Below, piece by piece: positions 1 through 64,000 of a DNA stretch of 64,000 nt. A program made the position numbers and the translations under genes. The stretch is from Intrasporangiaceae bacterium URHB0013 (GTDB lineage Bacteria > Actinomycetota > Actinomycetes > Actinomycetales > Dermatophilaceae): positions 124,001 through 188,000 of the forward strand of contig JIBA01000012.1 of assembly GCA_000620545.1 (NCBI GenBank), given 5' to 3'. The stretch's first letter is position 1; every line of letters starts with the position of its first letter. The notes beneath the pieces were generated by a model that made no database searches, had not been told where the DNA came from, and was given only the letters and a program-made list of their open reading frames with translations.

Positions 1-1
1 C

Positions 2-1021
2 GTGACGGCTGGCAAGGGACCCGACGTCGGCGTCATGCACCTCGACCAGCTGGCCACGAACGCCGCGCGCAAGGTCATCGTCCCCGTCGACGACGTCGCC
101 AAGGCCATCGGGCTCGAGGAGTCTGACTTCACCAAGCAGGTCTGGGAGGCGGGGATCTACCAGAACGCCCGCTACGGCATACCGCTCGACGTCCACTCGC
201 TCGCGATGTTCTACAACACGGACGATATGAAGAAGGCCGGCCTCGACAAGCCCCCGACGGACGCGGCGAGCTACATGGCCGCCCTCGACAAGTTCAAGGC
301 GGCCGGCATGGACCAGCCGTTCTGGATGCCGACCAGGTGGCCCGACCACCTGATGTTCCTGTCGCTGCTGTGGCAGAACGGCGGCGAGCCCTACTCGGCC
401 GACGGCACCAAGGCCACCTTCGACTCCGACGCCGGCATCAAGGCGCTGACCTGGATGGCCGACATCGTCAACAAGGGCTACAGCCCGAAGAACCTAGGCC
501 CGGACACGGAGTACGTCGCGTTCAAGAACAAGAAGTACCCGCTCCACTGGAACGGCATCTGGCAGATCAACGACCTCAAGAGCTCCGGGGTGCCGTTTGC
601 GCTGGCTCCGATCCCGCAGATCGGCGACCGGCCTGCGGCGTGGGCGAACTCGCACAACTTCTACGTGACCCGGCAGGCCACCCAGGACGACAACAAGCTC
701 CAGGCGTCCAAGGTCTTCATCGACTGGATCAGCAAGAAGTCGGCCGAGTGGGCCGGTGCCGGCATGGTGCCGGCGCGCAAGTCCGTCCGCGAGACCGAGG
801 CGGTCAAGAACAGCATCCAGGGGCCCATCGCCGAGCAGATCGACAACCTGCACTTCCTCCCGCCGATCCCCGGTGTCGGCGACGTGCAGGCCCAGACGCT
901 GGAGATCGCCGTGTCGGACGGCATCACCGGCAAGCGCCCGCCCGCCCAGGCCCTCAAGGAAGAGGCGGCCAAGGCATCGCAGCTCATGGAGGCCAACAAG
1001 AAGAAGTTCGGGGCATCCTGA
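2..1021 (+). CDS. Sugar ABC transporter substrate-binding protein (family 1), 5' end cut by window
   Basis: C-terminal ~339 residues of an extracellular solute-binding protein of the maltose/multiple-sugar type (family 1). The reading frame is open at the left edge, so the signal peptide and lipobox lie outside. Typical family features are visible: an aromatic-rich middle region (LHWNGIWQIND near residue 180) and a conserved C-terminal region with PARKSVRE and an AL-rich terminal helix. It should bind a sugar or oligosaccharide outside the membrane and deliver it to the two permeases that follow one base after its stop. No ATPase gene is linked, so the importer probably uses a shared MsmK/MsiK-like ATPase encoded elsewhere (inference). 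The exact substrate cannot be read from sequence. Confidence 0.9.
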   Translation: MTAGKGPDVGVMHLDQLATNAARKVIVPVDDVAKAIGLEESDFTKQVWEAGIYQNARYGIPLDVHSLAMFYNTDDMKKAGLDKPPTDAASYMAALDKFKAAGMDQPFWMPTRWPDHLMFLSLLWQNGGEPYSADGTKATFDSDAGIKALTWMADIVNKGYSPKNLGPDTEYVAFKNKKYPLHWNGIWQINDLKSSGVPFALAPIPQIGDRPAAWANSHNFYVTRQATQDDNKLQASKVFIDWISKKSAEWAGAGMVPARKSVRETEAVKNSIQGPIAEQIDNLHFLPPIPGVGDVQAQTLEIAVSDGITGKRPPAQALKEEAAKASQLMEANKKKFGAS

Positions 1022-1022
1022 G

Positions 1023-1961
1023 ATGGCTGCCGCGGTGGAGCTCGCAGACACGGACGCGAGGCCGCCGGGCCGCGCGAGGAAGGGCCCGGGGGTCGCCCCC
1101 TGGGTCTTCCTCGCGCCCTACCTCGTGCTCTTCCTCGGCTTCGTGATCGCCCCGGCGGTCTACGGCTTCTACATCAGCCTGCACGACTACGACTACACGC
1201 TGCCCGGCAAGCCCTTCGTCGGGCTCGACAACTACGCGAAGCTGTTCTCGTCCGACTCGGTCCTCTTCTCGGACTTCTGGAACAGCATGAGGGCCACCGG
1301 CATCTTCACGCTGTTCAGCGTGCCGCTGCTGCTCGCCGTCCCGCTCGCGGTGGCGCTGCTGATGAACCAGAAGTTCTGGGGCCGCAACCTCTTCCGGGCC
1401 GTCTACTTCGCCCCCTACGTGCTCGGCGTCGCCGTCGTGGCGGTGCTGTGGCGCTTCCTGCTCGACAGCAACATCGGCCTGGTCAACCAGTATCTCGGCG
1501 CCCTCGGGCTGCCGGACTCGGTCGCGTGGCTCACCACGACCCCGGCGGCCTGGGTGTCCCTGGTCGGCGTCACGGTCTGGTGGACGCTCGGCTTCAACGC
1601 CGTCATCTACCTGGCCGGGCTCCAGGACATCGCCCCGGAGCTCTACGAGTCGGCGAAGGTGGACGGGGCGAACGCCTGGCAGCGGTTCTGGCACGTCACG
1701 ATCCCGGGCCTGCGGCCGGTGCTGTCCTTCGTCACGATGGTGACGATCATCGCCTCGGCGAACATGTTCGGGCAGTCCTACCTGATGACCCAGGGCGCTC
1801 CCGGCCAGGAGACCCGCACGGCCATCTACTTCATCACCGACACCGGTCTGCGGAACTACCAGATGGGCGACGCCGCCGCGATGAGCTACGTCCTCACGGT
1901 TGCTCTCATGCTCCTCAGCATCGCCGTCTTCTGGATCTTCCGTGAGAAGGAGAGGTCATGA
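1023..1961 (+). CDS. Sugar ABC transporter permease (MalF/UgpA-like)
   Basis: Membrane subunit of 312 residues with about six hydrophobic segments. A conserved EAA loop (ELYESAKVDGANAWQRFWHV) near residue 205 is the contact site for the ATPase. The start is ATG 1023, one base after the upstream stop; a longer upstream frame is out of phase with the real upstream gene and is not used. It overlaps the next permease by the ATGA at 1958-1961, so the two are translationally coupled. Together they form the channel of a carbohydrate importer fed by the upstream binding protein. Confidence 0.92.
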   Translation: MAAAVELADTDARPPGRARKGPGVAPWVFLAPYLVLFLGFVIAPAVYGFYISLHDYDYTLPGKPFVGLDNYAKLFSSDSVLFSDFWNSMRATGIFTLFSVPLLLAVPLAVALLMNQKFWGRNLFRAVYFAPYVLGVAVVAVLWRFLLDSNIGLVNQYLGALGLPDSVAWLTTTPAAWVSLVGVTVWWTLGFNAVIYLAGLQDIAPELYESAKVDGANAWQRFWHVTIPGLRPVLSFVTMVTIIASANMFGQSYLMTQGAPGQETRTAIYFITDTGLRNYQMGDAAAMSYVLTVALMLLSIAVFWIFREKERS

Positions 1962-2884
1962 GCGCCACCCAGACCAGCGCAGACTCCGCTGTCACGGCGC
2001 CGTCCAGCGAGGGGCCTCGCGACCCACGCTTCGCACCGCCCGAGCCATCACCGGCCCGGGGCGGCCGGGCGCGCCCGCTGGTGCGCTACGTGGTCCTCAC
2101 CGTGCTGGCCCTGCTCTTCATCAGCCCGTTGATCTTCATGGTCGTCACCTCCTTCAAGACGCCCAACGAGGCCGCGTCCTCGTCACCGACCTGGATCCCG
2201 AACCCGCCCACCCTGCAGGCCTACCGGAACATCCTCACGTCCGAGGGCACCCCGGTCCTGCGCTGGTTCGCCAACAGTATGGTCGCCGCGAGCGCCAACG
2301 CACTGCTCGTGGTCATCACCGCGGCGATGGCCGCCTACCCGCTGGCGAGGATGGACTTCCGCGGCAAGCGCATCGTCTTCGCGGTGATCATCGCGACGCT
2401 CTTCATCCCACCGGTCATCCTCATCATCCCGAACTACCTCATCGTCGGAGAGCTGAAGTGGCTGGACACGATCGTCGCCGTGATCGTGCCCACCGCGGCG
2501 TCGGCCTTCGGCGTCTTCTTCCTGCGGCAGTTCTTCCTCTCGCTGCCCTCCGAGCTGGAGGAGGCGGCGATGCTCGACGGCGCCAATCTCTTCCAGATCT
2601 TCACCCGGGTTGTCCTCCCGCTGTCACGACCGGCCCTGGTCACGCTGGCACTGCTCGCGTTCCTGACCAACTGGAACGACTTCCTGTGGCCGGTCTACGT
2701 GCTGTTCAGCCCGGAGAGCCAGACGCTACCTGCGGGTCTGTCGACCCTGCAGTCGGCCAACAACGTGCGCTACGACTTGTTGATGGCGGGTGCCGTCATC
2801 GCCAGTGCGCCGGTGCTGCTGCTCTACCTGGGCGCGCAGCGCTTCATCATCGAAGGAGTCTCGCGGTCAGGCCTCAAGGGATAG
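1958..2884 (+). CDS. Sugar ABC transporter permease (MalG/UgpE-like)
   Basis: Second membrane subunit of 308 residues. A Pro/Arg-rich cytoplasmic N-terminus of ~40 residues is followed by six membrane segments, with an EAA motif (ELEEAAMLDGANLFQIF) near residue 205. The start is the ATG inside the ATGA overlap with the preceding permease. This is the last gene of the importer operon; the next gene is convergent. Confidence 0.92.
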   Translation: MSATQTSADSAVTAPSSEGPRDPRFAPPEPSPARGGRARPLVRYVVLTVLALLFISPLIFMVVTSFKTPNEAASSSPTWIPNPPTLQAYRNILTSEGTPVLRWFANSMVAASANALLVVITAAMAAYPLARMDFRGKRIVFAVIIATLFIPPVILIIPNYLIVGELKWLDTIVAVIVPTAASAFGVFFLRQFFLSLPSELEEAAMLDGANLFQIFTRVVLPLSRPALVTLALLAFLTNWNDFLWPVYVLFSPESQTLPAGLSTLQSANNVRYDLLMAGAVIASAPVLLLYLGAQRFIIEGVSRSGLKG

Positions 2885-2921
2885 GCAGCCGCTGACCGGC
2901 CCTTCGGTCTCAGCCGTGCCC
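2885..2921. terminator. Imperfect hairpin between convergent genes
   Basis: The short space between the permease stop and the HAD phosphatase stop holds an imperfect inverted repeat (GCTGACCG ... CGGTCTCAGC around a CCTT loop). It could end transcription from both sides. The stem is interrupted, there is no T run, and the HAD stop codon lies inside it. Confidence 0.35.
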
Positions 2922-3698
2922 GACGAAGCGGACGAGGTCGGCGATGGAGTCGACGATGCGGCTCGGGCGGTACGGGAAGTGCTCGACCTGTCCGCGGCTC
3001 GTCGAGCCGGTGAGGACGAGGACGGTGCGCAGCCCCGCCTCGAGTCCGCTGATGATGTCGGTGTCCATGCGGTCGCCGACCATGATGGTCGTCTCCGAGT
3101 GCGCGTCGAGGCGGTTGAGGGCACTGCGCATCATGAGCGGGTTCGGCTTGCCGATGTAGTACGGCTGCCGTCCGGTCGCCGTCGAGATGAGGGCAGCGAC
3201 CGACCCGGTGGCCGGGAGCGTGCCGGCGGGGCTCGGGCCACTCGGGTCGGGGTTCGTCGCGATGAAGCGGGCTCCCTTCTCGATCAAGCGGATCGCGCGG
3301 GTGATGGCCTCGAACGAGTACGTGCGTGTCTCGCCGAGGACGACGTAGTCGGGGTCCCGGTCGGTCATGACGTAGCCGACGTCGTGCAGGGCCGTGGTGA
3401 GGCCCGCCTCGCCGACGACGTAGGCCGAGCCGCCCGGACGCTGCTCCGCGAGGAACTGCGCCGTCGCCAGGGCCGAGGTCCAGATCGCCTCCTCGGGCAC
3501 GTCGATGCCGCTGCGGAGCAACCGGGCACGCAGGTCGCGCGGCGTGAAGATCGAGTTGTTCGTCAGGACGAGGAAGCTGCGCCCGGACTCCTTGAGAGCC
3601 GTGATGAACTCGGCCGCTCCGGGGATTGCGTCCTCCTCGTGCACGAGGACGCCGTCCATGTCGGTGAGCCAGGTCGCGACGGGCCGGTGATCGGTCAT
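2910..3698 (-). CDS. HAD-IIA family phosphatase (NagD-like)
   Basis: Protein of 262 residues. HAD motif I is DMDGVL near residue 13, motif II LTNNS near 45, the conserved Lys lies in the GKPNP segment near 182, and motif IV GDRMDTD is near 207. The long cap between motifs II and III is typical of the NagD/AraL (IIA) group, which dephosphorylates small sugar or nucleotide phosphates. ATG 3698 is preceded by CACAAT at 3705-3710 with six bases between, so the mRNA may be leaderless. It sits convergent to the sugar importer and next to a ROK regulator, which fits sugar-phosphate metabolism, but the substrate is unknown. Confidence 0.88.
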
Positions 3699-3718
3699 GG
3701 GGCCATTGTGGCGGGTAG

Positions 3719-3838
3719 GACCGCCACCCGCTCAGGACGCCGAAGGGGCGATGGCGAGATCGACGCGGTCGGCGGTCAGGGCGTGCTGGATGACCACGGT
3801 GGCTGCGCCGATGACGCCCGCCTGTACGCCGCTGGTCG
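3719..3838 (-). pseudogene. Duplicated 3' end of the ROK regulator gene
   Basis: About 119 bp that match 4380-4499 with roughly seven mismatches (about 94% identity by eye). The segment carries the last ~35 codons and stop of the downstream ROK gene in the same orientation, but has no start or upstream body. It runs directly into the 64-bp repeat array at its right end. It is best read as a remnant of a local duplication, not a functional gene. Confidence 0.8.
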
Positions 3839-4315
3839 TCACTGACCCGGACCGCGGGTCACTGACGTAGCGAACCCGACCCGACTGGCACCGCCCGCTA
3901 CGTCACTGACTCGGACAGCGGGTCACTGACGTACCGACCCCGACCCGACCGGCGCCGCCCGCTACGTCACTGACCCGGACAGCGGGTCACTGACGTAGCG
4001 AACCCGACCCGACTGGCACCGCCCGCTACGTCACTGACTCGGACAGCGGGTCACTGACGTACCGACCCCGACCCGACCGGCGCCGCCCGCTACGTCACTG
4101 ACCCGGACAGCGGGTCACTGACGTAGCGACCGCGACCCGACTGGCGTCGCCCGCTACGTCACTGACCCGGACGGCGGGTCACTGACGTAGCCCACCCCAT
4201 TCGACCAGCCCCGCGCCCTACGTCACTGACCCGGACAGCGGGTCACTGACGTAGCGAACCCGACCCGACCGGCGCCGCCGGCTACGTCACTGACCCGCAC
4301 CGCGGGTCACTGACG
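3837..4315. repeat. 64-bp tandem array of palindromic repeats (7.5 units)
   Basis: Eight copies of CGTCACTGAC begin at 3837, 3901, 3965, 4029, 4093, 4157, 4221 and 4285, an exact 64-bp period. Each unit carries an inverted repeat with arms TACGTCACTGACCCG and CGGGTCACTGACGTA (one mismatched centre) around a 5-base loop, then a C-rich linker of about 29 bp. Units 1-2 and 3-4 are nearly identical 128-bp blocks, showing recent amplification in pairs. No open reading frame here is plausible. The stretch fills most of the ~700-bp gap between the HAD phosphatase and the ROK gene. Confidence 0.9.
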
Positions 4316-4379
4316 GAGGGGTCGGAGCGGCATACGCCAGCCGTTGCGGGTAGCGGCACGGCTGACGGGGTGCACCCGC

Positions 4380-4499
4380 GACCGCCAACCGCTCAGGACG
4401 CCGAATGGGCGATGGCGAGGTCGACGCGGTCTGCGGTCAGGGCGTGCTGGATGACCATGGTCGCTGCGCCGATGACGCCCGCCTGTACGCCGGTGGTCG
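4380..4499 (-). repeat. Right-hand copy of the ~119-bp direct repeat (inside the ROK gene end)
   Basis: This is the intact partner of the repeat at 3719-3838. It includes the stop codon and last ~35 codons of the ROK gene. The 64-bp array plus about 65 bp of otherwise unremarkable sequence separates the two copies (offset 661 bp). Confidence 0.8.
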
Positions 4500-5625
4500 C
4501 GGGCACGATCTGGAGCACGCCGGTGGCCAGGGGAAGCGACCGGCCGTAGACGACCTCCCGCACGCCCGCGATGAGGCTCTCGCCGGCCTTGGCCAGCGAG
4601 CCGCCGATGACGATGACCGACGGGTTGAGCAGGCTGACACACGTGGCGAGCACCTCGCCGATGGTGCGGCCGGCCTGGCGCACGGCCAGCGAGGCGGGGA
4701 TGTTGCCACCCCGGACGAGGGCCACGATGTCGCTGTTGGAGTCGGCGACGATGTCGATCCCCTTGAGCGCCTTGGAGATCGCAGGTCCGCTCGCGACAGC
4801 CTCGAGGCAGCCGACGTTGCCGCACGAGCAGAGCACCTCGGGGGCGTGGGGCGCGGCGACGTGCCCGAGGTCGCCGGCCGCGCCGACCGCTCCCCGGTGC
4901 AGGCGGCCGCCGCTGATGATGCCGGCGCCGATGCCTGTGGCGACCTTGACGAAGAGCAGGTGCTCGACGTCGGGGTAGGCCATCGCGTGCTCGCCGAGGG
5001 CCATGATGTTGACGTCGTTGTCGACGAGGACCGGCACGTCGAAGTCGCGCCGGACGTGCGCGGGCACGTCGTAGCCGTCCCACCCGGGCATGATCGGCGG
5101 ACGCATCGGGCGGCCGCTCGAGTGCTCGACGGGCCCTGGCACGCCGATCCCGATGCCGATGAGGTCACGCGGCTCACGTCCTGCCTGCGTGAGCACCCGG
5201 TGCGTTGTCGTCACGAGCCAGTCGAGGACGATCTCGGGGCCGTCGGTGATGTCGAGGCTCTCGCCGATCTCGCAGATCGGACGGCCGCTGAGGTCGGTGA
5301 GCGCGACCCGGCCGTGGGTGGCGCCGATGTCGGCGCCCACGACGACGCGAGCCTCGGGGTTGAAGGCGAAGCGGACCGGCGGCCGGCCCCCGGTGCTGGC
5401 CGCCTCGCCGCTGGGTGCGAGCAGGCCGGTCGCGAGGAGGGCGTCGACGCGGGCGCCGACCGTCGACCGGGCCAGACCGGTGAGCTTCGCGAGCTCGGCG
5501 CGCGTGCGTGGCGTCTCGTCGCGCAGCAGCTGCAGCAGCTCACCTGCACCGCTGACGGCATACGCGGACGACGTTGACTCTGGACGCACCTTTGAAGTCA
5601 AGCACACGCGGCTTCCGTATGCCAT
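4393..5625 (-). CDS. ROK family transcriptional regulator
   Basis: Protein of 410 residues. An N-terminal winged helix (RTRAELAKLTGLARSTV near residue 35) is followed by a sugar-kinase-like ROK domain with a DIGATH phosphate-binding motif and the zinc cluster CSCGNVGCLE near residue 270. Such proteins (NagC, Mlc, XylR types) repress sugar uptake genes until a sugar or sugar phosphate binds. A much longer upstream frame only overlaps the divergent ABC gene, so I chose ATG 5625; GTG 5589 is an alternative. It lies head-to-head with the ribose-type importer, its likely target. Its last codons are duplicated at 3719-3838. Confidence 0.88.
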   Translation of the reverse strand: MAYGSRVCLTSKVRPESTSSAYAVSGAGELLQLLRDETPRTRAELAKLTGLARSTVGARVDALLATGLLAPSGEAASTGGRPPVRFAFNPEARVVVGADIGATHGRVALTDLSGRPICEIGESLDITDGPEIVLDWLVTTTHRVLTQAGREPRDLIGIGIGVPGPVEHSSGRPMRPPIMPGWDGYDVPAHVRRDFDVPVLVDNDVNIMALGEHAMAYPDVEHLLFVKVATGIGAGIISGGRLHRGAVGAAGDLGHVAAPHAPEVLCSCGNVGCLEAVASGPAISKALKGIDIVADSNSDIVALVRGGNIPASLAVRQAGRTIGEVLATCVSLLNPSVIVIGGSLAKAGESLIAGVREVVYGRSLPLATGVLQIVPATTGVQAGVIGAATMVIQHALTADRVDLAIAHSAS

Positions 5626-5654
5626 GCCCCCGGCTTTGGCGTGTCCACCAGAAA

Positions 5655-5681
5655 ACTTTTGCTTGACGTGCCGACAAAAGT
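5655..5681 (+). promoter_or_regulatory. Candidate ROK operator over the -35 element of the importer promoter
   Basis: A perfect inverted repeat ACTTTTG-N13-CAAAAGT lies between the divergent ROK and importer genes. Its spacer contains TTGACG (5663-5668), a good -35. A 17-base spacer then leads to CACGGT (5686-5691), a weak -10, eight bases before ATG 5699, so the importer mRNA may be leaderless. Binding here would block the promoter. The A/T-rich arms stand out from the surrounding GC-rich DNA. Confidence 0.5.
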
Positions 5682-5698
5682 GGGTCACGGTGTGACGC

Positions 5699-7225
5699 AT
5701 GGAATCTCGACGGCGAGATGTAGCTGGCGCCCCCCTCCTCCGGATGACGAACGTCGTCAAGCGTTTCCCCGGGGTCGTGGCCCTCGGCGGTGTGGACCTC
5801 GACGTACAGCCAGGCGAGGTGCACTGCCTGCTCGGCCAGAACGGCGCGGGCAAGAGCACTCTCATCAAGGTGCTGGCCGGCGTCCACGAGCCCAACGAGG
5901 GCACCATCGAGTGGGCCGGCGAGCCGGTCACCCTGCACCACCCGCAGGCCGCGATGGACCTCGGCGTCGCCACGATGTACCAGGAGCTCGACCTCGTCGA
6001 GGGCCTCACCGTCGCCGAGAACATCTTCCTGGGCCACGAGCCCACGCGGTTCGGCTTCTCGCAGCGCACCGCCGCCCGCCGCGAGGCCGCGGCGCTGCTC
6101 GCTCGCCTGGGCCACCCCGAGATCTCACCGTCCGTGGAGGTCGGCACCCTGTCGGCCGCCTCGTGCCAGATCGTCAGCATGGCCCGTGCCCTCTCGCGCG
6201 ATGCCCGCCTCATCATCATGGACGAGCCGTCCGCGGTGCTCGACGCCGGCGAGGTCGACCAGCTCTTCCGCGTCATCCGAGAGGTCACCGACCACGGGGT
6301 CGCCGTCGTCTACATCTCCCACCGCCTCGAGGAGATCCGAGAGATCGGCGACCGCGTCACCGTGCTCAAGGACGGCAAGACGGTCGCGACCGGACTCGAC
6401 GCCAAGACCACGCCGACGCAGGAGCTCATCCGCCTCATGACGGGCCGCTCCATCGAGTACGTCTTCCCGCCCAAGGCCGAGATCGCCGACGCGAAGCCGG
6501 TGCTCCGTGTCGAGGGCCTCAGCCGCGTCGGCGAGTTCAGCTCGGTGAGCTTCGACGTGCGCCCCGGCGAGGTCGTGGGACTGGCGGGCCTCGTCGGGTC
6601 GGGCCGCTCCGAGATCGTCGAGACCATCTTCGGCGCGCGCAAGGCGACGACCGGCACGGTGACCGTCGACGGTCGCGCGGTCCGCCCCGGATCGGTGCCG
6701 GCCGCCGTGTCAGCCGGCATCGGCCTCTGCCCCGAGGAGCGCAAGAGCCAGGCGCTCGTGCTGGGCGCGTCCCTCGCCGCCAACATCAGCCTCGCGTCAC
6801 TCACCCGCTTCTCGCGGGCGGGGGTGCTCGACCGTGACGGCGAGAACACCTCGGCCGAGGAGCTGCTCGAGTCCCTCGACGTCCGGCCGCGCGGCATCCA
6901 CCGGGAGTCGCGCACCCTCTCGGGTGGCAACCAGCAGAAGGTCGTCCTCGCCCGGTGGCTGCTCCGCGGCTGCCGCGTGCTCCTCCTCGACGAGCCGACG
7001 CGTGGTGTCGACGTGGGTGCCCGTTCCGAGATCTACGCCCTCATCCGGCGCCTCACCGACGAGGGCGTCGCCGTCGTCGTCGTCTCCAGCGAGATCCCCG
7101 AGGTCCTGGGGCTCTCCAACCGGGTGCTGGTCCTCGCCGACCGCACCGTCCGCCACGAGGGTCCGGCCGACGAGCTCGACGAGCACGCCGTCCTCGACAT
7201 CATCCTGAAGGGAGACGCGGCATGA
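5699..7225 (+). CDS. Sugar ABC transporter ATP-binding protein (RbsA/MglA/XylG type)
   Basis: Fused double ATPase of 508 residues that drives import of a monosaccharide or polyol. The first domain has Walker A GQNGAGKST (46-54) and Walker B LIIMDEPSA. The second has the usual degenerate P-loop GLVGSGRSE, signature LSGGNQQKV and LLLDEPTRGVD. The first-domain signature reads LSAASCQ instead of the usual LS-G-Q pattern, which is odd. ATG 5699 lacks a Shine-Dalgarno sequence, in line with a leaderless transcript; Met16 is an alternative start. It overlaps the permease gene by ATGA. Confidence 0.92.
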   Translation: MESRRRDVAGAPLLRMTNVVKRFPGVVALGGVDLDVQPGEVHCLLGQNGAGKSTLIKVLAGVHEPNEGTIEWAGEPVTLHHPQAAMDLGVATMYQELDLVEGLTVAENIFLGHEPTRFGFSQRTAARREAAALLARLGHPEISPSVEVGTLSAASCQIVSMARALSRDARLIIMDEPSAVLDAGEVDQLFRVIREVTDHGVAVVYISHRLEEIREIGDRVTVLKDGKTVATGLDAKTTPTQELIRLMTGRSIEYVFPPKAEIADAKPVLRVEGLSRVGEFSSVSFDVRPGEVVGLAGLVGSGRSEIVETIFGARKATTGTVTVDGRAVRPGSVPAAVSAGIGLCPEERKSQALVLGASLAANISLASLTRFSRAGVLDRDGENTSAEELLESLDVRPRGIHRESRTLSGGNQQKVVLARWLLRGCRVLLLDEPTRGVDVGARSEIYALIRRLTDEGVAVVVVSSEIPEVLGLSNRVLVLADRTVRHEGPADELDEHAVLDIILKGDAA

Positions 7226-8313
7226 GCGCCGACGTCACGAAGGCCGACCAGACGCCCGGAGACCGGGTGCCGGACGACCGCACGGGCGGCGTGCAGGGCA
7301 GCGCCCAGCACGGACCCCCGGTCGGCGGGAACCCGACCAGCTCCGGCGGCCTCGCCGGCTTCCTCGGCGGGCCGCTGGGCCGCAACGCCGGCCTCGTCGT
7401 GGCCCTCGTGCTGCTCATCATCGTCGGCATCATCACCGCCGGTGACCGCTTCGCCAGCCCCGAGAACGCGCTGACCATCCTGCGCCTCGGCTCGGTCATC
7501 GGGGTCGTCAGCGTCGGCATGACCTTCGTCATCTCCGGCGGTGGCATCGACCTGTCGGTGGGCGCGATCGTCGCCCTCTCGTCGGTGTGGGCCACGACGG
7601 TCGCGACCCAGACGCTGGCTGCGGACTTCCACTGGATCGTCATGGTGTTCGCGGCGCTGCTCGTGGGTGGTGCCTGTGGCCTCATCAACGGGGTCCTCAT
7701 CGCGTACGGCCGGATAGCGCCGTTCATCGCGACCCTGGCGATGCTCGCCGCCGCACGCGGACTGGCGGAGATCATCGCCAAGCGGCGGACCCAGATCATC
7801 CGTGACCGCGACTTCATCACCTTCTTCGGCGGCAGCGTGCTCGGCATCCCGGTGCTCGTCATCCTCTTCGCCGTCGTTGCGGTCGTCGGCTGGGTCCTGC
7901 TCAACCGCACGACGTTCGGCCGTCGCACCCTCGCCATCGGCGGTAACCCGGAGGCGGCTCGCCTCGCCGGCATCCGGGTCCAGCGCCAGACGATGTACCT
8001 CTACATCCTGCTCGGCATCGCCTGTGGCATCGCAGCCGTCATGATCATGGCCCGCACGACGACCGGCACGTCGACGCACGGCACGCTCTACGAGCTCGAC
8101 GCCATCGCGGCCGTCGTCATCGGCGGCACGCTGCTCAGCGGTGGTCGGGGCACCATCGTCGGCACGGTCCTCGGGGTTCTCATCTTCACGACCCTCACCA
8201 ACGTCTTCACCCTCAACAACCTCGACACGTCGACGCAGGCGGTGGCCAAGGGGGCGATCATCGTCGCCGCCGTCCTGCTCCAGCAGCGGGTCTCACGCAC
8301 CAGGTCGGGCTAG
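7222..8313 (+). CDS. Sugar ABC transporter permease (RbsC-like)
   Basis: Protein of 363 residues with a ~50-residue polar N-terminus and then 8-10 hydrophobic segments. Family hallmarks include the motif GGGIDLSVGAI near residue 110 and GGRGTIVGTVLG near the C-terminus. It forms the channel for the ribose-type importer with the preceding ATPase. ATG 7222 lies in the ATGA overlap; a longer frame overlapping the ATPase is ignored. Confidence 0.93.
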   Translation: MSADVTKADQTPGDRVPDDRTGGVQGSAQHGPPVGGNPTSSGGLAGFLGGPLGRNAGLVVALVLLIIVGIITAGDRFASPENALTILRLGSVIGVVSVGMTFVISGGGIDLSVGAIVALSSVWATTVATQTLAADFHWIVMVFAALLVGGACGLINGVLIAYGRIAPFIATLAMLAAARGLAEIIAKRRTQIIRDRDFITFFGGSVLGIPVLVILFAVVAVVGWVLLNRTTFGRRTLAIGGNPEAARLAGIRVQRQTMYLYILLGIACGIAAVMIMARTTTGTSTHGTLYELDAIAAVVIGGTLLSGGRGTIVGTVLGVLIFTTLTNVFTLNNLDTSTQAVAKGAIIVAAVLLQQRVSRTRSG

Positions 8314-8406
8314 CCGCGAGGCGCGGTCGACTGCAGCACCAGCACGGCAGAGCACCACACCATCACTCACCAACGCACCACCCTCTTCGCTCACATAGGA
8401 GTCAGC

Positions 8407-9468
8407 GTGTCCGCATCACTCTCCCGTTCGACCAAGCGCGTCGCCGTCCTGGCGATCGCCCTGAGCTCGGCGCTCGTCGCAGCCGGGTGCACGAGCAACG
8501 ACCCGGTCACGACTCCCGCGGCCTCGACGCAGCAGGCCAGTGGCAACGCCGCGAGCGACAACGACGCGCCCGGCGACAAGGTCGTCATCGGCTTCTCCGG
8601 CCCGGCTGCAGACCACGGCTGGCTCGGCGCCATCAACAGCGCCGCGCAGGCCGAGGCCAAGAAGTACAGCGACATCGAGCTCAAGTCGGCGGAGGGCACC
8701 AACGACGCGAGCCTGCAGATCAGCCAGATCGAGACCTTCATCAACGACAAGGTCGACGCGATCGTCCTGCTGCCCACCGACGGCGCCGCCCTGACCGAGG
8801 TCGCCACCAAGGCGATGCAGGCCGGCATCCCGGTCATCAACGTCGACCGTGAGTTCTCGAGCCCGTTCGCCGCGCGTGCGACGATCCTCGGCGACAACTA
8901 CGGCATGGGCGTCTCCGCCGGCACCTACGCCTGCAAGGTCGTCAAGGACAAGAACCTCACCAACCCGGTCATCGCGGAGATCGCCGGCATCGACGCCCTG
9001 CCTCTGACGCAGGACCGCTCGAAGGGCTTCGCCGACGCGCTCAAGGCGTGCAACCAGACCGTCGACAACCGCGTCGCGGCCGAGTTCACCGTGGAGTCCG
9101 GCGAGAAGCAGGCCTCCAACCTGCTCCAGGCCGCCCCGAAGATCGACGTCCTGTGGAACCACGACGACGACCAGGGTGTCGGCGTCATGGCCGCGCTCGA
9201 CCAGGCCAACCGTCACGAGATGGCGTTCATCGGTGGAGCCGGTTCGGCCAACGCCATGCGCTGGATCAAGGAGGGCAAGATGGAGGCCACGGTCATCTAC
9301 CCGCCGACCCAGGCCGCCGACGGCATCAAGCTCGCGCGCCTCATCGCCCAGAACAAGGGCCTGAGCGACCTCGTTCAGGTCGAGGTGCCCAAGCGGATCG
9401 TCCTCAACGCCCCGGTCGTCACCAAGGAGAACGTCGAGCAGTACCTGCCGCTGGGCTTCGAGTCCTGA
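8407..9468 (+). CDS. Substrate-binding lipoprotein of the ribose-type importer
   Basis: Protein of 353 residues with a lipoprotein signal peptide (lipobox LVAAGC near residue 25) and a Thr/Ala/Ser linker. The two-lobed periplasmic-binding-protein type 1 domain that follows contains VDAIVLLPTDG and PVINVDREF. It captures the sugar outside the membrane. The start is GTG 8407 with AGGAG at 8396-8400. It lies 93 bp after the permease and is followed by a very strong terminator, so the importer operon ends here. Confidence 0.92.
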   Translation: MSASLSRSTKRVAVLAIALSSALVAAGCTSNDPVTTPAASTQQASGNAASDNDAPGDKVVIGFSGPAADHGWLGAINSAAQAEAKKYSDIELKSAEGTNDASLQISQIETFINDKVDAIVLLPTDGAALTEVATKAMQAGIPVINVDREFSSPFAARATILGDNYGMGVSAGTYACKVVKDKNLTNPVIAEIAGIDALPLTQDRSKGFADALKACNQTVDNRVAAEFTVESGEKQASNLLQAAPKIDVLWNHDDDQGVGVMAALDQANRHEMAFIGGAGSANAMRWIKEGKMEATVIYPPTQAADGIKLARLIAQNKGLSDLVQVEVPKRIVLNAPVVTKENVEQYLPLGFES

Positions 9469-9474
9469 TCGCCG

Positions 9475-9507
9475 GCTGCCCGCGCCGGCCCTGCCGGCGC
9501 GGGCAGC
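9475..9507 (+). terminator. Strong hairpin after the importer operon
   Basis: Perfect 15-bp stem (left arm GCTGCCCGCGCCGGC) with a 3-base loop, six bases after the binding-protein stop. There is no T run, as is usual in very GC-rich actinobacteria. Confidence 0.8.
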
Positions 9508-9552
9508 GGACCAGAACCACCGAAACCCACTGAGCCCGGATCTGAGGACGAC

Positions 9553-10785
9553 ATGAGCAACTCTGGCAAGCCTGCCCTGGGGGTGGGGATGGTCGGCTAC
9601 GCCTTCATGGGGCGAGCCCACTCGCAGGCCTGGCGCAACGCACGCAGCTACTTCGACGTCCCGGCGGTCCCGCGCCTCGCCGCTGTCGCCGGACGCAACC
9701 AGGCAGCAGCGCAGGACACGGCGGACCGCTTCGGCTGGGAGTCCGTCGAGACCGACTGGCGGCGCCTGCTCGAGCACGACGACATCGACATCATCGACAT
9801 CTGCACCCCTGGCGACACGCACGCCGAGATCGCGGTGGCCGCGCTCGAGGCCGGCAAGCACGTGCTCTGCGAGAAGCCCCTCGCCAACTCGGTCGGGGAG
9901 GCCGAGGCGATGGTGGCCGCCGCCGAGGCGGCCCGGGCACGCGGCGTCCGCTCGATGGTGGGCTTCACCTACCGCCGGGTCCCGGCCATCGCGTATGCCC
10001 GTCAGCTCGTCGCGGAGGGACGGCTCGGCCGCATCCTCCACGTCCGCGGCGCCTACCTGCAGGACTGGCTCGTGGACCCCGAGTCGCCGCTCACCTGGCG
10101 GCTCCAGAAGGAGCGTGCCGGTTCGGGGGCGCTGGGCGACATCGGCGCCCACATCGTCGACCTCGCCCAGTTCGTGACCGGCGAGCACCTCACCGGTGTC
10201 TCGGCACTCACCGAGACGTTCGTGCGCGAGCGTCCCGTGGCCGACCCGGCGAGCGTCGGGACCGGCGGTATCAGCGCCGCCGCCGCCCAGAACGGCTCGG
10301 CGACCACCGGGCCGGTGACCGTCGACGACGCGGCCGTCCTCGTCTCGCGGATGAGCGGGGGCGCCCTCGCCACCTTCGAGGCGACCCGCTTCGCCAACGG
10401 CCGCAAGAATGCGATCCGCTTGGAGATCAACGGAACCGACGGCTCGCTCGCCTTCGACTTCGAGGACATGAACGTCCTCCACGTCTTCGACGGGCGCGTC
10501 CCGAGCCGCGACGCCGGCTTCGCCCGGGTGCTCGTCACCGAGTCCACCCACCCCTACGTGGCGTCCTGGTGGCCGCCCGGTCACGTGCTCGGCTACGAAC
10601 ACGGCTTCACCCACCAGGCGGTCGACCTGCTGACCGCCATCGCCGAGGGCGCAGACCCCCGGCCTTCCTTCTCCGACGGGCTCCAGGTGCAGCGGATCCT
10701 GTCGGCGGTCGAGACGAGCGTGGAGCGGGAGGGGTCCTGGACCCCGATCGACGGGGCCCACGCCACGTCCTCGGCCATGTCCTGA
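9553..10785 (+). CDS. Gfo/Idh/MocA family oxidoreductase
   Basis: Protein of 410 residues. The N-terminal Rossmann fold has the nucleotide-binding loop GMVGYAFMGRAH (residues 11-22), then the CEKPLAN motif near 100 carrying the catalytic Lys. A DIGAHIVDLAQ segment near 195 supplies the His/Asp pair. These enzymes use NAD(P) to oxidise or reduce a sugar or cyclitol, often at C2 or C3 (inositol, scyllo-inositol, glucoside 3-dehydrogenases). It follows the importer and precedes an isomerase, suggesting cytoplasmic oxidation of the imported compound. The actual substrate is not determined. Confidence 0.9.
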   Translation: MSNSGKPALGVGMVGYAFMGRAHSQAWRNARSYFDVPAVPRLAAVAGRNQAAAQDTADRFGWESVETDWRRLLEHDDIDIIDICTPGDTHAEIAVAALEAGKHVLCEKPLANSVGEAEAMVAAAEAARARGVRSMVGFTYRRVPAIAYARQLVAEGRLGRILHVRGAYLQDWLVDPESPLTWRLQKERAGSGALGDIGAHIVDLAQFVTGEHLTGVSALTETFVRERPVADPASVGTGGISAAAAQNGSATTGPVTVDDAAVLVSRMSGGALATFEATRFANGRKNAIRLEINGTDGSLAFDFEDMNVLHVFDGRVPSRDAGFARVLVTESTHPYVASWWPPGHVLGYEHGFTHQAVDLLTAIAEGADPRPSFSDGLQVQRILSAVETSVEREGSWTPIDGAHATSSAMS

Positions 10786-10882
10786 ACGATGCGGAGGCGC
10801 ACCCGACCTCCCTTGTGAGATAAGGAGATTCGGCTCGACCCGCTCGTCTCGTCTCTGTCACCCCCTGAAGGAGCAAGCTCAT

Positions 10883-12001
10883 ATGCACGACAACGACGTC
10901 AACCCGCTCAAGCTGGCCAAGGGCCTCGGCCTCAACCGTCGGCAGTTCCTGGCCGCCTCGACCGGCATGGCGGCGGCCGCCGCCGTGACCGTTGCCGGCG
11001 CGGGCGCTGCCACCGCGGCCCCCTCCGGCGCGAACGGGGTGGTCGTGCCGCCCGGCAAGCGCGGCATCATCCTCTACACGGTCCGCGACGCCATCTCGCG
11101 CGACCCCTCCACGAGCCCCTATGCGTCCGGCTTCAAGGCGGTGTTCGAGGAGCTCGGCCGCATCGGCTACAAGCAGGTCGAGTTCGCCGGCTATGGCCAG
11201 CACGCCAACGCCCCCGGCGGCAACGTCAACAACGTCGCGGGCGCGCAGCTCCTGCGCACGTGGCTCGACGACAACGGGCTCGAGGCCGAGGGCAACCACG
11301 GCAACATCCCGTCGGTCATCAACGACACGACGCTCGCCGCGTTCGATGCGGCGTGCGAGACCGCGAACATCCTCGGCATGCAGCACATCGGCACGGGAAG
11401 CGACCCGACGGGCAGCGCCTTCGTGGGGGACTGGGCCGCTGCCGCCGAGCGCTGGAACATCCTCGGTGCCCGGGCTGCCTCGCACGGCCTGAAGCTCTAC
11501 ACGCACAACCACGACATCGCCTACAGCTTCCTGCTGGACAGCGGTCCGCTCGACGCCCTGGGCCGACCGACCCGGTCGTCCGGCATTCGCCGTCTCGAGT
11601 ACTTCCTGGCCAACACCGATCCGCAGTACGTCTACCTCGAGATGGACATCTTCTGGGCGCACGTCGCCAAGTTCAAGCACTCGGCATACACCGCCGCGGA
11701 CGGCTCGACGGTCCAGTCGACCTTCAACCCGCTCGGTGTCGTGCAGGCCCAGCCGATCCGGTTCCCGCTCTTCCACGCGAAGGACGGCGACGCCCGCCCG
11801 GACCTGGCGAACGGCTACGAGATGGTGCCCTTCGGCACCGGCGACATCGACTACAAGTCCTTCCTCACGCAGACCGGCGCAAAGGGCTACCACAACCCGA
11901 TGTACGAGCAGGACACCGCTCCCGGTGGCGCCGCCAACCCGGGCCAGTCGCTGGAGTTCGCACGGATCAGCTACAACAACATGGCCGCCCTGCGCGGCTG
12001 A
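10883..12001 (+). CDS. Tat-exported sugar phosphate isomerase/epimerase-like protein
   Basis: TIM-barrel protein of 372 residues from the xylose-isomerase-like (AP endonuclease 2) superfamily. The N-terminus carries a twin-arginine signal (NRRQFLAAS followed by an Ala-rich hydrophobic stretch and a TAAPS cleavage region near residue 48), so it is probably folded with its metal in the cytoplasm and then exported. Metal-ligand candidates include YLEMDIFWAH near 255 and HAKDGD near 295. GAAGGAG precedes ATG 10883. Relatives are found near ThuA and Gfo/Idh genes in oxidised-sugar pathways. The reaction is unknown. Confidence 0.87.
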   Translation: MHDNDVNPLKLAKGLGLNRRQFLAASTGMAAAAAVTVAGAGAATAAPSGANGVVVPPGKRGIILYTVRDAISRDPSTSPYASGFKAVFEELGRIGYKQVEFAGYGQHANAPGGNVNNVAGAQLLRTWLDDNGLEAEGNHGNIPSVINDTTLAAFDAACETANILGMQHIGTGSDPTGSAFVGDWAAAAERWNILGARAASHGLKLYTHNHDIAYSFLLDSGPLDALGRPTRSSGIRRLEYFLANTDPQYVYLEMDIFWAHVAKFKHSAYTAADGSTVQSTFNPLGVVQAQPIRFPLFHAKDGDARPDLANGYEMVPFGTGDIDYKSFLTQTGAKGYHNPMYEQDTAPGGAANPGQSLEFARISYNNMAALRG

Positions 12002-12019
12002 CCAGCAAAGAAAAGCACC

Positions 12020-12069
12020 GGGCCCCGGGGAGTGCATGTGCCGTTGCAGCGGCGCGCTCCCCGGGGACC
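12020..12069 (+). terminator. Long GC hairpin between isomerase and dehydrogenase genes
   Basis: Arms at 12020-12035 and 12054-12069 pair over 16 bp with two mismatches around an 18-base loop. It starts 19 bp after the isomerase stop and ends 34 bp before the next ATG, so it could be a terminator or an attenuator of the long downstream gene. Confidence 0.6.
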
Positions 12070-12103
12070 GGCTTCGCCCGTCTCTGTCAAGAAGGACGTA
12101 CCG

Positions 12104-15100
12104 ATGAATGCTACTTCGCTATCCCGGGCGAGGAGGCTGGTTGCCACAACTGCGGCAGCCGTCCTCGCCTGCACGGCGCTCGGCGCCGTGGCCACCCTCC
12201 CGGCCCAGGCCCACGACGGGGTCGACCACGGCTCCGAGCCGGCGCTCGACTGGTCGAACTACGAGAAGATCACGCTCACCAAGGACACCGGTGAGCCGAT
12301 CGACCTGGCCGTGCTGCCCGACCGCCGCGTGCTGACCACCGCCCGCAACGGCGACGTCCGCCTCGTCGATCCCGACACCGGCGTCACCAAGGTCATCAAC
12401 ACCCTCCCGGTCTACAACAACTCGGAGGACGGCCTCCAGACCGTCACCCTCGACCCCGACTTCGCCACGAACAAGTGGGTCTACCTCTACTACGCGCCGC
12501 GCACCATGACGGCGCCCTACCCGACGACCACCCCGACGGGGTCGGCGCCGAACACCCTGCCCGCCGGTGCGGACGCCTCCTACTGGGACCAGTGGAAGGG
12601 CTACAACCAGCTCAGCCGCTTCAAGTGGGACGACGCCGCCGACAAGATCGACCTGGCGACCGAGCAGGTCATCATCAAGGTGGAGGCCCAGCGTGGCCAG
12701 TGCTGCCACGTCGCCGGTGACGTCGACTTCGACGCCGACGGCAACCTCTACCTCTCGACCGGTGACAACACGCCGGCGAGCGCCCCGGGTGCCAACGGCT
12801 TCGCGCCCAACAACAACGCGCCGGGGTTCAACCCTGGCTTCGACTCGCGCCGGGGCGCCGGCAACACCAACGACCTGCGCGGCAAGATCCTGCGCATCCA
12901 CCCCGAGGCCGACGGGTCGTACACGATCCCGGCGGGCAACCTCTTCCCGGCCGGCACCCCCAAGACGCGTCCCGAGATCTTCGTCATGGGCGTGCGCAAC
13001 CCGTTCCGCATCGACGTCGACCCGGCGACCAGCTCGGTGTCGTGGGGCGACTACGGTCCCGACGCCGGCGCCCCTGACCCCCAGCGGGGCCCGATGGGCT
13101 ACGTCGAGTGGATGACCACGGCCACCAACCGTCCGATCAACGGCGGCTGGCCCTACTGCACGGCGGACGCGAAGAACTACAACGAGTGGGACTTCGCCAC
13201 CGCGACGCCCGGTCCGTTCTTCGACTGCGCGGCAGGGGCCAAGAACAACTCGACCCTCAACACCGGCCTCGCGACGGTCCCGCCGGCCACCCCGGCCACG
13301 CTCTACTACGGCGACAACAACACCCACCAGCCGTGGCCGGAGCTGACCGACTTCTCCCCGGCCGGCGGCCAGGGCCCGATGGGTGGTCCCGTCTACCACT
13401 ACGACGCCGCCAACCCGTCGACGACGAAGTTCCCGGCGTACTGGGACCAGAAGGCGTTCTTCGCCGAGTTCTCCCAGGACTACCTGGCGGTCTTCGACGT
13501 GCAGTGGCCGAACGGTCCCGTCGACCACATCACGAACTTCCTCCCCAACGCCGACCTCGAGACGAACGGGCAGCCGATCACCGACAGCCCGATCGACATC
13601 GAGTTCGGCCCCGACGGCTCGCTCTACGTCCTCGACTACGGTGACGGCTTCTTCCGCGCCAACCCGGATGCCGGTCTCTACCGCATCGACTACGCGCCGG
13701 GGAACAAGGCACCGCAGGCGAAGATCGCGGCCACCCCGATCAGCAGCAGCAGCGCGCCGCTGACGGTCCGCTTCGACGCGTCCGGCTCGGTCGACCCGGA
13801 GGGCAAGGCCCTCACCTACGAGTGGGACTTCGACGGCAACGGCACGTTCGACGCGACGGGTGCCACAGCGAGCCACACGTACACCGAGCTCGGTAAGTAC
13901 ACCGCGCGCCTCCGCGTCACCGACGCTGAGGGCCGTCGCGGCCTGACGAGCACATCGATCAGCGTCGGCAACGTCGCCCCGACGGTGACCATCGCGACGC
14001 CGCCGAACGGCGGGTTCTTCGACTGGGGCCAGGCCGTGCCGTTCAACGTCACGACCACCGACCCCGAGGACGGCACCGCGACGGTCTGCTCCCGCGTGAC
14101 GTGGACCTTCGGTCTGGGCCACGACGCGCACGCCCACCCGCTGAGCCAGGGCACGGGTTGCCAGTTCGCGATCCCGACCCCGGCCGACGCGACCCAGCAC
14201 GGCGAGACCGAGAACATCTTCGGCGTCGTCGTCATCACCTACACCGACAACGGCGCGAACGGCCTGGCCGGTGCGACCACCACGGAGCAGCTCGTCCTCA
14301 ACCCGAAGAAGCAGGAGGCCGAGTGGGCCGACGCGACGCAGGGGGTCGAGATCACCGACGACGGCACGGCGAGCGGCCTGCGCAAGGTCACCTCGTTCGA
14401 CGCCGGTGACTGGGTCGCCTGGGACCCGGCGAACCTCGTCGGCGTCACGGGCGTGACGGCGCGTGCCTCCGGCTCGGGCACCCTGTCCCTGCGGTGGGAC
14501 TCGCCGACGGCGGCTCCCTTCGGCACCATCGCGGTCAACGGCTCCGGGTGGACCGACGCGGCAGCCACGCTGTCGTCGAAGCCCACTGGCACCGGACGCC
14601 TGTACGTCACGTCGTCGGGCGGGGTCGTCCTCGACTCCCTCTCGTTCGTGGGTGACGGCGTCGCGGATGTCACGCCCCCGGTTGTCTCGGCGACGTTGAA
14701 CCCGGCGACCCCGAACGGCGCGAACGGCTGGTACACGAGCAACGTCACCGTCACGGTCAACGCGACCGACAACGGCACCGTCGCCTCGCGCCAGCGCTCC
14801 ACCGATGGCGGCGCCACGTGGGTCAACGCCAACACGGCGCTGACCGTGTCGACGGAGGGCACGACCACCGTCCTCTACCGCGCGACCGACAACGGCGGCA
14901 ACGTCTCGCAGGTCGGGTCGGTGACGGTCAAGCTCGACAAGACCCAGCCCACGGTCGCAGTGTCCGGGGTGGCGGACGGCACCGCCGTCGCCAACTCGGG
15001 TGACGTGACGTGGACGGCGACGGACGCGACGAGTGGCATCGACAGCGTGACCGCCGCGGTCGACGGAAGCGCGGTCCCGGCCGACAAGCCGCTGGCTCTG

Positions 15101-15448
15101 TGGAGGCTCTCATTGGGCAGCCACACCGTCGCCGTCACGGCGAAGGACAAGGCAGGCCTGGAGCGCACCACCTCGGTGACGTTCACGACCCGGACGTCGC
15201 TGCCGACCCTGACCGCCCTGACGGAGCGACTGTCCCGCGAGGGACTCGTCACCCCGGCGGGTGAGAAGGAGCTCGAGAAGCGCCTCCAGCAGGCCGAGAA
15301 GCAGGTCGCCGGTGGCCGCACCGCGGCTGCGGTCTCGCAGCTGCAGGGCTTCGTCGACGCGGCGAAGTCCAGCACGAACGTCCGCGACGCGGCGGCCTCG
15401 GCCGCCCTGCAGCGCGACGCCAACGCGGTCATCGCCTCTCTGCGCTGA
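12104..15448 (+). CDS. Secreted multidomain glucose/sorbosone dehydrogenase-like protein
   Basis: Protein of 1114 residues. A Sec signal peptide (~40 residues ending near TLPAQAHDG) is followed by a beta-propeller of the glucose/sorbosone dehydrogenase type (roughly 50-530), with VRNPFRID and VLDYGDG motifs. Next come a PKD domain (DASGSVDPEGKALTYEWDFD near 560), a CBM6/35-like beta-sandwich (near 730), Ig/Ala-rich repeats with VTPPVVSATLNP, and a C-terminal helical FIMAH-type domain (last ~80 residues). It probably oxidises or binds sugars or glycans outside the cell; PQQ dependence is inferred from family. ATG 12104 was chosen because a signal peptide begins there; the frame extends 24 codons further upstream. 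The same FIMAH module closes the ThuA protein at 23784. Confidence 0.85.
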   Translation: MNATSLSRARRLVATTAAAVLACTALGAVATLPAQAHDGVDHGSEPALDWSNYEKITLTKDTGEPIDLAVLPDRRVLTTARNGDVRLVDPDTGVTKVINTLPVYNNSEDGLQTVTLDPDFATNKWVYLYYAPRTMTAPYPTTTPTGSAPNTLPAGADASYWDQWKGYNQLSRFKWDDAADKIDLATEQVIIKVEAQRGQCCHVAGDVDFDADGNLYLSTGDNTPASAPGANGFAPNNNAPGFNPGFDSRRGAGNTNDLRGKILRIHPEADGSYTIPAGNLFPAGTPKTRPEIFVMGVRNPFRIDVDPATSSVSWGDYGPDAGAPDPQRGPMGYVEWMTTATNRPINGGWPYCTADAKNYNEWDFATATPGPFFDCAAGAKNNSTLNTGLATVPPATPATLYYGDNNTHQPWPELTDFSPAGGQGPMGGPVYHYDAANPSTTKFPAYWDQKAFFAEFSQDYLAVFDVQWPNGPVDHITNFLPNADLETNGQPITDSPIDIEFGPDGSLYVLDYGDGFFRANPDAGLYRIDYAPGNKAPQAKIAATPISSSSAPLTVRFDASGSVDPEGKALTYEWDFDGNGTFDATGATASHTYTELGKYTARLRVTDAEGRRGLTSTSISVGNVAPTVTIATPPNGGFFDWGQAVPFNVTTTDPEDGTATVCSRVTWTFGLGHDAHAHPLSQGTGCQFAIPTPADATQHGETENIFGVVVITYTDNGANGLAGATTTEQLVLNPKKQEAEWADATQGVEITDDGTASGLRKVTSFDAGDWVAWDPANLVGVTGVTARASGSGTLSLRWDSPTAAPFGTIAVNGSGWTDAAATLSSKPTGTGRLYVTSSGGVVLDSLSFVGDGVADVTPPVVSATLNPATPNGANGWYTSNVTVTVNATDNGTVASRQRSTDGGATWVNANTALTVSTEGTTTVLYRATDNGGNVSQVGSVTVKLDKTQPTVAVSGVADGTAVANSGDVTWTATDATSGIDSVTAAVDGSAVPADKPLALWRLSLGSHTVAVTAKDKAGLERTTSVTFTTRTSLPTLTALTERLSREGLVTPAGEKELEKRLQQAEKQVAGGRTAAAVSQLQGFVDAAKSSTNVRDAAASAALQRDANAVIASLR

Positions 15449-15454
15449 CCGACT

Positions 15455-15498
15455 CGGTGGCCCGGCCGCGGGCACACGCCCCCGCCGCCGGGCCACCG
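15455..15498 (+). terminator. Hairpin after the secreted dehydrogenase gene
   Basis: Perfect 12-bp arms CGGTGGCCCGGC and GCCGGGCCACCG around a 20-base loop, starting 6 bp after the stop. The remaining ~115 bp up to the next ATG are extremely C/G rich and show nothing else I can support. Confidence 0.7.
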
Positions 15499-15614
15499 GT
15501 CCCGCTCGCCCCCCGGGCCCCGGTCCACTGCCCCGGGTCAGGCCACCGGCCCGACGCCCCGCCGCCGGACCCCGGGCCCCCACGCACTCCCTCCACACCC
15601 CCGAGGAGAAGAAC

Positions 15615-16772
15615 ATGACCGACGAACGAACCGGACTCTGGCTGGTCGGGGCGCGCGGCTCGGTCGCGACCACCGTCGCGACCGGCCTGGCCCTCATCAC
15701 CGCCGGTGGTGCCGGCCCCGACGGCCTCGTCACCGAGCAGCCCGACCTGGCCGGCGCCGGCCTCGTGCCACTCGACCACCTCGTGGTCGGCGGGCACGAC
15801 GTCGCCGAGGTGCCCCTCGTCAAGCGCGCAGCGCAGCTGGCCGACGCCGGGGTCATCCCGCACACGGCCCTGGCGCTCGTGTCCGACGAGCTCGACCGGA
15901 CGTGCGCACGGATCCGCCACGGCCACCGCGGCGGTGAGGAGAGCCAGGCCGAGGCCGTCGAGCGACTGGCGGCCGACATCCGCGCGTTCGCGGAGGCCGA
16001 GTCGCTGTCTCGGGTCGTGGTGGTCAACGTCAGCTCCACCGAGCCCGTCGTCACCGACGATCCGGCCCACGCATCCCTCGCGGCGCTCGAACGCGCCTGG
16101 GCGGCGGGGGAGGCCCCGCTGCCGCCGAGCGCCGTCTACGCGGCCGCCGCCTTCACGGCCGGGGCGGCCTTCATCGACTTCACCCCCTCGACCGGCGCGC
16201 GCCTGCAGGCGCTCGAGGAGCTGGCGGAGCGCCAAGGCGTCCCATGGGGCGGCAGCGACGGCAAGACGGGTGAGACCCTCGTCAAGTCGGTGCTGGCGCC
16301 GATGTTCGCGGCTCGATCGCTCCGCGTCCGCTCCTGGGCCGGCACGAACCTCCTGGGCGGCGGGGACGGCGCCACGCTCGCCGACCCGCAGGCGATGGAG
16401 AGCAAGGCACGCAGCAAGGCCCGCGGCCTCGAGGCGATGCTCGGCCATCCCGTCGACGGGCCCGTGCACATCGACAACATCACCGACCTCGGCGACTGGA
16501 AGACGGCCTGGGACCACCTCACGTTCTCCGGCTTCCTCGGCACGCGGATGTCCATGCAGTTCACGTGGCAGGGCTGCGACTCCAGCCTTGCCGCACCCCT
16601 CGTCATCGACCTCGCGCGCCTCGCAGACCTCGCGCTGCGCCGTGGGGAGGTGGGCCCCCTCCCGGCCCTCGGCTTCTTCTTCAAGGACCCCGTGGGCTCG
16701 GACGAGCACCGCCTGTTCGAGCAGCACCGGACGCTGACGACCTGGGCGAGGGAGCAGGCGACGGCGTCGTGA
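15615..16772 (+). CDS. Inositol-3-phosphate synthase (ebo-cluster type)
   Basis: Protein of 385 residues. A Rossmann NAD loop GARGSVATTVATG (residues 11-23), a VVVNVSSTEP segment and the catalytic-region motif GKTGETLVKSVLAP near 218 mark the myo-inositol-1-phosphate synthase family, which cyclises glucose 6-phosphate using bound NAD. ATG 15615 follows GAGGAGAAG; a longer upstream frame is not used. It is the first gene of a run coupled by overlaps and its stop overlaps the eboC-like GTG. Here it probably feeds a dedicated product rather than general phosphatidylinositol or mycothiol synthesis (inference from context). Confidence 0.85.
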   Translation: MTDERTGLWLVGARGSVATTVATGLALITAGGAGPDGLVTEQPDLAGAGLVPLDHLVVGGHDVAEVPLVKRAAQLADAGVIPHTALALVSDELDRTCARIRHGHRGGEESQAEAVERLAADIRAFAEAESLSRVVVVNVSSTEPVVTDDPAHASLAALERAWAAGEAPLPPSAVYAAAAFTAGAAFIDFTPSTGARLQALEELAERQGVPWGGSDGKTGETLVKSVLAPMFAARSLRVRSWAGTNLLGGGDGATLADPQAMESKARSKARGLEAMLGHPVDGPVHIDNITDLGDWKTAWDHLTFSGFLGTRMSMQFTWQGCDSSLAAPLVIDLARLADLALRRGEVGPLPALGFFFKDPVGSDEHRLFEQHRTLTTWAREQATAS

Positions 16773-17665
16773 CGACGCTGCGCGACCTCGTCGAGCTGGT
16801 CCGTGCACCGGCCGCGCTCACCGTGCCCGGCGACACCCTCGCGGGTGCGGCAAGCGCCGGGTGGCCGGCAGGTGCACGGTCGGCGGTCCTGCCGGTCGCT
16901 TCGACCTGCCTCTACTGGGCCGGCATGGCGCTCAACGACTGGGCCGACCGCCGCACGGACGCCGTCGAGCGCCCGGAGCGTCCCATCCCCTCGGGTCGCG
17001 TGTCGGCCGGGACGGCGCTCGCCGTCGCCACCGGCCTCACGGCCGCCGGCATCACCGTCGCCGCGGTCGGGGGTGGACCTCGCTCTGCGGCGACCGCAGC
17101 CGTCCTCGCCGCAGCCGTGTGGGCCTACGACCTCTCCCCGAAGCAGGGACCCGTGAGCGTCGCGACGATGGCCACCACACGTGGTCTCGACGTGCTCCTC
17201 GGGGCGAGCGCGGGCGGCCTGCCCGGTCTGCGCGCCGCCGCCGTCCCGGCCACGATGGTCGCCGTCCACACCGCCGGCGTCACGGCCCTGAGCCGGGGCG
17301 AGGTCCACGGCGGATCGACGGGTGTGGCGCGTGCCTGCGTCGCCGCGACGACGCTCGTGGCCGCTGCCTCGGCACTGCGCCCGATCCCCGCCGCCGGACG
17401 CGGGCGTGCCGGGGGAGTGCTCGGTGCGGCCGTCTCCGTCGCCCTCACGGGGTCGTATGCCGTGAGCGTCCTCCGCGCCCAGCTGTCCGCTGCGCGCACC
17501 CCCGACGCCCGGACGGTCCGCCGAGCCACGGGCGCCGGCATCCGTGGACTCGTGCCGCTCCAGGGTGCAGCCCTCGCTGCAACCGGCCACCACGCGGCCG
17601 CGCTGGGTCTCGCCGCGTCCGCGCCGATAGGGGCAGCCGCGATGAGACGGGTGTCGGCGACATGA
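16769..17665 (+). CDS. eboC: EboC-like UbiA-family prenyltransferase
   Basis: Membrane protein of 298 residues with 7-9 hydrophobic segments. The first Asp-rich motif NDWADRRTD near residue 50 fits the UbiA NDxxDxxxD consensus, and YDLSPKQGP near 118 matches the family's second signature. UbiA enzymes move a prenyl chain onto a small acceptor at the membrane. The gene begins with GTG 16769 in a GTGA overlap and ends in an ATGA overlap, so it is tightly coupled to both neighbours. EboC of cyanobacteria is linked to export of a secondary metabolite precursor; the acceptor here is unknown. Confidence 0.85.
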   Translation: MTTLRDLVELVRAPAALTVPGDTLAGAASAGWPAGARSAVLPVASTCLYWAGMALNDWADRRTDAVERPERPIPSGRVSAGTALAVATGLTAAGITVAAVGGGPRSAATAAVLAAAVWAYDLSPKQGPVSVATMATTRGLDVLLGASAGGLPGLRAAAVPATMVAVHTAGVTALSRGEVHGGSTGVARACVAATTLVAAASALRPIPAAGRGRAGGVLGAAVSVALTGSYAVSVLRAQLSAARTPDARTVRRATGAGIRGLVPLQGAALAATGHHAAALGLAASAPIGAAAMRRVSAT

Positions 17666-18543
17666 GCCTCCGCTTCGGCTACGGCCTCAACGGGTTCACC
17701 GACCACCGGCTCGAGGACGCGCTCGCCGTCCTGGCCGACCTCGGCTACGACGGCGTCGCCCTGACGTTGGACCACGCCCACCTCGACCCCTTCGCACCCG
17801 ACCTGGCACGTCGAGCGGCCCGGGTCGCCGGCCTGCTGGACCGTCACGGGTTGGGAGTCGTCGTCGAAACGGGAGCTCGCTACGTGCTCGACCCGCGTCG
17901 CAAGCACGAGCCGACTCTCGTGTCCGACTCGGGACGCGGACGCCGGATCGACTTGCTGGACAGAGCGATCCGTGTCGCAGCCGAGGTCGGATCGCCCGCC
18001 GTGTCGTTCTGGAGCGGCATCGCGCCACGCGGGACCACCCGCGACGAGCTGTGGTGCCGGGTGGAGGAGGGCGTCACGTCCCTGCTCCCCGTCGCGGAGG
18101 CCCACGGCATCGACCTCGCCCTCGAGCCGGAGCCGGGCATGTTCGTGGAGCGCATCTCCGACGTGGTCGAGCTGCGCCGCCGCCTCGGGTCGCCCGAGCG
18201 GCTCCGGCTGACGATCGACGTCGGCCACCTGCGCTGCACGGAGGACGCCGACCCGGCGGCCTGCGTCCTCGGCGCCGGCGACCTCGTCGCGAACGTCCAG
18301 ATCGACGACATGCGTCGCGGCGTCCACGAGCACCTGCCCTTCGGCGAGGGCGAGGTGGACTTCCCACCCGTGCTCGCAGCACTTGGGGCCGTCGGCTTCG
18401 ATGGCCTCGTCGCCGTCGAGCTGCCCCGCCACTCGCACGCCGCGCCGTCGCTCGCGGCGTCGAGCCTGGACTTCCTGCGCGGCGCCGAGCGCCAGGCGCA
18501 GGCCGGAACCACGCCGCTACGACCCCAGGAGGTGGGCCGATGA
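17662..18543 (+). CDS. Sugar phosphate isomerase/epimerase-like TIM barrel (ebo cluster)
   Basis: Protein of 293 residues of the xylose-isomerase-like TIM barrel family. Metal-site segments are visible: LALEPEPGMFVE near 155, TIDVGHLRC near 185 and the C-terminal VAVELPRHSH. The N-terminal LADLGYDGVAL is typical. ATG 17662 overlaps the eboC stop and its own stop overlaps the eboA start. It likely acts on the polyol or sugar made or handled by this cluster. Confidence 0.85.
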   Translation: MSLRFGYGLNGFTDHRLEDALAVLADLGYDGVALTLDHAHLDPFAPDLARRAARVAGLLDRHGLGVVVETGARYVLDPRRKHEPTLVSDSGRGRRIDLLDRAIRVAAEVGSPAVSFWSGIAPRGTTRDELWCRVEEGVTSLLPVAEAHGIDLALEPEPGMFVERISDVVELRRRLGSPERLRLTIDVGHLRCTEDADPAACVLGAGDLVANVQIDDMRRGVHEHLPFGEGEVDFPPVLAALGAVGFDGLVAVELPRHSHAAPSLAASSLDFLRGAERQAQAGTTPLRPQEVGR

Positions 18544-19136
18544 GCCCCACGACCATCCAGGACGCGCTCGCGCAGGTGACGATCGACCCGGACTCCATCG
18601 AGCGCCACTTCCCCGCCGCCGCGCGCGCCGCGGCCCGTGAGGGCCGGACCGGGGACGCCGCGCGTGAGGCGATGCTCCTCGCGGTGCCCGGCCCGGCCGC
18701 ATACGTCATCGAGGTCGTGCGTCGGGTCTACGACCACGGCGACGCGGCCGAGCGGCGCGCGGTCCTGCTCGCGCTGCCAGCCCTCGACGCACCCGACCGC
18801 GAGAACGCCATCGGTGACGCCGCGCTGCCGATCGTGCGAGATGCACTGCGCACCAACGACACCCGCTTGGTCGCCGCAGCCCTCGGGCCGAATGCCGCCC
18901 GCCACCTCGACGACGAGGCGTGGCGCCAGGCGGTGCTCAAGGTCCTCTTCACGGGCATCCCGGTCGAGCAGGTCGCCGGTCTGGCGGACCGCGCGGACGC
19001 CGAGCTCGCCCGCATGGTCCGCGACTACGCCGCCGAGCGTGAGGCCGCCGGCAGGGTCGTGCCGCCCGACGCGCGGACCGTGCTCGCCCTGGCCGAGAGC
19101 CGACAGCCCGCCACCCGCCCGTACCCAGCCGACTGA
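18540..19136 (+). CDS. eboA: EboA domain protein
   Basis: All-helical protein of 198 residues. The conserved DDEAWRQAVLKVLFTGIPV region near residue 122 and AALDAPDREN-like repeats near 80 match the EboA family, which has no known catalytic activity and occurs only with other ebo genes. The start is the ATG in the overlap with the upstream gene. It is soluble and probably acts as a partner or scaffold for the other Ebo proteins (inference). Confidence 0.8.
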   Translation: MSPTTIQDALAQVTIDPDSIERHFPAAARAAAREGRTGDAAREAMLLAVPGPAAYVIEVVRRVYDHGDAAERRAVLLALPALDAPDRENAIGDAALPIVRDALRTNDTRLVAAALGPNAARHLDDEAWRQAVLKVLFTGIPVEQVAGLADRADAELARMVRDYAAEREAAGRVVPPDARTVLALAESRQPATRPYPAD

Positions 19137-19145
19137 GGAGCAGCC

Positions 19146-20021
19146 GTGCGCATCTTCGACCCCCACATCCACATGACGTCCCGCACGACCGACGACTACC
19201 AGCGCATGCACGCCGCAGGCGTGCGCGCCGTCGTCGAGCCTTCGTTCTGGCTCGGCCAGCCGCGCACGAGCGTCGGGTCCTTCAGCGACTACTTCGACGC
19301 GCTGCTCGGCTGGGAGCCGTTCCGGGCGTCGCAGTACGGCATCGCACACCACGCGACGATCGGGCTCAACCCCAAGGAGGCCAACGACGCCCGCTGTCGG
19401 GAGGTGCTCGACGTGCTTCCCCGCTACCTCGCGAAGGACCGCGTCGTGGCCGTCGGCGAGCTCGGTTACGACTCGATGACGCCGGAGGAGGACGACGTCT
19501 TCGCCGCACAGCTCGCGCTCGCCGCCGAGCACGAGCTGCCCGCACTCGTGCACACGCCGCACCGCGACAAGCTCGCAGGGACGAGGCGCACGCTCGACGT
19601 CGTGCGCGAGTCGGCACTCGAACCCGGCGCCGTCCTCGTCGACCACCTCAACGAGATGACCGTCGGTGTCGTCGCCGAGTCGGGTTGCTGGATGGGCTTC
19701 TCCGTCTACCCGGACACGAAGATGGACGAGCACCGCATGGTCGAGATCCTGCGTCGCCACGGCCTCGACCGGATGATCGTCAACTCGGCCGCTGACTGGG
19801 GCAACAGTGACCCGCTCAAGACCCGGCGCGTCGCCGAGACGATGCTCGCCGCTGGCTACACCGCCGACGACGTCGACCGGGTGCTGTGGCGCAACCCCGT
19901 CGAGTTCTACGGTCAGAGCGGGCGGCTCGAGCTGCCCGAGACGGAGGCGCCGGCGAGCGAGCTCGTCGGGGCCGGCGCGACGTTCATGGGCAACTCCGTG
20001 CTCCGCGGCGCGAGGGAGTGA
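19146..20021 (+). CDS. eboB: EboB, TatD-family metal-dependent hydrolase
   Basis: TIM-barrel amidohydrolase of 291 residues. The metal ligands expected for TatD enzymes are present: FDPHIHM near residue 5, VGELGYD near 101, LVHTPHRD near 136, DHLNE near 164 and SAADWGNSD near 216. A GTG start with GAGGAG sits 9 bp after eboA. The C-terminal extension past the barrel ends in a polar tail. It should hydrolyse a phosphoester or amide in the cytoplasm; the substrate is unknown. Confidence 0.85.
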   Translation: MRIFDPHIHMTSRTTDDYQRMHAAGVRAVVEPSFWLGQPRTSVGSFSDYFDALLGWEPFRASQYGIAHHATIGLNPKEANDARCREVLDVLPRYLAKDRVVAVGELGYDSMTPEEDDVFAAQLALAAEHELPALVHTPHRDKLAGTRRTLDVVRESALEPGAVLVDHLNEMTVGVVAESGCWMGFSVYPDTKMDEHRMVEILRRHGLDRMIVNSAADWGNSDPLKTRRVAETMLAAGYTADDVDRVLWRNPVEFYGQSGRLELPETEAPASELVGAGATFMGNSVLRGARE

Positions 20022-20024
20022 GCG

Positions 20025-21215
20025 GTGCGCCTGCTCCACCCCGACGGCCAGACCGTCCACGTCGCGTACTGCACCAACGTCCACCCGGGTGAGGACCTCG
20101 ACACGATTCTCGGGCAGCTCGATCGCTTCGCCGTACCGGTACGCCGGCACCTCGGTGCCGACGTCCTCGGCCTCGGCCTGTGGCTGAGCTCGCCCGTCGC
20201 GCGTGAGCTGGCCGGTGACCCCCGCCAGGCCGACCGGTTGAGAGCCGCGCTCGACGAGCGCCGGCTCGAGGTCGTCACCCTCAACGGTTTCCCCTACCGC
20301 GGCTTCCAGGACGAGGTGGTCAAGCAACGCGTCTACCACCCCGACTGGACCGAGCCGGCCCGGCTCGCCTACACGACCGACCTGACCGAGGTGCTCGCGC
20401 GGCTGCTTCCCGACGACGCCGCCCGCGGCAGCATCTCGACGCTCCCGCTCGGCTGGCGGCACCCCTGGTTCGGCGACCGTCAGGTGCTCGCGGCCGAGCA
20501 GTTCGACCGGCTCGCCGACCACCTGCACGCCCTGCGTGAGCGCACCGGTCGCGAGATCCGCGTCGGCGTCGAGCCCGAGCCTGGCTGCGTCATCGAGACG
20601 ACGACCGAGCTGGTCGACCGGATGGCGGGCTGGGACGAGGAGGTGCTGGGAGTCTGCCTCGACCTCTGCCACCTCGCCGTCGGGTTCGAGGACGCGGCCG
20701 TCGCGGTGCCGCGGCTCACCGCCGCCGGCCGCCGGGTCGTCAAGGCCCAGGTGTCGGCGGCCCTGCACGTCGAGCACCCTGCCGACGACGCGACGCGCCA
20801 CGCGCTCGGCGCCTTCGACGAGGACCGCTTCCTGCACCAGACGCGGTCACGCGGGGAGCACGGTCAGCTGCGTGCGCGCGACGACCTCGGCGACGCCCTC
20901 GGCGGCGCGCGACCCCTCGACCCGTGCCCGGGTGGCACCGAGCAGCCGTGGCGGGTCCACTTCCACGTGCCGTTGGACCATGCCCCCGAGTCCCCGCTCG
21001 CCGCCACGACGGGCGACCTGCGGCACTCGCTCGACGTCCTCGTCGGTGGGGACACCGCCCTGACCGACCACCTCGAGGTCGAGACGTACACGTGGACCGT
21101 CGTCCCCGAGGCGGTGCGACCGACCGACGACGCCGCGCTGGCCGTGAGAATCGCCGGCGAGCTCGCCTGGCTCCGCGACACCCTCATCGACCTCGGCCTC
21201 AAGGAGTCCGCATGA
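20025..21215 (+). CDS. eboE: EboE, metabolite traffic protein (xylose isomerase-like TIM barrel)
   Basis: Protein of 396 residues of the EboE family. The N-terminus has AYCTNVHPGEDLD, and the TIM barrel carries VGVEPEPGCVIE near 186, CLDLCHLAVGFED near 212 and HFHVPLDH near 310, which supply a metal site. GTG 20025 lies three bases after the eboB stop. Its 3' end overlaps eboF by ATGA. Eukaryotic plastid and bacterial homologues always occur with EboB/C/F, and the reaction is undescribed. Confidence 0.88.
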   Translation: MRLLHPDGQTVHVAYCTNVHPGEDLDTILGQLDRFAVPVRRHLGADVLGLGLWLSSPVARELAGDPRQADRLRAALDERRLEVVTLNGFPYRGFQDEVVKQRVYHPDWTEPARLAYTTDLTEVLARLLPDDAARGSISTLPLGWRHPWFGDRQVLAAEQFDRLADHLHALRERTGREIRVGVEPEPGCVIETTTELVDRMAGWDEEVLGVCLDLCHLAVGFEDAAVAVPRLTAAGRRVVKAQVSAALHVEHPADDATRHALGAFDEDRFLHQTRSRGEHGQLRARDDLGDALGGARPLDPCPGGTEQPWRVHFHVPLDHAPESPLAATTGDLRHSLDVLVGGDTALTDHLEVETYTWTVVPEAVRPTDDAALAVRIAGELAWLRDTLIDLGLKESA

Positions 21216-22609
21216 CCACCCCGACCACGAAGGTCCTCCTGCTCGACGTCGTCGGCCTGACACCGCGCGCCCTCGCCGACATGCCGCGGCTGCGCCGTCT
21301 CGCCGAGTCGGGCTGGCAGAGCCCGCTCGAGACCGTGCTCCCGGCCGTCACCTGCTCGGTGCAGTCCACGATGCTCACCGGCCGCCCCGTCTCCGAGCAC
21401 GGCGCCGTCGGCAACGGGTGGTACTTCCGCGACCTCGGCGAGGTGTTCCTCTGGCGCCAGCACAACGCGCTCGTCGAGGGGCAGAAGGTCTGGGACGCCC
21501 TGCGCCGCCAGCACCCCGGGGCTCGCGTCGCCAACGTCTGCTGGTGGTACGCCATGGGAATGGACGTCGACTCGATCGTGACGCCGCGTCCGATCTACCA
21601 CGCCGACGGCCGCAAGTCGCCCGACTGCTACACCCGCCCGCCTGCTCTGCACGACCGGCTCACGGACCGGCTGGGCCCCTTCCCGCTCTTCCACTACTGG
21701 GGGCCGACCGCGTCCATCGCGTCGTCCCGCTGGATCATCGAGGCGACCCGACTGCTCCTGCCCGAGCACGACCTGACCCTCTCCTACGTCCCGCACCTCG
21801 ACTACGACCTACAGCGCTTCGGACCCGAGTCGCCCGAGGCCCGCGCCGCCGCGCAGGAGCTCGACGCCGCGCTCACGCCGCTCCTCGACGACGCCGAACG
21901 GCTGGGCGTCAGCGTCATCGTCGTGAGCGAATACGGCATCACGGCCGTCGACCAGCCCGTCGACGTCAACCGGGTGCTGCGCCGCGCCGGCCTGCTCGAC
22001 GTGCACACGCAGGCGGGGATGGAGTACCTCGACCCGTGGGCCTCCGACGCCTTCGCCGTCGCCGACCACCAGGTCGCCCACGTCTACGTCAAGGACGCCG
22101 ACCGGCTCGAGGAGGTGCGCGCCCTCCTGGCCTCCACCACGGGCGTCGACCAGGTGCTCGACCGGGCCGGCCAGGCGGCATACGGCCTCGACCACGAGCG
22201 CAGCGGCGACCTCGTGCTCGTGGCGCAGCCACGGGCGTGGTTCACCTACTACTACTGGCTCGATGACGACCGGGCGCCCGACTTCGCCCGCGGCGTCGAG
22301 ATCCACCGCAAGCCGGGGTACGACCCCGCCGAGCTCTTCTTCGACCCCGCCGACCGTTCGGCGAAGGCGCGCGCCGGGCTCGGTCTCGTGCGCAAGAAGC
22401 TCGGGCTGCGGTATGCGATGCGCGTGGTCCCCCTCGACCCGCGGTGGGTGCGGGGCAGCCACGGGCGCCTGCCCGACGACTCCGAGGACGGACCCGTCGT
22501 GCTCACCTCGAGCGCGGCCCTTCGTCGTGAGACGGTGGCGGCGGCGGACGTCCATGACCTCGTGCTCCAGGCCGCGGGTGTCTCGCTCGAGGCGACAGCA
22601 CACGCCTGA
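21212..22609 (+). CDS. eboF: EboF, alkaline phosphatase/nucleotide pyrophosphatase-fold protein
   Basis: Protein of 465 residues with the phosphodiesterase/alkaline phosphatase fold. LLLDVVGL (D12) and the nucleophile region LPAVTCSVQSTMLTG (T47) are intact. In the metal site, the family's D-x-x-x-H is DYDLQ (D197, Q201) and the usual Ser-Asp-His-Gly is SEYG (E240, Y241), so three ligands differ from classic NPP enzymes. No signal peptide is seen, suggesting a cytoplasmic location. ATG 21212 is in an overlap with eboE. It is the last coupled gene of the ebo block. Confidence 0.85.
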   Translation: MTTPTTKVLLLDVVGLTPRALADMPRLRRLAESGWQSPLETVLPAVTCSVQSTMLTGRPVSEHGAVGNGWYFRDLGEVFLWRQHNALVEGQKVWDALRRQHPGARVANVCWWYAMGMDVDSIVTPRPIYHADGRKSPDCYTRPPALHDRLTDRLGPFPLFHYWGPTASIASSRWIIEATRLLLPEHDLTLSYVPHLDYDLQRFGPESPEARAAAQELDAALTPLLDDAERLGVSVIVVSEYGITAVDQPVDVNRVLRRAGLLDVHTQAGMEYLDPWASDAFAVADHQVAHVYVKDADRLEEVRALLASTTGVDQVLDRAGQAAYGLDHERSGDLVLVAQPRAWFTYYYWLDDDRAPDFARGVEIHRKPGYDPAELFFDPADRSAKARAGLGLVRKKLGLRYAMRVVPLDPRWVRGSHGRLPDDSEDGPVVLTSSAALRRETVAAADVHDLVLQAAGVSLEATAHA

Positions 22610-22660
22610 GCGCCGCCTGCCCACAACCAGGATCAGCACTGAGAAACAAGGAGATTCACG

Positions 22661-23677
22661 ATGGCACGACCGATCACGCTCTTCACCGGACAGTGGGCGG
22701 ACCTTCCGTTCGAGGAGGTGTGCAAGCTCGCCGGCGAGTGGGGCTACGACGGGCTCGAGATCGCCTGCTGGGGCGATCACTTCGAGGTCGACCGAGCGCT
22801 GGCCGAGGACGGCTACATCGAGTCGCGGCGCGAGATCCTCGACCGCCACGGGCTCAAGGTGTGGGCCATCTCCAACCACCTCGTCGGCCAGGCCGTCTGC
22901 GACGACCCGATCGACCAGCGCCACCAGGACATCCTGCCGCCTGCGGTCTGGGGCGACGGCGACCCGGAAGGGGTGCGGCAGCGCGCGGCGGAGCGCATGG
23001 CCGACACCGCGCGAGCCGCCGCCAAGCTCGGCGTCAAGACCGTCATCGGCTTCACCGGCTCGGCCATCTGGAAGTACGTGGCGATGTTCCCCCCGGTGTC
23101 CGACGCCGTCATCCAGGAGGGGTACGCCGACTTCGCCCGCCGCTGGAACCCGATCCTCGACGTCTTCGACGAGGTGGGCGTGAAGTTCGCCCACGAGGTC
23201 CACCCGAGCGAGATCGCCTACGACTACTGGACGACCGTCGCGACGCTCGAGGCGATCGGGCACCGTGAGGCGTTCGGCCTCAACTGGGACCCCAGCCACA
23301 TGGTGTGGCAGGACCTCGACCCGGCAGCCTTCATCTGGGACTTCAAGGACCGCATCTACCACGTCGACTGCAAGGACGCCCGCAAGCGAATCGGCAACGG
23401 ACGCAACGGACGTCTGTCCTCGCACCTGCCGTGGAGCGATCCTCGGCGCGGCTGGGACTTCGTCTCGACCGGCCACGGGGACGTGCCGTGGGAGGACTGC
23501 TTCCGCACCCTCAACGCCATCGGCTACGACGGCCCCATCTCGATCGAGTGGGAGGACGCCGGGATGGACCGACTCGTCGGAGCGCCCGGAGCGCTGGAGT
23601 ACGTGCGAGCGCTCAACTTCGACAAGCCGGAGGCAGCATTCGACGCAGCCTTCAGCAGCAGCTCCACCACGGACTGA
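22661..23677 (+). CDS. Sugar phosphate isomerase/epimerase-like TIM barrel
   Basis: Protein of 338 residues with a strong AAGGAG ribosome site before ATG 22661. Metal-site segments are [13 protein letters not shown] near residue 185, [11 protein letters not shown] near 210, HVDCKDA near 234 and SIEWEDAG near 292. It resembles isomerases found with Gfo/Idh dehydrogenases and ThuA proteins in pathways for oxidised (for example 3-keto) sugars and inositols. It lies 51 bp after eboF, without overlap, and is followed by a terminator, so it ends the long run of genes. Confidence 0.87.
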
Positions 23678-23706
23678 TCCCGGACCAGTTCGACACCACG
23701 ACCTTG

Positions 23707-23735
23707 CCCTCGGACCGCGCCATGCGGTCCGAGGG
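23707..23735 (+). terminator. Hairpin after the TIM-barrel gene
   Basis: Perfect 12-bp arms CCCTCGGACCGC and GCGGTCCGAGGG with a 5-base loop. A second GC hairpin (CCCGGGCG/CGCCCGGG type) follows at about 23741-23761, before the ThuA gene. Confidence 0.75.
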
Positions 23736-23783
23736 GCGAGCCCCGGGCGACCGCCGCCCGGGCACTGACAGAGGGAGATCAGC

Positions 23784-24944
23784 ATGACAACGACACATCG
23801 GCGTGTCGGGCCCGGACGACTGCTCGCCGCCGTGACGGGTCTCGGCGCGCTCGTCCTGGGACTCGGCACAGCACCCGCAACCGCCGCTGACACCGAGGCC
23901 GCTGTCGGAGCCGGGTACAAGGTGCTCGTCGTGGGGAAGACGCTCGGCTTCCGCCACTCGCACATCGACGAGACGACGCATGCGGTCATCGACATGGGCA
24001 AGCAGAGCGGCTTCACCGTCGACGTCTGGGACCCGCCGAACAGCTCGGGAGGATGGTGGGGGCCCGGCTCACCCGGACAGCCCGCGCTCACCCTGCCCAG
24101 CACGCCGTTCACGAGTGCTGACAACCTGTCGCATTACGCGAGCATCATCTTCGCGTCGCCGGTCGACAACACGAACAGCCTCGACCCGGCCCAGCCGCGG
24201 CTGCTGGACGACACCGAGCTCGCTGCCTTCCAGGGGTACATCCGGGGCGGTGGCGGCTACGTCGGGCTACACGCCGCCACCGACACCATGCACACCGTGC
24301 CGTGGTACAGCAAGCTCTCCGGCGGCGGGGCCCGCTTCGCCAACCACCCTGCGCAGCAGACGGCCACGATGCGGGTCGAGGACCCGACGCATCCGTCGAC
24401 CGAGCACCTGCCGTCGGCATGGGTCCGGTTCGACGAGTGGTACAACTACACGTCGAACCCGCGTGACTCCGTGCGCGTCCTGCTCACGCTCGACGAGTCC
24501 ACCTACACCGGCGGCCGGATGGGGGCAGACCACCCGATCGCGTGGTGCCAGAACTTCGAGGGTGGCCGGTCCTGGTACGAGGGCGCCGGTCACGTCGACT
24601 CCTCCTACTCCGACCCCGTGTTCCTCGAGCACCTCAAGGGCGGCATCGAGTGGGCGTCCGGCAGGGTGAGCGGTGGCGGGGACTGCGTGACCTTCAAGGA
24701 GGTCTCGGGACTGCTCGAGGCGGCCGACAACGGTTCGGTGCGAGCCCAGAAGCTCGCGACCCAGCTGGAGGAGCGGCTCGCGGCAGCCGAGGCCGCTGCG
24801 GACGCGGGCGACCGCGATGCGGCGCTGGCCGCCCTGCAGACGGCGCGGGGCAAGGCCAACGGACTGGTCGACGGACACGAGGTCTCGTCCAAGATCGCGG
24901 ATCTCATCGAGTGGCAGACGGGCCTGCGGGCAGCGGGCATGTAG
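23784..24944 (+). CDS. Secreted ThuA-domain protein with C-terminal helical (FIMAH-type) module
   Basis: Protein of 386 residues. A Sec signal peptide of about 35 residues (TAPATAADTE cleavage region) is followed by the ThuA/glutamine-amidotransferase-like fold with KVLVVGKTLGFRHSHI, a GGGYVGLHAATD motif near 157 and NHPAQQTATM near 190. The last ~80 residues form Ala-rich helices like the C-terminus of the dehydrogenase at 12104. ThuA proteins act in disaccharide 3-keto-sugar metabolism. Export and the shared module suggest that it works with that dehydrogenase outside the cell. GAGGGAGATC precedes the ATG. Confidence 0.85.
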   Translation: MTTTHRRVGPGRLLAAVTGLGALVLGLGTAPATAADTEAAVGAGYKVLVVGKTLGFRHSHIDETTHAVIDMGKQSGFTVDVWDPPNSSGGWWGPGSPGQPALTLPSTPFTSADNLSHYASIIFASPVDNTNSLDPAQPRLLDDTELAAFQGYIRGGGGYVGLHAATDTMHTVPWYSKLSGGGARFANHPAQQTATMRVEDPTHPSTEHLPSAWVRFDEWYNYTSNPRDSVRVLLTLDESTYTGGRMGADHPIAWCQNFEGGRSWYEGAGHVDSSYSDPVFLEHLKGGIEWASGRVSGGGDCVTFKEVSGLLEAADNGSVRAQKLATQLEERLAAAEAAADAGDRDAALAALQTARGKANGLVDGHEVSSKIADLIEWQTGLRAAGM

Positions 24945-24968
24945 TCCGGCCCCGGTGACACGAGGCCC

Positions 24969-25002
24969 GGGGGCGTGGTCGCGCAGTCGTGACCACGCCC
25001 CC
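24969..25002 (+). terminator. Hairpin after the ThuA gene
   Basis: Perfect 12-bp arms GGGGGCGTGGTC and GACCACGCCCCC around a 10-base loop. It runs into short tandem copies of GCGACCACGCC (25003-25035). Confidence 0.75.
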
Positions 25003-25095
25003 GCGACCACGCCGCCGCGACCACCCGCGACCAGGCGCCCGGGCGTTCTCGGGTTCCCCCGACGGCAGCCAGGGCCGGGGGTTAGCGTGAGAGTC

Positions 25096-25467
25096 ATGAC
25101 GCTCGTGCAGGTGGCGCAGCGCGCCGACGACCTCCAGCGTGCGGCCGCCTTCTACGCCGGGCTGCTCGACGCCGCTCCCGTTGCGACGTTCGACCCGCCC
25201 GGCCTCGTCTTCTTCGACCTCGGCGGGGTGCGCCTGCTGCTCGACCGGGGAGCGCCGAGTGCGCTGCACTACCTGCGGGTCGAGGACCTCGACGCCACGG
25301 TCGAGCGCCTGCGCGCGAGCGGGGTGGAGGTGCGCAGCGAGCCGCACCTCATCTTCGGCCACGACGACGACACCCTGGGGCCGGCGGGCACCGACGAGTG
25401 GATGGCCTTCGTCGTCGACTCCGAGGGCAACCTCGTCGGGCTCGTCGAGCAGCGCCCGCGCGGCTGA
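25096..25467 (+). CDS. VOC-superfamily (glyoxalase-like) protein
   Basis: Protein of 123 residues with paired beta-alpha-beta-beta-beta modules (RAAAFYAGLLDAAPV near 15, ALHYLRVEDLDATVERL near 57, FVVDSEGNLVGLVEQ at the end). The final Glu is the usual metal ligand. TAGCGT lies seven bases before ATG 25096, indicating a leaderless mRNA; the longer upstream frame is not used. Substrate unknown. Confidence 0.82.
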   Translation: MTLVQVAQRADDLQRAAAFYAGLLDAAPVATFDPPGLVFFDLGGVRLLLDRGAPSALHYLRVEDLDATVERLRASGVEVRSEPHLIFGHDDDTLGPAGTDEWMAFVVDSEGNLVGLVEQRPRG

Positions 25468-25569
25468 TCCGGCCGTACCCGTCCGTAGGGCGTTCTCGTG
25501 GGTTATGGTTCCCGCGCTGGAGCGAGGCCCCGACAGGGGCACTGGCAGGGGGCTTCACAGGGGCCAGAT

Positions 25570-25608
25570 CTGACGTGCTGCCGGCATCAACCGACCGCAC
25601 CACGTCAG
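25570..25608 (+). promoter_or_regulatory. Hairpin overlapping the ribosome site of the esterase gene
   Basis: Arms CTGACGTG (25570-25577) and CACGTCAG (25601-25608) can pair around a 23-base loop and partly cover the AGGA ribosome site (25607-25610) of the next gene. TATGGT near 25504 could be its -10 element. Either translational control or chance. Confidence 0.3.
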
Positions 25609-25616
25609 GAACGCCC

Positions 25617-26591
25617 ATGTCCACCACGCGCCCCGTCCGGAACCGCCGGGCCTTCGCTGCCGTCCTCGCCCTCCTGCTCGCCGCGGCCTCCGGGCTCGTC
25701 GTGTCCATGCGGACCGCCGAGGCCGCCGGCGTCGGGCTCCAGCCGCTCGCGGTCGTCGCCGCCGAGGGCACCGCGACCGTCGAGTCCTACCGGTACAACG
25801 GGGCCGACACGTACCAGAACCTCGATGCGTACTACGACACGAGCTGGTTCGGCGGCGCCGGTCGGCCGGCCGTCATCGTCATCCACGGAGGATCCTGGGC
25901 GAACGCGACCAAGGCGGCGTCCGCATCCGCCTCGAAAAAGTTCTTCGACGAGGGTTTCGCCGTGTTCAACATGAACTACCGTCTCACCGCCCCCACCGGG
26001 AGCCACGCCGGAACGCCGTGGCCGGGCCAGCGCACGGACGTCAGCCTCGCGATCCAGTGGGTCAAGGCCAACGCGAAGAGCTTCGGCGTCAACCCCAACC
26101 GGGTGGCCCTCTACGGCTTCTCCTCGGGCGGCCACATGGCCATCGCGTCGAGCGTGTACTACCGCAACGTCCGCGCCGCGGTCTCGGTCTCCGGTGTGCT
26201 CCAGCCGCACCGAGTCATGGACGTGGCCGTCAACGGCTCCGTCGGTGCGGACGTGCGTGGCACCGGCGTCGTGGTCCTGTCGCAGTGGGCCGCGCTCGCG
26301 GTCCAGTGCCCGTACTACCCGACCTGGGCCGAGTGCAACAGCCGGTGGAACTCCTTCAAGCCGGAGACGTACTTCTCGTCGGCCGCGCCGCCGTTCTACG
26401 CGATGATGGGCGACAAGGACACGGTGGTGCCGCCCGGCACTCTCGGTGCCATCCACTACTGGGCCACGAAGAAGGGCCAGGAGCACGTCACCGTCATGGT
26501 GCCCGGCGCCGCGCACGACGAGCGGATGCTGACGAACGACCCGACCCGATGGGCCGCCATGATCACCTGGCTGAGGTCGAAGACCGCCTGA
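25617..26591 (+). CDS. Secreted alpha/beta hydrolase (esterase/lipase-like)
   Basis: Protein of 324 residues with an Arg-rich Sec signal peptide (RNRRAFAAVLALLLAAASG). The hydrolase core contains the oxyanion motif VIHGGSWAN near 90, the nucleophile elbow GFSSGGH near 164, MMGDKDTVVP near 264 for the acid, and GAAHDERM near 300 for His. This matches carboxylesterases of the BD-FAE/HSL type. ATG 25617 was chosen because the signal peptide begins there; AGGA is 6 bases upstream. It probably removes acyl or feruloyl groups from an extracellular ester. Confidence 0.85.
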   Translation: MSTTRPVRNRRAFAAVLALLLAAASGLVVSMRTAEAAGVGLQPLAVVAAEGTATVESYRYNGADTYQNLDAYYDTSWFGGAGRPAVIVIHGGSWANATKAASASASKKFFDEGFAVFNMNYRLTAPTGSHAGTPWPGQRTDVSLAIQWVKANAKSFGVNPNRVALYGFSSGGHMAIASSVYYRNVRAAVSVSGVLQPHRVMDVAVNGSVGADVRGTGVVVLSQWAALAVQCPYYPTWAECNSRWNSFKPETYFSSAAPPFYAMMGDKDTVVPPGTLGAIHYWATKKGQEHVTVMVPGAAHDERMLTNDPTRWAAMITWLRSKTA

Positions 26592-26635
26592 CGGGTGCGC
26601 ACGGGCGGGTCGCGGAGACGAGTTCACGGCTGATC

Positions 26636-26662
26636 TGTCGATCCGGGGTGCGCCCGTCCGTG
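26636..26662 (+). promoter_or_regulatory. Candidate ECF42 promoter of the first DGPF/sigma pair
   Basis: TGTCGA (26636-26641), 17 bases, CGTG (26659-26662). This is the element recalled for ECF42 sigma factors (TGTCGA at -35 and a CGA/CGT-type -10). The same element with the same spacing occurs before the second pair at 38421-38447. Confidence 0.6.
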
Positions 26663-26730
26663 TAAAGGGTGCAGGGTGCACAGAGGGTGCGCCCCGGACC
26701 GGCCGGCAGCGCCGGCAGGAGGAGATCACC

Positions 26731-27111
26731 GTGAAGACCTACCTCATCAGCCTCTTCTCGCCCGACGGGCCGCCGCCGGAGGACCTCGACCTCACGAAGG
26801 TGATGGCCGAGCTCGAGGTCGTCAACGCCGACATCCGCGCGGCCGGCGGCTGGGTCTTCGCCGGCGGGCTCGCCGACCAGGGCAGCGCGACGACGATCCG
26901 CAAGCCGGACGCGATCACCGACGCCGTGCTCACCGACGGACCGTTCGCCGAGGCCAAGGAGCACCTCGGCGGCCTGACGATCGTCCGCTCCGCCGACTAC
27001 GACGCCGTGCTCGGCTGGGCCGAGCGCATCGCGGGAGCGACGGGTCTGCCCGTCGAGGTCCGCCCCTTCCAGGGCGAGGACGACCCCGGCCAGGCGCCGA
27101 CCGACCACTGA
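26731..27111 (+). CDS. DGPF/YciI-family protein (ECF42 partner)
   Basis: Protein of 126 residues with the diagnostic TDGPFAEAKEHLGGL segment near 69 (the DGPF motif) in a YciI-like alpha/beta fold. GGAGGAGATC precedes GTG 26731. It lies 13 bp before an ECF42-type sigma factor; such DGPF proteins are the standard partners and targets of this group. Biochemical role unknown. Confidence 0.88.
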   Translation: MKTYLISLFSPDGPPPEDLDLTKVMAELEVVNADIRAAGGWVFAGGLADQGSATTIRKPDAITDAVLTDGPFAEAKEHLGGLTIVRSADYDAVLGWAERIAGATGLPVEVRPFQGEDDPGQAPTDH

Positions 27112-27124
27112 CGGCGCTGACGAG

Positions 27125-28357
27125 ATGACCGTCTCGGGTGCGGACATCGCGCGGGTCTTCCGTGCCGAGCACGGCCGTGCGGTGTCCGTGCTCATCCGGG
27201 CGCTCGGCGACATCGACCTCGCCGAGGACGCGGTCCAGGACGCGTTCACCGTGGCGGTCGAGCGCTGGCCACGCGAGGGGATGCCGCCGAGTCCCGCCGG
27301 CTGGATCATCACGACCGCGCGGCGCCGGGCCATCGACCGGCTGCGCCGGGAGGCGACGCGGGAGGCCCGCCACGCGGAGTCCGTCGCGCTGTACGCCGCG
27401 GACGAGGGTTCCGGCGCCTCGGAGGAGGGCCCCGTGAAGGACGAACGACTACGGCTGGTCTTCACCTGCTGCCACCCCGCACTCTCGCGCGAGGCGCAGG
27501 TGGCGCTGACGCTGCGACTGCTCGGTGGACTGACCACTCCGGAGATCGCGCACGCGTTCCTCGTGCCCGAGACGACGATGGCGCAACGGATCACCCGGGC
27601 CAAGAACAAGATCCGTACCGCCGGCATCCCGTACCGGGTGCCCCGCGACGAGGACCTGCCGGCCCGCCTCGCGTCCGTGCTCGCCGTGCTCTACCTCGTC
27701 TTCACCGAGGGGCACACGGCCACCGCCGGCGACGACCTGGGTCGGCCCGACCTCGCGACGGAGGCGATCCGGCTCGGGCGCGTGCTCGTCGAGCTGATGC
27801 CGGACGAGCCGGAGGCAATGGGACTGCTCGCCCTCATGCTCCTGACGGAGGCGAGGCGCCCGGCGCGCACCGACCCCGCAGGCGACCTCGTCCTGCTCGC
27901 CGAGCAGGACCGCTCCCGCTGGGACGTCGCGCTGATCGCCGAGGGCCACGCGCTCGTCCGCCGGTGCCTGCGCCGGGGAGCGCCTGGCCCCTACCAGCTG
28001 CAGGCCGCGATCAACGCCGTCCACACCGCAGCGGCGACTGCTGCGGACACCGACTGGTCCCACGTCGTCGCGCTCTACGACCACCTGCTGCGCCTCGCCC
28101 CGACCGACGTCGTCCGGCTGAACCGGGCCGTCGCCGTCGCCGAGGTGGCCGGGCCCGACTCGGCGCTCGCCCTGCTCGAGGACCTGGGCCTCGACGGCTA
28201 CGTCGCGTTCCACGTCGTGCGGGCCGAGCTGCTGGGCCGACTCGCGCGCTGGCCGGAGTCGGCCGCCGAGTGGGAACGGGCGGCCGGACTCAGTGACAAC
28301 GCGCCCGAGTCGCGGCACCTGCGCGACCGCGCTGCGCAAGCAGCCGCGCACACGTGA
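27125..28357 (+). CDS. ECF42-type RNA polymerase sigma factor with C-terminal TPR-like extension
   Basis: Protein of 410 residues. Sigma region 2 (AEDAVQDAFTVAVERWP, residues ~35-51), region 4 with an HTH (LTTPEIAHAFLVPETTMAQRI near 140), and a ~220-residue C-terminal extension of DUF6596/TPR type with YLVFTEGHTA near 195. In this group the extension replaces a separate anti-sigma factor. Loss of function of the extension is reported to abolish activity in Streptomyces (family knowledge). No ribosome site is obvious before ATG 27125. Confidence 0.88.
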   Translation: MTVSGADIARVFRAEHGRAVSVLIRALGDIDLAEDAVQDAFTVAVERWPREGMPPSPAGWIITTARRRAIDRLRREATREARHAESVALYAADEGSGASEEGPVKDERLRLVFTCCHPALSREAQVALTLRLLGGLTTPEIAHAFLVPETTMAQRITRAKNKIRTAGIPYRVPRDEDLPARLASVLAVLYLVFTEGHTATAGDDLGRPDLATEAIRLGRVLVELMPDEPEAMGLLALMLLTEARRPARTDPAGDLVLLAEQDRSRWDVALIAEGHALVRRCLRRGAPGPYQLQAAINAVHTAAATAADTDWSHVVALYDHLLRLAPTDVVRLNRAVAVAEVAGPDSALALLEDLGLDGYVAFHVVRAELLGRLARWPESAAEWERAAGLSDNAPESRHLRDRAAQAAAHT

Positions 28358-28379
28358 GGACCGGCGGTAGCCTGCCGTC

Positions 28380-29321
28380 ATGACGACCCCGCCGACCATC
28401 GCACCGCAAGACCTCGCGTCTCCGTGGGGCGGGGTCGCCCGCACCATCGACCTCGACGGTCCGGTGCACTGGGTGGACTTCGGCGCTCCCGAGGCGTCGC
28501 CCGGCTCACCCGAGCCGCCGCCGGTCGTCCTCGTCCACGGTCTCGGCGGCTCGCACCTCAACTGGGTCGGCATCGCCCCGGCGCTCGCCGAGCGTCGCCG
28601 GGTCGTGGCGCTCGACCTGCCGGGTTTCGGACTGACCCCCGCGCTGGGGCGCGCGACGAGCGTCAACCACAACGCGGCGCTCCTCAGCCGTTTCGTCCAC
28701 GAGGTCCTCGGTCGCCCCGTCGTCCTCGTCGGCAACTCGATGGGCGGGATGGTGAGCCTGCTGCTCGCCGACCGCCGCCCCGAGCAGGTCGTCGGTCTCG
28801 CGCTCGTCGACCCCGCGCTGCCCAACCCTGGCGCGCCGCCGGACCCCCAGGTCGCCGCGACCTTCGCCCTGTATGCCATGCCACGCGTCGGCGAGATGGT
28901 GCTGACCCGCTACAACGTGCGCTTCTCGGACCGGCAGCGGGTGCTCGGCACCGTGGCCCTGTGCTTCGCAGACCCCTCGCGCGCCGACGCCGACGTCGTC
29001 GAGGCCGGAGTGACGCTCGCTGCCTGGCGCCGGTCCCTACCGGACCCCGAGGGTGAGTTCCTCGGTGCGGCCCGCTCGCTCCTGCGCGTGCTCCGCGGGC
29101 GACGCGAGTACGACCGGATCATGCGCGACCTCGACCGACCTGTGCTGCTCATCCACGGCACGCGCGACCGCCTCGTGCCCGTCTCGGCCGCACGCCGGGC
29201 AGCCCGGCTCAACCCGGGATGGCGCACGGCCTACCTCGACGGGATGGGGCACACACCGCAGCTCGAGGCGCCCGAGGACGTGCTCGCACACCTCGAACCG
29301 TGGCTGGACTCGTTGGCCTGA
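28380..29321 (+). CDS. Alpha/beta-fold hydrolase
   Basis: Protein of 313 residues. The core has the oxyanion motif LVHGLGGSHLNW near 54, the nucleophile elbow GNSMGGM near 119, the acid in HGTRDRLVPV near 261, and His in GMGHTPQLE near 292. TAGCCT is six bases before ATG 28380, so the message is probably leaderless and separate from the sigma gene. Substrate unknown; epoxide hydrolase or lactonase-like activities are possible. Its stop codon is the first TGA of a tandem repeat. Confidence 0.86.
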   Translation: MTTPPTIAPQDLASPWGGVARTIDLDGPVHWVDFGAPEASPGSPEPPPVVLVHGLGGSHLNWVGIAPALAERRRVVALDLPGFGLTPALGRATSVNHNAALLSRFVHEVLGRPVVLVGNSMGGMVSLLLADRRPEQVVGLALVDPALPNPGAPPDPQVAATFALYAMPRVGEMVLTRYNVRFSDRQRVLGTVALCFADPSRADADVVEAGVTLAAWRRSLPDPEGEFLGAARSLLRVLRGRREYDRIMRDLDRPVLLIHGTRDRLVPVSAARRAARLNPGWRTAYLDGMGHTPQLEAPEDVLAHLEPWLDSLA

Positions 29322-29400
29322 CCGCGACGGCCTGACCGCGACGGCCTGACTGCGACGGCCTGATCGCGACGGCCTGATCGCGACGGCCTGATCGCGACCG
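29317..29400. repeat. 14-bp tandem repeat (six units)
   Basis: Six consecutive units of CCTGAYCGCGACGG (with T/C variation) run from 29317, ending in a slightly degenerate copy. Unit 1 supplies the stop codon of the upstream hydrolase, so every expansion leaves that protein unchanged. The array fills the gap between two convergent genes. Confidence 0.85.
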
Positions 29401-29408
29401 GGCAGGTG

Positions 29409-29933
29409 TCAGGCGACGCCCTGCCTCACCCGGGTGGCCAGCTCGACCCCCCAGTCGCGGGCACGGTCGAGCTCGCCGGCCACGACGGGTCCGGGCGTGC
29501 CCTGCACCCAGAACGACTCGCCACGCTGGGCGCGGTCGAACCCGCGGCGGCGCAGGGCCCTGGCGGCCGCGTTCGCAGCGGAGCCGGGCAGCATCGTGAC
29601 GTGCACCCGGGTGTCGAAGGTGACGACGCGGAGCTCGGGCCGCGGCGTCACCGCCTGGATCCACTCGCGGACGCCCTGGCCGGCGGCCGTGGCGCCCTGC
29701 GTCAGCGCATCCTGGCGGGTGCGCGGGCGAGTCATCCCGAGGGCGTGCGTCGGTCCACCGACGAGGAGCAGGTCGACGTCGGCAGGGATGACGGTCGGGG
29801 CGTCGTCGACATGGACGAGCCGGACAGCGCCGTCGTCCGGTGATCTGCCCTGGTGCAACCCGTCCGCGACGGCCGAGGCGATCGTGCGGGTGTTGCCGAA
29901 CATGGACTCGTGGACGATGAGGACGTTCATCAT
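29409..29933 (-). CDS. Flavodoxin-family protein
   Basis: Protein of 174 residues. The FMN phosphate loop HESMFGNTR (near 9) is intact, then the LLLVGGPTHALGM aromatic-loop region and a C-terminal helix. Flavodoxin-like proteins shuttle electrons or act as NAD(P)H-dependent reductases. ATG 29933 has GGAAAGG five bases upstream; ATG 29930 is equally possible. A longer frame overlapping the methyltransferase promoter is rejected. Confidence 0.83.
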   Translation of the reverse strand: MMNVLIVHESMFGNTRTIASAVADGLHQGRSPDDGAVRLVHVDDAPTVIPADVDLLLVGGPTHALGMTRPRTRQDALTQGATAAGQGVREWIQAVTPRPELRVVTFDTRVHVTMLPGSAANAAARALRRRGFDRAQRGESFWVQGTPGPVVAGELDRARDWGVELATRVRQGVA

Positions 29934-30066
29934 GGGTGCCTTTCCGCCTTCCACGCTACGCATCGCCCACGAACTCGCGGCCGTTTCGTGACGCACGAGA
30001 CGTACCGCGCCACAATGGGATTCGCGGTCGTCAACGGTCGCGCCGCCAACGACGAGGAGAGTCACC

Positions 30067-30687
30067 GTGGACGCCAGAACCTGGGACGAGCGGTATGCGG
30101 CCAGTGACCTCGTGTGGTCGGTCGAGCCGAACCGCTTCGTCGCCGAGATCATCACTCCGCTGAAGCCCGGTCATGCGGTCGACCTCGCCGCCGGCGAGGG
30201 ACGCAACGCGATCTGGATGGTCGAGCAGGGGTGGACCGTCGTGGCATCCGACTACTCGCCGGTGGCCGTCGAGCGCATGCGGTCCCTGGCCGCCAGCCGG
30301 CTCGGCGACCGCGCGAGCCGTCTGACCGCGCTCGTCGCGGATGCCACCCAGCCGGCACCAGATGGACCCGCGGCCCACGACCTCGCGCTGCTGTGCTACC
30401 TGCAGCTGCCCGCCGACGAGTGGCGGCAGGCGCTGCGGGCGGCCGTCGAGACGGTGCGACCGGGCGGCCGCATCGTCGTCGTCGGTCACGCCGGCCGCAA
30501 CCTCACCGAAGGCTGGGGAGGTCCGAGTGAGCGGACCGTGCTCTACGACCCCGAGGAGGTGCTCGAGCGAGCCGACGGGCTGCCGGTCACCGTGGAGCAG
30601 GCCGTCATCAGACAGCGCCCCGTCGAGACCGACGACGGCAAGCGCGTCGCGCTCGACACCGTGGTGGTGCTGCGCCGCGACCTCTGA
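30067..30687 (+). CDS. Class I SAM-dependent methyltransferase
   Basis: Protein of 206 residues. The SAM-binding motif I is AVDLAAGEGRNAIWM near 38, motif II VASDYSPVAVERM near 60 and DLALLCYLQLP near 103. The N-terminal WDERYAASDLVWS is typical of the tellurite-resistance TehB/thiopurine-like branch. GAGGAGAGTCACC precedes GTG 30067. The acceptor is unknown. Confidence 0.87.
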   Translation: MDARTWDERYAASDLVWSVEPNRFVAEIITPLKPGHAVDLAAGEGRNAIWMVEQGWTVVASDYSPVAVERMRSLAASRLGDRASRLTALVADATQPAPDGPAAHDLALLCYLQLPADEWRQALRAAVETVRPGGRIVVVGHAGRNLTEGWGGPSERTVLYDPEEVLERADGLPVTVEQAVIRQRPVETDDGKRVALDTVVVLRRDL

Positions 30688-30722
30688 CGGCGCCCCTCCG
30701 CCGCTCCGCCCGCTCCACCCGT

Positions 30723-30766
30723 TCGAGGTGTTCGCGGCGCCCACGTGGGTGCCGCGAACACCTCGA
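30723..30766. terminator. Bidirectional hairpin; solitary copy of the GTTCGAGGTG palindrome family
   Basis: Perfect 16-bp arms TCGAGGTGTTCGCGGC and GCCGCGAACACCTCGA around a 12-base loop that is itself nearly palindromic. It lies between convergent stop codons (methyltransferase and HTH protein), an ideal place for a two-way terminator. Sequence and loop (CACGTGGGTGCCG) are clearly related to the five-unit array at 55951-56282. Confidence 0.8.
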
Positions 30767-30767
30767 G

Positions 30768-30998
30768 CTAACGGCGACCGTACTTCTTGTGAACGGCCTG
30801 ACGACTGACCCCGAGCTGTTCGGCGATCTCGGCCCACGCGAGGCCGAGGTTGCGCGCCCGGCGCACGACGGCGGCCTCGGTGCGATCCGCCGCACGCCGC
30901 AGCTCACGCGCTGCGGCGAGCGCAGCGCGCGGGTCGTCGTCCCCCGTGGCCCGAGCCAGCTCCAGCATGTCGTCGACCTCCGTCGTCACCGCGGTCAT
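30768..30998 (-). CDS. Small helix-turn-helix DNA-binding protein
   Basis: Protein of 76 residues: an N-terminal helix pair (MLELARATGDDDPRAALAAA) and a C-terminal HTH (LAWAEIAEQLGVSRQAVHKK). Proteins of this size and layout are common in actinobacteria and uncharacterised. ATG 30998 starts about 22 bases from the predicted transcription start. An internal ATG at 30968 has a better GGAGG ribosome site (spacing 8) and would give 66 residues. Two operator-like palindromes overlap its promoter, so it likely represses itself. Confidence 0.78.
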   Translation of the reverse strand: MTAVTTEVDDMLELARATGDDDPRAALAAARELRRAADRTEAAVVRRARNLGLAWAEIAEQLGVSRQAVHKKYGRR

Positions 30999-31010
30999 CC
31001 TTCGCGTCCC

Positions 31011-31066
31011 GTCAACCTCTGTTGACACAGTAGGCCGCGAAGGAGTGCCCGTCAACCAGGGTTGAC
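31011..31066 (-). promoter_or_regulatory. Autoregulatory promoter with paired GTCAACC palindromes
   Basis: On the minus strand: -35 TTGACG (31055-31050), 17 bases, -10 TACTGT (31032-31027). Palindrome 1 GTCAACCAGGGTTGAC (31051-31066) covers the -35. Palindrome 2 GTCAACCTCTGTTGAC (31011-31026) sits directly after the -10 over the start site. Their centres are 40 bp apart, near four helical turns, so both can face the same side of the DNA. Confidence 0.7.
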
Positions 31067-31129
31067 GAGGCGGTCCGGCGGGGTGGAAAGCACTGGCCGC
31101 ACGGGGGTCCCGGCCAGCAGGATGTCCGC

Positions 31130-31528
31130 ATGGCACTCGAGCTCTCGCACACGACCGTCAACGCCCTCGACGCCCACGCGCAGTCCGTCTGGTGGGCCGA
31201 CCTGCTCGGCTACCACGAGGACCCGGCCGACCCCAACGAGGCGGGTCACCAGGAGTGCCTGATCCTCTCGCCCGACGAGTCGCACCGGCTGCTGTTCATC
31301 ACGGTCGAGGACGCGAAGCAGGTGCGCAACCGCGTCCACCTCGACCTGCGCCCCACCGACCGCCCGCGCGACGAGGAGGTCGAGCGCGTCACCGGACTCG
31401 GCGCGACCGTCGTGCAGGACTGTCGCACCGAGGACGGGCGCGGGTGGGTCGTGATGGCCGATCCCGAGGGAAACGAGTTCTGCATCCTGCGCAGTGACGA
31501 CGAGCGTCGCGCGGCGGGCGACATCTGA
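31130..31528 (+). CDS. VOC-superfamily (glyoxalase-like) protein
   Basis: Protein of 132 residues. It begins with the [25 protein letters not shown] module typical of actinobacterial glyoxalase-like proteins and ends with [13 protein letters not shown], whose Glu is a metal-ligand candidate. AGGA precedes ATG 31130. It is divergent from the small HTH gene and could share its operators. Function unknown. Confidence 0.85.
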
Positions 31529-31560
31529 GATCACGCCCGAGACGGTGCGACGATGACCGC

Positions 31561-31896
31561 GTGACCGTGACCCGCTCGATCCTGCTCTTCGTGCTCGCCG
31601 CCCTCGCCGAGATCGGTGGTGCCTGGCTCATCTGGCAGGGGGTGCGTGAGCACCGCGGCTGGGTGTGGGCCGGTGCGGGAGTCGTCGCGCTCGGCCTCTA
31701 CGGCTTCGTCGCGACGCTCCAGCCCGACGCGAGCTTCGGGCGCATCCTCGCCGCCTACGGAGGCGTGTTCGTCGCAGGCTCACTCGTCTGGGGCATGGTG
31801 GCCGACGGCTTCCGCCCGGACCGGTGGGACGTCGCGGGCGCGCTCGTCTGCCTCGTCGGCGTCGCGCTCATCATGTACGCGCCACGCTCAGGCTGA
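31561..31896 (+). CDS. YnfA/UPF0060-family small membrane protein
   Basis: Protein of 111 residues with four hydrophobic segments. The family signatures [17 protein letters not shown] (near 15), [22 protein letters not shown] (near 40-62) and GFRPDRWD near 85 are present. The family is distantly related to SMR transporters; role unproven. GTG 31561 start; GTG two codons later is possible. Confidence 0.9.
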
Positions 31897-31919
31897 GCCG
31901 ACCTGGCGGAGGGGCTCGA

Positions 31920-31978
31920 CGGCATACCCGCGGTACGGCATGCCCGCCGGCACGGCATGCCCAGCGGCGCGGCATACC
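31920..31978. repeat. Four spaced CGGCATRCC elements
   Basis: CGGCATACC/CGGCATGCC occur at 31920, 31936, 31953 and 31970, spaced 16-17 bp. GGCATGCC is itself a perfect palindrome. They fill the gap between the YnfA gene and the next gene and could be protein-binding sites, or a local cluster of the genome-favoured GGCATAC word. Confidence 0.4.
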
Positions 31979-32103
31979 GCCGGCTGTCGTGGGACGGTCG
32001 GCAACGACCGCAGGAGGACGTTTCCGCCGTCCAGGTTGCGAGCTTCGCGCTCTGGACGAACCGGGCATCGCAGCGCCACCATGGAGGGCACGGAGGTCGC
32101 GCC

Positions 32104-32643
32104 ATGAACGTTCAGCCGAATGCCACCATCCCGCCCCTCGCCCCGGCGGGCCAGCTCGATGCGGAGGGGTTCGACCGCGGCCGGGTCGAGACCGCCGCCG
32201 ACCTCGCCGTGCATCTCGAACGGGTGCGCCGGCACCGGTCGGAGCTGCGCGACTCCGTCGCCGCCGTCGACCTCGCGCTCGAGGCGCCGATCGCCCGCGG
32301 CGGCATGTGGCGCGAGCGCGTGCGGGCAGCCCTCGCGGAGCTGGCGCACGACTTCGACGACCACGTCGCGCTGACCGAGAGCCCGGGCGGCATCTACGAC
32401 CGGGCCCGGCGCAGTGCGCCGCGTCTGTCGGGCCGCGTCGAGCGACTGCTCGACGAGCACCGCAGGCTGCGCGAGGCGATCCACGGCTACCTGGCGGTGC
32501 TCGAGCACGGCGGCACGGTCGCCGACCTGCCGGTCTTCCGTGAGGAGCTGACCGTTCTCGTCGGCCGGCTCGTCCGACACCGGCAGAAGGGCGGCGACCT
32601 CGTCTACGAGGCCTACGACGTCGACCTCGGCGGCTCGGACTGA
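32104..32643 (+). CDS. Hemerythrin-like helical bundle protein
   Basis: Protein of 179 residues, almost entirely helical. Regularly spaced His and acidic residues (HLERVRRHRSEL, AHDFDDHVALTE, LLDEHRRLREAI, LVRHRQKGGDLVYEAYDVD) resemble hemerythrin-domain proteins that hold a di-iron site. I cannot match all ligands with certainty. The ~200-bp upstream region holds the CGGCATRCC cluster. A longer frame starting at 31957 is not used because ATG 32104 begins the conserved part. Confidence 0.6.
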   Translation: MNVQPNATIPPLAPAGQLDAEGFDRGRVETAADLAVHLERVRRHRSELRDSVAAVDLALEAPIARGGMWRERVRAALAELAHDFDDHVALTESPGGIYDRARRSAPRLSGRVERLLDEHRRLREAIHGYLAVLEHGGTVADLPVFREELTVLVGRLVRHRQKGGDLVYEAYDVDLGGSD

Positions 32644-32680
32644 CGCCGGACCGTCGAACTGACGCCGGACCGACCTGCGC

Positions 32681-33964
32681 TCAGCCGTCGCTGGGCTCGA
32701 ACCGCGGACGCAGCGTGAAACCCGAGACGCCTTCGCGGCTCGTGCGCGAGGCCAGCACCTGGTGGAGCTGGATGTGGTTGCGCTCGAAGGCGAGTCGCGA
32801 TCCCGCGAGGTACAGGCCCCACACCCGTGCCGTGCCGAGGCCGGCGATCTCGACGCAGTCGTCCCAGTGCTTGGCGAGGTTCGCGTTCCACGTGGCGCAC
32901 GTTCTGGCGTAGTGCTCGCGGAGGTTCTCGTGGTGGCGGACCTCGAAGCCCTCGTCCTCCATGACGCGCACGATGTCGCCGCTGCCGGTCAGCTCGCCGT
33001 CGGGGAAGACGTAGCGGTTGATGAACCCGCGGGGCGGCAGGCCGGCGTGCTGGTTGTCGGGCCGGGTGATGCAGTGGTTGAGCAGGCGGCCCTCGTCGCG
33101 CAGCCGCTCGCGCAGGAAGCGGAAGTAGGCCGGGTAGTTGCCGACGCCGACGTGCTCGGTCAGCCCGATCGAGCTGACCGCGTCGAAGCCGCGCTCGGTG
33201 ACGTCGCGGTAGTCGCCGTGCCGGACCTCGGCCCGCTCGGTGAGGCCGTCGGCCTCGATCACGGCCTGTGCCCACGTGGCCTGCTCGCGCGAGAGCGTCA
33301 CGCCCACAGCGGTGACGCCGTAGTGCTTCACGGCGTGGCGCACCATGCCACCCCAGCCGCAGCCGACATCGAGCAGCCGCATGCCCGGACGCAGGCCGAG
33401 CTTCCGCGCGACGAGGTCGTACTTGTAGGCCTGGGCCTGCTCGAGCGAGGCCTCGTCGGTCGGGAAGCACGCGCACGTGTACGTCATCGAGGGACCGAGG
33501 ACCTTCTCGTAGAAGGAGTTCGACACGTCGTAGTGGTGGCTGATCGCGGCGGCGTCGCGCGCCTTGCCGTGCCGCAGCCCGTGGGCCAGGCGGCGCAGCT
33601 GGCCCGGGGTCTCCTCCTTCGGCAGGGCCGGCGGGTGGGGCCGGTGCCGGGCCACGAAGCGCGCCAGCTCTGCGGCGTCGTGCCGTCCGGGTCGACGCGG
33701 CGTGAGGCCGTCGGCGACGAGACGGAGCACCTCGTAGGGGTCGGCCTCGTCGATCCCGTCGATGACGAGGTCACCGAGGAGGTACGCACGCGCGAGGCCG
33801 AGCTCGCCCGGCGCGGTGAGGAGGTGGTTGAGTGCCTCCGGTCTCGTGAGGCGCAGCGGCAGCCCGTCGGGGCTGCCGCCTTCCGAGCCGTCCCACGCGA
33901 CGACCCGCACCGGGGCCTCTGGTCCGAACACGCGGTCGAATGCCTGTCCCACGGTCAAAGTCAT
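32681..33964 (-). CDS. tmsB: TmsB/Cfa-like fatty-acid methyltransferase
   Basis: Protein of 427 residues of the cyclopropane-fatty-acyl-phospholipid synthase family. The SAM site is LLDVGCGWGGMVRHA near residue 200. SMTYTCACF and VSSIGLTEHVGVGNYPAYF are family landmarks. In the Tms system the enzyme adds a methylene at C10 of oleoyl chains and the partner reductase makes the 10-methyl acid (tuberculostearic acid). ATG 33964 overlaps the stop of that partner, which identifies this pair. Confidence 0.85.
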   Translation of the reverse strand: MTLTVGQAFDRVFGPEAPVRVVAWDGSEGGSPDGLPLRLTRPEALNHLLTAPGELGLARAYLLGDLVIDGIDEADPYEVLRLVADGLTPRRPGRHDAAELARFVARHRPHPPALPKEETPGQLRRLAHGLRHGKARDAAAISHHYDVSNSFYEKVLGPSMTYTCACFPTDEASLEQAQAYKYDLVARKLGLRPGMRLLDVGCGWGGMVRHAVKHYGVTAVGVTLSREQATWAQAVIEADGLTERAEVRHGDYRDVTERGFDAVSSIGLTEHVGVGNYPAYFRFLRERLRDEGRLLNHCITRPDNQHAGLPPRGFINRYVFPDGELTGSGDIVRVMEDEGFEVRHHENLREHYARTCATWNANLAKHWDDCVEIAGLGTARVWGLYLAGSRLAFERNHIQLHQVLASRTSREGVSGFTLRPRFEPSDG

Positions 33965-35439
33965 CGAGCCTGCACCGCCTTCTCGTAGAGCGTCGGAAAC
34001 CGTCCCCCCGGGTCGTACCGGCGCTTGACCGGTTCGTATGCCGTGCCGCCGTAGAGGGCGGCGAAGGTCGCCTCGTCGTAGTAGGCGTCGGAGTAGAGCG
34101 ACTTGTGGCCGCCGAGACGGCTCACCTCCGCCTCGATGCGGCGGTTGACGTCGCCCTCGCCCGCGCCCGCCTCGACGGCGACCGTCGACCAGAAGCCGAC
34201 GTTGACGTAGCGCTCGTCGCGGCGCATCGGGTAGAGCGGCCACGGGGTCTCGTCGGTGCCCGCGGGCTCGCCCGCGGTGTCACGGCCGGGACCGCGCGCC
34301 GGGCGCAGGCGGACTGGGCACAGCCAGACCGGCTCGATCGGCACCTCGCGCAGGAACCAGTCGACGAACTCGGCGGTTCGCGCGAGCGGGATCTCGACGT
34401 CCTGCACGACACGCTCGCGGGCGGGCAGACCTCGGAGCCGGTCGATGCGACCCATCACGTGGTGCCGGTTCTCGAAGGCGACGATCTTCCAGTAGACGTC
34501 GCTGCGCAGCAGGTGGCTCGGCCAGAGCCGGCGCACGGTCGGGTTCTGGGCGCCGAAGGCGCGGCTGCACCAGAACCAGTCGGTGTCCCAGCGCCAGAGG
34601 TAGTCGTGGGCCGTCAGCACGTCGGTGCGACGCTGCTGGATCGAGCGGTAGAAGACCTCGTCGCCGGTGTAGTCGCTCGGCCGGGGCTGACCCTCGAGGT
34701 GGTCGGTCCAGCGTCCGAGGCACAGGTAGGCCTCCGTCGGGCCGAACACGACGCCGTCGACGAAGTCCACCCGGTCGCCGTCCCACGTCTGCGACGTCAT
34801 CACGTCCTCGACCGCGTCGGTGAGCGCCTGCAGCGAGTCGAACCGGAGGTGGCGCAGGGCGACGTACGGCCGGGCGGGCTCGAGCTCGATGACGAGGTCG
34901 AGCGCGTAGCCGAGCGAGCCGTACGAGTTGGGGAAGGTGCGGAAGAGGTCGGTGTGATCGCCGTCGGGCGTCGCCGTGACGACCTGGCCGTCACCGGTGA
35001 GGATCCGCATCTCGAGCACCGACTCGTGCGGCAGGCCGTTGCGGAAGGACGCCGCCTCGATGCCGAGGCCGGTCACGGCCCCGCCGATCGTGATGGTGCG
35101 CAGCTGCGGCACGACGAGCGGCACGAAGCCGTGCGGTAGCAGCTCGTCGACGAGCTGCTCGTAGGTCGTCAGCCCGCCGACGAGCGCGGTCGCCGGACCG
35201 CCATCGGTGCCGGGCCGGACCTCGACGACCCCGCGCAGTGCCGAGAGGTCGAGGCCGGGAGAGTCGGTGGCCGTGCGGTTGCGGAAGAGGTTGGACGTGC
35301 GCTTCGCGAGCCGGACCGGGCGGTCGGGCGGCAGGGCGGCATACGCCCTCCTCACCTGCTCCAGTGCACGCTCGTGCTCCCGGACCCGCGGTAGCGGGTC
35401 GTGCCCATCCGCACGAGACGTGACCTGAGGGGTTGTCAC
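33961..35439 (-). CDS. tmsA: TmsA-like FAD-binding oxidoreductase
   Basis: Protein of about 492 residues with an N-terminal FAD (PCMH) domain containing VGGLTTYEQLVDELLPHGFVP-like motifs (broken here at GLTTYEQLVDEL), TIGGAVTGLGIEAASF near 105 and GSLGYALDLVIEL near 165. It is similar to sterol delta-24 reductases. It reduces the C10 methylene intermediate made by TmsB with NADPH. GTG 35439 is the likely start; TTG 35451 is an in-frame alternative. The usual third gene tmsC is not next to it. Confidence 0.82.
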   Translation of the reverse strand: MTTPQVTSRADGHDPLPRVREHERALEQVRRAYAALPPDRPVRLAKRTSNLFRNRTATDSPGLDLSALRGVVEVRPGTDGGPATALVGGLTTYEQLVDELLPHGFVPLVVPQLRTITIGGAVTGLGIEAASFRNGLPHESVLEMRILTGDGQVVTATPDGDHTDLFRTFPNSYGSLGYALDLVIELEPARPYVALRHLRFDSLQALTDAVEDVMTSQTWDGDRVDFVDGVVFGPTEAYLCLGRWTDHLEGQPRPSDYTGDEVFYRSIQQRRTDVLTAHDYLWRWDTDWFWCSRAFGAQNPTVRRLWPSHLLRSDVYWKIVAFENRHHVMGRIDRLRGLPARERVVQDVEIPLARTAEFVDWFLREVPIEPVWLCPVRLRPARGPGRDTAGEPAGTDETPWPLYPMRRDERYVNVGFWSTVAVEAGAGEGDVNRRIEAEVSRLGGHKSLYSDAYYDEATFAALYGGTAYEPVKRRYDPGGRFPTLYEKAVQAR

Positions 35440-35472
35440 CCTCGCAGTCAAACAGATCTTGCTGGGAAGGGG

Positions 35473-36099
35473 CTACTCCCGCGCGAGGATCGTCGCGCCG
35501 AGGCCGACCATCATGACGCCACCGGCCGCGCCGAGCTTGTCGAGCCGGGCGGGCTTGCGGGCGAACCACTCCCGCGCTCGCGCGGCGAGCAGGGCCCACA
35601 TGCTGTCGCTGCAGATCGCCATGAGGCCGAAGACCGCCCCGAGCACGGCCATCTGCACGCCGACGTGTCCCGCGCCCGTGTCGACGAACTGCGGGAGGAA
35701 GGCGACGAAGAAGAGGATCGTCTTCGGGTTGGTGAGACCGACCACTGCGCCGATGCGCAGGGCGTGGCCGCGCTCGGCCGACACCTGCGCCTCCAGGGCC
35801 TCGCGCGCCTCGTGGCGGTGGCGGATCGCCTGGATGCCTAGCCAGATGACGTAGGCCGCACCCGCCACCTTGATGACCGTGTACGCCGTGATGCTCGCGG
35901 CGACGACCGCGCCGAGGCCGACCGCCACGAAGACGGCCTGCGCCGTGACGCCGATGGCGTTGCCGACGACCGACAGCAGCGCCTCGCGGCGACCGACGGT
36001 CAGGGCGCGACCGATGGTGAAGAGCAGGCTGGGGCCCGGGACCTGGATGAAGAGGATCGACGCGACGAGGAACGCGACCCACTGGCTCGATGACGGCAC
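35473..36099 (-). CDS. LysE/RhtB-family exporter
   Basis: Membrane protein of 208 residues with six hydrophobic segments. Family features: FIQVPGPSLLFTIGRAL (near 17-33), GLTNPKTILFFVAFLPQFV (near 122-140). The family exports amino acids such as homoserine, threonine or lysine. The start is ATG 36099. It is transcribed in the same direction as tmsAB but is separated from it by ~20 bp, without a clear functional link. Confidence 0.88.
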   Translation of the reverse strand: MPSSSQWVAFLVASILFIQVPGPSLLFTIGRALTVGRREALLSVVGNAIGVTAQAVFVAVGLGAVVAASITAYTVIKVAGAAYVIWLGIQAIRHRHEAREALEAQVSAERGHALRIGAVVGLTNPKTILFFVAFLPQFVDTGAGHVGVQMAVLGAVFGLMAICSDSMWALLAARAREWFARKPARLDKLGAAGGVMMVGLGATILARE

Positions 36100-36171
36100 C
36101 CGCCCAGTGTGCTCCCGCGCGCCGGTAAAGGGCAGGCGCTTTTCGAGCCTCGGACACTAGCGTCGGGGGCC

Positions 36172-36702
36172 ATGACCACCCAGCGCACCGACCCGCCGCT
36201 CGCCGCCGACGAGGCCACCACCCTCGTCGCCTTCCTCGACTACCACCGAGACACGCTGCGGCAGAAGACCGAGGGGCTGAACGCCGAGCAGCTGGCCCAG
36301 ACCCTCGCGCCCTCGACCCTGACACTCGGAGCCCTGCTCAAGCACGTGGCGCTCAACGAGGCGAGCTGGTTCGGTCGAGTGCTGCACGGGCGCCCCATGC
36401 CCGAGCCGTGGGCGAGCGCGGACTGGGACGCCGACCGCGACTGGGAGATGACCTCGGCCCGCGACGACAGCCCGGAGGAGCTGCGCCGGCTCATGGACGA
36501 GTCCGTCGAGCAGGCGCGACGTGACATCGATGCGGCGCTCGCCGACGGCGGTCTCGACTTCCGGTCGGCGACGCTCTCGCACAAGGAGAACCAGACCTTC
36601 ACCCTGCGTTGGATCCTGCTGCACATGATCGAGGAGTACGCCCGGCACAACGGGCAAGCGGACTTCCTGCGCGAGGCGGTCGACGGCGTCACCGGGGAGT
36701 GA
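36172..36702 (+). CDS. DinB-fold (DUF664) protein
   Basis: Four-helix protein of 176 residues. HVALNEASWFGRVLHG (near 61) and LRWILLHMIEEYARHNGQADFLRE (C-terminal half) carry the His residues expected of this metal-binding fold, which includes mycothiol- and bacillithiol-dependent transferases. TAGCGT is eight bases before ATG 36172 (leaderless). Its 3' end overlaps the convergent sigma gene by 14 bases. Confidence 0.83.
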   Translation: MTTQRTDPPLAADEATTLVAFLDYHRDTLRQKTEGLNAEQLAQTLAPSTLTLGALLKHVALNEASWFGRVLHGRPMPEPWASADWDADRDWEMTSARDDSPEELRRLMDESVEQARRDIDAALADGGLDFRSATLSHKENQTFTLRWILLHMIEEYARHNGQADFLREAVDGVTGE

Positions 36703-37933
36703 CGGCCCGCCGGAGGCAGAAGCGGCGGAGTGGCTCGGCCGACATGACCTCCGCGAGGTCGCGGTAGCGCTGGGCCGCGTGCTCACGGCGTCCCGTGCGC
36801 CACTCGATGTCGGCGAGCGCGAGACTCGCGTCACGGCTGGCGTAGGCCGGTGAGCCGACCTCCAGTGCCGCCAGCTCGGCCTCCACCGCAGCCAGCGACG
36901 CCTGGGAATCGGCGGCGAGGAGGCGTTGGGCCGTGGCGACGAGGCGGGCGACGTGGACGGAGGGGGAGGGCCAGCGGTGCTCGAGGGCGCCGTAGAGCTG
37001 GACGATGCGCGGCCAGTCGGTGCCTTCGAACGACAGCGCACTCGAGTGCAGGCCGGCGATCGCCGCCTCGATGGCGAAGCGGCCGTCGCCCGAGGCGGCG
37101 ACCGTCGCGTCGTCGAGGCCGGCCCGCAGCAGGGCGCCGTCCCAGCGGGTGCGGTCGACCTCGTCGAGGGCGAGGCCTGTCCCCGTGTCGTCGACGCGAC
37201 CGGGGCGACGGGCCAGTCCGAGGCGGATGACGGCGCGCAGGCCCCGCACCTCGGTGTCGTGGGGGTAGGCCTCGACGAGCGCGTCGGCGATGGACAGGGC
37301 CTGCCGTCCGGTGTCGGCCAGCGCGTCGGCGGGGTCGAGCACCGTCCGGTGCGCGACGGTGAACATGCCTGCGACACAGGCGATCACGACGGGCAGGCGT
37401 CGTTCACGCTCGGTCGCCTGGGGCACCTGGAAGGATCCTCGCGCCTCGGCGAGGGCACGCTTCGCGCGGGTCAGCCGGGCGGCGGCTGCCGTCTCCTGGA
37501 GGCCCAGGTGTCCGGCGATCTCCGGGATCGTCAGTCCGCACACGACGCGAAGCGCCAGCACCATGCGCGACGCGGGTGAGATCGCCTCGTCGCACGCGAC
37601 GAAGAGCAGGGCGAGGCGGTCGTCGAGCCCCTCGCGGGGCAGGTCATGGGCGTCCATGGCGGTGTGGTCCGCCTCGGGACGGGCGAGCTCAGGGGCGAGC
37701 CGGCGCTCGACGGTGCGTCGGCGGGCGGCGTCGAGCCAGGCCCGCTTGGCCACCGACGTGCACCACGCGGCATACGACTCGATCGGCGTCCCGCCGTCGC
37801 GCTCGTGGGCGGCGGCGCGTGCGACGGCCTCGGCGGCATACTCCTCGGCCTCGTCGAGGCTCCCGGTGAAGGAGGCGAGGGCGCGCACGATGCGCGGCCA
37901 CGCCTCCTCGAACTCACCCGTCCCGAGCGGCAC
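36689..37933 (-). CDS. ECF42-type sigma factor with C-terminal TPR-like extension (second copy)
   Basis: Protein of 414 residues. Region 2 (LDEAEEYAAEAVARAAAHERD), region 4 HTH (LTIPEIAGHLGLQETAAAARL near 155), then a long extension like that of the protein at 27125 (IEAAIAGLHSSALSF etc.). GTG 37933 follows the DGPF gene's stop directly (TGAGTG), so the two are co-translated. The two sigma factors are clearly diverged, and thus are not a recent duplication. Confidence 0.86.
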   Translation of the reverse strand: MPLGTGEFEEAWPRIVRALASFTGSLDEAEEYAAEAVARAAAHERDGGTPIESYAAWCTSVAKRAWLDAARRRTVERRLAPELARPEADHTAMDAHDLPREGLDDRLALLFVACDEAISPASRMVLALRVVCGLTIPEIAGHLGLQETAAAARLTRAKRALAEARGSFQVPQATERERRLPVVIACVAGMFTVAHRTVLDPADALADTGRQALSIADALVEAYPHDTEVRGLRAVIRLGLARRPGRVDDTGTGLALDEVDRTRWDGALLRAGLDDATVAASGDGRFAIEAAIAGLHSSALSFEGTDWPRIVQLYGALEHRWPSPSVHVARLVATAQRLLAADSQASLAAVEAELAALEVGSPAYASRDASLALADIEWRTGRREHAAQRYRDLAEVMSAEPLRRFCLRRAVTPR

Positions 37934-38359
37934 TCACATCCCCGTCGGAAAGACCTTGCGCCACTCGATGTGGCTGCCGGTGGGCACGAGCGCGGCGATC
38001 CGGCGGGCTGTGTCCTCGTCGTCGGTCTCGACGAGGTAGAAGCCGGTGATGACCTCGGACGTGTCGGTGAACGGGCCGTCGGTGTAGACGGCGTCCTCGA
38101 CGAGGCGGTCCCCGGCGCCGGGGGCGACGGTGCCGCCGTGGCGCGAGTTCTGCAGCGCCGCACCGCCGACGACGCGGGCACCGAGGTCGGCGACGGCCCG
38201 CTGGAAGGCCTTGTGCTCGGGGAACGACCCGTCCATGTCGGGGGCCGGGGCGCTGGGGTCCTTGCCGGCCGGGCCGGATTCCGTGGTGGCCTCGCCACCG
38301 AGGTAGGCGTCGGAGTCCCAGTCGCCCTCGTGGATCAGGTAGACGTACGTGTCGGCCAT
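37934..38359 (-). CDS. DGPF/YciI-family protein (second ECF42 partner)
   Basis: Protein of 141 residues with YTDGPFTDTSEVITGFYLVE near 88, the DGPF signature. AGAAGGAG lies before ATG 38359. It shows an N-terminal acidic insertion compared with the 126-residue paralogue at 26731. It precedes its sigma factor, as in the first pair, and carries the matching promoter element upstream. Confidence 0.88.
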   Translation of the reverse strand: MADTYVYLIHEGDWDSDAYLGGEATTESGPAGKDPSAPAPDMDGSFPEHKAFQRAVADLGARVVGGAALQNSRHGGTVAPGAGDRLVEDAVYTDGPFTDTSEVITGFYLVETDDEDTARRIAALVPTGSHIEWRKVFPTGM

Positions 38360-38420
38360 GGCCGGCTCCTTCTCGAACAGGTGCGCGATGCGCAGGTGGC
38401 GACCCTCGCCACATCATCCT

Positions 38421-38447
38421 GACGAACTCGTGGCGTCGGAATCGACA
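38421..38447 (-). promoter_or_regulatory. Candidate ECF42 promoter of the second pair
   Basis: On the minus strand TGTCGA (38447-38442), 17 bases, CGTC (38424-38421), about 60 bases before ATG 38359. Element and spacing match the one before the first pair at 26636. Confidence 0.6.
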
Positions 38448-38476
38448 CGCGGTGGGAATTCGTCGGATCGCGGTGG

Positions 38477-39514
38477 TCAGCCCGCCCCGAGACGCTCGAG
38501 CCGACCCTCCAGGGAGGCCCGACGATGGGCGTTGCCCTCCAGGTCGAGGTAGCGGGTGCCGAAGGTGGCGAGCAGGGCGTCGTCGAGGCGGCGCACCGCG
38601 CCCGGGGGGTACGTGTAGCCCATCCGCTCGATGAGGGCGGCGCCGTCGACGGGGGCGATGACCTCGGCGAGGGCCTCGACCGACGTGATGCCGAGCTCGA
38701 GGAGCAGGCCCGAGACCCACGTGTAGTGGTCGGTGCGGGACCAGCCGGCGTCGGAGTACTCCGAGGCGAGGAACGCGGCGAGGTCCGGCGTACTGATCCG
38801 GAGGTCCTGCTCCGCGGAGTCCGGTGGGCTGGGCGGCAGCGCCTTCTGCAGGCGGTCGCGGATGGCCGAGAACTCCCGGTCGGCGAGCTCGATGAGCCCC
38901 GCGGCCAGGGTGAAGCGGCGGTCGAGGTCGTGCGCGTGCTCCTCCGGGACGGTGCCCTTGTAACGGATGTCGTGCTCGAACTCGGCCCACGCGTGCTGCA
39001 GCACCGTGCGGATCTGCACCGACGCGCTGCGCCGGCGGAGCCCCTCGTATGCCGTGGGCACCGTCCGGCTCGCGTCGACGGCGACGAGCAGGTGGCGGCT
39101 CGCGTAGCCGAAACGGCCCGAGCGCGCGGTCTCGAGGCCCATGTCGCGGTCGTCGAGGACGGCCAGCTCCTCGGCGAGCAGGTCGGCGACGGCGGCGACG
39201 TCGTCGTGCACGTAGGTGATGACGCGGACGCCGATCTGGTCGGTGATGTCGACGAGCGGGTCGGGAAAGAGCAGGTCGCCCTCGCGTCGGCGTGCGGCCT
39301 TGGCGGCGAAGGACGCCACCGACTTGGTGCGCCCGCCCACGCTGAGGTAGTTGATGCCGGCCTCGTCGAGCAGCCCCGTCACCATCTCGACGAAGAGCGC
39401 CGTCGCGGCCTCGACCTCGGGGCGCGCCGCGGCGTACGCCTGCGCTGCCTCGCTGCTCTCGGTCGGTGGGGTGCTCGCCTCGTCGGTCGCACCTGCGCCA
39501 TCGCTGTCGGACAT
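38477..39514 (-). CDS. RelA/SpoT-domain (p)ppGpp synthetase-like protein
   Basis: Protein of 345 residues. The synthetase domain is visible from ~35 to 190 (SVGGRTKSVASFAAKA for substrate binding, ITDQIGVRVITYVHDD near 92, GRFGYASRHLLV near 128, QIRTVLQHAWAEFEHDIRYK near 165). There is no N-terminal hydrolase domain, so it resembles small alarmone synthetases, with an additional ~130-residue C-terminal domain. ATG 39514 was chosen because the longer frame overlaps the divergent acetyltransferase. The product could be (p)ppGpp or a related nucleotide. Confidence 0.82.
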   Translation of the reverse strand: MSDSDGAGATDEASTPPTESSEAAQAYAAARPEVEAATALFVEMVTGLLDEAGINYLSVGGRTKSVASFAAKAARRREGDLLFPDPLVDITDQIGVRVITYVHDDVAAVADLLAEELAVLDDRDMGLETARSGRFGYASRHLLVAVDASRTVPTAYEGLRRRSASVQIRTVLQHAWAEFEHDIRYKGTVPEEHAHDLDRRFTLAAGLIELADREFSAIRDRLQKALPPSPPDSAEQDLRISTPDLAAFLASEYSDAGWSRTDHYTWVSGLLLELGITSVEALAEVIAPVDGAALIERMGYTYPPGAVRRLDDALLATFGTRYLDLEGNAHRRASLEGRLERLGAG

Positions 39515-39670
39515 GTCGCCATCCTGCCGTGCCCGCGGCGTGGGCGGCGACACGTGGGGTCGTGGGCCGCCCGGGGTCGAGTCCGGGGTCACCGGGAACG
39601 CTCGAGTGTCGAGTGCGGCCGCGCGGCAATGGCATGGACGCGAGGGCGGGCAGGGTGCGAGCGTGTCGCC

Positions 39671-40204
39671 ATGCAACTCGAGACCGCACGCCTCACCATC
39701 CGTCCCTGGTCGCACGACGAGGCCGAGCGCCTGCTCGACATCCAGAGTCGCATCGAGGTCGTCACGTGGCTGGGTGACGGCGAGCCGGTCCTCATGAAGG
39801 ACCTGGACGAGGCGCACGCGCGGATCGACCGCTACCACGCGCGGAGCGAGGCCCCACCGCTCGGTTTCTGGGCGGTGGAGGTCACCGAGACCGGAGTCGT
39901 CGCCGGGTCGGTCATCCTCCTGACGCTGCCCGACGCCGAGGACGGCGAGGTCGAGGTCGGCTGGCACCTGCACCCGGACTCCTGGGGCCACGGCTTCGCG
40001 ACCGAGGCCGCCACTGCCGTGATCCAGCACGGCTTCGACGGTGGGCTGCCCGAGATCTACGCCCTGACCCACACGACGAACGAGAGGTCGCAGGCCGTCT
40101 GTCGACGCCTCGGCCTCGACGACCTGGGCATCATGCAGAAGTGGTACCGCGACGAGTCATGTGTCTACCGCACCACGCCCGAGCTCTGGGCCAACCGCGC
40201 CTGA
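39671..40204 (+). CDS. GNAT-family N-acetyltransferase
   Basis: Protein of 177 residues of the RimJ-type acetyltransferase family. LETARLTIRPWSHDEAERLL at the N-terminus, DGEVEVGWHLHPDSWGHGFATEA (broken: VGWHLHPDSWGHGFATEA) holds the acetyl-CoA pyrophosphate loop, and TTNERSQAVCRRLG forms the C-terminal landmark. Substrate unknown. The ATG is at 39671; upstream frame extension is spurious. Confidence 0.88.
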   Translation: MQLETARLTIRPWSHDEAERLLDIQSRIEVVTWLGDGEPVLMKDLDEAHARIDRYHARSEAPPLGFWAVEVTETGVVAGSVILLTLPDAEDGEVEVGWHLHPDSWGHGFATEAATAVIQHGFDGGLPEIYALTHTTNERSQAVCRRLGLDDLGIMQKWYRDESCVYRTTPELWANRA

Positions 40205-40262
40205 GCGGGTTCACAGCGGCGGGCGTGCCGCCTCGCGGGTGGTCGGGGGAGATCAGCGGAGA

Positions 40263-41555
40263 TCAGCGGGGAGCCGTGAGCCGACGTGTCCCGGACTGGT
40301 AGGCGAGCGAGAGGAGCGCGAGCCCGACGGCCCAGAGGGCGTGCACGCCGTTGACGACGAGCAGGGCGACCACGGACGCGTTGGCGACCAGCGCGGTCCA
40401 CCAGCCGCGGGTGCCGCGGGGGAGGAGGCGCAGCGCCGAGGCCGTGCCCACCACGTAGACGAGTGTGAAGCAGCCCGTCGCGAGGAGCATGAGCGGCGTG
40501 AGGCCAAGGTCGAGCACGACGGCGATGACGAGCGAGAGCATGGAGCTGACCGTGATGAGTGCGATGCTGCGACGCGGCACCTGCCCGCCCTCGGCGCCCT
40601 TCGCCAACCACCGTGGCAGCGCACCGTCCCGGGCCAGCGCGGCCCCCAGTCGGGAGCCGCCCGCGTAGTAGGCGTTCATCGCCCCGACCGTGAGCAGCAC
40701 GGCCACGACGGCGGTCACGACCCGGGCCTGCTCACCCAGCGCGATGGCCATGAGGTCCGACAGCGGCGCCTGGCTGCGGCCCGTCGCCGGACCGAGGACG
40801 AGGACGCTCGTCGTGGCGAGGCCGAGGTAGAGCACGCCGACGACAGCGACCGCGATGCCCGTGGCGCGGGGCACGTCGCGGCGGGGGTCGCGGTAGTCCC
40901 CGGCGAGCGAGGCGACGGCCTCCCAGCCGGCGAAGCCCCACACGAGGACGGCTGCCGCGGTTCCGACGGCTGCCCACCCGTTCGGGGCGAAGGGGGTCAG
41001 CGACGACGAGCTGCCGTGCGGGAGGGCTACCGCCATCGTCGCCGTCATGAGCAGGGCCAGCACGGTGGCCAGACCGAGCTGCACGCGACCGGAGAAGCGC
41101 AGGCCGGCCAGGTTCATCAGTCCCGTGCCGAGGATGAGGACGGCGGCGACGACGACGGTCGTCGTGCGCCCGCCGCCGACGACGTCCGCGACGTAGCCGC
41201 CTGCCATCATCGATGCCGGCGGCGCTCCCACGGGGACCGCGAAGTAGAAGCACCACCCCACGGCGCCCGCCGCGCGGTCGCCGAAGGCGCGCCGGACGTA
41301 GGTGGAGACGCCACCGCCGTCCGGGTGACGTGCCCCCAGCGCGGCGAAGGTGCTCGCGAGCGGTACCGACAGCAGCACGAGCGCCGCCCACGCGAGCAGC
41401 GACGCCGGACCGGCGACCTCCGCCGCGAGGGCGGGCAGCGTGATGACGCCCGTGCCGAGGACGGCGCCCACCGACAGCGCGGCGCCCTGCGCGACGGTGA
41501 GCGTGCCCCCGGTCGCCGTCCGGGTGTCCCGGCTGATCCCTGCGGTCGTCGCCAT
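40263..41555 (-). CDS. APC-superfamily amino acid permease
   Basis: Protein of 430 residues with about 12 membrane segments. The consensus first helix GAALSVGAVLGTGVITLPALAA is shown here by its core GAVLGTGVITLPAL (near 25), and the PDGGGVSTYVRRAFG segment is near 75. It likely transports amino acids or polyamines. ATG 41555 faces the MocR gene; the 80-bp space holds a palindrome shared by both promoters, so it may be the MocR target. Confidence 0.88.
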   Translation of the reverse strand: MATTAGISRDTRTATGGTLTVAQGAALSVGAVLGTGVITLPALAAEVAGPASLLAWAALVLLSVPLASTFAALGARHPDGGGVSTYVRRAFGDRAAGAVGWCFYFAVPVGAPPASMMAGGYVADVVGGGRTTTVVVAAVLILGTGLMNLAGLRFSGRVQLGLATVLALLMTATMAVALPHGSSSSLTPFAPNGWAAVGTAAAVLVWGFAGWEAVASLAGDYRDPRRDVPRATGIAVAVVGVLYLGLATTSVLVLGPATGRSQAPLSDLMAIALGEQARVVTAVVAVLLTVGAMNAYYAGGSRLGAALARDGALPRWLAKGAEGGQVPRRSIALITVSSMLSLVIAVVLDLGLTPLMLLATGCFTLVYVVGTASALRLLPRGTRGWWTALVANASVVALLVVNGVHALWAVGLALLSLAYQSGTRRLTAPR

Positions 41556-41593
41556 GGCTCCAGACTGCCGTTGAAGTGGACTGGTCAGAAGTG

Positions 41594-41629
41594 CCACTTG
41601 TTGCCAAGTGGTTTGGGCCAATCTACGCT
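41594..41629 (+). promoter_or_regulatory. MocR operator and promoter
   Basis: A perfect palindrome CCACTTG-TTGC-CAAGTGG (41594-41611) overlaps -35 TTGCCA (41601-41606). A 17-base spacer leads to -10 TACGCT (41624-41629) and GTG 41636 six bases later, so the transcript is leaderless. A related half-site AAGTGG lies at ~41575. Autoregulation by the downstream MocR protein is likely. Confidence 0.6.
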
Positions 41630-41635
41630 GCGGAG

Positions 41636-43102
41636 GTGGACCTGCACCTCACCCTCGCGGGCTCGGGCGACCTCACCGCCCAGATCTACGCCCAGCTGCG
41701 GGCCGCGGTCCTGGACGGCCGCCTCGCCGGTGGGGACCGCGTGCCGGGCTCGCGTGACCTCGCGGCGAGCCTCAGCGTCTCGCGCGGCACGGTGACGGCG
41801 GCATACGACCGCCTCCTCGCCGAGGAGCTGCTCGAGAGTCGCCGCGGCGCCGGCACGTTCGTCGCGAGCGGTTGCGTCCCACCCGCGCAGGCGACCGGCC
41901 GTCGCGCCCGGGCCGGGGCCGTGGCGCCCACGTCGCTGTGGACGACCCCCGTGGGGCCGGTGCCCGGTCCCGGGGCGGTGGCCCACGACTTCTCCGTCGG
42001 GGTGCCCGACGACTCGCTCTTCCCCCTCGCGACCTGGCGGCGCCTCGTCAGCGGGACGCTGCGACGCGGCCGCCTCTCGGCCGGCACGTACGACGACCCC
42101 GGCGCCCACCGTGGAGGGAGCCGCCTCGAGGCCGAGATCGCCAGGTATGCCGGCCGGTCCCGGTCCGTCGTCGCCTCGGGTGCCGACGTGGTCACCACAG
42201 CCGGGGCCCAGCAGGCCCTCGACCTCGTCGCTCGGGTCCTCCTCGAGCCCGGGGACGTCGTCGCCGTCGAGGACCCCGGCTACACCGCCGCGGTCCGCCT
42301 CTTCGCGACCCACCGGGCCGTCGTGCGCGGCGTGCCGGTCGACGGCGAGGGGATCGTCGTCGACGCCCTGCCCGACGGGGCACGCCTGGTCTACGTCACA
42401 CCGTCGCACCAGCACCCGACCGGGGTCGCGATGTCGCGGACTCGGCGGATGGCCTTGCTGGAGTGGGCGGTCCGCCACGGAGCGGTCATCATCGAGGACG
42501 ACTACGACAGCGAGTTCCGGTTCGCCGACCGGCCTCTCGAGCCGCTGCAGAGTCTCGACCGTGACGGCCGCGTCGTCTACGTCGGGTCCTTCTCCAAGTC
42601 GCTGCTGCCGGCGCTGCGGGTCGGCTACGCCATCGCACCGGTCACGCTCACGCCCGCCCTGCGTGAGGCCAAGCGCGTCACCGTCTGGGACGGCGACGTC
42701 GTGACCCAGGGTGCGCTCGCGGACTTCCTCGCGGAGGGTCACCACGCCGCTCACGTGAAGCGCGCGACCAAGGTCTACCGCGCCCGACGGGAGGCGCTGC
42801 TCGACGGCCTCACGAGCCGCCACGGCCTCGCGGACTGGCTCGAGGTCATCCCGTCGGCGGCCGGACTCCACCTGTGCGCACTGCTGCGCGACCAGGAGCT
42901 CGACGACGTGGCGATCGCCGACACCGCGCTGGCCGCAGGCGTCTTCGTCGAGCCGCTGTCCGTGCGCCACCTCGAGGCGCCACCCCGTCACGGGCTGGTG
43001 TTCGGCGTCGGCGGCATACCGCTGGCGGGCATCGAACCGGCGCTCACCGCGCTGCGGGGCGTCCTCGGCTCGAGCCGGGCGGGACACCGCGGCGCCGGAT
43101 GA
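41636..43102 (+). CDS. MocR/PdxR-family PLP-dependent transcriptional regulator
   Basis: Protein of 488 residues. A GntR-type winged helix (PGSRDLAASLSVSRGTVTAAYDRL, residues ~35-58) is joined to an aminotransferase-like domain with SKSLLPALRVGY near 320, whose Lys in YVGSFSKSLLP binds PLP, and TPSHQHPTGVAMS near 262. Such proteins control vitamin B6, GABA or taurine genes. GTG 41636 is favoured over the upstream ATG at 41576 because the promoter ends just before it. The 3' end overlaps the convergent MFS gene by 59 bases. Confidence 0.87.
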   Translation: MDLHLTLAGSGDLTAQIYAQLRAAVLDGRLAGGDRVPGSRDLAASLSVSRGTVTAAYDRLLAEELLESRRGAGTFVASGCVPPAQATGRRARAGAVAPTSLWTTPVGPVPGPGAVAHDFSVGVPDDSLFPLATWRRLVSGTLRRGRLSAGTYDDPGAHRGGSRLEAEIARYAGRSRSVVASGADVVTTAGAQQALDLVARVLLEPGDVVAVEDPGYTAAVRLFATHRAVVRGVPVDGEGIVVDALPDGARLVYVTPSHQHPTGVAMSRTRRMALLEWAVRHGAVIIEDDYDSEFRFADRPLEPLQSLDRDGRVVYVGSFSKSLLPALRVGYAIAPVTLTPALREAKRVTVWDGDVVTQGALADFLAEGHHAAHVKRATKVYRARREALLDGLTSRHGLADWLEVIPSAAGLHLCALLRDQELDDVAIADTALAAGVFVEPLSVRHLEAPPRHGLVFGVGGIPLAGIEPALTALRGVLGSSRAGHRGAG

Positions 43103-44255
43103 TCGCGAACTGCGACGCCAACGGGATGATCCCGAGAATGAGCACCATCGGCACGGCGAAACCGAGGCGCAGGTTGTCCGCCCCGACCGCGCCGGTCAGC
43201 ACCGCGCCGAGCAGCGCGCCGACGTAGTTGAACTGGTTGAACCGGGCGACCACCTGGTCGGTCTTGTCGATGCGCTCGCCCGCGGAGTCGGCGTCGCCCC
43301 CGGCGATCGCGCCCGCGGCCGAGAAGCTGAGTGGCGCGATGGTCGCGACGGCGCCACCGAGGATCGTGAAACCGACGACGGCCACGACCCACGTCGGCGC
43401 GAAGACGATGACCGCGAGCGACAGGGCGGCGACGACGCCGCTGATGCGAAGGAGCCACACGGCCCCGTGGCGGTCGACGAGGCCGTCACCGACGGTGCGG
43501 GCAAGGAGCGTGGCGACGAGGTAGGGGAGCGTCGCGAGCGCCGTCAGTCCGGTCGGGGCGTCGAGCGTGCTGTCGAGGTAGACCGGCCCCCATGTCGTGG
43601 CGGCCGTGTCGACCATGTAGAAGAGCACCATCGCGAGCCCGAGCAGCGCGATCCGGCGCCAGGGCACGTCGACCGTCGCATCGGTCTCGGCGAGGCGGTC
43701 ACGGCGGACGTACGGCGCAGCCAGCGCCGCGAGCGGGAGGACGAGCAGCGGCAACAGGGCAGGCCCCAGCTCCACGCCCGACGTCGCGAGCGTGACGAGC
43801 GTGCCGAGGATGCCGCCCGCCGTCCAGAAGGCGTGGAAGGACGGCAGGATCGGGCGGCGGTAGAGGTGCTCCACCGTGACGGCCTGCATGTTCGAGGATG
43901 CGTCGACGAGCCCGAGCGCCACGCCGTAGGTGGCGAGTCCGGCGACGAAGACGGCGAACGACGGTGCCACGAGCAGCGCGGCGAAGCCCACTGTCGCGAC
44001 GACGAGCCCCACGCGGACGACCATGGCGCTCGACGATCGGGCGGCGACGAGCTCGGCGACGACCGAGCCCACGCCCGCGAGCAGCACCACCATGAGGAGC
44101 AGGCCGCTGACGGCGAGCTCGTCGAGCGACCACTTCTCCTGCACCTGTGGCAGTCGGGTCGTCAGGGAGATGAAGAGCAGTCCCTGGACGAAGAAGGCGG
44201 TGCCGGCGGCGAGCCGGGCCCGCACCAGGGAGGAGGACTCGGCCCGAAGTGTCAC
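43044..44255 (-). CDS. MFS transporter
   Basis: Protein of 403 residues with 12 hydrophobic segments. YSLVRARLAAGTAFFVQG-like start, GLVDASSNMQAV near 138 and LVDRHGAVWLLR near 262 fit the FucP/DHA-type MFS group that includes sugar and drug proton symporters. The frame's end overlaps the convergent MocR gene. Substrate unknown. Confidence 0.86.
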   Translation of the reverse strand: MTLRAESSSLVRARLAAGTAFFVQGLLFISLTTRLPQVQEKWSLDELAVSGLLLMVVLLAGVGSVVAELVAARSSSAMVVRVGLVVATVGFAALLVAPSFAVFVAGLATYGVALGLVDASSNMQAVTVEHLYRRPILPSFHAFWTAGGILGTLVTLATSGVELGPALLPLLVLPLAALAAPYVRRDRLAETDATVDVPWRRIALLGLAMVLFYMVDTAATTWGPVYLDSTLDAPTGLTALATLPYLVATLLARTVGDGLVDRHGAVWLLRISGVVAALSLAVIVFAPTWVVAVVGFTILGGAVATIAPLSFSAAGAIAGGDADSAGERIDKTDQVVARFNQFNYVGALLGAVLTGAVGADNLRLGFAVPMVLILGIIPLASQFAIIRRRGVPPGSSRGRPAAR

Positions 44256-44301
44256 GGTGGGTCACACTGTCGCTCGCCGGACCCGCCGTCAAGGCTCCGC
44301 G

Positions 44302-44934
44302 TCAGCAGCAGGCGTCGCCGCGCCAGTTCGAGCGTCCCTCGCGGACCGCGACGGCGGCGATGACGAGCGCGGCGACCGGATCGAGCCACCACCAGCCGAG
44401 GAGGGCGTTGGCGAGCAGACCCACGAGGAGCACGGCCGAGAGGTAGGTGCAGAGCAGCGTCTGGGTGCCGTCGGCCACGACGGCACCGGATCCGAGCTCT
44501 CGACCCGTGCGTCGCTGCCAGCGAGAGAGCAGCGGCATGACGAGGAGGGAGAGTGCGGCGAGCGCGATGCCGACGACCGAGGTGTCGGGCTGCTCGCGCG
44601 TCATGACGGCGCGCACGGACTCGACGGTGACGTAGGCGGCCAGCGCGAAGAAGGAGACGGCGATGAGTCGGCGGGCGAGGTGCTCGCGCTCCTCGGGGAC
44701 GGGGTGGCCGAACTGCCAGAGGATGACGACGCCACTCATCACCTCCACCGTCGAGTCGAGGCCGAAGCCGACGAGCGCCGTGGAGTCGGCGATGCGGCCC
44801 GAGGTGACGGCGACGACGGCCTCGATGACGTTGTAGGCGACCGACGTCGCTGCCAGCAGGCGGGCTCGGCGCACGAGCGCGGTCCGCCGCGACGGCGGCA
44901 GGAGCGAGAAGACGGGACGGGAGGGCGTGCTCAC
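44302..44934 (-). CDS. Cation diffusion facilitator-type transporter (short)
   Basis: Membrane protein of 210 residues with five to six segments. STALVGFGLDSTVEVMSG (near 50) carries the CDF metal site residues D and S, and a second AVVADGTQTLLCTYLS segment gives the paired site. It lacks the long cytoplasmic C-terminal domain of typical CDF proteins and ends in a Cys-Cys. GTG 44934 overlaps the upstream CDF stop by GTGA; an 18-base longer ATG start is less likely. Probably Zn/Co/Cd export with its neighbour. Confidence 0.82.
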   Translation of the reverse strand: MSTPSRPVFSLLPPSRRTALVRRARLLAATSVAYNVIEAVVAVTSGRIADSTALVGFGLDSTVEVMSGVVILWQFGHPVPEEREHLARRLIAVSFFALAAYVTVESVRAVMTREQPDTSVVGIALAALSLLVMPLLSRWQRRTGRELGSGAVVADGTQTLLCTYLSAVLLVGLLANALLGWWWLDPVAALVIAAVAVREGRSNWRGDACC

Positions 44935-45896
44935 CAGTCGGCTCCTCGGCACTCGGCGCGGTTGCTCGTCTCGACCTGGAGGGTCGCGTGGGCGACGTGG
45001 AACCGCTCACGCAGCATCCGGCTGGCGGCCTCGAGCACCACGGGTCCGGCCTCGGGGCGCGACGTCACGAGGTGGGCGGTGGCGACGTCCATGCCCGACG
45101 TCAGCGTCCACACGTGGAGGTCGTGGACCTCGGTGACGCCCGGCACCTCGCCGAGCGCGGTCAGCAGATCGGTGGGCTCGAGGCCGGTTGGTGCGTGCTG
45201 ACCGAGGACGGCGACGACCTCACGCCCGAGCCCGATGGCGCGGACGGCGACGAAGACCGCGATGGCGACGGCCACGACGGTGTCCCACCAGGCGCTCCCC
45301 GTCGTGCCGACGAGGATCGCAGCGGCGATGACCCCGACCGAGCCGACCGTGTCGGCGACGACCTCGAGGTAGGCCCCCCTGACGTTGAGGCTCTCGCGAG
45401 CACCGCCGCGCAGCAGGAGCAGGGCGACGACGTTGACGACGAGGCCGATCGCGCCGACGACGAGCATGGTCCCCGAGGCGATCTCGGGAGCGGCGCCGAT
45501 GCGGCCGAGCGCCTCGACGGCGATGTAGACGGAGACCCCGAGCATGAGCAGGACGGCGAGCCCGGAGGCGAACACCTCGGCGCGGTAGGACCCGAAGGTG
45601 CGCCGCCCGGTGGTGTCGGCGCGCGTCGCGATGCGCGTGGCGACGAGCGCCGCGCCGAGGGTCACGACGTCGGCGGCCATGTGGCCTGCGTCGGAGAGCA
45701 GCGCGAGGGAGCCGGAGACGAGGCCGGCCACGAGCTCGACCACGAAGTAGGCGGCCACGAGGCCGAAGGCGACCGCGAGCCGCCAGCGGTGTCGTCCGCC
45801 GGCGTGGGCCGCGACCGCGCCGTGGGAGTGGCCGTGGGAGCGGCCGTGGGAGTGGCCGGTGGAGCGGCCGCGGGAGTGGCCGTGTCCGGGGCTCAC
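44931..45896 (-). CDS. CzcD/ZitB-like cation diffusion facilitator
   Basis: Protein of 321 residues. The N-terminus is a His-rich metal-binding tail ([20 protein letters not shown]). Six membrane segments follow with [14 protein letters not shown] near 63 and HxxxD-type pair [13 protein letters not shown] near 185; the cytoplasmic domain has [19 protein letters not shown] near 260. It expels Zn or a similar divalent cation. The gene overlaps both neighbours (sensor and short CDF), so one operon. Confidence 0.92.
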
Positions 45897-46276
45897 CGAC
45901 GTCGCCCGCCGTCATGGAGGGCGTGCTCGCGGGTGACGTCGAGCAGCAGGCGGACGTGGGCGTCGGACAGCCGGTAGTAGATGTTGCGTCCCTGGCGGCG
46001 GCCGGCCACGACGCCGGAGGCTCGCAGCAGCCGGAGGGCTTGCGAGACGGTGGTCTCGGCGGTGCCGGTCGCGGCCGCGAGGTCGCAGACGCAGAGCTCG
46101 CCGGCCTCGAGGAGGGCGTAGAGCAGACGCGCGCGGGTCGGGTCGCCGAGCAGCTTGAAGACGCTCGTGACGCGAGCGAGCTCTTCGGTGCCCGGCGCGT
46201 GCTCGGTGGCGAGGGCGACCTTCTCGGGGTGCACGCAGGGGGCGGCGCAGCCGTCGAGCCCGGTGACGGTGCTCAT
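45893..46276 (-). CDS. SmtB/ArsR-family metal-sensing repressor
   Basis: Protein of 127 residues. A winged helix with ELCVCDLA supplies Cys62 and Cys64, and N-terminal Cys10 and Cys14 complete the alpha-3N site seen in CadC. The C-terminal helix carries [19 protein letters not shown], the residues of the Zn-sensing alpha-5 site. Both classes of site are thus present. ATG 46276 has AAGGGG 8 bases upstream; ATG 46291 is a longer alternative with none. It should release the operator on binding Zn, Cd or Pb and induce the two CDF genes. Confidence 0.9.
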
Positions 46277-46288
46277 ATAGGCCCCTTT

Positions 46289-46310
46289 CATCTGAACGGG
46301 TGTTCAGATG
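46289..46310 (-). promoter_or_regulatory. SmtB/ArsR operator
   Basis: Perfect inverted repeat with 9-bp arms CATCTGAAC and GTTCAGATG around 4 bases, 12 bases before the sensor's ATG. It matches the ATNTGAACA-type operators of zinc and cadmium sensors. It also lies ~55 bp before the divergent DUF389 gene. Confidence 0.85.
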
Positions 46311-46363
46311 TCACTCTCGCCGCCTGCGGCACCCGGCGTCAACCGGGCGGCAGACTGTCCGAC

Positions 46364-47344
46364 ATGTTGAGACTGACGGCCACGATCCCGAGCGAGCTGA
46401 CCGAGCCGGTCGTCCGGGTGCTCGCCGACTCGGCGGCCGTGAGCTCGCTGTCGGTCCTGCGCGGAGCGGCTGTGCGCCCCGTCGGTGACGTCGTGCACGC
46501 CGACGTCGCCCGTGAGGGGGTCAACGTCCTCGTCGACCGGCTGCGCGAGCTCGGGGTCCACGAGGGCGGGACGCTCCAGATCGAGCCCGTCACGACGTGG
46601 GTCTCGCGTGCCGGTTTCGAGGCCGACGAGGTAACGCCGGGCAGCAGCGCCGATGCCGTCGTGTGGGCGCAGGTCGCGCAGCGGTCCTACGACGACAGCG
46701 AGCTGAATTGGACGTTCCTGTCGTTCATGTCTCTCGCGACCCTCATCGCCGGCATCGCGATCATCCTCGACTCGCAGATCCTCGTCATCGGCGCGATGGT
46801 GCTCGGGCCGGAGTTCGGCGCGATCGCCGCGCTCGGGGTCGCGCTCGTGCGGCGGCGCCCGTTGCTGCTCGCCGTGGCGGCCCGAGCACTCGTCGTGGGC
46901 TTCGTCGTGGCCATCGTCGTCACCTGTCTCGCCGGTCTCGCCGGCCGCGCCCTCGGCTGGGTCACGCTCGAGGACATCTCGGGTGCGCGGCCCGCCACCG
47001 ACTTCATCTACACGCCCGACAAGTGGTCGTTCATCGTGGCCGTCCTCGCGGCGGCCGCGGGCGTGCTGTCGCTGACCTCGGCCAAGCTCGGCGGCCTGAG
47101 CGGTGTCTTCATCTCGGTGACGACGATCCCGGCCGCGGGCAACGTCGCGCTCGGGCTCGCCTTCGGAGCCTGGAGCGAGGTGCGCGGCAGCGGTCTGCAG
47201 CTCGTCGTCAACATCGTCGGGATGGCGATCGCGGGCTGGCTCACGCTGGCGTTGCAGGCCGCCGTGTGGTCACGGGTGCCGGCCCCACGGTCGCACTCGA
47301 GGCTGAGCCGCCGGATCCACGCGGAGCCGCCGCCGCCTCGCTGA
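46364..47344 (+). CDS. DUF389-family membrane protein
   Basis: Protein of 326 residues. An N-terminal ~110-residue soluble alpha/beta region ([16 protein letters not shown]) precedes six membrane segments with the family core [20 protein letters not shown] and [18 protein letters not shown]. Function is not known. It is divergent from the metal-sensor operon and may share its operator. ATG 46364; the long upstream frame is a shadow. Confidence 0.87.
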
Positions 47345-47415
47345 GCACTCGGGCGTCTGCCGCATCGGGGCCGACGTCGCGATCGACGTGTCCGCGAGGG
47401 GCGCCGCCGCGCGCC

Positions 47416-48075
47416 TCACTGTGTCGTCGTCGTCGTCGCTCGCGGCACGGGAGTCGGCAGCAGGAACGTCGTCGCCAGCGCCCCGTTGACGAGGGACAGC
47501 AGGGTGCCGGTCTCCTGGCGGATGACGGCGTAGCGGCTCTGGGCCACGGGCGAGCTCGCCGTGGCCTCGTCGGACGCGGCCTGCGCGAAGAGGCCGAGGG
47601 ACGCCAGCCGGCCGTAGTAGCTGGGCGCGTCGAGACCGGGTGGCGGCCCGTTCGCACCGAGCCGCGCGAGGTGCTGGGCCATGAGGTCGAGCTGGAGCGC
47701 CGCGGCGTTGCCGGACATCGCCATCCGGTCCAGCAACCGGACGTCGTCGACGAGGTTCGAGTAGTCCGCCAGTGCGGCGGGCCGGTTGAAGACCCTGCTC
47801 GTCGCCAGGCTCGGTCGAGGAAGAGCGGTCACGGTGACCGTCGGGGTGGCGACGACGGTCGCGGTGGTGACGACCGTCGTCGTCGCGGTGACCGTGCGCC
47901 TCTCGATCTCGGTGACGGTCACCGTCTCGGTCGGGACCGGGGTGCCCGTGGTGCCCGTGGTGCCCGTGGCGCCGCCCACCTGGCTCAGCTGGATCTCCGG
48001 CGTGCCGGACGAGCACCCGGCGAGCGCGAGGGCAGCCGACAGCGCCAGCGCTGCTGCGAGCCGGGCTCGGCGCAC
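47416..48075 (-). CDS. Lipoprotein of unknown function
   Basis: Protein of 219 residues. Signal peptide with lipobox ALAGCSSG (Cys20), then a Thr/Val-rich low-complexity linker (VTVTEIERRTVTATTTVV) of about 60 residues, then an Ala/Leu-rich helical domain ending in a Thr run. The domain should stand away from the membrane on the linker. No known family is recognised. Confidence 0.75.
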   Translation of the reverse strand: MRRARLAAALALSAALALAGCSSGTPEIQLSQVGGATGTTGTTGTPVPTETVTVTEIERRTVTATTTVVTTATVVATPTVTVTALPRPSLATSRVFNRPAALADYSNLVDDVRLLDRMAMSGNAAALQLDLMAQHLARLGANGPPPGLDAPSYYGRLASLGLFAQAASDEATASSPVAQSRYAVIRQETGTLLSLVNGALATTFLLPTPVPRATTTTTQ

Positions 48076-48190
48076 GTTCGACTCCGGTGCTCGACGTGGA
48101 CGGTGGCTCGATTGTGATCGCTGGACCGTCGCCGCGGGAGCGAATGCGCGAATCGTCCCCGCCTGCCCGGGCGGGTAGGGCTCGCGAAGG

Positions 48191-48979
48191 TCAGGTGCGG
48201 GCCGCCGCCAGCTGGGGACGCGTCAGGAAGAGTGCCCCGTCGAGCCGCGCCCCACGCAGGTCGGCGTCACGCAGGTCGGCGCCGAGCAGGTCCGCCCACC
48301 GCAGGTCGGCGTCGCGCAGGTCCGCGGCGATGAGGAGCGCCCCCCTGAGGTCCGCCGTGCGCAGGTCCTGGCCCCGCAGGTCGGCCTCGACGAGGTCGGC
48401 CCCGGCGCGCACGCGCCGCGGAGGTCTGCGTATGCCGTCACGCCGCCTCCGCCGGTCACGCGCGGTCGCGCTGGCCGTCCGGAGCAGACCACCGACCCGC
48501 GAGCGCACGGCGACGAGGTCGACGGCGAGCAGCTCGTCGGGTGCGCCGGCCGTCGCCAGCGCGATCTCGTCGGCGGCGGCCGATAGACCGACCCGCGTCG
48601 CCTGGTCAGGTCCGAGCGCGAGGGCGTCCCGCAGGTGGGCGAGCATCTCGTGCAGCTGGCGCATGACGGGCAGGACGGCATACATCGTCGGGGCCGTCTC
48701 GGGGGCCTCACGCCAGGAGACGCCACCGAAGGTGACCTGTGAGACCTGCTGCCCGGCACCGAAGCAGTCGAACGCCACGCAGCCGCGCCACCCGTCCTCG
48801 CGGAGCCGGTCGTGGACGCCGCACCGGTCGTCGGCGAGGAGGTTGCGGCACGGCTCACCGCCGGCCTTGTCGACGGGGAAGTCGGCCGACCGGGCGAACG
48901 GGAGCGCGACGCAGCACAGGCCGAAGCATCGGGAGCAGTCGGCCTCGAGGTCGGGCGTGCGGCCCGGGGTCGGCGTCAC
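48191..48979 (-). CDS. Cys-cluster plus pentapeptide-repeat protein
   Basis: Protein of 262 residues with two parts. Residues 1-90 carry a zinc/iron-type Cys cluster (CSRCFGLCCVALPF, then PCRNL, RCGVHD, GCVAFDCFG), like YkgJ-type domains. Residues ~200-255 are eight or nine pentapeptide repeats A(D/N)LR-x (ADLRGQDLRTADLRGALL...), which form a beta-helix. A helical section joins them. GTG 48979 overlaps the upstream gene by GTGA. Function unknown; the combination is seen in actinobacteria but is not characterised. Confidence 0.82.
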   Translation of the reverse strand: MTPTPGRTPDLEADCSRCFGLCCVALPFARSADFPVDKAGGEPCRNLLADDRCGVHDRLREDGWRGCVAFDCFGAGQQVSQVTFGGVSWREAPETAPTMYAVLPVMRQLHEMLAHLRDALALGPDQATRVGLSAAADEIALATAGAPDELLAVDLVAVRSRVGGLLRTASATARDRRRRRDGIRRPPRRVRAGADLVEADLRGQDLRTADLRGALLIAADLRDADLRWADLLGADLRDADLRGARLDGALFLTRPQLAAART

Positions 48980-49455
48980 GGCAGCTCGTTGCCGATCATC
49001 GTCGTACGATGCGTGCCGCCACCGTCGGCAGGGGTCTCGTAGCGCACCGGCATGCCGGGGAAGGCGCGCGCGAACCAGAAGGTGGCGAGCCCGCCCACGC
49101 CGTCGTCGACGGTGTAGCGCAGCGCATCGACGGTGCCGAGCGGCAGCTCCACCGTGTCGGGCGCGATCGTGACGGCTGACTCCGGGAAGGAGGCGTGGCC
49201 CTGGAGCTCGAGCCACGTCGTACGCGCCTCCTCCATCTCGCCGTCACGTGCGCCGTCCGGGCCGACGCGCCAGCGCTGCAGGGTCGCTCCGTCCGCGTCG
49301 GGCGCGACGAACCGGTTGACCCGCTGCCACGAGGGTCCGTCGGCCGGCTCGACGAGGAGCGTGATGGTGCGCCCGTCGGGGCACCCCGCGCGGATCTCGT
49401 CCGCGGTGAAGGGGGTCGGCGCAGTGCCCGGTCCGAGCACGTGGGGGTCGTTCAT
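48976..49455 (-). CDS. Hypothetical beta-rich protein
   Basis: Protein of 159 residues, no recognised family, no signal peptide. It looks like a compact beta-sheet protein (TITLLVEPADGPSWQRVNRF, PVRYETPADGGG). GATACT is six bases before ATG 49455, so the message may be leaderless. It is co-translated with the pentapeptide gene through a GTGA overlap, which suggests a shared role. Confidence 0.7.
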   Translation of the reverse strand: MNDPHVLGPGTAPTPFTADEIRAGCPDGRTITLLVEPADGPSWQRVNRFVAPDADGATLQRWRVGPDGARDGEMEEARTTWLELQGHASFPESAVTIAPDTVELPLGTVDALRYTVDDGVGGLATFWFARAFPGMPVRYETPADGGGTHRTTMIGNELP

Positions 49456-49506
49456 CCCGCCAGTATCACGGGCCGTCGGCACCGCGTCACCGTCGAGTGT
49501 GCCCCG

Positions 49507-49902
49507 TCAGAGAAGCGAGCTGGGGTCGTCGGGGATGTCGGCGGCATACGACTGGAGCAGCTGGAGCGGCACGACCTCGAGGGCGCGCTCGTGCGTGCCG
49601 GCGAGGAAGACCGGCGCGGCGGCGCCGGCCTGGTGGGCCTCGAGCCACCGACTCGCGACGACGCACCACCGGTCGCCCGGCGTCAGACCGGGGAAGCGCC
49701 ACTCCGGGCGAGGTGTCACGAGGTCGTTCCCGACGCTGCGCTGGTGCTCGAGGAACTCGGCGGTGACGACGACGCAGACGGTGTGGCTGCCGCGGTCCTC
49801 CGGGCCGGTCGTGCAGTAGCCGTCACGGTAGAAGCCCGTCAGCGGGTCGGTGCCGCACGCCTCGAGCCCGGTGCCGATGACGTTCCGTTCCCGCGCTGCC
49901 AT
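49507..49902 (-). CDS. DUF2237-family protein
   Basis: Protein of 131 residues matching the conserved pattern NVIGTGLEACGTDPLTGFYRDG ... PEDRGSHTVCVVVTAEFL ... FPGLTPGDRWCVVASRWLEA ... PVFLAGTHERALEVVPL. The family is widespread and uncharacterised, with conserved Cys residues. TAGGTT is six bases before ATG 49902 (leaderless). Confidence 0.88.
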   Translation of the reverse strand: MAARERNVIGTGLEACGTDPLTGFYRDGYCTTGPEDRGSHTVCVVVTAEFLEHQRSVGNDLVTPRPEWRFPGLTPGDRWCVVASRWLEAHQAGAAAPVFLAGTHERALEVVPLQLLQSYAADIPDDPSSLL

Positions 49903-50033
49903 GGCCCAAACCTACTGGGCGAGAGGCCGTCTTCTCGACGAGGAGGATCGGCGCCGGCAGCACCGGCGGTGTCCGCTCGTCGGGCGTGCGCGCTTTCCGG
50001 TGCGGCGCGGGGCCGCTCGCTACGCTGAGTCCC

Positions 50034-50480
50034 ATGCTGGGGATGAAGGAGTACGAGCAGGACTACATCGACGCCTGCCGTTCGCGTGTGGAGACGCAGG
50101 TCGCCATGTTCTACGAGGTCGCGCAGGCGGCCCGCGACCACGGCGATGCCGATGTCTCCCGCATCGAGGGTGCCCTCGAGTCCCTGGAGTACGAGTACTT
50201 CAACAACATGCTGCTCGTCCTCGACGGCTACTTCGTCCACCGCCTGCGCGGCGTCGAGGGCAAGGACGGCAACGCGCTCAACGAGGTACGGGTGCTCGCG
50301 CGGTCACTCATGGAGAACGGTGGCACCGTCATGGCCGACCCGCAGATCCGGCTCGACCCGGCCCGGAGCGTCCTCGGCCTCGAGGTCGGCGCTCCCATCA
50401 CCCTGACGCTCCAGCAGTACCGTCGGATCTCCGACGCCTTCCTCCGCGAGATCGAGAGCAAGTTCTCGCACAACGACTGA
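50034..50480 (+). CDS. Conserved hypothetical helical protein
   Basis: Protein of 148 residues, largely helical and acidic (ESLEYEYFNNMLLVLDGYFVHRL, GKDGNALNEVRVLARSLMENG). Not recognised as a named family. TACGCT is seven bases before ATG 50034, so the transcript is probably leaderless; the upstream frame extension is dropped. Confidence 0.75.
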   Translation: MLGMKEYEQDYIDACRSRVETQVAMFYEVAQAARDHGDADVSRIEGALESLEYEYFNNMLLVLDGYFVHRLRGVEGKDGNALNEVRVLARSLMENGGTVMADPQIRLDPARSVLGLEVGAPITLTLQQYRRISDAFLREIESKFSHND

Positions 50481-50531
50481 CCGGGCGGGCATCCTCCACC
50501 CGAGAATTCCTGAGCCAGAAGGAGGTCCGTA

Positions 50532-52760
50532 GTGCCCCGCGCCCCGATGCCCGGCAGCGTGCGGCGCGACGCCGTCGGCGTTCCGCACCTGCGCGCCGAC
50601 GACGTCATGGACCTGGCCCGCCTCCAGGGCCGCACCGCCGCCCTCGACCGGGCGTGGCAGATCGAGCACCACCGCTGGCGGATGGAGGGACGCACCGCCG
50701 AGTACGTCGGCGCCGACGGCCTCCCGTGGGACCGGTTCGCCCGGCAGGTGCTGCTCGAGCCGACCGTCCGGCGCTGCTTCGAGGGGCTCGACCCGGAGAC
50801 GCGGACGTGGCTGACGGCATACGTCGACGGCGTCAACGACGCGCTCGCCGAGGGGCTCTCAGGAACGCCCGAGGTCTCGCTCCTCGACCTCGGGTCGTAT
50901 GCCGCTGCGCCGCGGCCGTGGGAGCCGTGGACCCCGCTGGGCATCTTCTGGGGCATCCACCTGCTCTTCGGGACCTTCCCGTCGAAGCTGTTCAACGCGC
51001 ACGTGGCCGAGCGCCTCGGTGCCGAGGCCCTGGCGATTTTCAACGCCGAGGGGGTCGAGCGGTCGGCGGCCTCGGGAAGCAACGCCTGGGCCGTCGGCGG
51101 GAACCGCACCGCGAGTGGACTGCCGCTCGTCGCCGGTGACCCGCACCGCACGATCGAGCTGCCCGGGTGCTACCAGCAGGTCGGGCTCGCGTGCCCCGAG
51201 TTCGACGTCGTCGGCTTCACCTTCCCGGGCGTGCCCGGCGTCCAGCACTTCGCCCACACGGGGAGTGTCGCGTGGGGGATCACGAACGCGATGGCCGACT
51301 ACCAGGACCTCACCGTCGAGTCGCTCGGCCAGGCGGGGCGCGGGCCCGACGGGTCGCTGGCCCTCACGGCACGCGGCATCGACGGCTGGGAGCCGGTGCG
51401 CTCCACGACCGAGACGCTGCGGGTGCGCGGCGCGGCCGACGTCGCAGTCCCCGTCGTCGTCACGTCCCGCGGCCCGATCGTCACGGGGCTCGAGGCCGAG
51501 ATCGAGCGGCTCGTCGCTGAGGCCGAGGCCGGGGCCGGGGCCGGGGCCGAGGCCGAGGCCGCCGCGCCGCCGCGGCGGATGGACGAGAACGCCTCGCCGC
51601 GGCGGTCGCACCCCGTCGCGCTCAGCCTGCGCACGCCGACGCAGGTCGAGGCGGACCTCGGCTTCGGCGCCCTCCTTCCGCTGCTGCGTTCGCGCACGGT
51701 TGCCGACGTCGAGCGCGCGCTGACCCGGTGGGTCGAGCCGGTCAACAGCGCGCTCGTCGCCGACGACACGGGTCGCATCCGCCACCTCGTCGTCGGTCGC
51801 GTGCCCGATCGGGACGGGATCGGTGCGGTCCTGCCCGTCGAGTCCTGGGATCCGAGACACGTGTGGCACGGCTACCGGCGCGGACCCGCGCGTGACGTCG
51901 ACGAGGTCATGGTCAGCGCCAACGACCGGGCCAGCGGCGGCGGGCTCGGAGTGGAGTACGCGACCCCCTTCCGGGCCGGGCGCATCCGATCGCTCCTCGA
52001 GTCGGCGGATCGCCTGACCGTCGACGACTGCGCAGCGATCCACGTCGACACCCGAAACGGACAGGCCGACCTCATGCGCGAGCTCGTCCGGGACGCCGAC
52101 GTCACGGGGATCGCTGCCGAGGTCCGCTCGCAGCTGCTTGCCTGGGACGGCCACAGCGACCCCGGCAGTCGCGGTGCCCTGCTCTTCGCCGCCTGGCGCA
52201 CGGCGCTCGTGCGGTGGTTCTCCGAGCAGCCGGCCCTCGCGGCCCTGCACGATCCGAGTGGTCACTCCCGGATCTTCACGGCGTGGACCGACGTCGTGAC
52301 CCAGATCGGGTCCGGCTGGCACTCGATGGCGCAGCTCGGCTCGCAGTACGGCATGGACGTCACCGAGGGCGTACGTGTGGCCCTGGAGCGTGTTGCAGCA
52401 CAAGGAGATTCGCTGACCACCTGGGGGGATCGGCACTGGCTCGACCCCGTGCACTCGCTCGACGTGACGGGGCGCGCGCCGGCAGTGCCACGCGACGCGG
52501 TCGCTGGCGACAAGGGGTGCGTCCTCGCGGCGGCGAGTGCGCCGGGCGTGACCGACCACTGCTACGGCGGCCCGGTGGCGCGCTACGTGTGGGACCTTGC
52601 CGACCGCGATGCGAGCCGCTGGGTCGTGCCCTTCGGGGCCAGTGGCGACGCGGGCCACCCGCACTTTGCCGACCAGACGCCGGCGTGGCTCGTCGGGGAC
52701 CTGCACCCGGTGCGGCCGCCGAGGGTCGACACCCCTCAGGCGCCGGAGGGCACGAGCTAG
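50532..52760 (+). CDS. Penicillin acylase family protein
   Basis: Ntn-hydrolase precursor of 742 residues. The catalytic Ser is expected at the start of the beta chain in AASGSNAWAVGGNR (near residue 180), after autocatalytic cleavage. VAGDPHR, the beta-chain motif, follows. The chain has no signal peptide, so it seems cytoplasmic, unlike many relatives. A 20-residue Glu/Ala/Gly insert (GGCCGN hexamer repeats at 51523-51560) is inserted near residue 330. GAAGGAGG precedes GTG 50532. It should cleave an amide bond; acyl-homoserine lactone, beta-lactam or other N-acyl substrates are possible. Confidence 0.85.
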   Translation: MPRAPMPGSVRRDAVGVPHLRADDVMDLARLQGRTAALDRAWQIEHHRWRMEGRTAEYVGADGLPWDRFARQVLLEPTVRRCFEGLDPETRTWLTAYVDGVNDALAEGLSGTPEVSLLDLGSYAAAPRPWEPWTPLGIFWGIHLLFGTFPSKLFNAHVAERLGAEALAIFNAEGVERSAASGSNAWAVGGNRTASGLPLVAGDPHRTIELPGCYQQVGLACPEFDVVGFTFPGVPGVQHFAHTGSVAWGITNAMADYQDLTVESLGQAGRGPDGSLALTARGIDGWEPVRSTTETLRVRGAADVAVPVVVTSRGPIVTGLEAEIERLVAEAEAGAGAGAEAEAAAPPRRMDENASPRRSHPVALSLRTPTQVEADLGFGALLPLLRSRTVADVERALTRWVEPVNSALVADDTGRIRHLVVGRVPDRDGIGAVLPVESWDPRHVWHGYRRGPARDVDEVMVSANDRASGGGLGVEYATPFRAGRIRSLLESADRLTVDDCAAIHVDTRNGQADLMRELVRDADVTGIAAEVRSQLLAWDGHSDPGSRGALLFAAWRTALVRWFSEQPALAALHDPSGHSRIFTAWTDVVTQIGSGWHSMAQLGSQYGMDVTEGVRVALERVAAQGDSLTTWGDRHWLDPVHSLDVTGRAPAVPRDAVAGDKGCVLAAASAPGVTDHCYGGPVARYVWDLADRDASRWVVPFGASGDAGHPHFADQTPAWLVGDLHPVRPPRVDTPQAPEGTS

Positions 52761-52795
52761 CCGTCCGCATCGACGGCCTCGTGCACACGTGGGCA

Positions 52796-52866
52796 AATGG
52801 GACTTTGCCTACTTTTTACTTTTTACGGTACAAAACCTGACTTACGCCCTACTGTTCTCGTGTAAT
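52796..52866. other. AT-rich island with TACTTTT direct repeats
   Basis: About 70 bp at roughly 40% GC by hand count, amid ~70% GC DNA. It contains TACTTTT twice in tandem followed by TAC (52810-52826), then CTGACTTACG. It lies between the penicillin acylase gene and the membrane protein at 52902 and is the most likely promoter region for that gene. No clear -35/-10 pair can be chosen. Confidence 0.6.
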
Positions 52867-52901
52867 GGCACCTCCCTGGGTGCCACCCGACTGCAGGAGT
52901 A

Positions 52902-54215
52902 GTGAGTCTGGTGACGACGAGCATGACGCCCACGCACGGCGATCCTCTGCGTGTCGGCTCGCGGCCCGCCACAGGCGGCGACCCCGAGCGCTGGCTGCCC
53001 GATCCGTCCTGGCCCGTGCCTCCCCGGGGGTGGCAGCTGTGGGCCGCCGCCGGCTCGACCGCTGACCGGCGGCCCTTCGGGCAGCTCGACGTCGACGACC
53101 GCGAGGACGGGCCCGGGTCCGACGCTCGTCGTCCCATCCACCACACTGGCGTCGTGACGTCCGAAACGCCGCACGCGCCCATGCTCGAGGACGCCTCGTT
53201 CACGCTGCCGACCCGACCGAGCGCCGTGCTGGATCACTCGCCCGTCGACCTGCTCGCCGACCGCGACGTCCGGCAGGCCCCCGAGGGGGCCGTCGCGGGC
53301 TTCGCCGTGCTCGGTGCGCTCGTCCTGTTCAGCTGCCTGGTCGGTGGTCTGACCGGGGGCCTCATCGTCATCGGGGTCTCGGTCCTCCTCGCCGCCAGTG
53401 CTGCCCTCGTTCGCGGCCGCCTCGACGTCTCGCAGGTCGGTGGCCAACGCGGCGCCGGGCTGCTCCTCGGCGCGGCCGTCACGGCTTTGATCCTCGGGTC
53501 GGTCGCGACGCACGACCGTCGCTCCACCGTCGACGTCGTGCCGAGCGCACCGGTCCCGGTCCGCTCGACCCACGTCACCGGGACCCAGACGGCGTATGCC
53601 GCCGTCCCACCGTCGCAGTCCGCTCCTTCCGCTCCATCGGCCCCGTCGGCCCCGTCGGCTCCGTCGGCCTCGTCGTCGGCCGAGGCGTCCCCGGCGTCTC
53701 CGGCTGTCCGCACCACCGAGGCCGTCTCGTCGGCCCAGGTCCGTCCGACGCCCGCGGCGAGCTCGCGGGACGAGTCGACCGAGCCGGTCGTCCCACTCTC
53801 ACCCACGACCGCCGCTCCGACGCGGCGCACCGACACGTCGGCGCCGGCGGCCGGTCCGCCGGTCCGAGGCGAGTCCCTGACGCTCTCGCCGCACGCGCTC
53901 GACCCCGCCGCTCAGGCGCCCGCGCCAGCCACGGACTCAAAGGGGTCCAGGGGAGGCAAGGCCCCGAAGGACTCCAAGGAGACCACCGCGTCCAAGAACT
54001 CCAAGGAGTCCAACGACTCCAAGGACTCCAGGAAGTCCAAGGACTCGAGGACCGTGAAGGGGGCGAAGGGCGCCCAGAGCTGGAAGCACGTGATGGGCTC
54101 CACGGGATCCAAGGATGCGAGGGGTTCGAGCGCCGTCGATGCGCGGCGCGAACGCCAGCCAGTTGCCGTCGAGCAGTCACGGGCACTCCCGTCGTCGCCC
54201 TCCGCAACCCCGTGA
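52902..54215 (+). CDS. Membrane protein with WP-rich head and Ser/Lys-rich tail
   Basis: Protein of 437 residues of no named family. The N-terminus has a Trp/Pro motif (ERWLPDPSWPVPPRGWQLW near 28) common in actinobacterial small-domain membrane proteins. Three hydrophobic segments lie at ~130-215. The C-terminal ~210 residues are low complexity: SAPSAPSAP repeats (near 238) and a KDSK/NSKE tract near 345-385, made by repeats of TCCAAGGACTCC-type units. GTG 52902 or the GTG three codons downstream (better spaced from AGGAG) is the start. Role unknown. Confidence 0.65.
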   Translation: MSLVTTSMTPTHGDPLRVGSRPATGGDPERWLPDPSWPVPPRGWQLWAAAGSTADRRPFGQLDVDDREDGPGSDARRPIHHTGVVTSETPHAPMLEDASFTLPTRPSAVLDHSPVDLLADRDVRQAPEGAVAGFAVLGALVLFSCLVGGLTGGLIVIGVSVLLAASAALVRGRLDVSQVGGQRGAGLLLGAAVTALILGSVATHDRRSTVDVVPSAPVPVRSTHVTGTQTAYAAVPPSQSAPSAPSAPSAPSAPSASSSAEASPASPAVRTTEAVSSAQVRPTPAASSRDESTEPVVPLSPTTAAPTRRTDTSAPAAGPPVRGESLTLSPHALDPAAQAPAPATDSKGSRGGKAPKDSKETTASKNSKESNDSKDSRKSKDSRTVKGAKGAQSWKHVMGSTGSKDARGSSAVDARRERQPVAVEQSRALPSSPSATP

Positions 54216-54317
54216 CCGCGCGGCGTCACGCCACAGAGCCGTGCGTCGTGGGCACCACGTGGCCCCGCTCGATCGAGGCTGCCGTGGAGCGGCGCCGGGC
54301 TGTGCCAGAGTGACCTG

Positions 54318-54779
54318 GTGGGGAACTCCATGACCCGGGCCACGATCATCTGGTTCGTCGGCGCCGCTGTCGTTGGGGCCCTGGCGGGCGGCCTGCACCT
54401 GCTCCGTTCCGAGATCGGTGGTGCGCACACCGGACTTCCGCTCGCGGTGTCGGCCTTCGCCCTGACCGCCATTGCGGCTGCCATGCTCTTCCACGGCGTC
54501 ATGCTCGCGGCGCGCGAGCAGGATGCTGCGGCCGGGCCGGCGCCCGACCTCTTCGACGAGGGCGATGCAATGCCCGATGAGCAGGGTTCCGACGAGGGGC
54601 CTGCCGTGGGCGCTGGCGTCGTCGGATCACTCGGTCACCCCGAGCGGCAGGGCACCGACGTCGCCGACGAGGGTCAGGCGTCCTCCGGCGCACCTGAGGT
54701 CTACACCTTTCGCGGTGGCAAGCCGGTCGGTGACCGCTCGCCTCGGCCCGCCCGACGCGACCGTTCCACGCGGAGCTGA
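54318..54779 (+). CDS. Two-span membrane protein of unknown function
   Basis: Protein of 153 residues. Two hydrophobic helices (IIWFVGAAVVGALAGGLHL near 9, SAFALTAIAAAMLFHGVML near 44) are followed by an acidic then basic cytoplasmic tail (EVYTFRGGKPVGDRSPR). It starts at GTG 54318 or ATG 54330. No family recognised. Confidence 0.6.
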   Translation: MGNSMTRATIIWFVGAAVVGALAGGLHLLRSEIGGAHTGLPLAVSAFALTAIAAAMLFHGVMLAAREQDAAAGPAPDLFDEGDAMPDEQGSDEGPAVGAGVVGSLGHPERQGTDVADEGQASSGAPEVYTFRGGKPVGDRSPRPARRDRSTRS

Positions 54780-54813
54780 AGCCGCCGTCGCACCTGCCGG
54801 GCACAATGGCGGG

Positions 54814-55896
54814 ATGAGCGCCGGCCCCGCCCACTGGGTGCTGCACGTCGACCTCGACCAGTTCATCGCGGCCGTCGAGGTGCTGCGCCGACCTGAGCTC
54901 GCGGGTCTACCGGTCATCGTCGGTGGTCGGGGTGACCCCACCGAGCGGGCTGTCGTGTCCACGGCGAGCTATGAGGCCCGCCTCTTCGGCGTCGGCTCCG
55001 GTATGCCGCTGCGCCTCGCCGCGCGCAAGGCGCCGGATGCCGTCATCCTGCCCGTCGACGCGCCCGCCTACACCGAGGCGTCCGAGCAGGTCATGGATGC
55101 ACTGCGGGGGCTCGGCGTCGTCGTCGAGGTCCTCGGATGGGACGAGGCCTTCCTCGCTGTCGACACCGACGACCCCGAGGCGTTCGCCGACCGGGCGCGC
55201 GCAGCGGTGCTCGACGCGACCGCATTGCACTGCTCCGTCGGCATCGGTGACAACAAGGTTCGGGCCAAGATCGCAACCGGCTTCGGCAAGCCGCGCGGTG
55301 TCTTCCGGCTGACTCGTGAGAACTGGTTCGACGTCATGGGGGACCGGCCCACCATCGACCTGTGGGGGGTCGGGTCCAAGGTGTCCAAGCGCCTTGCCGG
55401 CCACGGCATCGAGACGGTGCGACAGCTCGCCGACGCCGACGAGTCGGTGCTCGTCGGCGAGTTCGGTCCACGCATGGGGGTCTGGTACTCCCAGCTCGGC
55501 CGGGGGATCGGCTCAGCCGTCGTCGACGACTCGCCGTGGATCGCCCGCGGGCACAGCCGCGAGACCACCTACCAGCACAACCTCACGACGCCCGACGAGG
55601 TGCGCGACGCGGTCCGTGAGCTGGCCGCGCAGGTCTTCGACGACACCGTCAAGGAGGGGCGCCCGGTCTTCCGCGTCACGCTGAAGGTGCGCTACGCCCC
55701 GTTCTTCACCCAGACCAAGGCTCGCAAGCTGCCGGCGCCGACGAACGAGCGCGTCGATGTCGTCGAGGCCGCCGTCGCCCTCACCGAGTCGCTCGACCCC
55801 GAGCGCGAGGTGCGGTTGCTCGGCGTCCGGGCCGAGATGGTCATGCCCGAGGAGGGTGACCCCGTCGAACGCACGCCCGTACGAGGCCGGCTCTGA
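54814..55896 (+). CDS. dinB: Y-family DNA polymerase (DinB/Pol IV type)
   Basis: Protein of 360 residues. The catalytic Asp is D13 in HVDLDQFIAAVEVL, with the steric-gate aromatic F17. The second acidic pair is GWDEAFLAVD (near 108) where most homologues have S-x-D-E. The finger FGVGSGMPLRLA, thumb GVGSKVSKRLAGHGI (HhH) and little finger (FRVTLKVRYAPFFTQT) follow. It ends without a QLSLF-like sliding-clamp motif, like mycobacterial DinB2. ATG 54814; CACAAT six bases upstream suggests leaderless expression. Role: translesion synthesis. Confidence 0.9.
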   Translation: MSAGPAHWVLHVDLDQFIAAVEVLRRPELAGLPVIVGGRGDPTERAVVSTASYEARLFGVGSGMPLRLAARKAPDAVILPVDAPAYTEASEQVMDALRGLGVVVEVLGWDEAFLAVDTDDPEAFADRARAAVLDATALHCSVGIGDNKVRAKIATGFGKPRGVFRLTRENWFDVMGDRPTIDLWGVGSKVSKRLAGHGIETVRQLADADESVLVGEFGPRMGVWYSQLGRGIGSAVVDDSPWIARGHSRETTYQHNLTTPDEVRDAVRELAAQVFDDTVKEGRPVFRVTLKVRYAPFFTQTKARKLPAPTNERVDVVEAAVALTESLDPEREVRLLGVRAEMVMPEEGDPVERTPVRGRL

Positions 55897-55950
55897 CACC
55901 TCCCCCCTCGCCGCGACCCCGTGACCTATTGACCCCGGCGCGTGACGCCG

Positions 55951-56282
55951 GTTCGAGGTGATCCCGCAACCGACGTGGCTGCCGAGAGCACCTCGAACGA
56001 GAAGCCTGCGCGGGGCGATGCCGGTTCGAGGTGATCCCGCGACCGACGTGGCTGCCGGGATCACCTCGAACGAGGAGCCTGCGCGGGTGACGCCGGTTCG
56101 AGGTGATGCCGCGACCGACGTGACTGCCGGGATCACCTCGAACGAGGAGCCTGCGCGGGTGACGCAGGTTCGAGGTGATGGCGCTACCGACGTGACTGCC
56201 GGGATCACCTCGAACGATGGACACGAGATGCCGGTTCGAGGTGATCCCGCACACCGACGTGACTGGCGGGATCACCTCGAAC
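55951..56282. repeat. Five-unit tandem array of palindromes (72-bp period)
   Basis: Units start at 55951, 56024, 56096, 56168 and 56234 (spacing 73, 72, 72, 66). Each has arms GTTCGAGGTGATCCCG and CGGGATCACCTCGAAC around a conserved 16-base centre (ACCGACGTGGCTGC type). The arms vary together so pairing is mostly kept. It fills the ~400-bp gap between the polymerase gene and the convergent dehydrogenase. A coding frame across it is a shadow. Confidence 0.9.
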
Positions 56283-56299
56283 GAGCAAGAAGGGTGCGG

Positions 56300-57946
56300 T
56301 CAGAGTGCGGCGGCCAGCGACCGGCCGGCGGTGCGGCCGCTGAAGAGGCAGCCGCCGAGGAAGGTGCCCTCGAGCGAGTTGTAGCCGTGCATGCCCCCAC
56401 CCCCGAACCCGCTCACCTCGCCCGCCGCGTACACCCCCGGCAGCGGCTCGCCGCCGGCACGGAGCACCCGGCCAGCGAGGTCGGTCTCGAGGCCGCCGAG
56501 CGTCTTGCGGGTCAGGATGTGGAGCCGTACCGCGATCAGCGGACCCGCCTTCGGGTCGAGCAGCTTGTGCGGGCTCGCGACCCGGATCAGCTTGTCCCCC
56601 CGGTAGTTCCGCGCCCCACGTACCGCGGTGACCTGCGCGTCCTTGGTGAAGTCGTTGTCGATCTCGTTGTCGCGCGCGACGATCGTGCGCCGCAACGATC
56701 CGAGGTCGATGAGGTCGTCGCCGGTGAGCGCGTTCATGCCCCGAACGAGCTCGTCCAGGGTGTCGGCGACGACGAAGTCCTCGCCGTGGCGTTTGAACGC
56801 CTCGACGGGGGCCGGTGCGCCCTTTCGGACGCGGCCGAGGACCTGCTTGACGTCCTTGCCGGTGAGGTCGGGGTTCTGCTCCGAGCCCGACAGCGCGAAC
56901 TCCTTCTCGATGATGCGCTGGGTCAGCACGAACCACGAGTAGTCGTATCCGCTGCGCATGATGTGGCCCAGCGTGCCCAGCGTGTCGAAGCCGGGGAAGT
57001 AGGGCGCGGGGAAGCGCCGGCCGCGCGCGTCGACCCAGAGCGACGACGGGCCGGGGAGGATGCGGATGCCGTGGTTGTCCCACACGGGGTCCCAGTTGCG
57101 CAGGCCCTCGGTGTAGTGCCACATGCGGTCGGGGTTGATGACGTGACCGCCGGCCGACTGCGTGATGCCGAGCATCCGGCCGTCCACGTGGGCGGGGACG
57201 CCGGCAACCATCCGAGCAGGCGGCGTGCCGAGACGCTCGGGCCAGGCCCGCCGCACGAGGTCGTGGTCGCCGCCGATGCCCCCGCTCGTCACGAGCACCG
57301 CCTGGGCAGTGATCTCGAAGTCGCCGACCTCCTCGCGGCTGCTCGGCCGACCGCGGTCGACGTCGTCGGGCGCGAGCACGCGACCGCGTACGCCCGTGGC
57401 CGCGCCCGCGGTGACGACGAGCTCGTCGACGCGGTGGCGGAAGGCGAGGCTCACCCGGCCGCTCGCCACCGCAGCGCGGACCCGTCGCTCGAACGGCTCG
57501 ACGAGCCCGGGGCCGGTGCCCCACGTGATGTGGAAGCGCGGCACGGAGTTGCCGTGGCCGTCGGCCCGCCCGTCACCGCGCTCGGCCCAGCCGACGACGG
57601 GAAAGAGGCGGTGGCCCTGCTCGTGCAGCCACGAGCGCTTCTCGCCGGCAGCGAAGTGAAGGTATGCCTCGGCCCACTTGCGGGGCCAGAAGTCCTCGTC
57701 GCGGTCGAACTGTGCCGATCCCATCCAGTCCTGCGTCGCTAGCTCGAGGCTGTCCCTGATGCCCATGCGCCGCTGCTCGGGAGTGTCGACGAGGAAGAGG
57801 CCACCGAAGCTCCAGTGGGCCTGGCCTCCCAAGGACTGCTCGCCCTCCTGGTCGACGAGCACGACCCGCTTGCCACGCTCGGCGAGCTCTGCGGTGGCGA
57901 CGAGCCCGGCCAAGCCGGCTCCCACGACGACGACGTCGGCTTCCAT
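56300..57946 (-). CDS. FAD-binding dehydrogenase (KsdD/fumarate reductase-like)
   Basis: Protein of 548 residues. The FAD loop VVVGAGLAGLVATAELAERG is at residues 5-24. VTSGGIGGDHDLVRRAWPE and VYAAGEVSGFGGGGMHGYN near the C-terminus are typical of the 3-ketosteroid dehydrogenase/fumarate reductase superfamily, subgroup of Rv0785-like FAD-binding dehydrogenases. Substrate unknown. It begins at ATG 57946 and ends 18 bp from the repeat array. Confidence 0.88.
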   Translation of the reverse strand: MEADVVVVGAGLAGLVATAELAERGKRVVLVDQEGEQSLGGQAHWSFGGLFLVDTPEQRRMGIRDSLELATQDWMGSAQFDRDEDFWPRKWAEAYLHFAAGEKRSWLHEQGHRLFPVVGWAERGDGRADGHGNSVPRFHITWGTGPGLVEPFERRVRAAVASGRVSLAFRHRVDELVVTAGAATGVRGRVLAPDDVDRGRPSSREEVGDFEITAQAVLVTSGGIGGDHDLVRRAWPERLGTPPARMVAGVPAHVDGRMLGITQSAGGHVINPDRMWHYTEGLRNWDPVWDNHGIRILPGPSSLWVDARGRRFPAPYFPGFDTLGTLGHIMRSGYDYSWFVLTQRIIEKEFALSGSEQNPDLTGKDVKQVLGRVRKGAPAPVEAFKRHGEDFVVADTLDELVRGMNALTGDDLIDLGSLRRTIVARDNEIDNDFTKDAQVTAVRGARNYRGDKLIRVASPHKLLDPKAGPLIAVRLHILTRKTLGGLETDLAGRVLRAGGEPLPGVYAAGEVSGFGGGGMHGYNSLEGTFLGGCLFSGRTAGRSLAAAL

Positions 57947-57973
57947 GCGTCAGATCATGTCACCCGCGGTCGT

Positions 57974-58522
57974 TCACTGGCCGGTGGCGCCGTCGATGCA
58001 CTCCCGGAGCAGGTCGGCGTGGCCGCAGTGCCGCGCGTACTCCTCGATGAGGTGCACGAGGACCTCGCGCAGGTTGATCGGGTTGGCCGGGTCGAGGCTG
58101 ACGAGGTCGAGCGACTCGGCAGCGGCCACGAAGGCGTCGCCGTTCGCAACCTCCTCGTGCCAGCGGGCCCAGGCCTGCGCCACGACGGCGGAGTCACCGG
58201 TCGCGTCGGTGAAGTCGGCGTCGCGGTCGTCGACACGGCGGTAGAGGTAGGGCGTGTCCTCCCCGGCCATGACCCGTCGCCACCACGACTGCTCCACCTG
58301 CGCGAGGTGGCGCACCAACCCCAGCAGCGACAGCGTCGACGGTGGGACCGAGCGCATCGCGAGCTGTTCCGCCGTCAGGCCGGAGCACTTCATCTCCAGG
58401 GTGAGGCGGTAGTTGGTGAGGTAGTCGAGCAGCGTTGTGCGCTCGTCCCCGAGGAGCGAGTCCTGCGACCGGGGGTCGTCCTCGGGGTCCACCCACATGT
58501 CGGGATACGTCTTGCCGGCCAT
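57974..58522 (-). CDS. DinB-fold (DUF664) protein
   Basis: Protein of 182 residues related to that at 36172. LGLVRHLAQVEQSWWRRVMAG (near 60) and REVLVHLIEEYARHCGHADLLRE near the end hold the three His expected of the fold. ATG 58522; a Met three codons upstream is possible. Probably a thiol-dependent transferase; unproven. It is divergent from the clpP pair. Confidence 0.85.
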   Translation of the reverse strand: MAGKTYPDMWVDPEDDPRSQDSLLGDERTTLLDYLTNYRLTLEMKCSGLTAEQLAMRSVPPSTLSLLGLVRHLAQVEQSWWRRVMAGEDTPYLYRRVDDRDADFTDATGDSAVVAQAWARWHEEVANGDAFVAAAESLDLVSLDPANPINLREVLVHLIEEYARHCGHADLLRECIDGATGQ

Positions 58523-58578
58523 GCGACCCATCGTGGGGGTTGGCGCCCGCCGTGCCAAAGGGGATATCGCCGGCCGGC

Positions 58579-58609
58579 ATACGCTCTCGGCGAATCCGCC
58601 CGCGGCAGA
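58579..58609 (+). promoter_or_regulatory. Candidate ClgR/PopR boxes before the clpP pair
   Basis: Two overlapping elements. CGCTCTCGGCG (58582-58592), flanked by A and AA, resembles the ClgR consensus CGC-N5-GCG-AA. TCCGCC-CGC-GGCAGA (58595-58609) differs by one base from the PopR site TCTGCC-N3-GGCAGA that I recall from the Streptomyces clpP3-clpP4 promoter. They are ~45-70 bases from the ATG. Confidence 0.5.
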
Positions 58610-58650
58610 GGGCCACTCCCGAAGCAAGCCACTGGGTTCACGCTGGGTGC

Positions 58651-59259
58651 ATGACCGACTCACTCACGCCAGCGCTCCTGGACGACCAGCTGTCCATGCA
58701 GCTGCTCCACCAGCGGATCATCGTCCTCGGGGCGGAGGTCGACGACCCGATCGCCAACCGGATCACGGCCCAGCTGCTCCTCCTCTCGGCACGGGACCCC
58801 CGCGCCGACATTAGCCTCTACGTCAACAGCCCCGGCGGCTCCGTCACCGCAGGCCTTGCCATCTACGACACGATGCGCGTCATCCCGAACGACGTCTCGA
58901 CCCTGGCCGTGGGATTTGCGGCCTCGATGGGCCAGTTCCTCCTCGGTGCGGGCACCCCGGGCAAGCGATTCGCCCTGCCCAACGCGCGGATCATGATGCA
59001 CCAGCCCTCCGCCGGCATCCAGGGCACCGCGGCCGATGTCGAGGTCCAGGCCGCCAACCTCAAGGCCGTCAAGCAACGGGTCAACGAGCTGCAGGCCCAG
59101 CACACGGGGCAGACCGTCGAGCAGATCACCCGCGACAGCGAGCGCGACCGCTGGTTCAGCGCGGAGGAGGCGGCGGCATACGGCATCGTCGACCACGTCG
59201 TCAGCGCCCTGGCGGACGTCCGTCCTGGTGGGGTCGAGCGGAAGGTGGGTCTGCGATGA
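58651..59259 (+). CDS. clpP: ATP-dependent Clp protease proteolytic subunit (first of a pair)
   Basis: Protein of 202 residues with the complete catalytic triad: S92 in [10 protein letters not shown]117 in MMHQPS and D166 in ERDRW. ATG 58651 follows the box region; the longer frame is not used. It overlaps the second clpP gene by ATGA. Not near tig or clpX, so it is probably the conditional pair (ClpP3-ClpP4 in Streptomyces naming), which partners a Clp ATPase. Confidence 0.92.
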
Positions 59260-59894
59260 ACGGCTCGACGTCGCACCCGGTGATGAGCAGCTACACCATC
59301 CCCTACGTCATCGAGCGGACACCGGCGGGGGAGCGGAGCTTCGACATCTACAGCCGGCTGCTGCAGGAGCGGATCATCTTCGTGGGCACGGAGATCGACG
59401 ACGGAGTGGCCAATGTCGTCATGGCGCAGCTGCTCCACCTCGCCGACGTCGCTCCTGACCGGGAGGTGTCCCTCTACGTGAACAGCCCGGGTGGGTCGTT
59501 CACGGCCCTGATGGCGGTCTACGACACCATGCAGTTCGTCCCGGCCCCGGTCGCGACGTACTGCCTCGGGCAGGCGGCCTCGGCTGCGGCTGTGCTGCTC
59601 GCGGCCGGGGAGCCGGGACGGCGCTTCGCCCTGCGGCACTCGCGCGTGCTCCTGCACCAGCCGTCGGCCGGCGGCCAGGGCACGGTGAGCGACCTCGCAC
59701 TGCAGGCCGACGAGCTGCTGCGCGTCCGCGCGCAGGTCGAGGAGGTGCTGAGCCTGCACACCGGCCGCACCGTCGAGCAGCTGCGGCTCGACACCGACCG
59801 CGACAAGGTGCTGACAGCCGATGAGGCGGTGGGGTTCGGCATCGTCGACCACGTCATCGATCGAGCGACGCAAGCCGTCCTCGACCAGGCCTGA
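59256..59894 (+). CDS. clpP: ATP-dependent Clp protease proteolytic subunit (second of a pair)
   Basis: Protein of 212 residues with triad S109 (GQAASAAAV), H134 (LLHQPS) and D183 (DRDKVLTA). It has a longer N-terminal extension ([25 protein letters not shown]) as in actinobacterial ClpP2/ClpP4. Coupled to the first subunit, consistent with a mixed two-ring protease. Confidence 0.92.
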
Positions 59895-60004
59895 ACAGCG
59901 CCGCGTCGGAGCGCTGAGGTGCATGGGGAGTGCTCCCCATGCGCTCACCGCGCGGTTTCGGGACGAGTCGGACACTCTCGACGTGTATGGACAGGAGCTC
60001 ACGA

Positions 60005-60766
60005 GTGGAAACACGCATGCGCAGGAACACGCTCACACACGTCGTCGCCGCAGTCGCCATCGCCTTCGGGGGTCTCGCAGTCGCGACGGCGACAGTGACC
60101 GCCACGGCACCGACCGCCCATGCCGACGAGTGCTACTCGTGGCCCCGGACCCTCGCCTCCGGAGCCTCCGGCGCTGACGTCACGCAGCTGCAGGTCCGGG
60201 TCGCCGGTTGGGTGCCCCGCGGCCAGGTCATGGGCATCGACGGCTCCTTCGGCGCCCAGACGAAGACGGCCGTCGCCAACTTCCAGCGGGCGTACGGCCT
60301 CACCGCCGACGGCGTCGCCGGCGCGGCGACCTTCTCGAAGATCTATGCGCTGCAGGACCCGGACTGCACACCGGTCCACTTCACCTACGCCGAGGCGAGC
60401 GAGAACTGCGGCAAGGGGTTCACCGGCACCGCTGCGAACAAGGAGAACATGAAGCGGGCGCTGTGGCGGGCCGAGGCGCTGCGACACCAGCTCGGCGACC
60501 ACCCACTGCGGGTGACGTCCGGTTTCCGCGACGCGGCCTGCAACGCCTCGGTCGGCGGCGCGAGCAGCAGCGTGCACCTCACGGGCGGCGCGCTCGACCT
60601 CGTCCCCGGCGACAGCGCCACCTCGATCTGCAGCATCGCCAAGCAAGCCCGCTACGCCGGATTCGGCGGCATCTTCGGCCCGGGCTACCCGGCACACGAC
60701 GACCACGCCCACGTGGACATCCGCTCCAGCATCGCCTGGGACGCGGACGCCTGCGCCGGCTGGTGA
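60005..60766 (+). CDS. Secreted D-Ala-D-Ala carboxypeptidase-like protein with peptidoglycan-binding domain
   Basis: Protein of 253 residues. A Sec signal peptide of about 40 residues (VVAAVAIAFGGLAVATATV, cleavage near AHADE) leads to a PG_binding_1 domain (ASGADVTQLQVRVAGW ... DGSFGAQTKTAVANFQRAYG) and an M15-type zinc peptidase domain with SSVHLTGGALDLVP (first His/Asp) and DDHAHVDIR (second His). GTG 60005 has AGGAG seven bases upstream; ATG 60017 is the alternative. It trims cell-wall peptides. Confidence 0.88.
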   Translation: METRMRRNTLTHVVAAVAIAFGGLAVATATVTATAPTAHADECYSWPRTLASGASGADVTQLQVRVAGWVPRGQVMGIDGSFGAQTKTAVANFQRAYGLTADGVAGAATFSKIYALQDPDCTPVHFTYAEASENCGKGFTGTAANKENMKRALWRAEALRHQLGDHPLRVTSGFRDAACNASVGGASSSVHLTGGALDLVPGDSATSICSIAKQARYAGFGGIFGPGYPAHDDHAHVDIRSSIAWDADACAGW

Positions 60767-60909
60767 GGGAGCGCCACGGAGCCGCGGTCACCGAGGTGAC
60801 CTGCTCCGCGGTGCGGGTCTGCCCGTCGAGGACCGGGCTCGGCGTCGACGGTGAGGTCGGCAGCGGCCCGTGGGGCAGCCTCGTCGACTGAGGTCAACGC
60901 CTACCGACG

Positions 60910-60946
60910 GGGTCGGTGCTGCTCACGCCGCGAGCAGCACCGACCC
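60910..60946. terminator. Hairpin overlapping the popR stop codon
   Basis: Perfect 15-bp arms GGGTCGGTGCTGCTC (60910-60924) and GAGCAGCACCGACCC (60932-60946) with a 7-base loop, between convergent genes. The right arm and loop encode the final Gly-Ser-Val-Leu-Leu-Ala-Ala of the regulator on the minus strand, and the stop codon (60925-60923) spans loop and left arm. Confidence 0.8.
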
Positions 60947-61333
60947 TGTCGTGTCGGCCACGGTGCCGGTCGGGGTGGTCGCGTCGAGCGGTGCCACGAT
61001 GCTCGACCCGGCCCGTGAGGTGAGGTCGAGGACGCGGCCGCCGGTCGAGGTCCCGTCGGTGGTGAGGTCTCTCAGCTCGCGATGGGCGGCGCCGACGAGG
61101 CCGGTGATGCTCGAGCCGAGCGCGACGCAGACCGCCTCGAGCACCTCGGACGACGGCTCCTTGAGGCCGCGCTCCACCTCGGAGAGGTAGGCGACCGAGA
61201 TGCCGGCGCGGGCAGCGACCTCGGCGAGGGTGCGGGCCTGGCGCGTGCGCAGGCCGCGCAGCAGCCGGCCGTAGACCTCGCGCAGCAGCGGCATGCGGAC
61301 GGTGGCCTGTGGGCGCGGTGCGATCTGGGTCAT
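60923..61333 (-). CDS. popR: PopR/ClgR-like XRE-family activator
   Basis: Protein of 136 residues. The HTH is [20 protein letters not shown] (33-53), followed by [19 protein letters not shown], the very conserved sequence of ClgR/PopR regulators that activate clp genes. The C-terminus ends LLAA. In Streptomyces the terminal Ala-Ala of PopR is the signal for its degradation by ClpP. ATG 61333 has GGAG six bases upstream; the longer frame is rejected. It sits close to the clpP pair that it probably controls. Autoregulation via the box at 61413 is possible. Confidence 0.85.
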
Positions 61334-61412
61334 GGCCGTCTCCGATCTCGGTGCGTCCGTCCAGCGTCGCACGGGAGTGCGCAGTCGGCCTCGGTGAAGA
61401 CGACCGAGGTCG

Positions 61413-61428
61413 TACGCCGTGGGCGAAC
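61413..61428. promoter_or_regulatory. Candidate ClgR/PopR box upstream of popR
   Basis: TACGCCGTGGGCGAAC matches the ClgR-type consensus CGC-N5-GCG-AA with the flanking bases, ~80 bp upstream of popR and ~150 bp before the divergent ABC gene. No other site in this 240-bp gap is convincing; TTGACG at 61469 could be a -35 for the ABC gene. Confidence 0.45.
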
Positions 61429-61575
61429 TCCCGTTCCGGGGCTCGGGGCGTGGTGAGGGAGAAAGATGTTGACGGCGTGCACTTGGTCGATGAGGCTGTC
61501 GGTGCTGACGTCTATGGTCGTCGCACGCCGCACCTCACACGTCTCACCTGCACGAACCACCCGGGGAGCCCTCAC

Positions 61576-62588
<1,013 letters not shown>

Positions 62589-62592
<4 letters not shown>

Positions 62593-63449
62593 GCCAGTCG
62601 TCGTCCACGGGCACGGCCACGCGCGAGACCGTCGCGCCGCCGGCCTCCGAGTACCAGCCGCCGAGCCTCGCGCGCCAGGTCCAGATGATGGTGTGGCGCA
62701 ACCTCAAGCACACCAGGCGTCAACCCGAGATGCTCACCGACGTCACGATCCAGCCGGTGATGTTCGTCCTGCTCTTCGCCTTCGTCTTCGGCGGCTCCAT
62801 CGATACCGACAGCAGCTCCTACCGCGAGTGGCTGTTGCCGGGGATCATGGCCCAGACGATGGCCTTCGCCTCGTTCATCGTCGCCAATGGTCTCAACATG
62901 GACCTCGAGAAGGGCATCATCGATCGGTTCCGGTCGCTGCCGATCTCGCGCTCCTCCGTCCTCATCGGCCGCAGCGTCTACGCCATCATCCACTCGAGCA
63001 TCGGCATCTTCGTCATGTCGATCACCGGGCTCGTCATCGGGTGGCGCATCCGCAACGGCTTCGTCGACGGAGTGCTGGCCTACCTGCTGCTCCTGCTCTT
63101 CGGCTTCGCGATGATCTGGGTCGGCATCCTCGTCGGCTCGTCGATGCGGTCCGTCGAGGCCGTCAACGGCCTGATGTTCACGACGATCTTTCCGATCACC
63201 TTCCTCGCCAACACCTTCGCCCCGACCGAGGCGATGCCTCCGGTGCTGCGCAGCATCGCCGAGTGGAACCCGATCAGCTCCCTCGTCCAGTCGATGCGCG
63301 AGCTGTGGGGCAACGTGCCCCCAGCTCCACCCGACGCAGCGCTGCCACTGCGCTACCCCATCATCACGAGCATCACCTGGTCGCTGCTCATCGTGGCGGT
63401 CATCGCTCCGCTCGCGGTGCGCGCGTACAACCGGCGTACGACCGACTGA
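62589..63449 (+). CDS. ABC-2 type exporter permease (DrrB family)
   Basis: Membrane protein of 286 residues with six hydrophobic segments. The DrrB-type motif DLEKGIIDRFRSLPISRSSVL (near 98) and TTIFPITFLANTFAPTEAMP (near 198) are present. It forms the channel of the exporter encoded with the preceding gene (ATGA overlap). The stop codon pairs with that of the convergent gene in a small palindrome. Confidence 0.92.
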
Positions 63450-63453
63450 GCAC

Positions 63454-64000
63454 TCAGCCCGGCGGCATGCAGCGGATGACGGTGAGCTCGCCCTCGACCC
63501 GCACCTCACCGGCGCCGTAGGGCACGAGCAGCACGTCGCCCCGTCCCACCTCGGTGGGGCGGGGTGAGTCGTGTCCGGCCGGCGTGGTCGACAGCGTGCC
63601 CCTGCCCGAGACCACGACGACGACGGCGAAGGCGGCCGCACCCGTCGCCGGCGAGCCGGACGTGGCGCTGAGCACCTCGGCACGGAAGAACTCGGTCGCC
63701 CGGGCTGGCAAGGCGTGCCCGGCGCCGGCGACGTCGGTCCACCGAGTCCGCAGGGCGGCGAGGCTCGGGCCGGTCAGCGGGCCGCGGTCGACGCTCTCCA
63801 GGGCACGCGACACGCTCAGGCCCAAGAAGGCGTGCGCCTCGTCGAGCCCGAAGCGTCGGTGCTCGAGCATGACCGACAGGTCGGTCGGCTCCTGCAGCTC
63901 GAGCACGAGTACTCCGGCGCCGATCGCGTGCGGCTGCCCGCCGGGCACGAGGATCGCGTCCCCGCGGCGCACCTCGATGCGGTTGAGGGCCTCGAGCAGG
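63454..64000 (-). CDS. manA: Type I mannose-6-phosphate isomerase, N-terminal part beyond the window
   Basis: C-terminal ~182 residues of the cupin-type phosphomannose isomerase. The frame stays open to the right edge. RRGDAILVPGGQPHAIGAGVLVLELQEPTD near the edge (in pieces: GGQPHAIGAGVLVLELQEPTD) carries the metal ligand His and the active-site region, and a second cupin lies towards the C-terminus. It interconverts mannose 6-phosphate and fructose 6-phosphate for glycan precursor supply. It ends three bases from the exporter gene. Confidence 0.88.
   Translation of the reverse strand, partial: LLEALNRIEVRRGDAILVPGGQPHAIGAGVLVLELQEPTDLSVMLEHRRFGLDEAHAFLGLSVSRALESVDRGPLTGPSLAALRTRWTDVAGAGHALPARATEFFRAEVLSATSGSPATGAAAFAVVVVVSGRGTLSTTPAGHDSPRPTEVGRGDVLLVPYGAGEVRVEGELTVIRCMPPG

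Follow-up and report, generated by a model that had tools for sequence, protein, structure and literature searches.

Organization of the ebo locus

The window, a 64,000-nucleotide stretch of contig JIBA01000012.1 (positions 124,001 to 188,000) from Intrasporangiaceae bacterium URHB0013, contains at 15615-22609 seven co-directional genes on the + strand (Table 1), whose start and stop codons were checked and which follow each other with spacings of -4, -4, -4, +9, +3 and -4 bases. These figures bear out the original prediction of a compact seven-gene ebo cluster joined by 4-base overlaps and gaps of less than 10 bp, and the gene identities that it proposed also stood (profile matches for EboA and EboE, a sister-family match for EboC, general models only for EboB and EboF). 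When linkage was checked in close relatives, all seven genes were found together in each of the nine loci whose EboE is closest (L001-L009, from Terrabacter, Terracoccus, Humibacillus and Intrasporangium). The exact order ino1-eboC-timX-eboA-eboB-eboE-eboF is present in 39 of the 80 named loci (the best 80 of 89 located in a search with EboE of the window), five further loci differing by an extra timX-like match, and again in 16/19 loci of a phylum sample and 17/20 of a class sample (hand-chosen among 76 EboE places, several from one genus), a recurrence that argues against a chance arrangement.

The cluster sits inside a larger array of ROK, importer and sugar-oxidation genes, which extends from 4.4 to 24.9 kb and is co-directional beyond about 5.7 kb; neither this array nor its importer figured in the original prediction. 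The importer upstream would be of the CUT2 type, judging by its three subunits, and the solved chains nearest to its lipoprotein are sugar- and ribose-binding proteins. The likely Tat signal of tim0 scores 18.1 bits on the model PF10518, below its cut-off of 22.7. By eye only, a possible second sugar importer was seen at 1-2881.

Table 1. Genes of the ebo cluster and of the surrounding array, in window coordinates
Feature	Position	Strand	Details
ROK-family repressor, divergent from array	4393..5616 (start provisional)	-	PF00480 199.3 bits for 4396-5616; HMM match 4407-5565
Putative CUT2-type sugar ABC importer, ATP-binding subunit	5744..7222 (longer start 5699 possible)	+	PF00005, two stretches
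Importer permease	7222..8310	+	PF02653 130.1 bits
Importer sugar-binding lipoprotein	8407..9465	+	PF13407 142.6 bits; lipobox by eye
Gfo/Idh/MocA oxidoreductase (gfoidh)	9553..10785	+	PF22725, PF01408
tim0, TIM-barrel protein, likely Tat signal (RRQFL, by eye)	10883..12001	+	PF01261 44.8 bits
gsdh, secreted glucose/sorbosone-dehydrogenase-like; PKD, CBM6 and FIMAH domains	12104..15448	+	Pfam; signal peptide by eye
ino1, MIPS-type cyclase	15615-16772	+	ATG, 385 aa; PF07994 164.4, PF01658 108.5 bits
eboC, UbiA-type prenyltransferase, SCO3242 family	16769-17665	+	GTG, 298 aa; NF045897 339.7 bits
timX, TIM-barrel isomerase/epimerase-like	17662-18543	+	293 aa; PF01261 146.5 bits
eboA, HEAT-like helical-repeat protein	18540-19136	+	198 aa; NF035938 166.2 bits
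eboB, TatD-like hydrolase	19146-20021	+	GTG, 291 aa; PF01026 (TatD_DNase) 59.6 bits
eboE, TIM-barrel, ketose-epimerase/xylose-isomerase-like fold	20025-21215	+	GTG, 396 aa; NF035939 425.2 bits
eboF, alkaline-phosphatase-superfamily protein, altered ligand positions	21212-22609	+	465 aa; PF01663 (Phosphodiest) 217.4 bits
tim2, TIM-barrel sugar isomerase-like	22661..23677	+	PF01261 145 bits
ThuA-domain protein, likely signal peptide (by eye)	23784..24944	+	PF06283 208.3 bits

Identity of the Ebo proteins

Profile searches of the 198- and 396-residue proteins, which the original prediction had named EboA and EboE, matched the former to the EboA_domain model (cut-off 50) and the latter to the EboE model (cut-off 250), so that both of these members of the ebo operon are present; on the narrower EboA_family model (NF035937) EboA reaches 75.1 bits, below the cut-off of 320. 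Its AlphaFold2 model (mean pLDDT 95.0) found no match in the PDB at E <= 0.001; adaptins and alphaRep proteins, which are HEAT-like, are among its best, though weak, matches. The suggestion that EboA is a TPR protein (PMC6282210) was dropped, and the protein is called HEAT-like only. EboC scores 126.5 bits on NF035940 (cut-off 250) and passes the cut-off of 260 of the sister model for SCO3242-family prenyltransferases; its NDxxDxxxD motif is kept in 100/100 aligned EboC sequences, other phyla included (here and below, residue counts refer to near-full-length copies above set scores, the window's own copy included).

No NCBIfam model named for EboB or EboF matched, only general Pfam models. Models built from ebo loci score the window proteins at 545 and 811, respectively, which places them with EboB and EboF, and the same models give 437-512 and 646-726 in ebo loci of Bacteroidota, Pseudomonadota and Spirochaetota, EboB being lower (284) in the actinobacterial locus L147. 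The presumed metal residues of EboB (H7, H9, E105, H136, H167 and D217) are intact in 113/113 sequences. In EboF, Gln201, Glu240 and Tyr241 occupy the aligned positions of a His/Asp/His set that we take to be the metal ligands of phosphonoacetate hydrolase, and they are kept in 116/116, 115/116 and 116/116 aligned EboF, respectively. Because of this replacement EboF is not regarded as an ordinary phosphatase; a role as prenyl diphosphate phosphatase has been proposed for it (PMC5133447). The remaining barrel gene, timX, is fused to eboA in some Pseudonocardiales (actinobacterial xylose-isomerase/EboA fusions are mentioned as data not shown in PMC5133447), and none was found in the eboD-type ebo loci examined here.

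An Ino1-type cyclase in place of EboD

The first gene of the cluster codes for an Ino1-type enzyme, with both MIPS domains (NAD-binding and catalytic) and intact predicted catalytic residues. Its best solved relative is 1u1i (212 bits), and N245, K264, K268, K296 and K357 are kept in 65/65 aligned copies, three of them unlinked to ebo; K268 and K357 correspond to the two lysines changed to alanine in the A. fulgidus Ino1 mutant chains 3qvw and 3qvx, and N245, K264 and K296 are presumably catalytic positions. It is not a mycothiol Ino1, since it scores only 43.6 bits on TIGR03450 (cut-off 638), a model on which a separate, canonical Ino1 elsewhere in the same genome reaches 714 bits. An eboD model found no match at positions 1-34000 of the window, and the genome holds a single dehydroquinate (DHQ)-synthase match, on another contig, which reaches 144 bits on this model (covering its positions 45-336 of 354), against 441-609 bits for the eboD genes of ebo loci. 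Given the canonical Ino1 elsewhere and this weak match, the cluster cyclase appears to be a dedicated extra one in a genome where no eboD was found.

Thus eboD is replaced here by an Ino1-type cyclase and an extra TIM-barrel protein, a substitution that the original prediction did not mention. The cluster shares a compact organization and the eboA, eboB, eboC, eboE and eboF families with the ebo operon ABCDEF (Yurchenko et al. 2016, PMC5133447), from which it differs in lacking eboD, in having ino1 and timX and in the order C-X-A-B-E-F; without EboD, it is classed as a variant and not as the described operon. Likewise, the Nostoc scytonemin cluster (PMC6282210) has homologous EboA, EboB, EboC, EboE and EboF, but there an eboD homologue lies nearby and the context is scytonemin. 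The Ubi-297/EboC prenyltransferases of PMC9235831 are EboC homologues, and that work, as far as its available text goes, counts eboD in the ebo set and includes Saccharomonospora in its comparison, whereas L053 and L054, the loci from that genus here, carry ino1 and gave no match to eboD. The word inositol does not occur in the main text of PMC5133447 or in the available text of PMC6092422, nor do inositol or Ino1 in that of PMC6282210, and searches of open-licence PMC papers turned up no description of Ino1 acting as the cyclase of ebo, a scope that does not prove absence.

The replacement is widespread. Of 151 loci examined, 21 without core eboB, eboE and eboF were dropped, and among the remaining 130, which are not all independent because four pairs represent the same place (L028/L154, L013/L205, L038/L222 and L059/L197), 80 carry ino1, 29 eboD, 21 neither and none both. 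Neighbours were called at fixed score thresholds with models built from the 80 named loci, which favour actinobacteria, and controls gave a few weak matches (SBP 51, ABC ATPases 55-154, timX 45, eboD 137). The sampled genomes include no cyanobacterium; the Bacteroidota sample comprises 21 loci from 24 genomes with EboE (G668 and G575 were left out and G406 is L063), and the class sample also includes loci taken earlier and eight of nine unlinked EboE places, the ninth (L144) being already in the set. A tree of EboB, EboF and EboE requires a single change between the ino1 and eboD types, and L147, the sole actinobacterial eboD-type locus found, groups with the eboD loci, which ties the split to the cyclase rather than to the phylum alone.

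Among 286 genomes of the host's class, EboE (above cut-off in 73) and PF07994 (in 72) occur together in 69, EboE alone in four, PF07994 alone in three and neither in 210 (Fisher p 2.6e-57, not corrected for kinship). At E <= 0.001 EboE is found in 77 of these genomes, four of which (G1052, G1125, G1184 and G1228) have partial matches below the cut-off and were left out (13 such places in all). PF07994 lies 2.6-5.7 kb from EboE at 67 of the 76 EboE places above cut-off, in a distance list that omits weak or split PF07994 pieces. As the swap is one ancient event, this co-occurrence reflects a single replacement that was retained, which limits its weight as evidence. Exceptions are L187 (genome G1030), without ino1 and timX, L161 (G279), without a linked cyclase, and the Bacteroidota locus L180, where eboD is absent nearby; the genome of L015 gave zero PF07994 matches. 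We expected eboD in the four class-sample genomes with EboE and no PF07994, but none carries it: in the 20 kb examined, their only ebo gene is a relative of EboE that stands by itself next to a CUT2-like importer.

In seven Lentzea-type loci ino1 is separated from the ebo genes, yet all seven genomes keep a copy, which nests within the ebo-Ino1 clade. A CUT2 importer lies directly upstream of eboC in 7/7 of these loci, and a polyprenyl synthetase gene is present in six and partial at the edge of the seventh (Pfam-confirmed for L048 only). The idea that such loci lost ino1 and import the cyclitol was rejected as stated, because of these retained copies. Away from ebo, an ino1 copy lies with gfoidh, tim2 or gsdh in G1160, in G1115 and in six of the seven Lentzea-type genomes (the short stretch around the copy of the seventh gave only an ABC ATPase match), which would suit an Ino1 that is only a neighbour with its own job, such as inositol supply for phosphatidylinositol or mycothiol, unrelated to the ebo chemistry. 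This is very improbable, however, because the genome has its canonical Ino1 above the mycothiol-model cut-off, and because the cluster ino1 overlaps eboC by 4 bases, never shares a locus with eboD and tracks EboE across the class.

Sugar genes and proposed function

Of 37 actinobacterial loci sampled, 22 have at least one of five sugar-array genes in the vicinity of ebo (10/18 and 12/19 core loci of two samples), compared with 0/20 control windows (single stretches from arbitrary places of 20 ebo-bearing genomes). All five are absent from the other 15 actinobacterial loci and from 19/19 Bacteroidota and 3/3 Pseudomonadota core loci; among the named loci, two of the four Bacteroidota core ones (L064 and L065) have gsdh beside ebo, against 0/19 in the Bacteroidota sample. 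No PqqC was seen in the host genome or in 16 of 19 other ebo-bearing genomes, which may thus lack the usual cofactor of GSDH.

The linkage would fit a catabolic array in which an imported or externally oxidized sugar or cyclitol is degraded with the help of the ebo genes, and levoglucosan-degradation loci (PMC10066097) have in common with the window Gfo/Idh oxidoreductases, PF01261 barrels, an ABC importer and ROK regulators, although ebo genes and Ino1 are not mentioned in the available text. Such a role is nevertheless unlikely, since the cluster includes two biosynthetic enzymes, the cyclase of the inositol-phosphate-synthase family and the membrane prenyltransferase, and since so many ebo loci lack the sugar genes.

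We consider that the ino1-type ebo operon has an even chance of being devoted to the synthesis of a prenylated cyclitol attached to the membrane, an isoprenoid-cyclitol having been proposed as product of the ABCDEF operon (PMC5133447). The Ino1-type enzyme would form a cyclitol phosphate, in the simplest case by turning glucose 6-phosphate into inositol phosphate, in the step carried out in other ebo operons by EboD, a dehydroquinate-synthase-fold cyclase thought to use sedoheptulose 7-phosphate; the ring may not be inositol, because not every Ino1 homologue is an inositol synthase (the 'Five-membered-cyclitol-phosphate synthase' 6k96 is a weak relative of the cluster enzyme, 50 bits). Ring tailoring might be performed by TimX and EboE, as sugar-isomerase/epimerase-type barrels, and by the TatD-like EboB, and EboC would add the isoprenoid in the membrane. 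The HEAT-like solenoid EboA could serve as scaffold, and EboF, with its alkaline-phosphatase fold and altered ligands, may bind or process a phosphorylated intermediate. EboC homologues farnesylate quinolines in vitro (PMC9235831), the sole Ebo biochemistry met in the literature; the 14 acceptors reported there were all aromatic, so cyclitols are not covered. In the window, the ebo unit is embedded in sugar import and extracytoplasmic sugar oxidation, possibly under ROK control, and probably serves that process. This reading draws on the mutually exclusive cyclases, on their tree and the co-occurrence with EboE, on the dedicated extra Ino1, also retained in the Lentzea-type genomes, and on the intact residues of Ino1 and EboC. 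Gene content and order, the conserved active sites, the exchange of the cyclase and the linkage are observed; the individual reactions, the product, the ROK control and the role are deduced from them.

Scytonemin is an unlikely product, because the Pfam-searched genes between 4.4 and 25 kb belong to other families, so this part of the original prediction, that the ebo cluster likely handles another compound, gained support; metabolite transport as its role fared poorly. A system moving an actinobacterial product across the membrane would parallel Nostoc, where an ebo deletion strain lacks scytonemin and precursor transport was proposed from the mutants (PMC6282210), and EboA and EboE are named 'metabolite traffic' proteins by NCBI. 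None of the seven proteins, however, matches an exporter or flippase family, the transporter just upstream is importer-like, and by family the cluster offers sugar/cyclitol enzymes and a prenyltransferase, which makes transport as the primary role rather improbable. It is not fully separate from biosynthesis, since a lipid carrier made by ebo could underlie transport. As a much more speculative extension, to which we give little credence, the isoprenoid-cyclitol could be a membrane-anchored helper (an electron or sugar carrier, or a cofactor) for exported oxidizing enzymes, which would be the secreted GSDH-like proteins of actinobacteria and, in cyanobacteria, the scytonemin enzymes of the periplasm, its ring being built by either of two unrelated cyclases, EboD or Ino1 with TimX. 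The lack of PqqC matches in most of the genomes and the gsdh genes at L064 and L065 would agree with this idea.

The ebo product was unknown when the operon was named in 2016, and no later answer was found in the literature searched. That an enzyme of known class has naturally taken the place of the usual cyclase narrows this question, suggesting that the pathway needs a cyclized sugar phosphate. The ino1-type variant also lends itself to direct experiments in tractable actinobacteria, and its neighbours for sugar import and extracytoplasmic oxidation offer a physiological context outside scytonemin. In Streptomyces coelicolor, SCO3242, the namesake of the prenyltransferase family matched by EboC, and SCO3243, given as myo-inositol phosphate synthase, appear in a list together with the CDA antibiotic cluster (PMC3610822, whose available text gives expression values only for the pair); they probably represent the same ebo gene pair as eboC and ino1.

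The seven-gene cluster and its cyclase

The cluster (ino1, eboC, timX, eboA, eboB, eboE and eboF, in which timX codes for a TIM-barrel isomerase/epimerase-like protein) is real, conserved and compact, its co-directional genes being spaced by -4, -4, -4, +9, +3 and -4 bases, as the original prediction had described. Profile searches, which had been proposed as a check, assigned the protein of 198 aa to the EboA domain family and that of 396 aa to EboE, each with a score over cut-off, and linkage is kept in close relatives: the nine nearest named loci (Terrabacter and kin, EboE identity up to 92%) retain the cluster. The prenyltransferase encoded by eboC scored above the SCO3242-family cut-off and below that of EboC proper, and EboB and EboF matched general TatD and phosphodiesterase models only.

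In the described ebo operon, eboD codes for a sugar-phosphate cyclase with a dehydroquinate-synthase fold that is thought to use sedoheptulose 7-phosphate (PMC5133447, excerpted text), whereas the first gene of this cluster codes for an Ino1-type cyclase and the model search found no eboD in positions 1-34000 of the window. The sole DHQ-synthase match in the genome lies on another contig (144 bits against the eboD model), and a canonical Ino1 (714 bits) is also separate from the cluster, on another contig. The solved structures closest to the cluster Ino1 are the Archaeoglobus and Bacteroides enzymes 1u1i (212 bits) and 7nwr (157 bits), respectively; the mycobacterial enzyme 1gr0 (41 bits) is distant. 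N245, K264, K268, K296 and K357 are present in 65/65 aligned Ino1 copies; K268 and K357 align with the positions at which the mutant chains 3qvw and 3qvx carry alanine instead, and N245, K264 and K296 presumably have catalytic roles. As far as these residues show, the cyclase is catalytically intact. The cluster is a variant of the ebo operon, not a separate kind of system. A second Ino1 subfamily (L188, L194, L198 and L199; 312-343 bits to the ebo-Ino1 model) is found away from ebo, with Gfo/Idh-like and timX-like genes close by.

Distribution of the two cyclases

Per-gene models built from 80 named loci were run on 151 loci, 130 of which contain the core genes eboB, eboE and eboF. Among these, ino1 was found in 80, eboD in 29, neither in 21 and both in none; the absence of loci with both cyclases was first noticed in the named set and confirmed by the later samples.

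Cyclase type at core ebo loci by sample
Sample	Core loci	ino1	eboD	Neither
Named loci	67/80	45	8	14
Actinobacterial phylum sample	18/19	16	1	1
Class sample	19/20	19	0	0
Class exceptions	4/8	0	0	4
Bacteroidota	19/21	0	18	1
Pseudomonadota	3/3	0	2	1

A ready explanation is available for 18 of the 21 loci with neither cyclase: contig ends (L017, L024, L029, L191, L192), ino1 elsewhere in the genome (seven Lentzea-type loci), an ino1-type match of 351 bits elsewhere (Streptomyces L022 and L023), an additional ebo copy whose genome has ino1 at its first copy (L144), an 84-bit ino1 relic at the ebo locus of genome G1160 (L189), whose full ino1 copy sits in a separate sugar-oxidation locus (L190), and eboD just beyond the fetched DNA (L059 and L197, which are one and the same site). 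L015, L180 and L187 remain, as does L161, which falls below the core definition.

In a quick maximum-likelihood tree of EboB, EboF and EboE from 57 chosen loci, a single change separates the eboD side (16 rows: 15 eboD, one neither) from the ino1 side (41 rows: 36 ino1, five neither). Since one change is enough, the cyclase exchange is most simply one old event, retained afterwards. L147, the sole actinobacterial eboD-type locus, groups with the eboD loci, its branch being long and its placement less sure; its genome is outside the class, and its genes run in the order D-B-E-C-F, with no eboA match. timX occurs in 77/80 ino1 core loci vs no eboD core locus, so TimX came with the cyclase swap. 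In some Pseudonocardiales TimX and EboA are fused in a single frame (442 aa in L048, 470 aa in L033), a fusion mentioned as data not shown in the excerpted text of the paper naming ebo (PMC5133447).

EboE matched in 19 of 396 genomes of the phylum sample (18 above cut-off), and 17 of these have a PF07994 match at a distance of 4.3-5.3 kb, the other two being G381, which carries L147, and G279. PF07994 matched in 89/396 genomes, and outside the class many of them have no EboE, so that the tie is limited to the class and does not extend to the whole protein family. Within the class (286 genomes), 73 have EboE over cut-off and 72 PF07994 (both 69, EboE only 4, PF07994 only 3, neither 210; Fisher p = 2.6e-57, a value that ignores kinship), and 67/76 EboE places over cut-off have PF07994 within 2.6-5.7 kb. 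EboE matched in 24/296 Bacteroidota-sample and 3/299 Pseudomonadota-sample genomes, centres included.

The prediction of eboD in the four EboE-only class genomes failed: each has a lone EboE relative with no other ebo gene, and these are not ebo clusters within the 20 kb fetched. Stand-alone EboE relatives that lack further ebo genes are L183-L186, lying beside CUT2-like importer genes, and L077-L080, matching only about the first 240-256 EboE residues, with an ABC ATPase gene near.

Sugar-type genes around the cluster

Features of the window in and around the cluster
Feature	Positions	Strand	Location
Possible second sugar ABC importer: binding protein, two permeases (by eye)	1-2881	+	
Divergent ROK repressor gene and CUT2-type sugar importer	4393-9465		directly upstream of sugar-oxidation and ebo array
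Gfo/Idh oxidoreductase			upstream of cluster
TIM-barrel protein, likely Tat signal			upstream of cluster
Large secreted GSDH/PKD/CBM6 protein			upstream of cluster
Seven-gene cluster	15615-22609	+	
eboF	21212-22609	+	in cluster
TIM-barrel protein and ThuA protein			downstream of cluster

At least one of the sugar-type genes gsdh, tim2, tim0, gfoidh and thuA scored over fixed thresholds on the fetched stretch at 36/67 named core loci, 10/18 of the phylum sample, 12/19 of the class sample and 4/4 class exceptions, and at 0/20 control windows of ebo-bearing genomes, 0/19 Bacteroidota and 0/3 Pseudomonadota core loci. This linkage, of which the full array in the window represents one version, is therefore common in actinobacteria and absent from the other samples. 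Levoglucosan-degradation genes have a comparable neighbourhood of oxidoreductases, TIM-barrel proteins, ABC importers and ROK regulators (PMC10066097, excerpted text), and for this reason the ebo neighbours are read as sugar import and oxidation. The Lentzea-type loci (L048-L052, L056, L076) include a polyprenyl synthetase, which Pfam confirmed for L048, and their CUT2 importer is directly upstream of eboC.

GSDH-family enzymes are known to use PQQ. PqqC was found in 3/20 ebo-bearing genomes, and neither in the genome of the window nor in 14 control genomes; because the controls lack it, nothing but the three matches indicates that the search works. This scarcity weakly supports the ebo product being a helper molecule for exported oxidising enzymes.

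A putative prenylated cyclitol pathway

From the protein families, a plausible mechanism can be proposed in which the Ino1-type enzyme would form a cyclitol phosphate, TimX, EboE and EboB would modify it, and EboC would prenylate the product in the membrane, with EboA as a possible helical scaffold. The EboE structure model (pLDDT 91.8) has ketose epimerases and xylose isomerases as top fold matches, the presumed metal residues of EboB are intact in 113/113, and EboC keeps its NDxxDxxxD motif. An isoprenoid-cyclitol idea for ebo is already in the excerpted text of PMC5133447; the present data add that a cyclase with a different fold can take the place of the usual one, a point in favour of a cyclitol being the essential input. 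Against a prenylated cyclitol stand that the swap is a single event, that Ino1 relatives are capable of other rings, that some loci have no cyclase nearby, that the eboD prediction for EboE-only genomes failed, and that the activity demonstrated to date for EboC relatives is the prenylation of quinolines (PMC9235831, excerpted text).

EboF keeps the phosphatase-superfamily fold and not the usual His/Asp/His ligand set; the ligand positions are Gln201, Glu240 and Tyr241, nearly invariant in an alignment of 116 EboF sequences that span several phyla. Two Streptomyces loci (L022:18190-21105, L026:1-2151) have, near ebo, adenylation/carrier-protein modules of the non-ribosomal-peptide-synthetase type fused to a beta-lactamase-fold domain.
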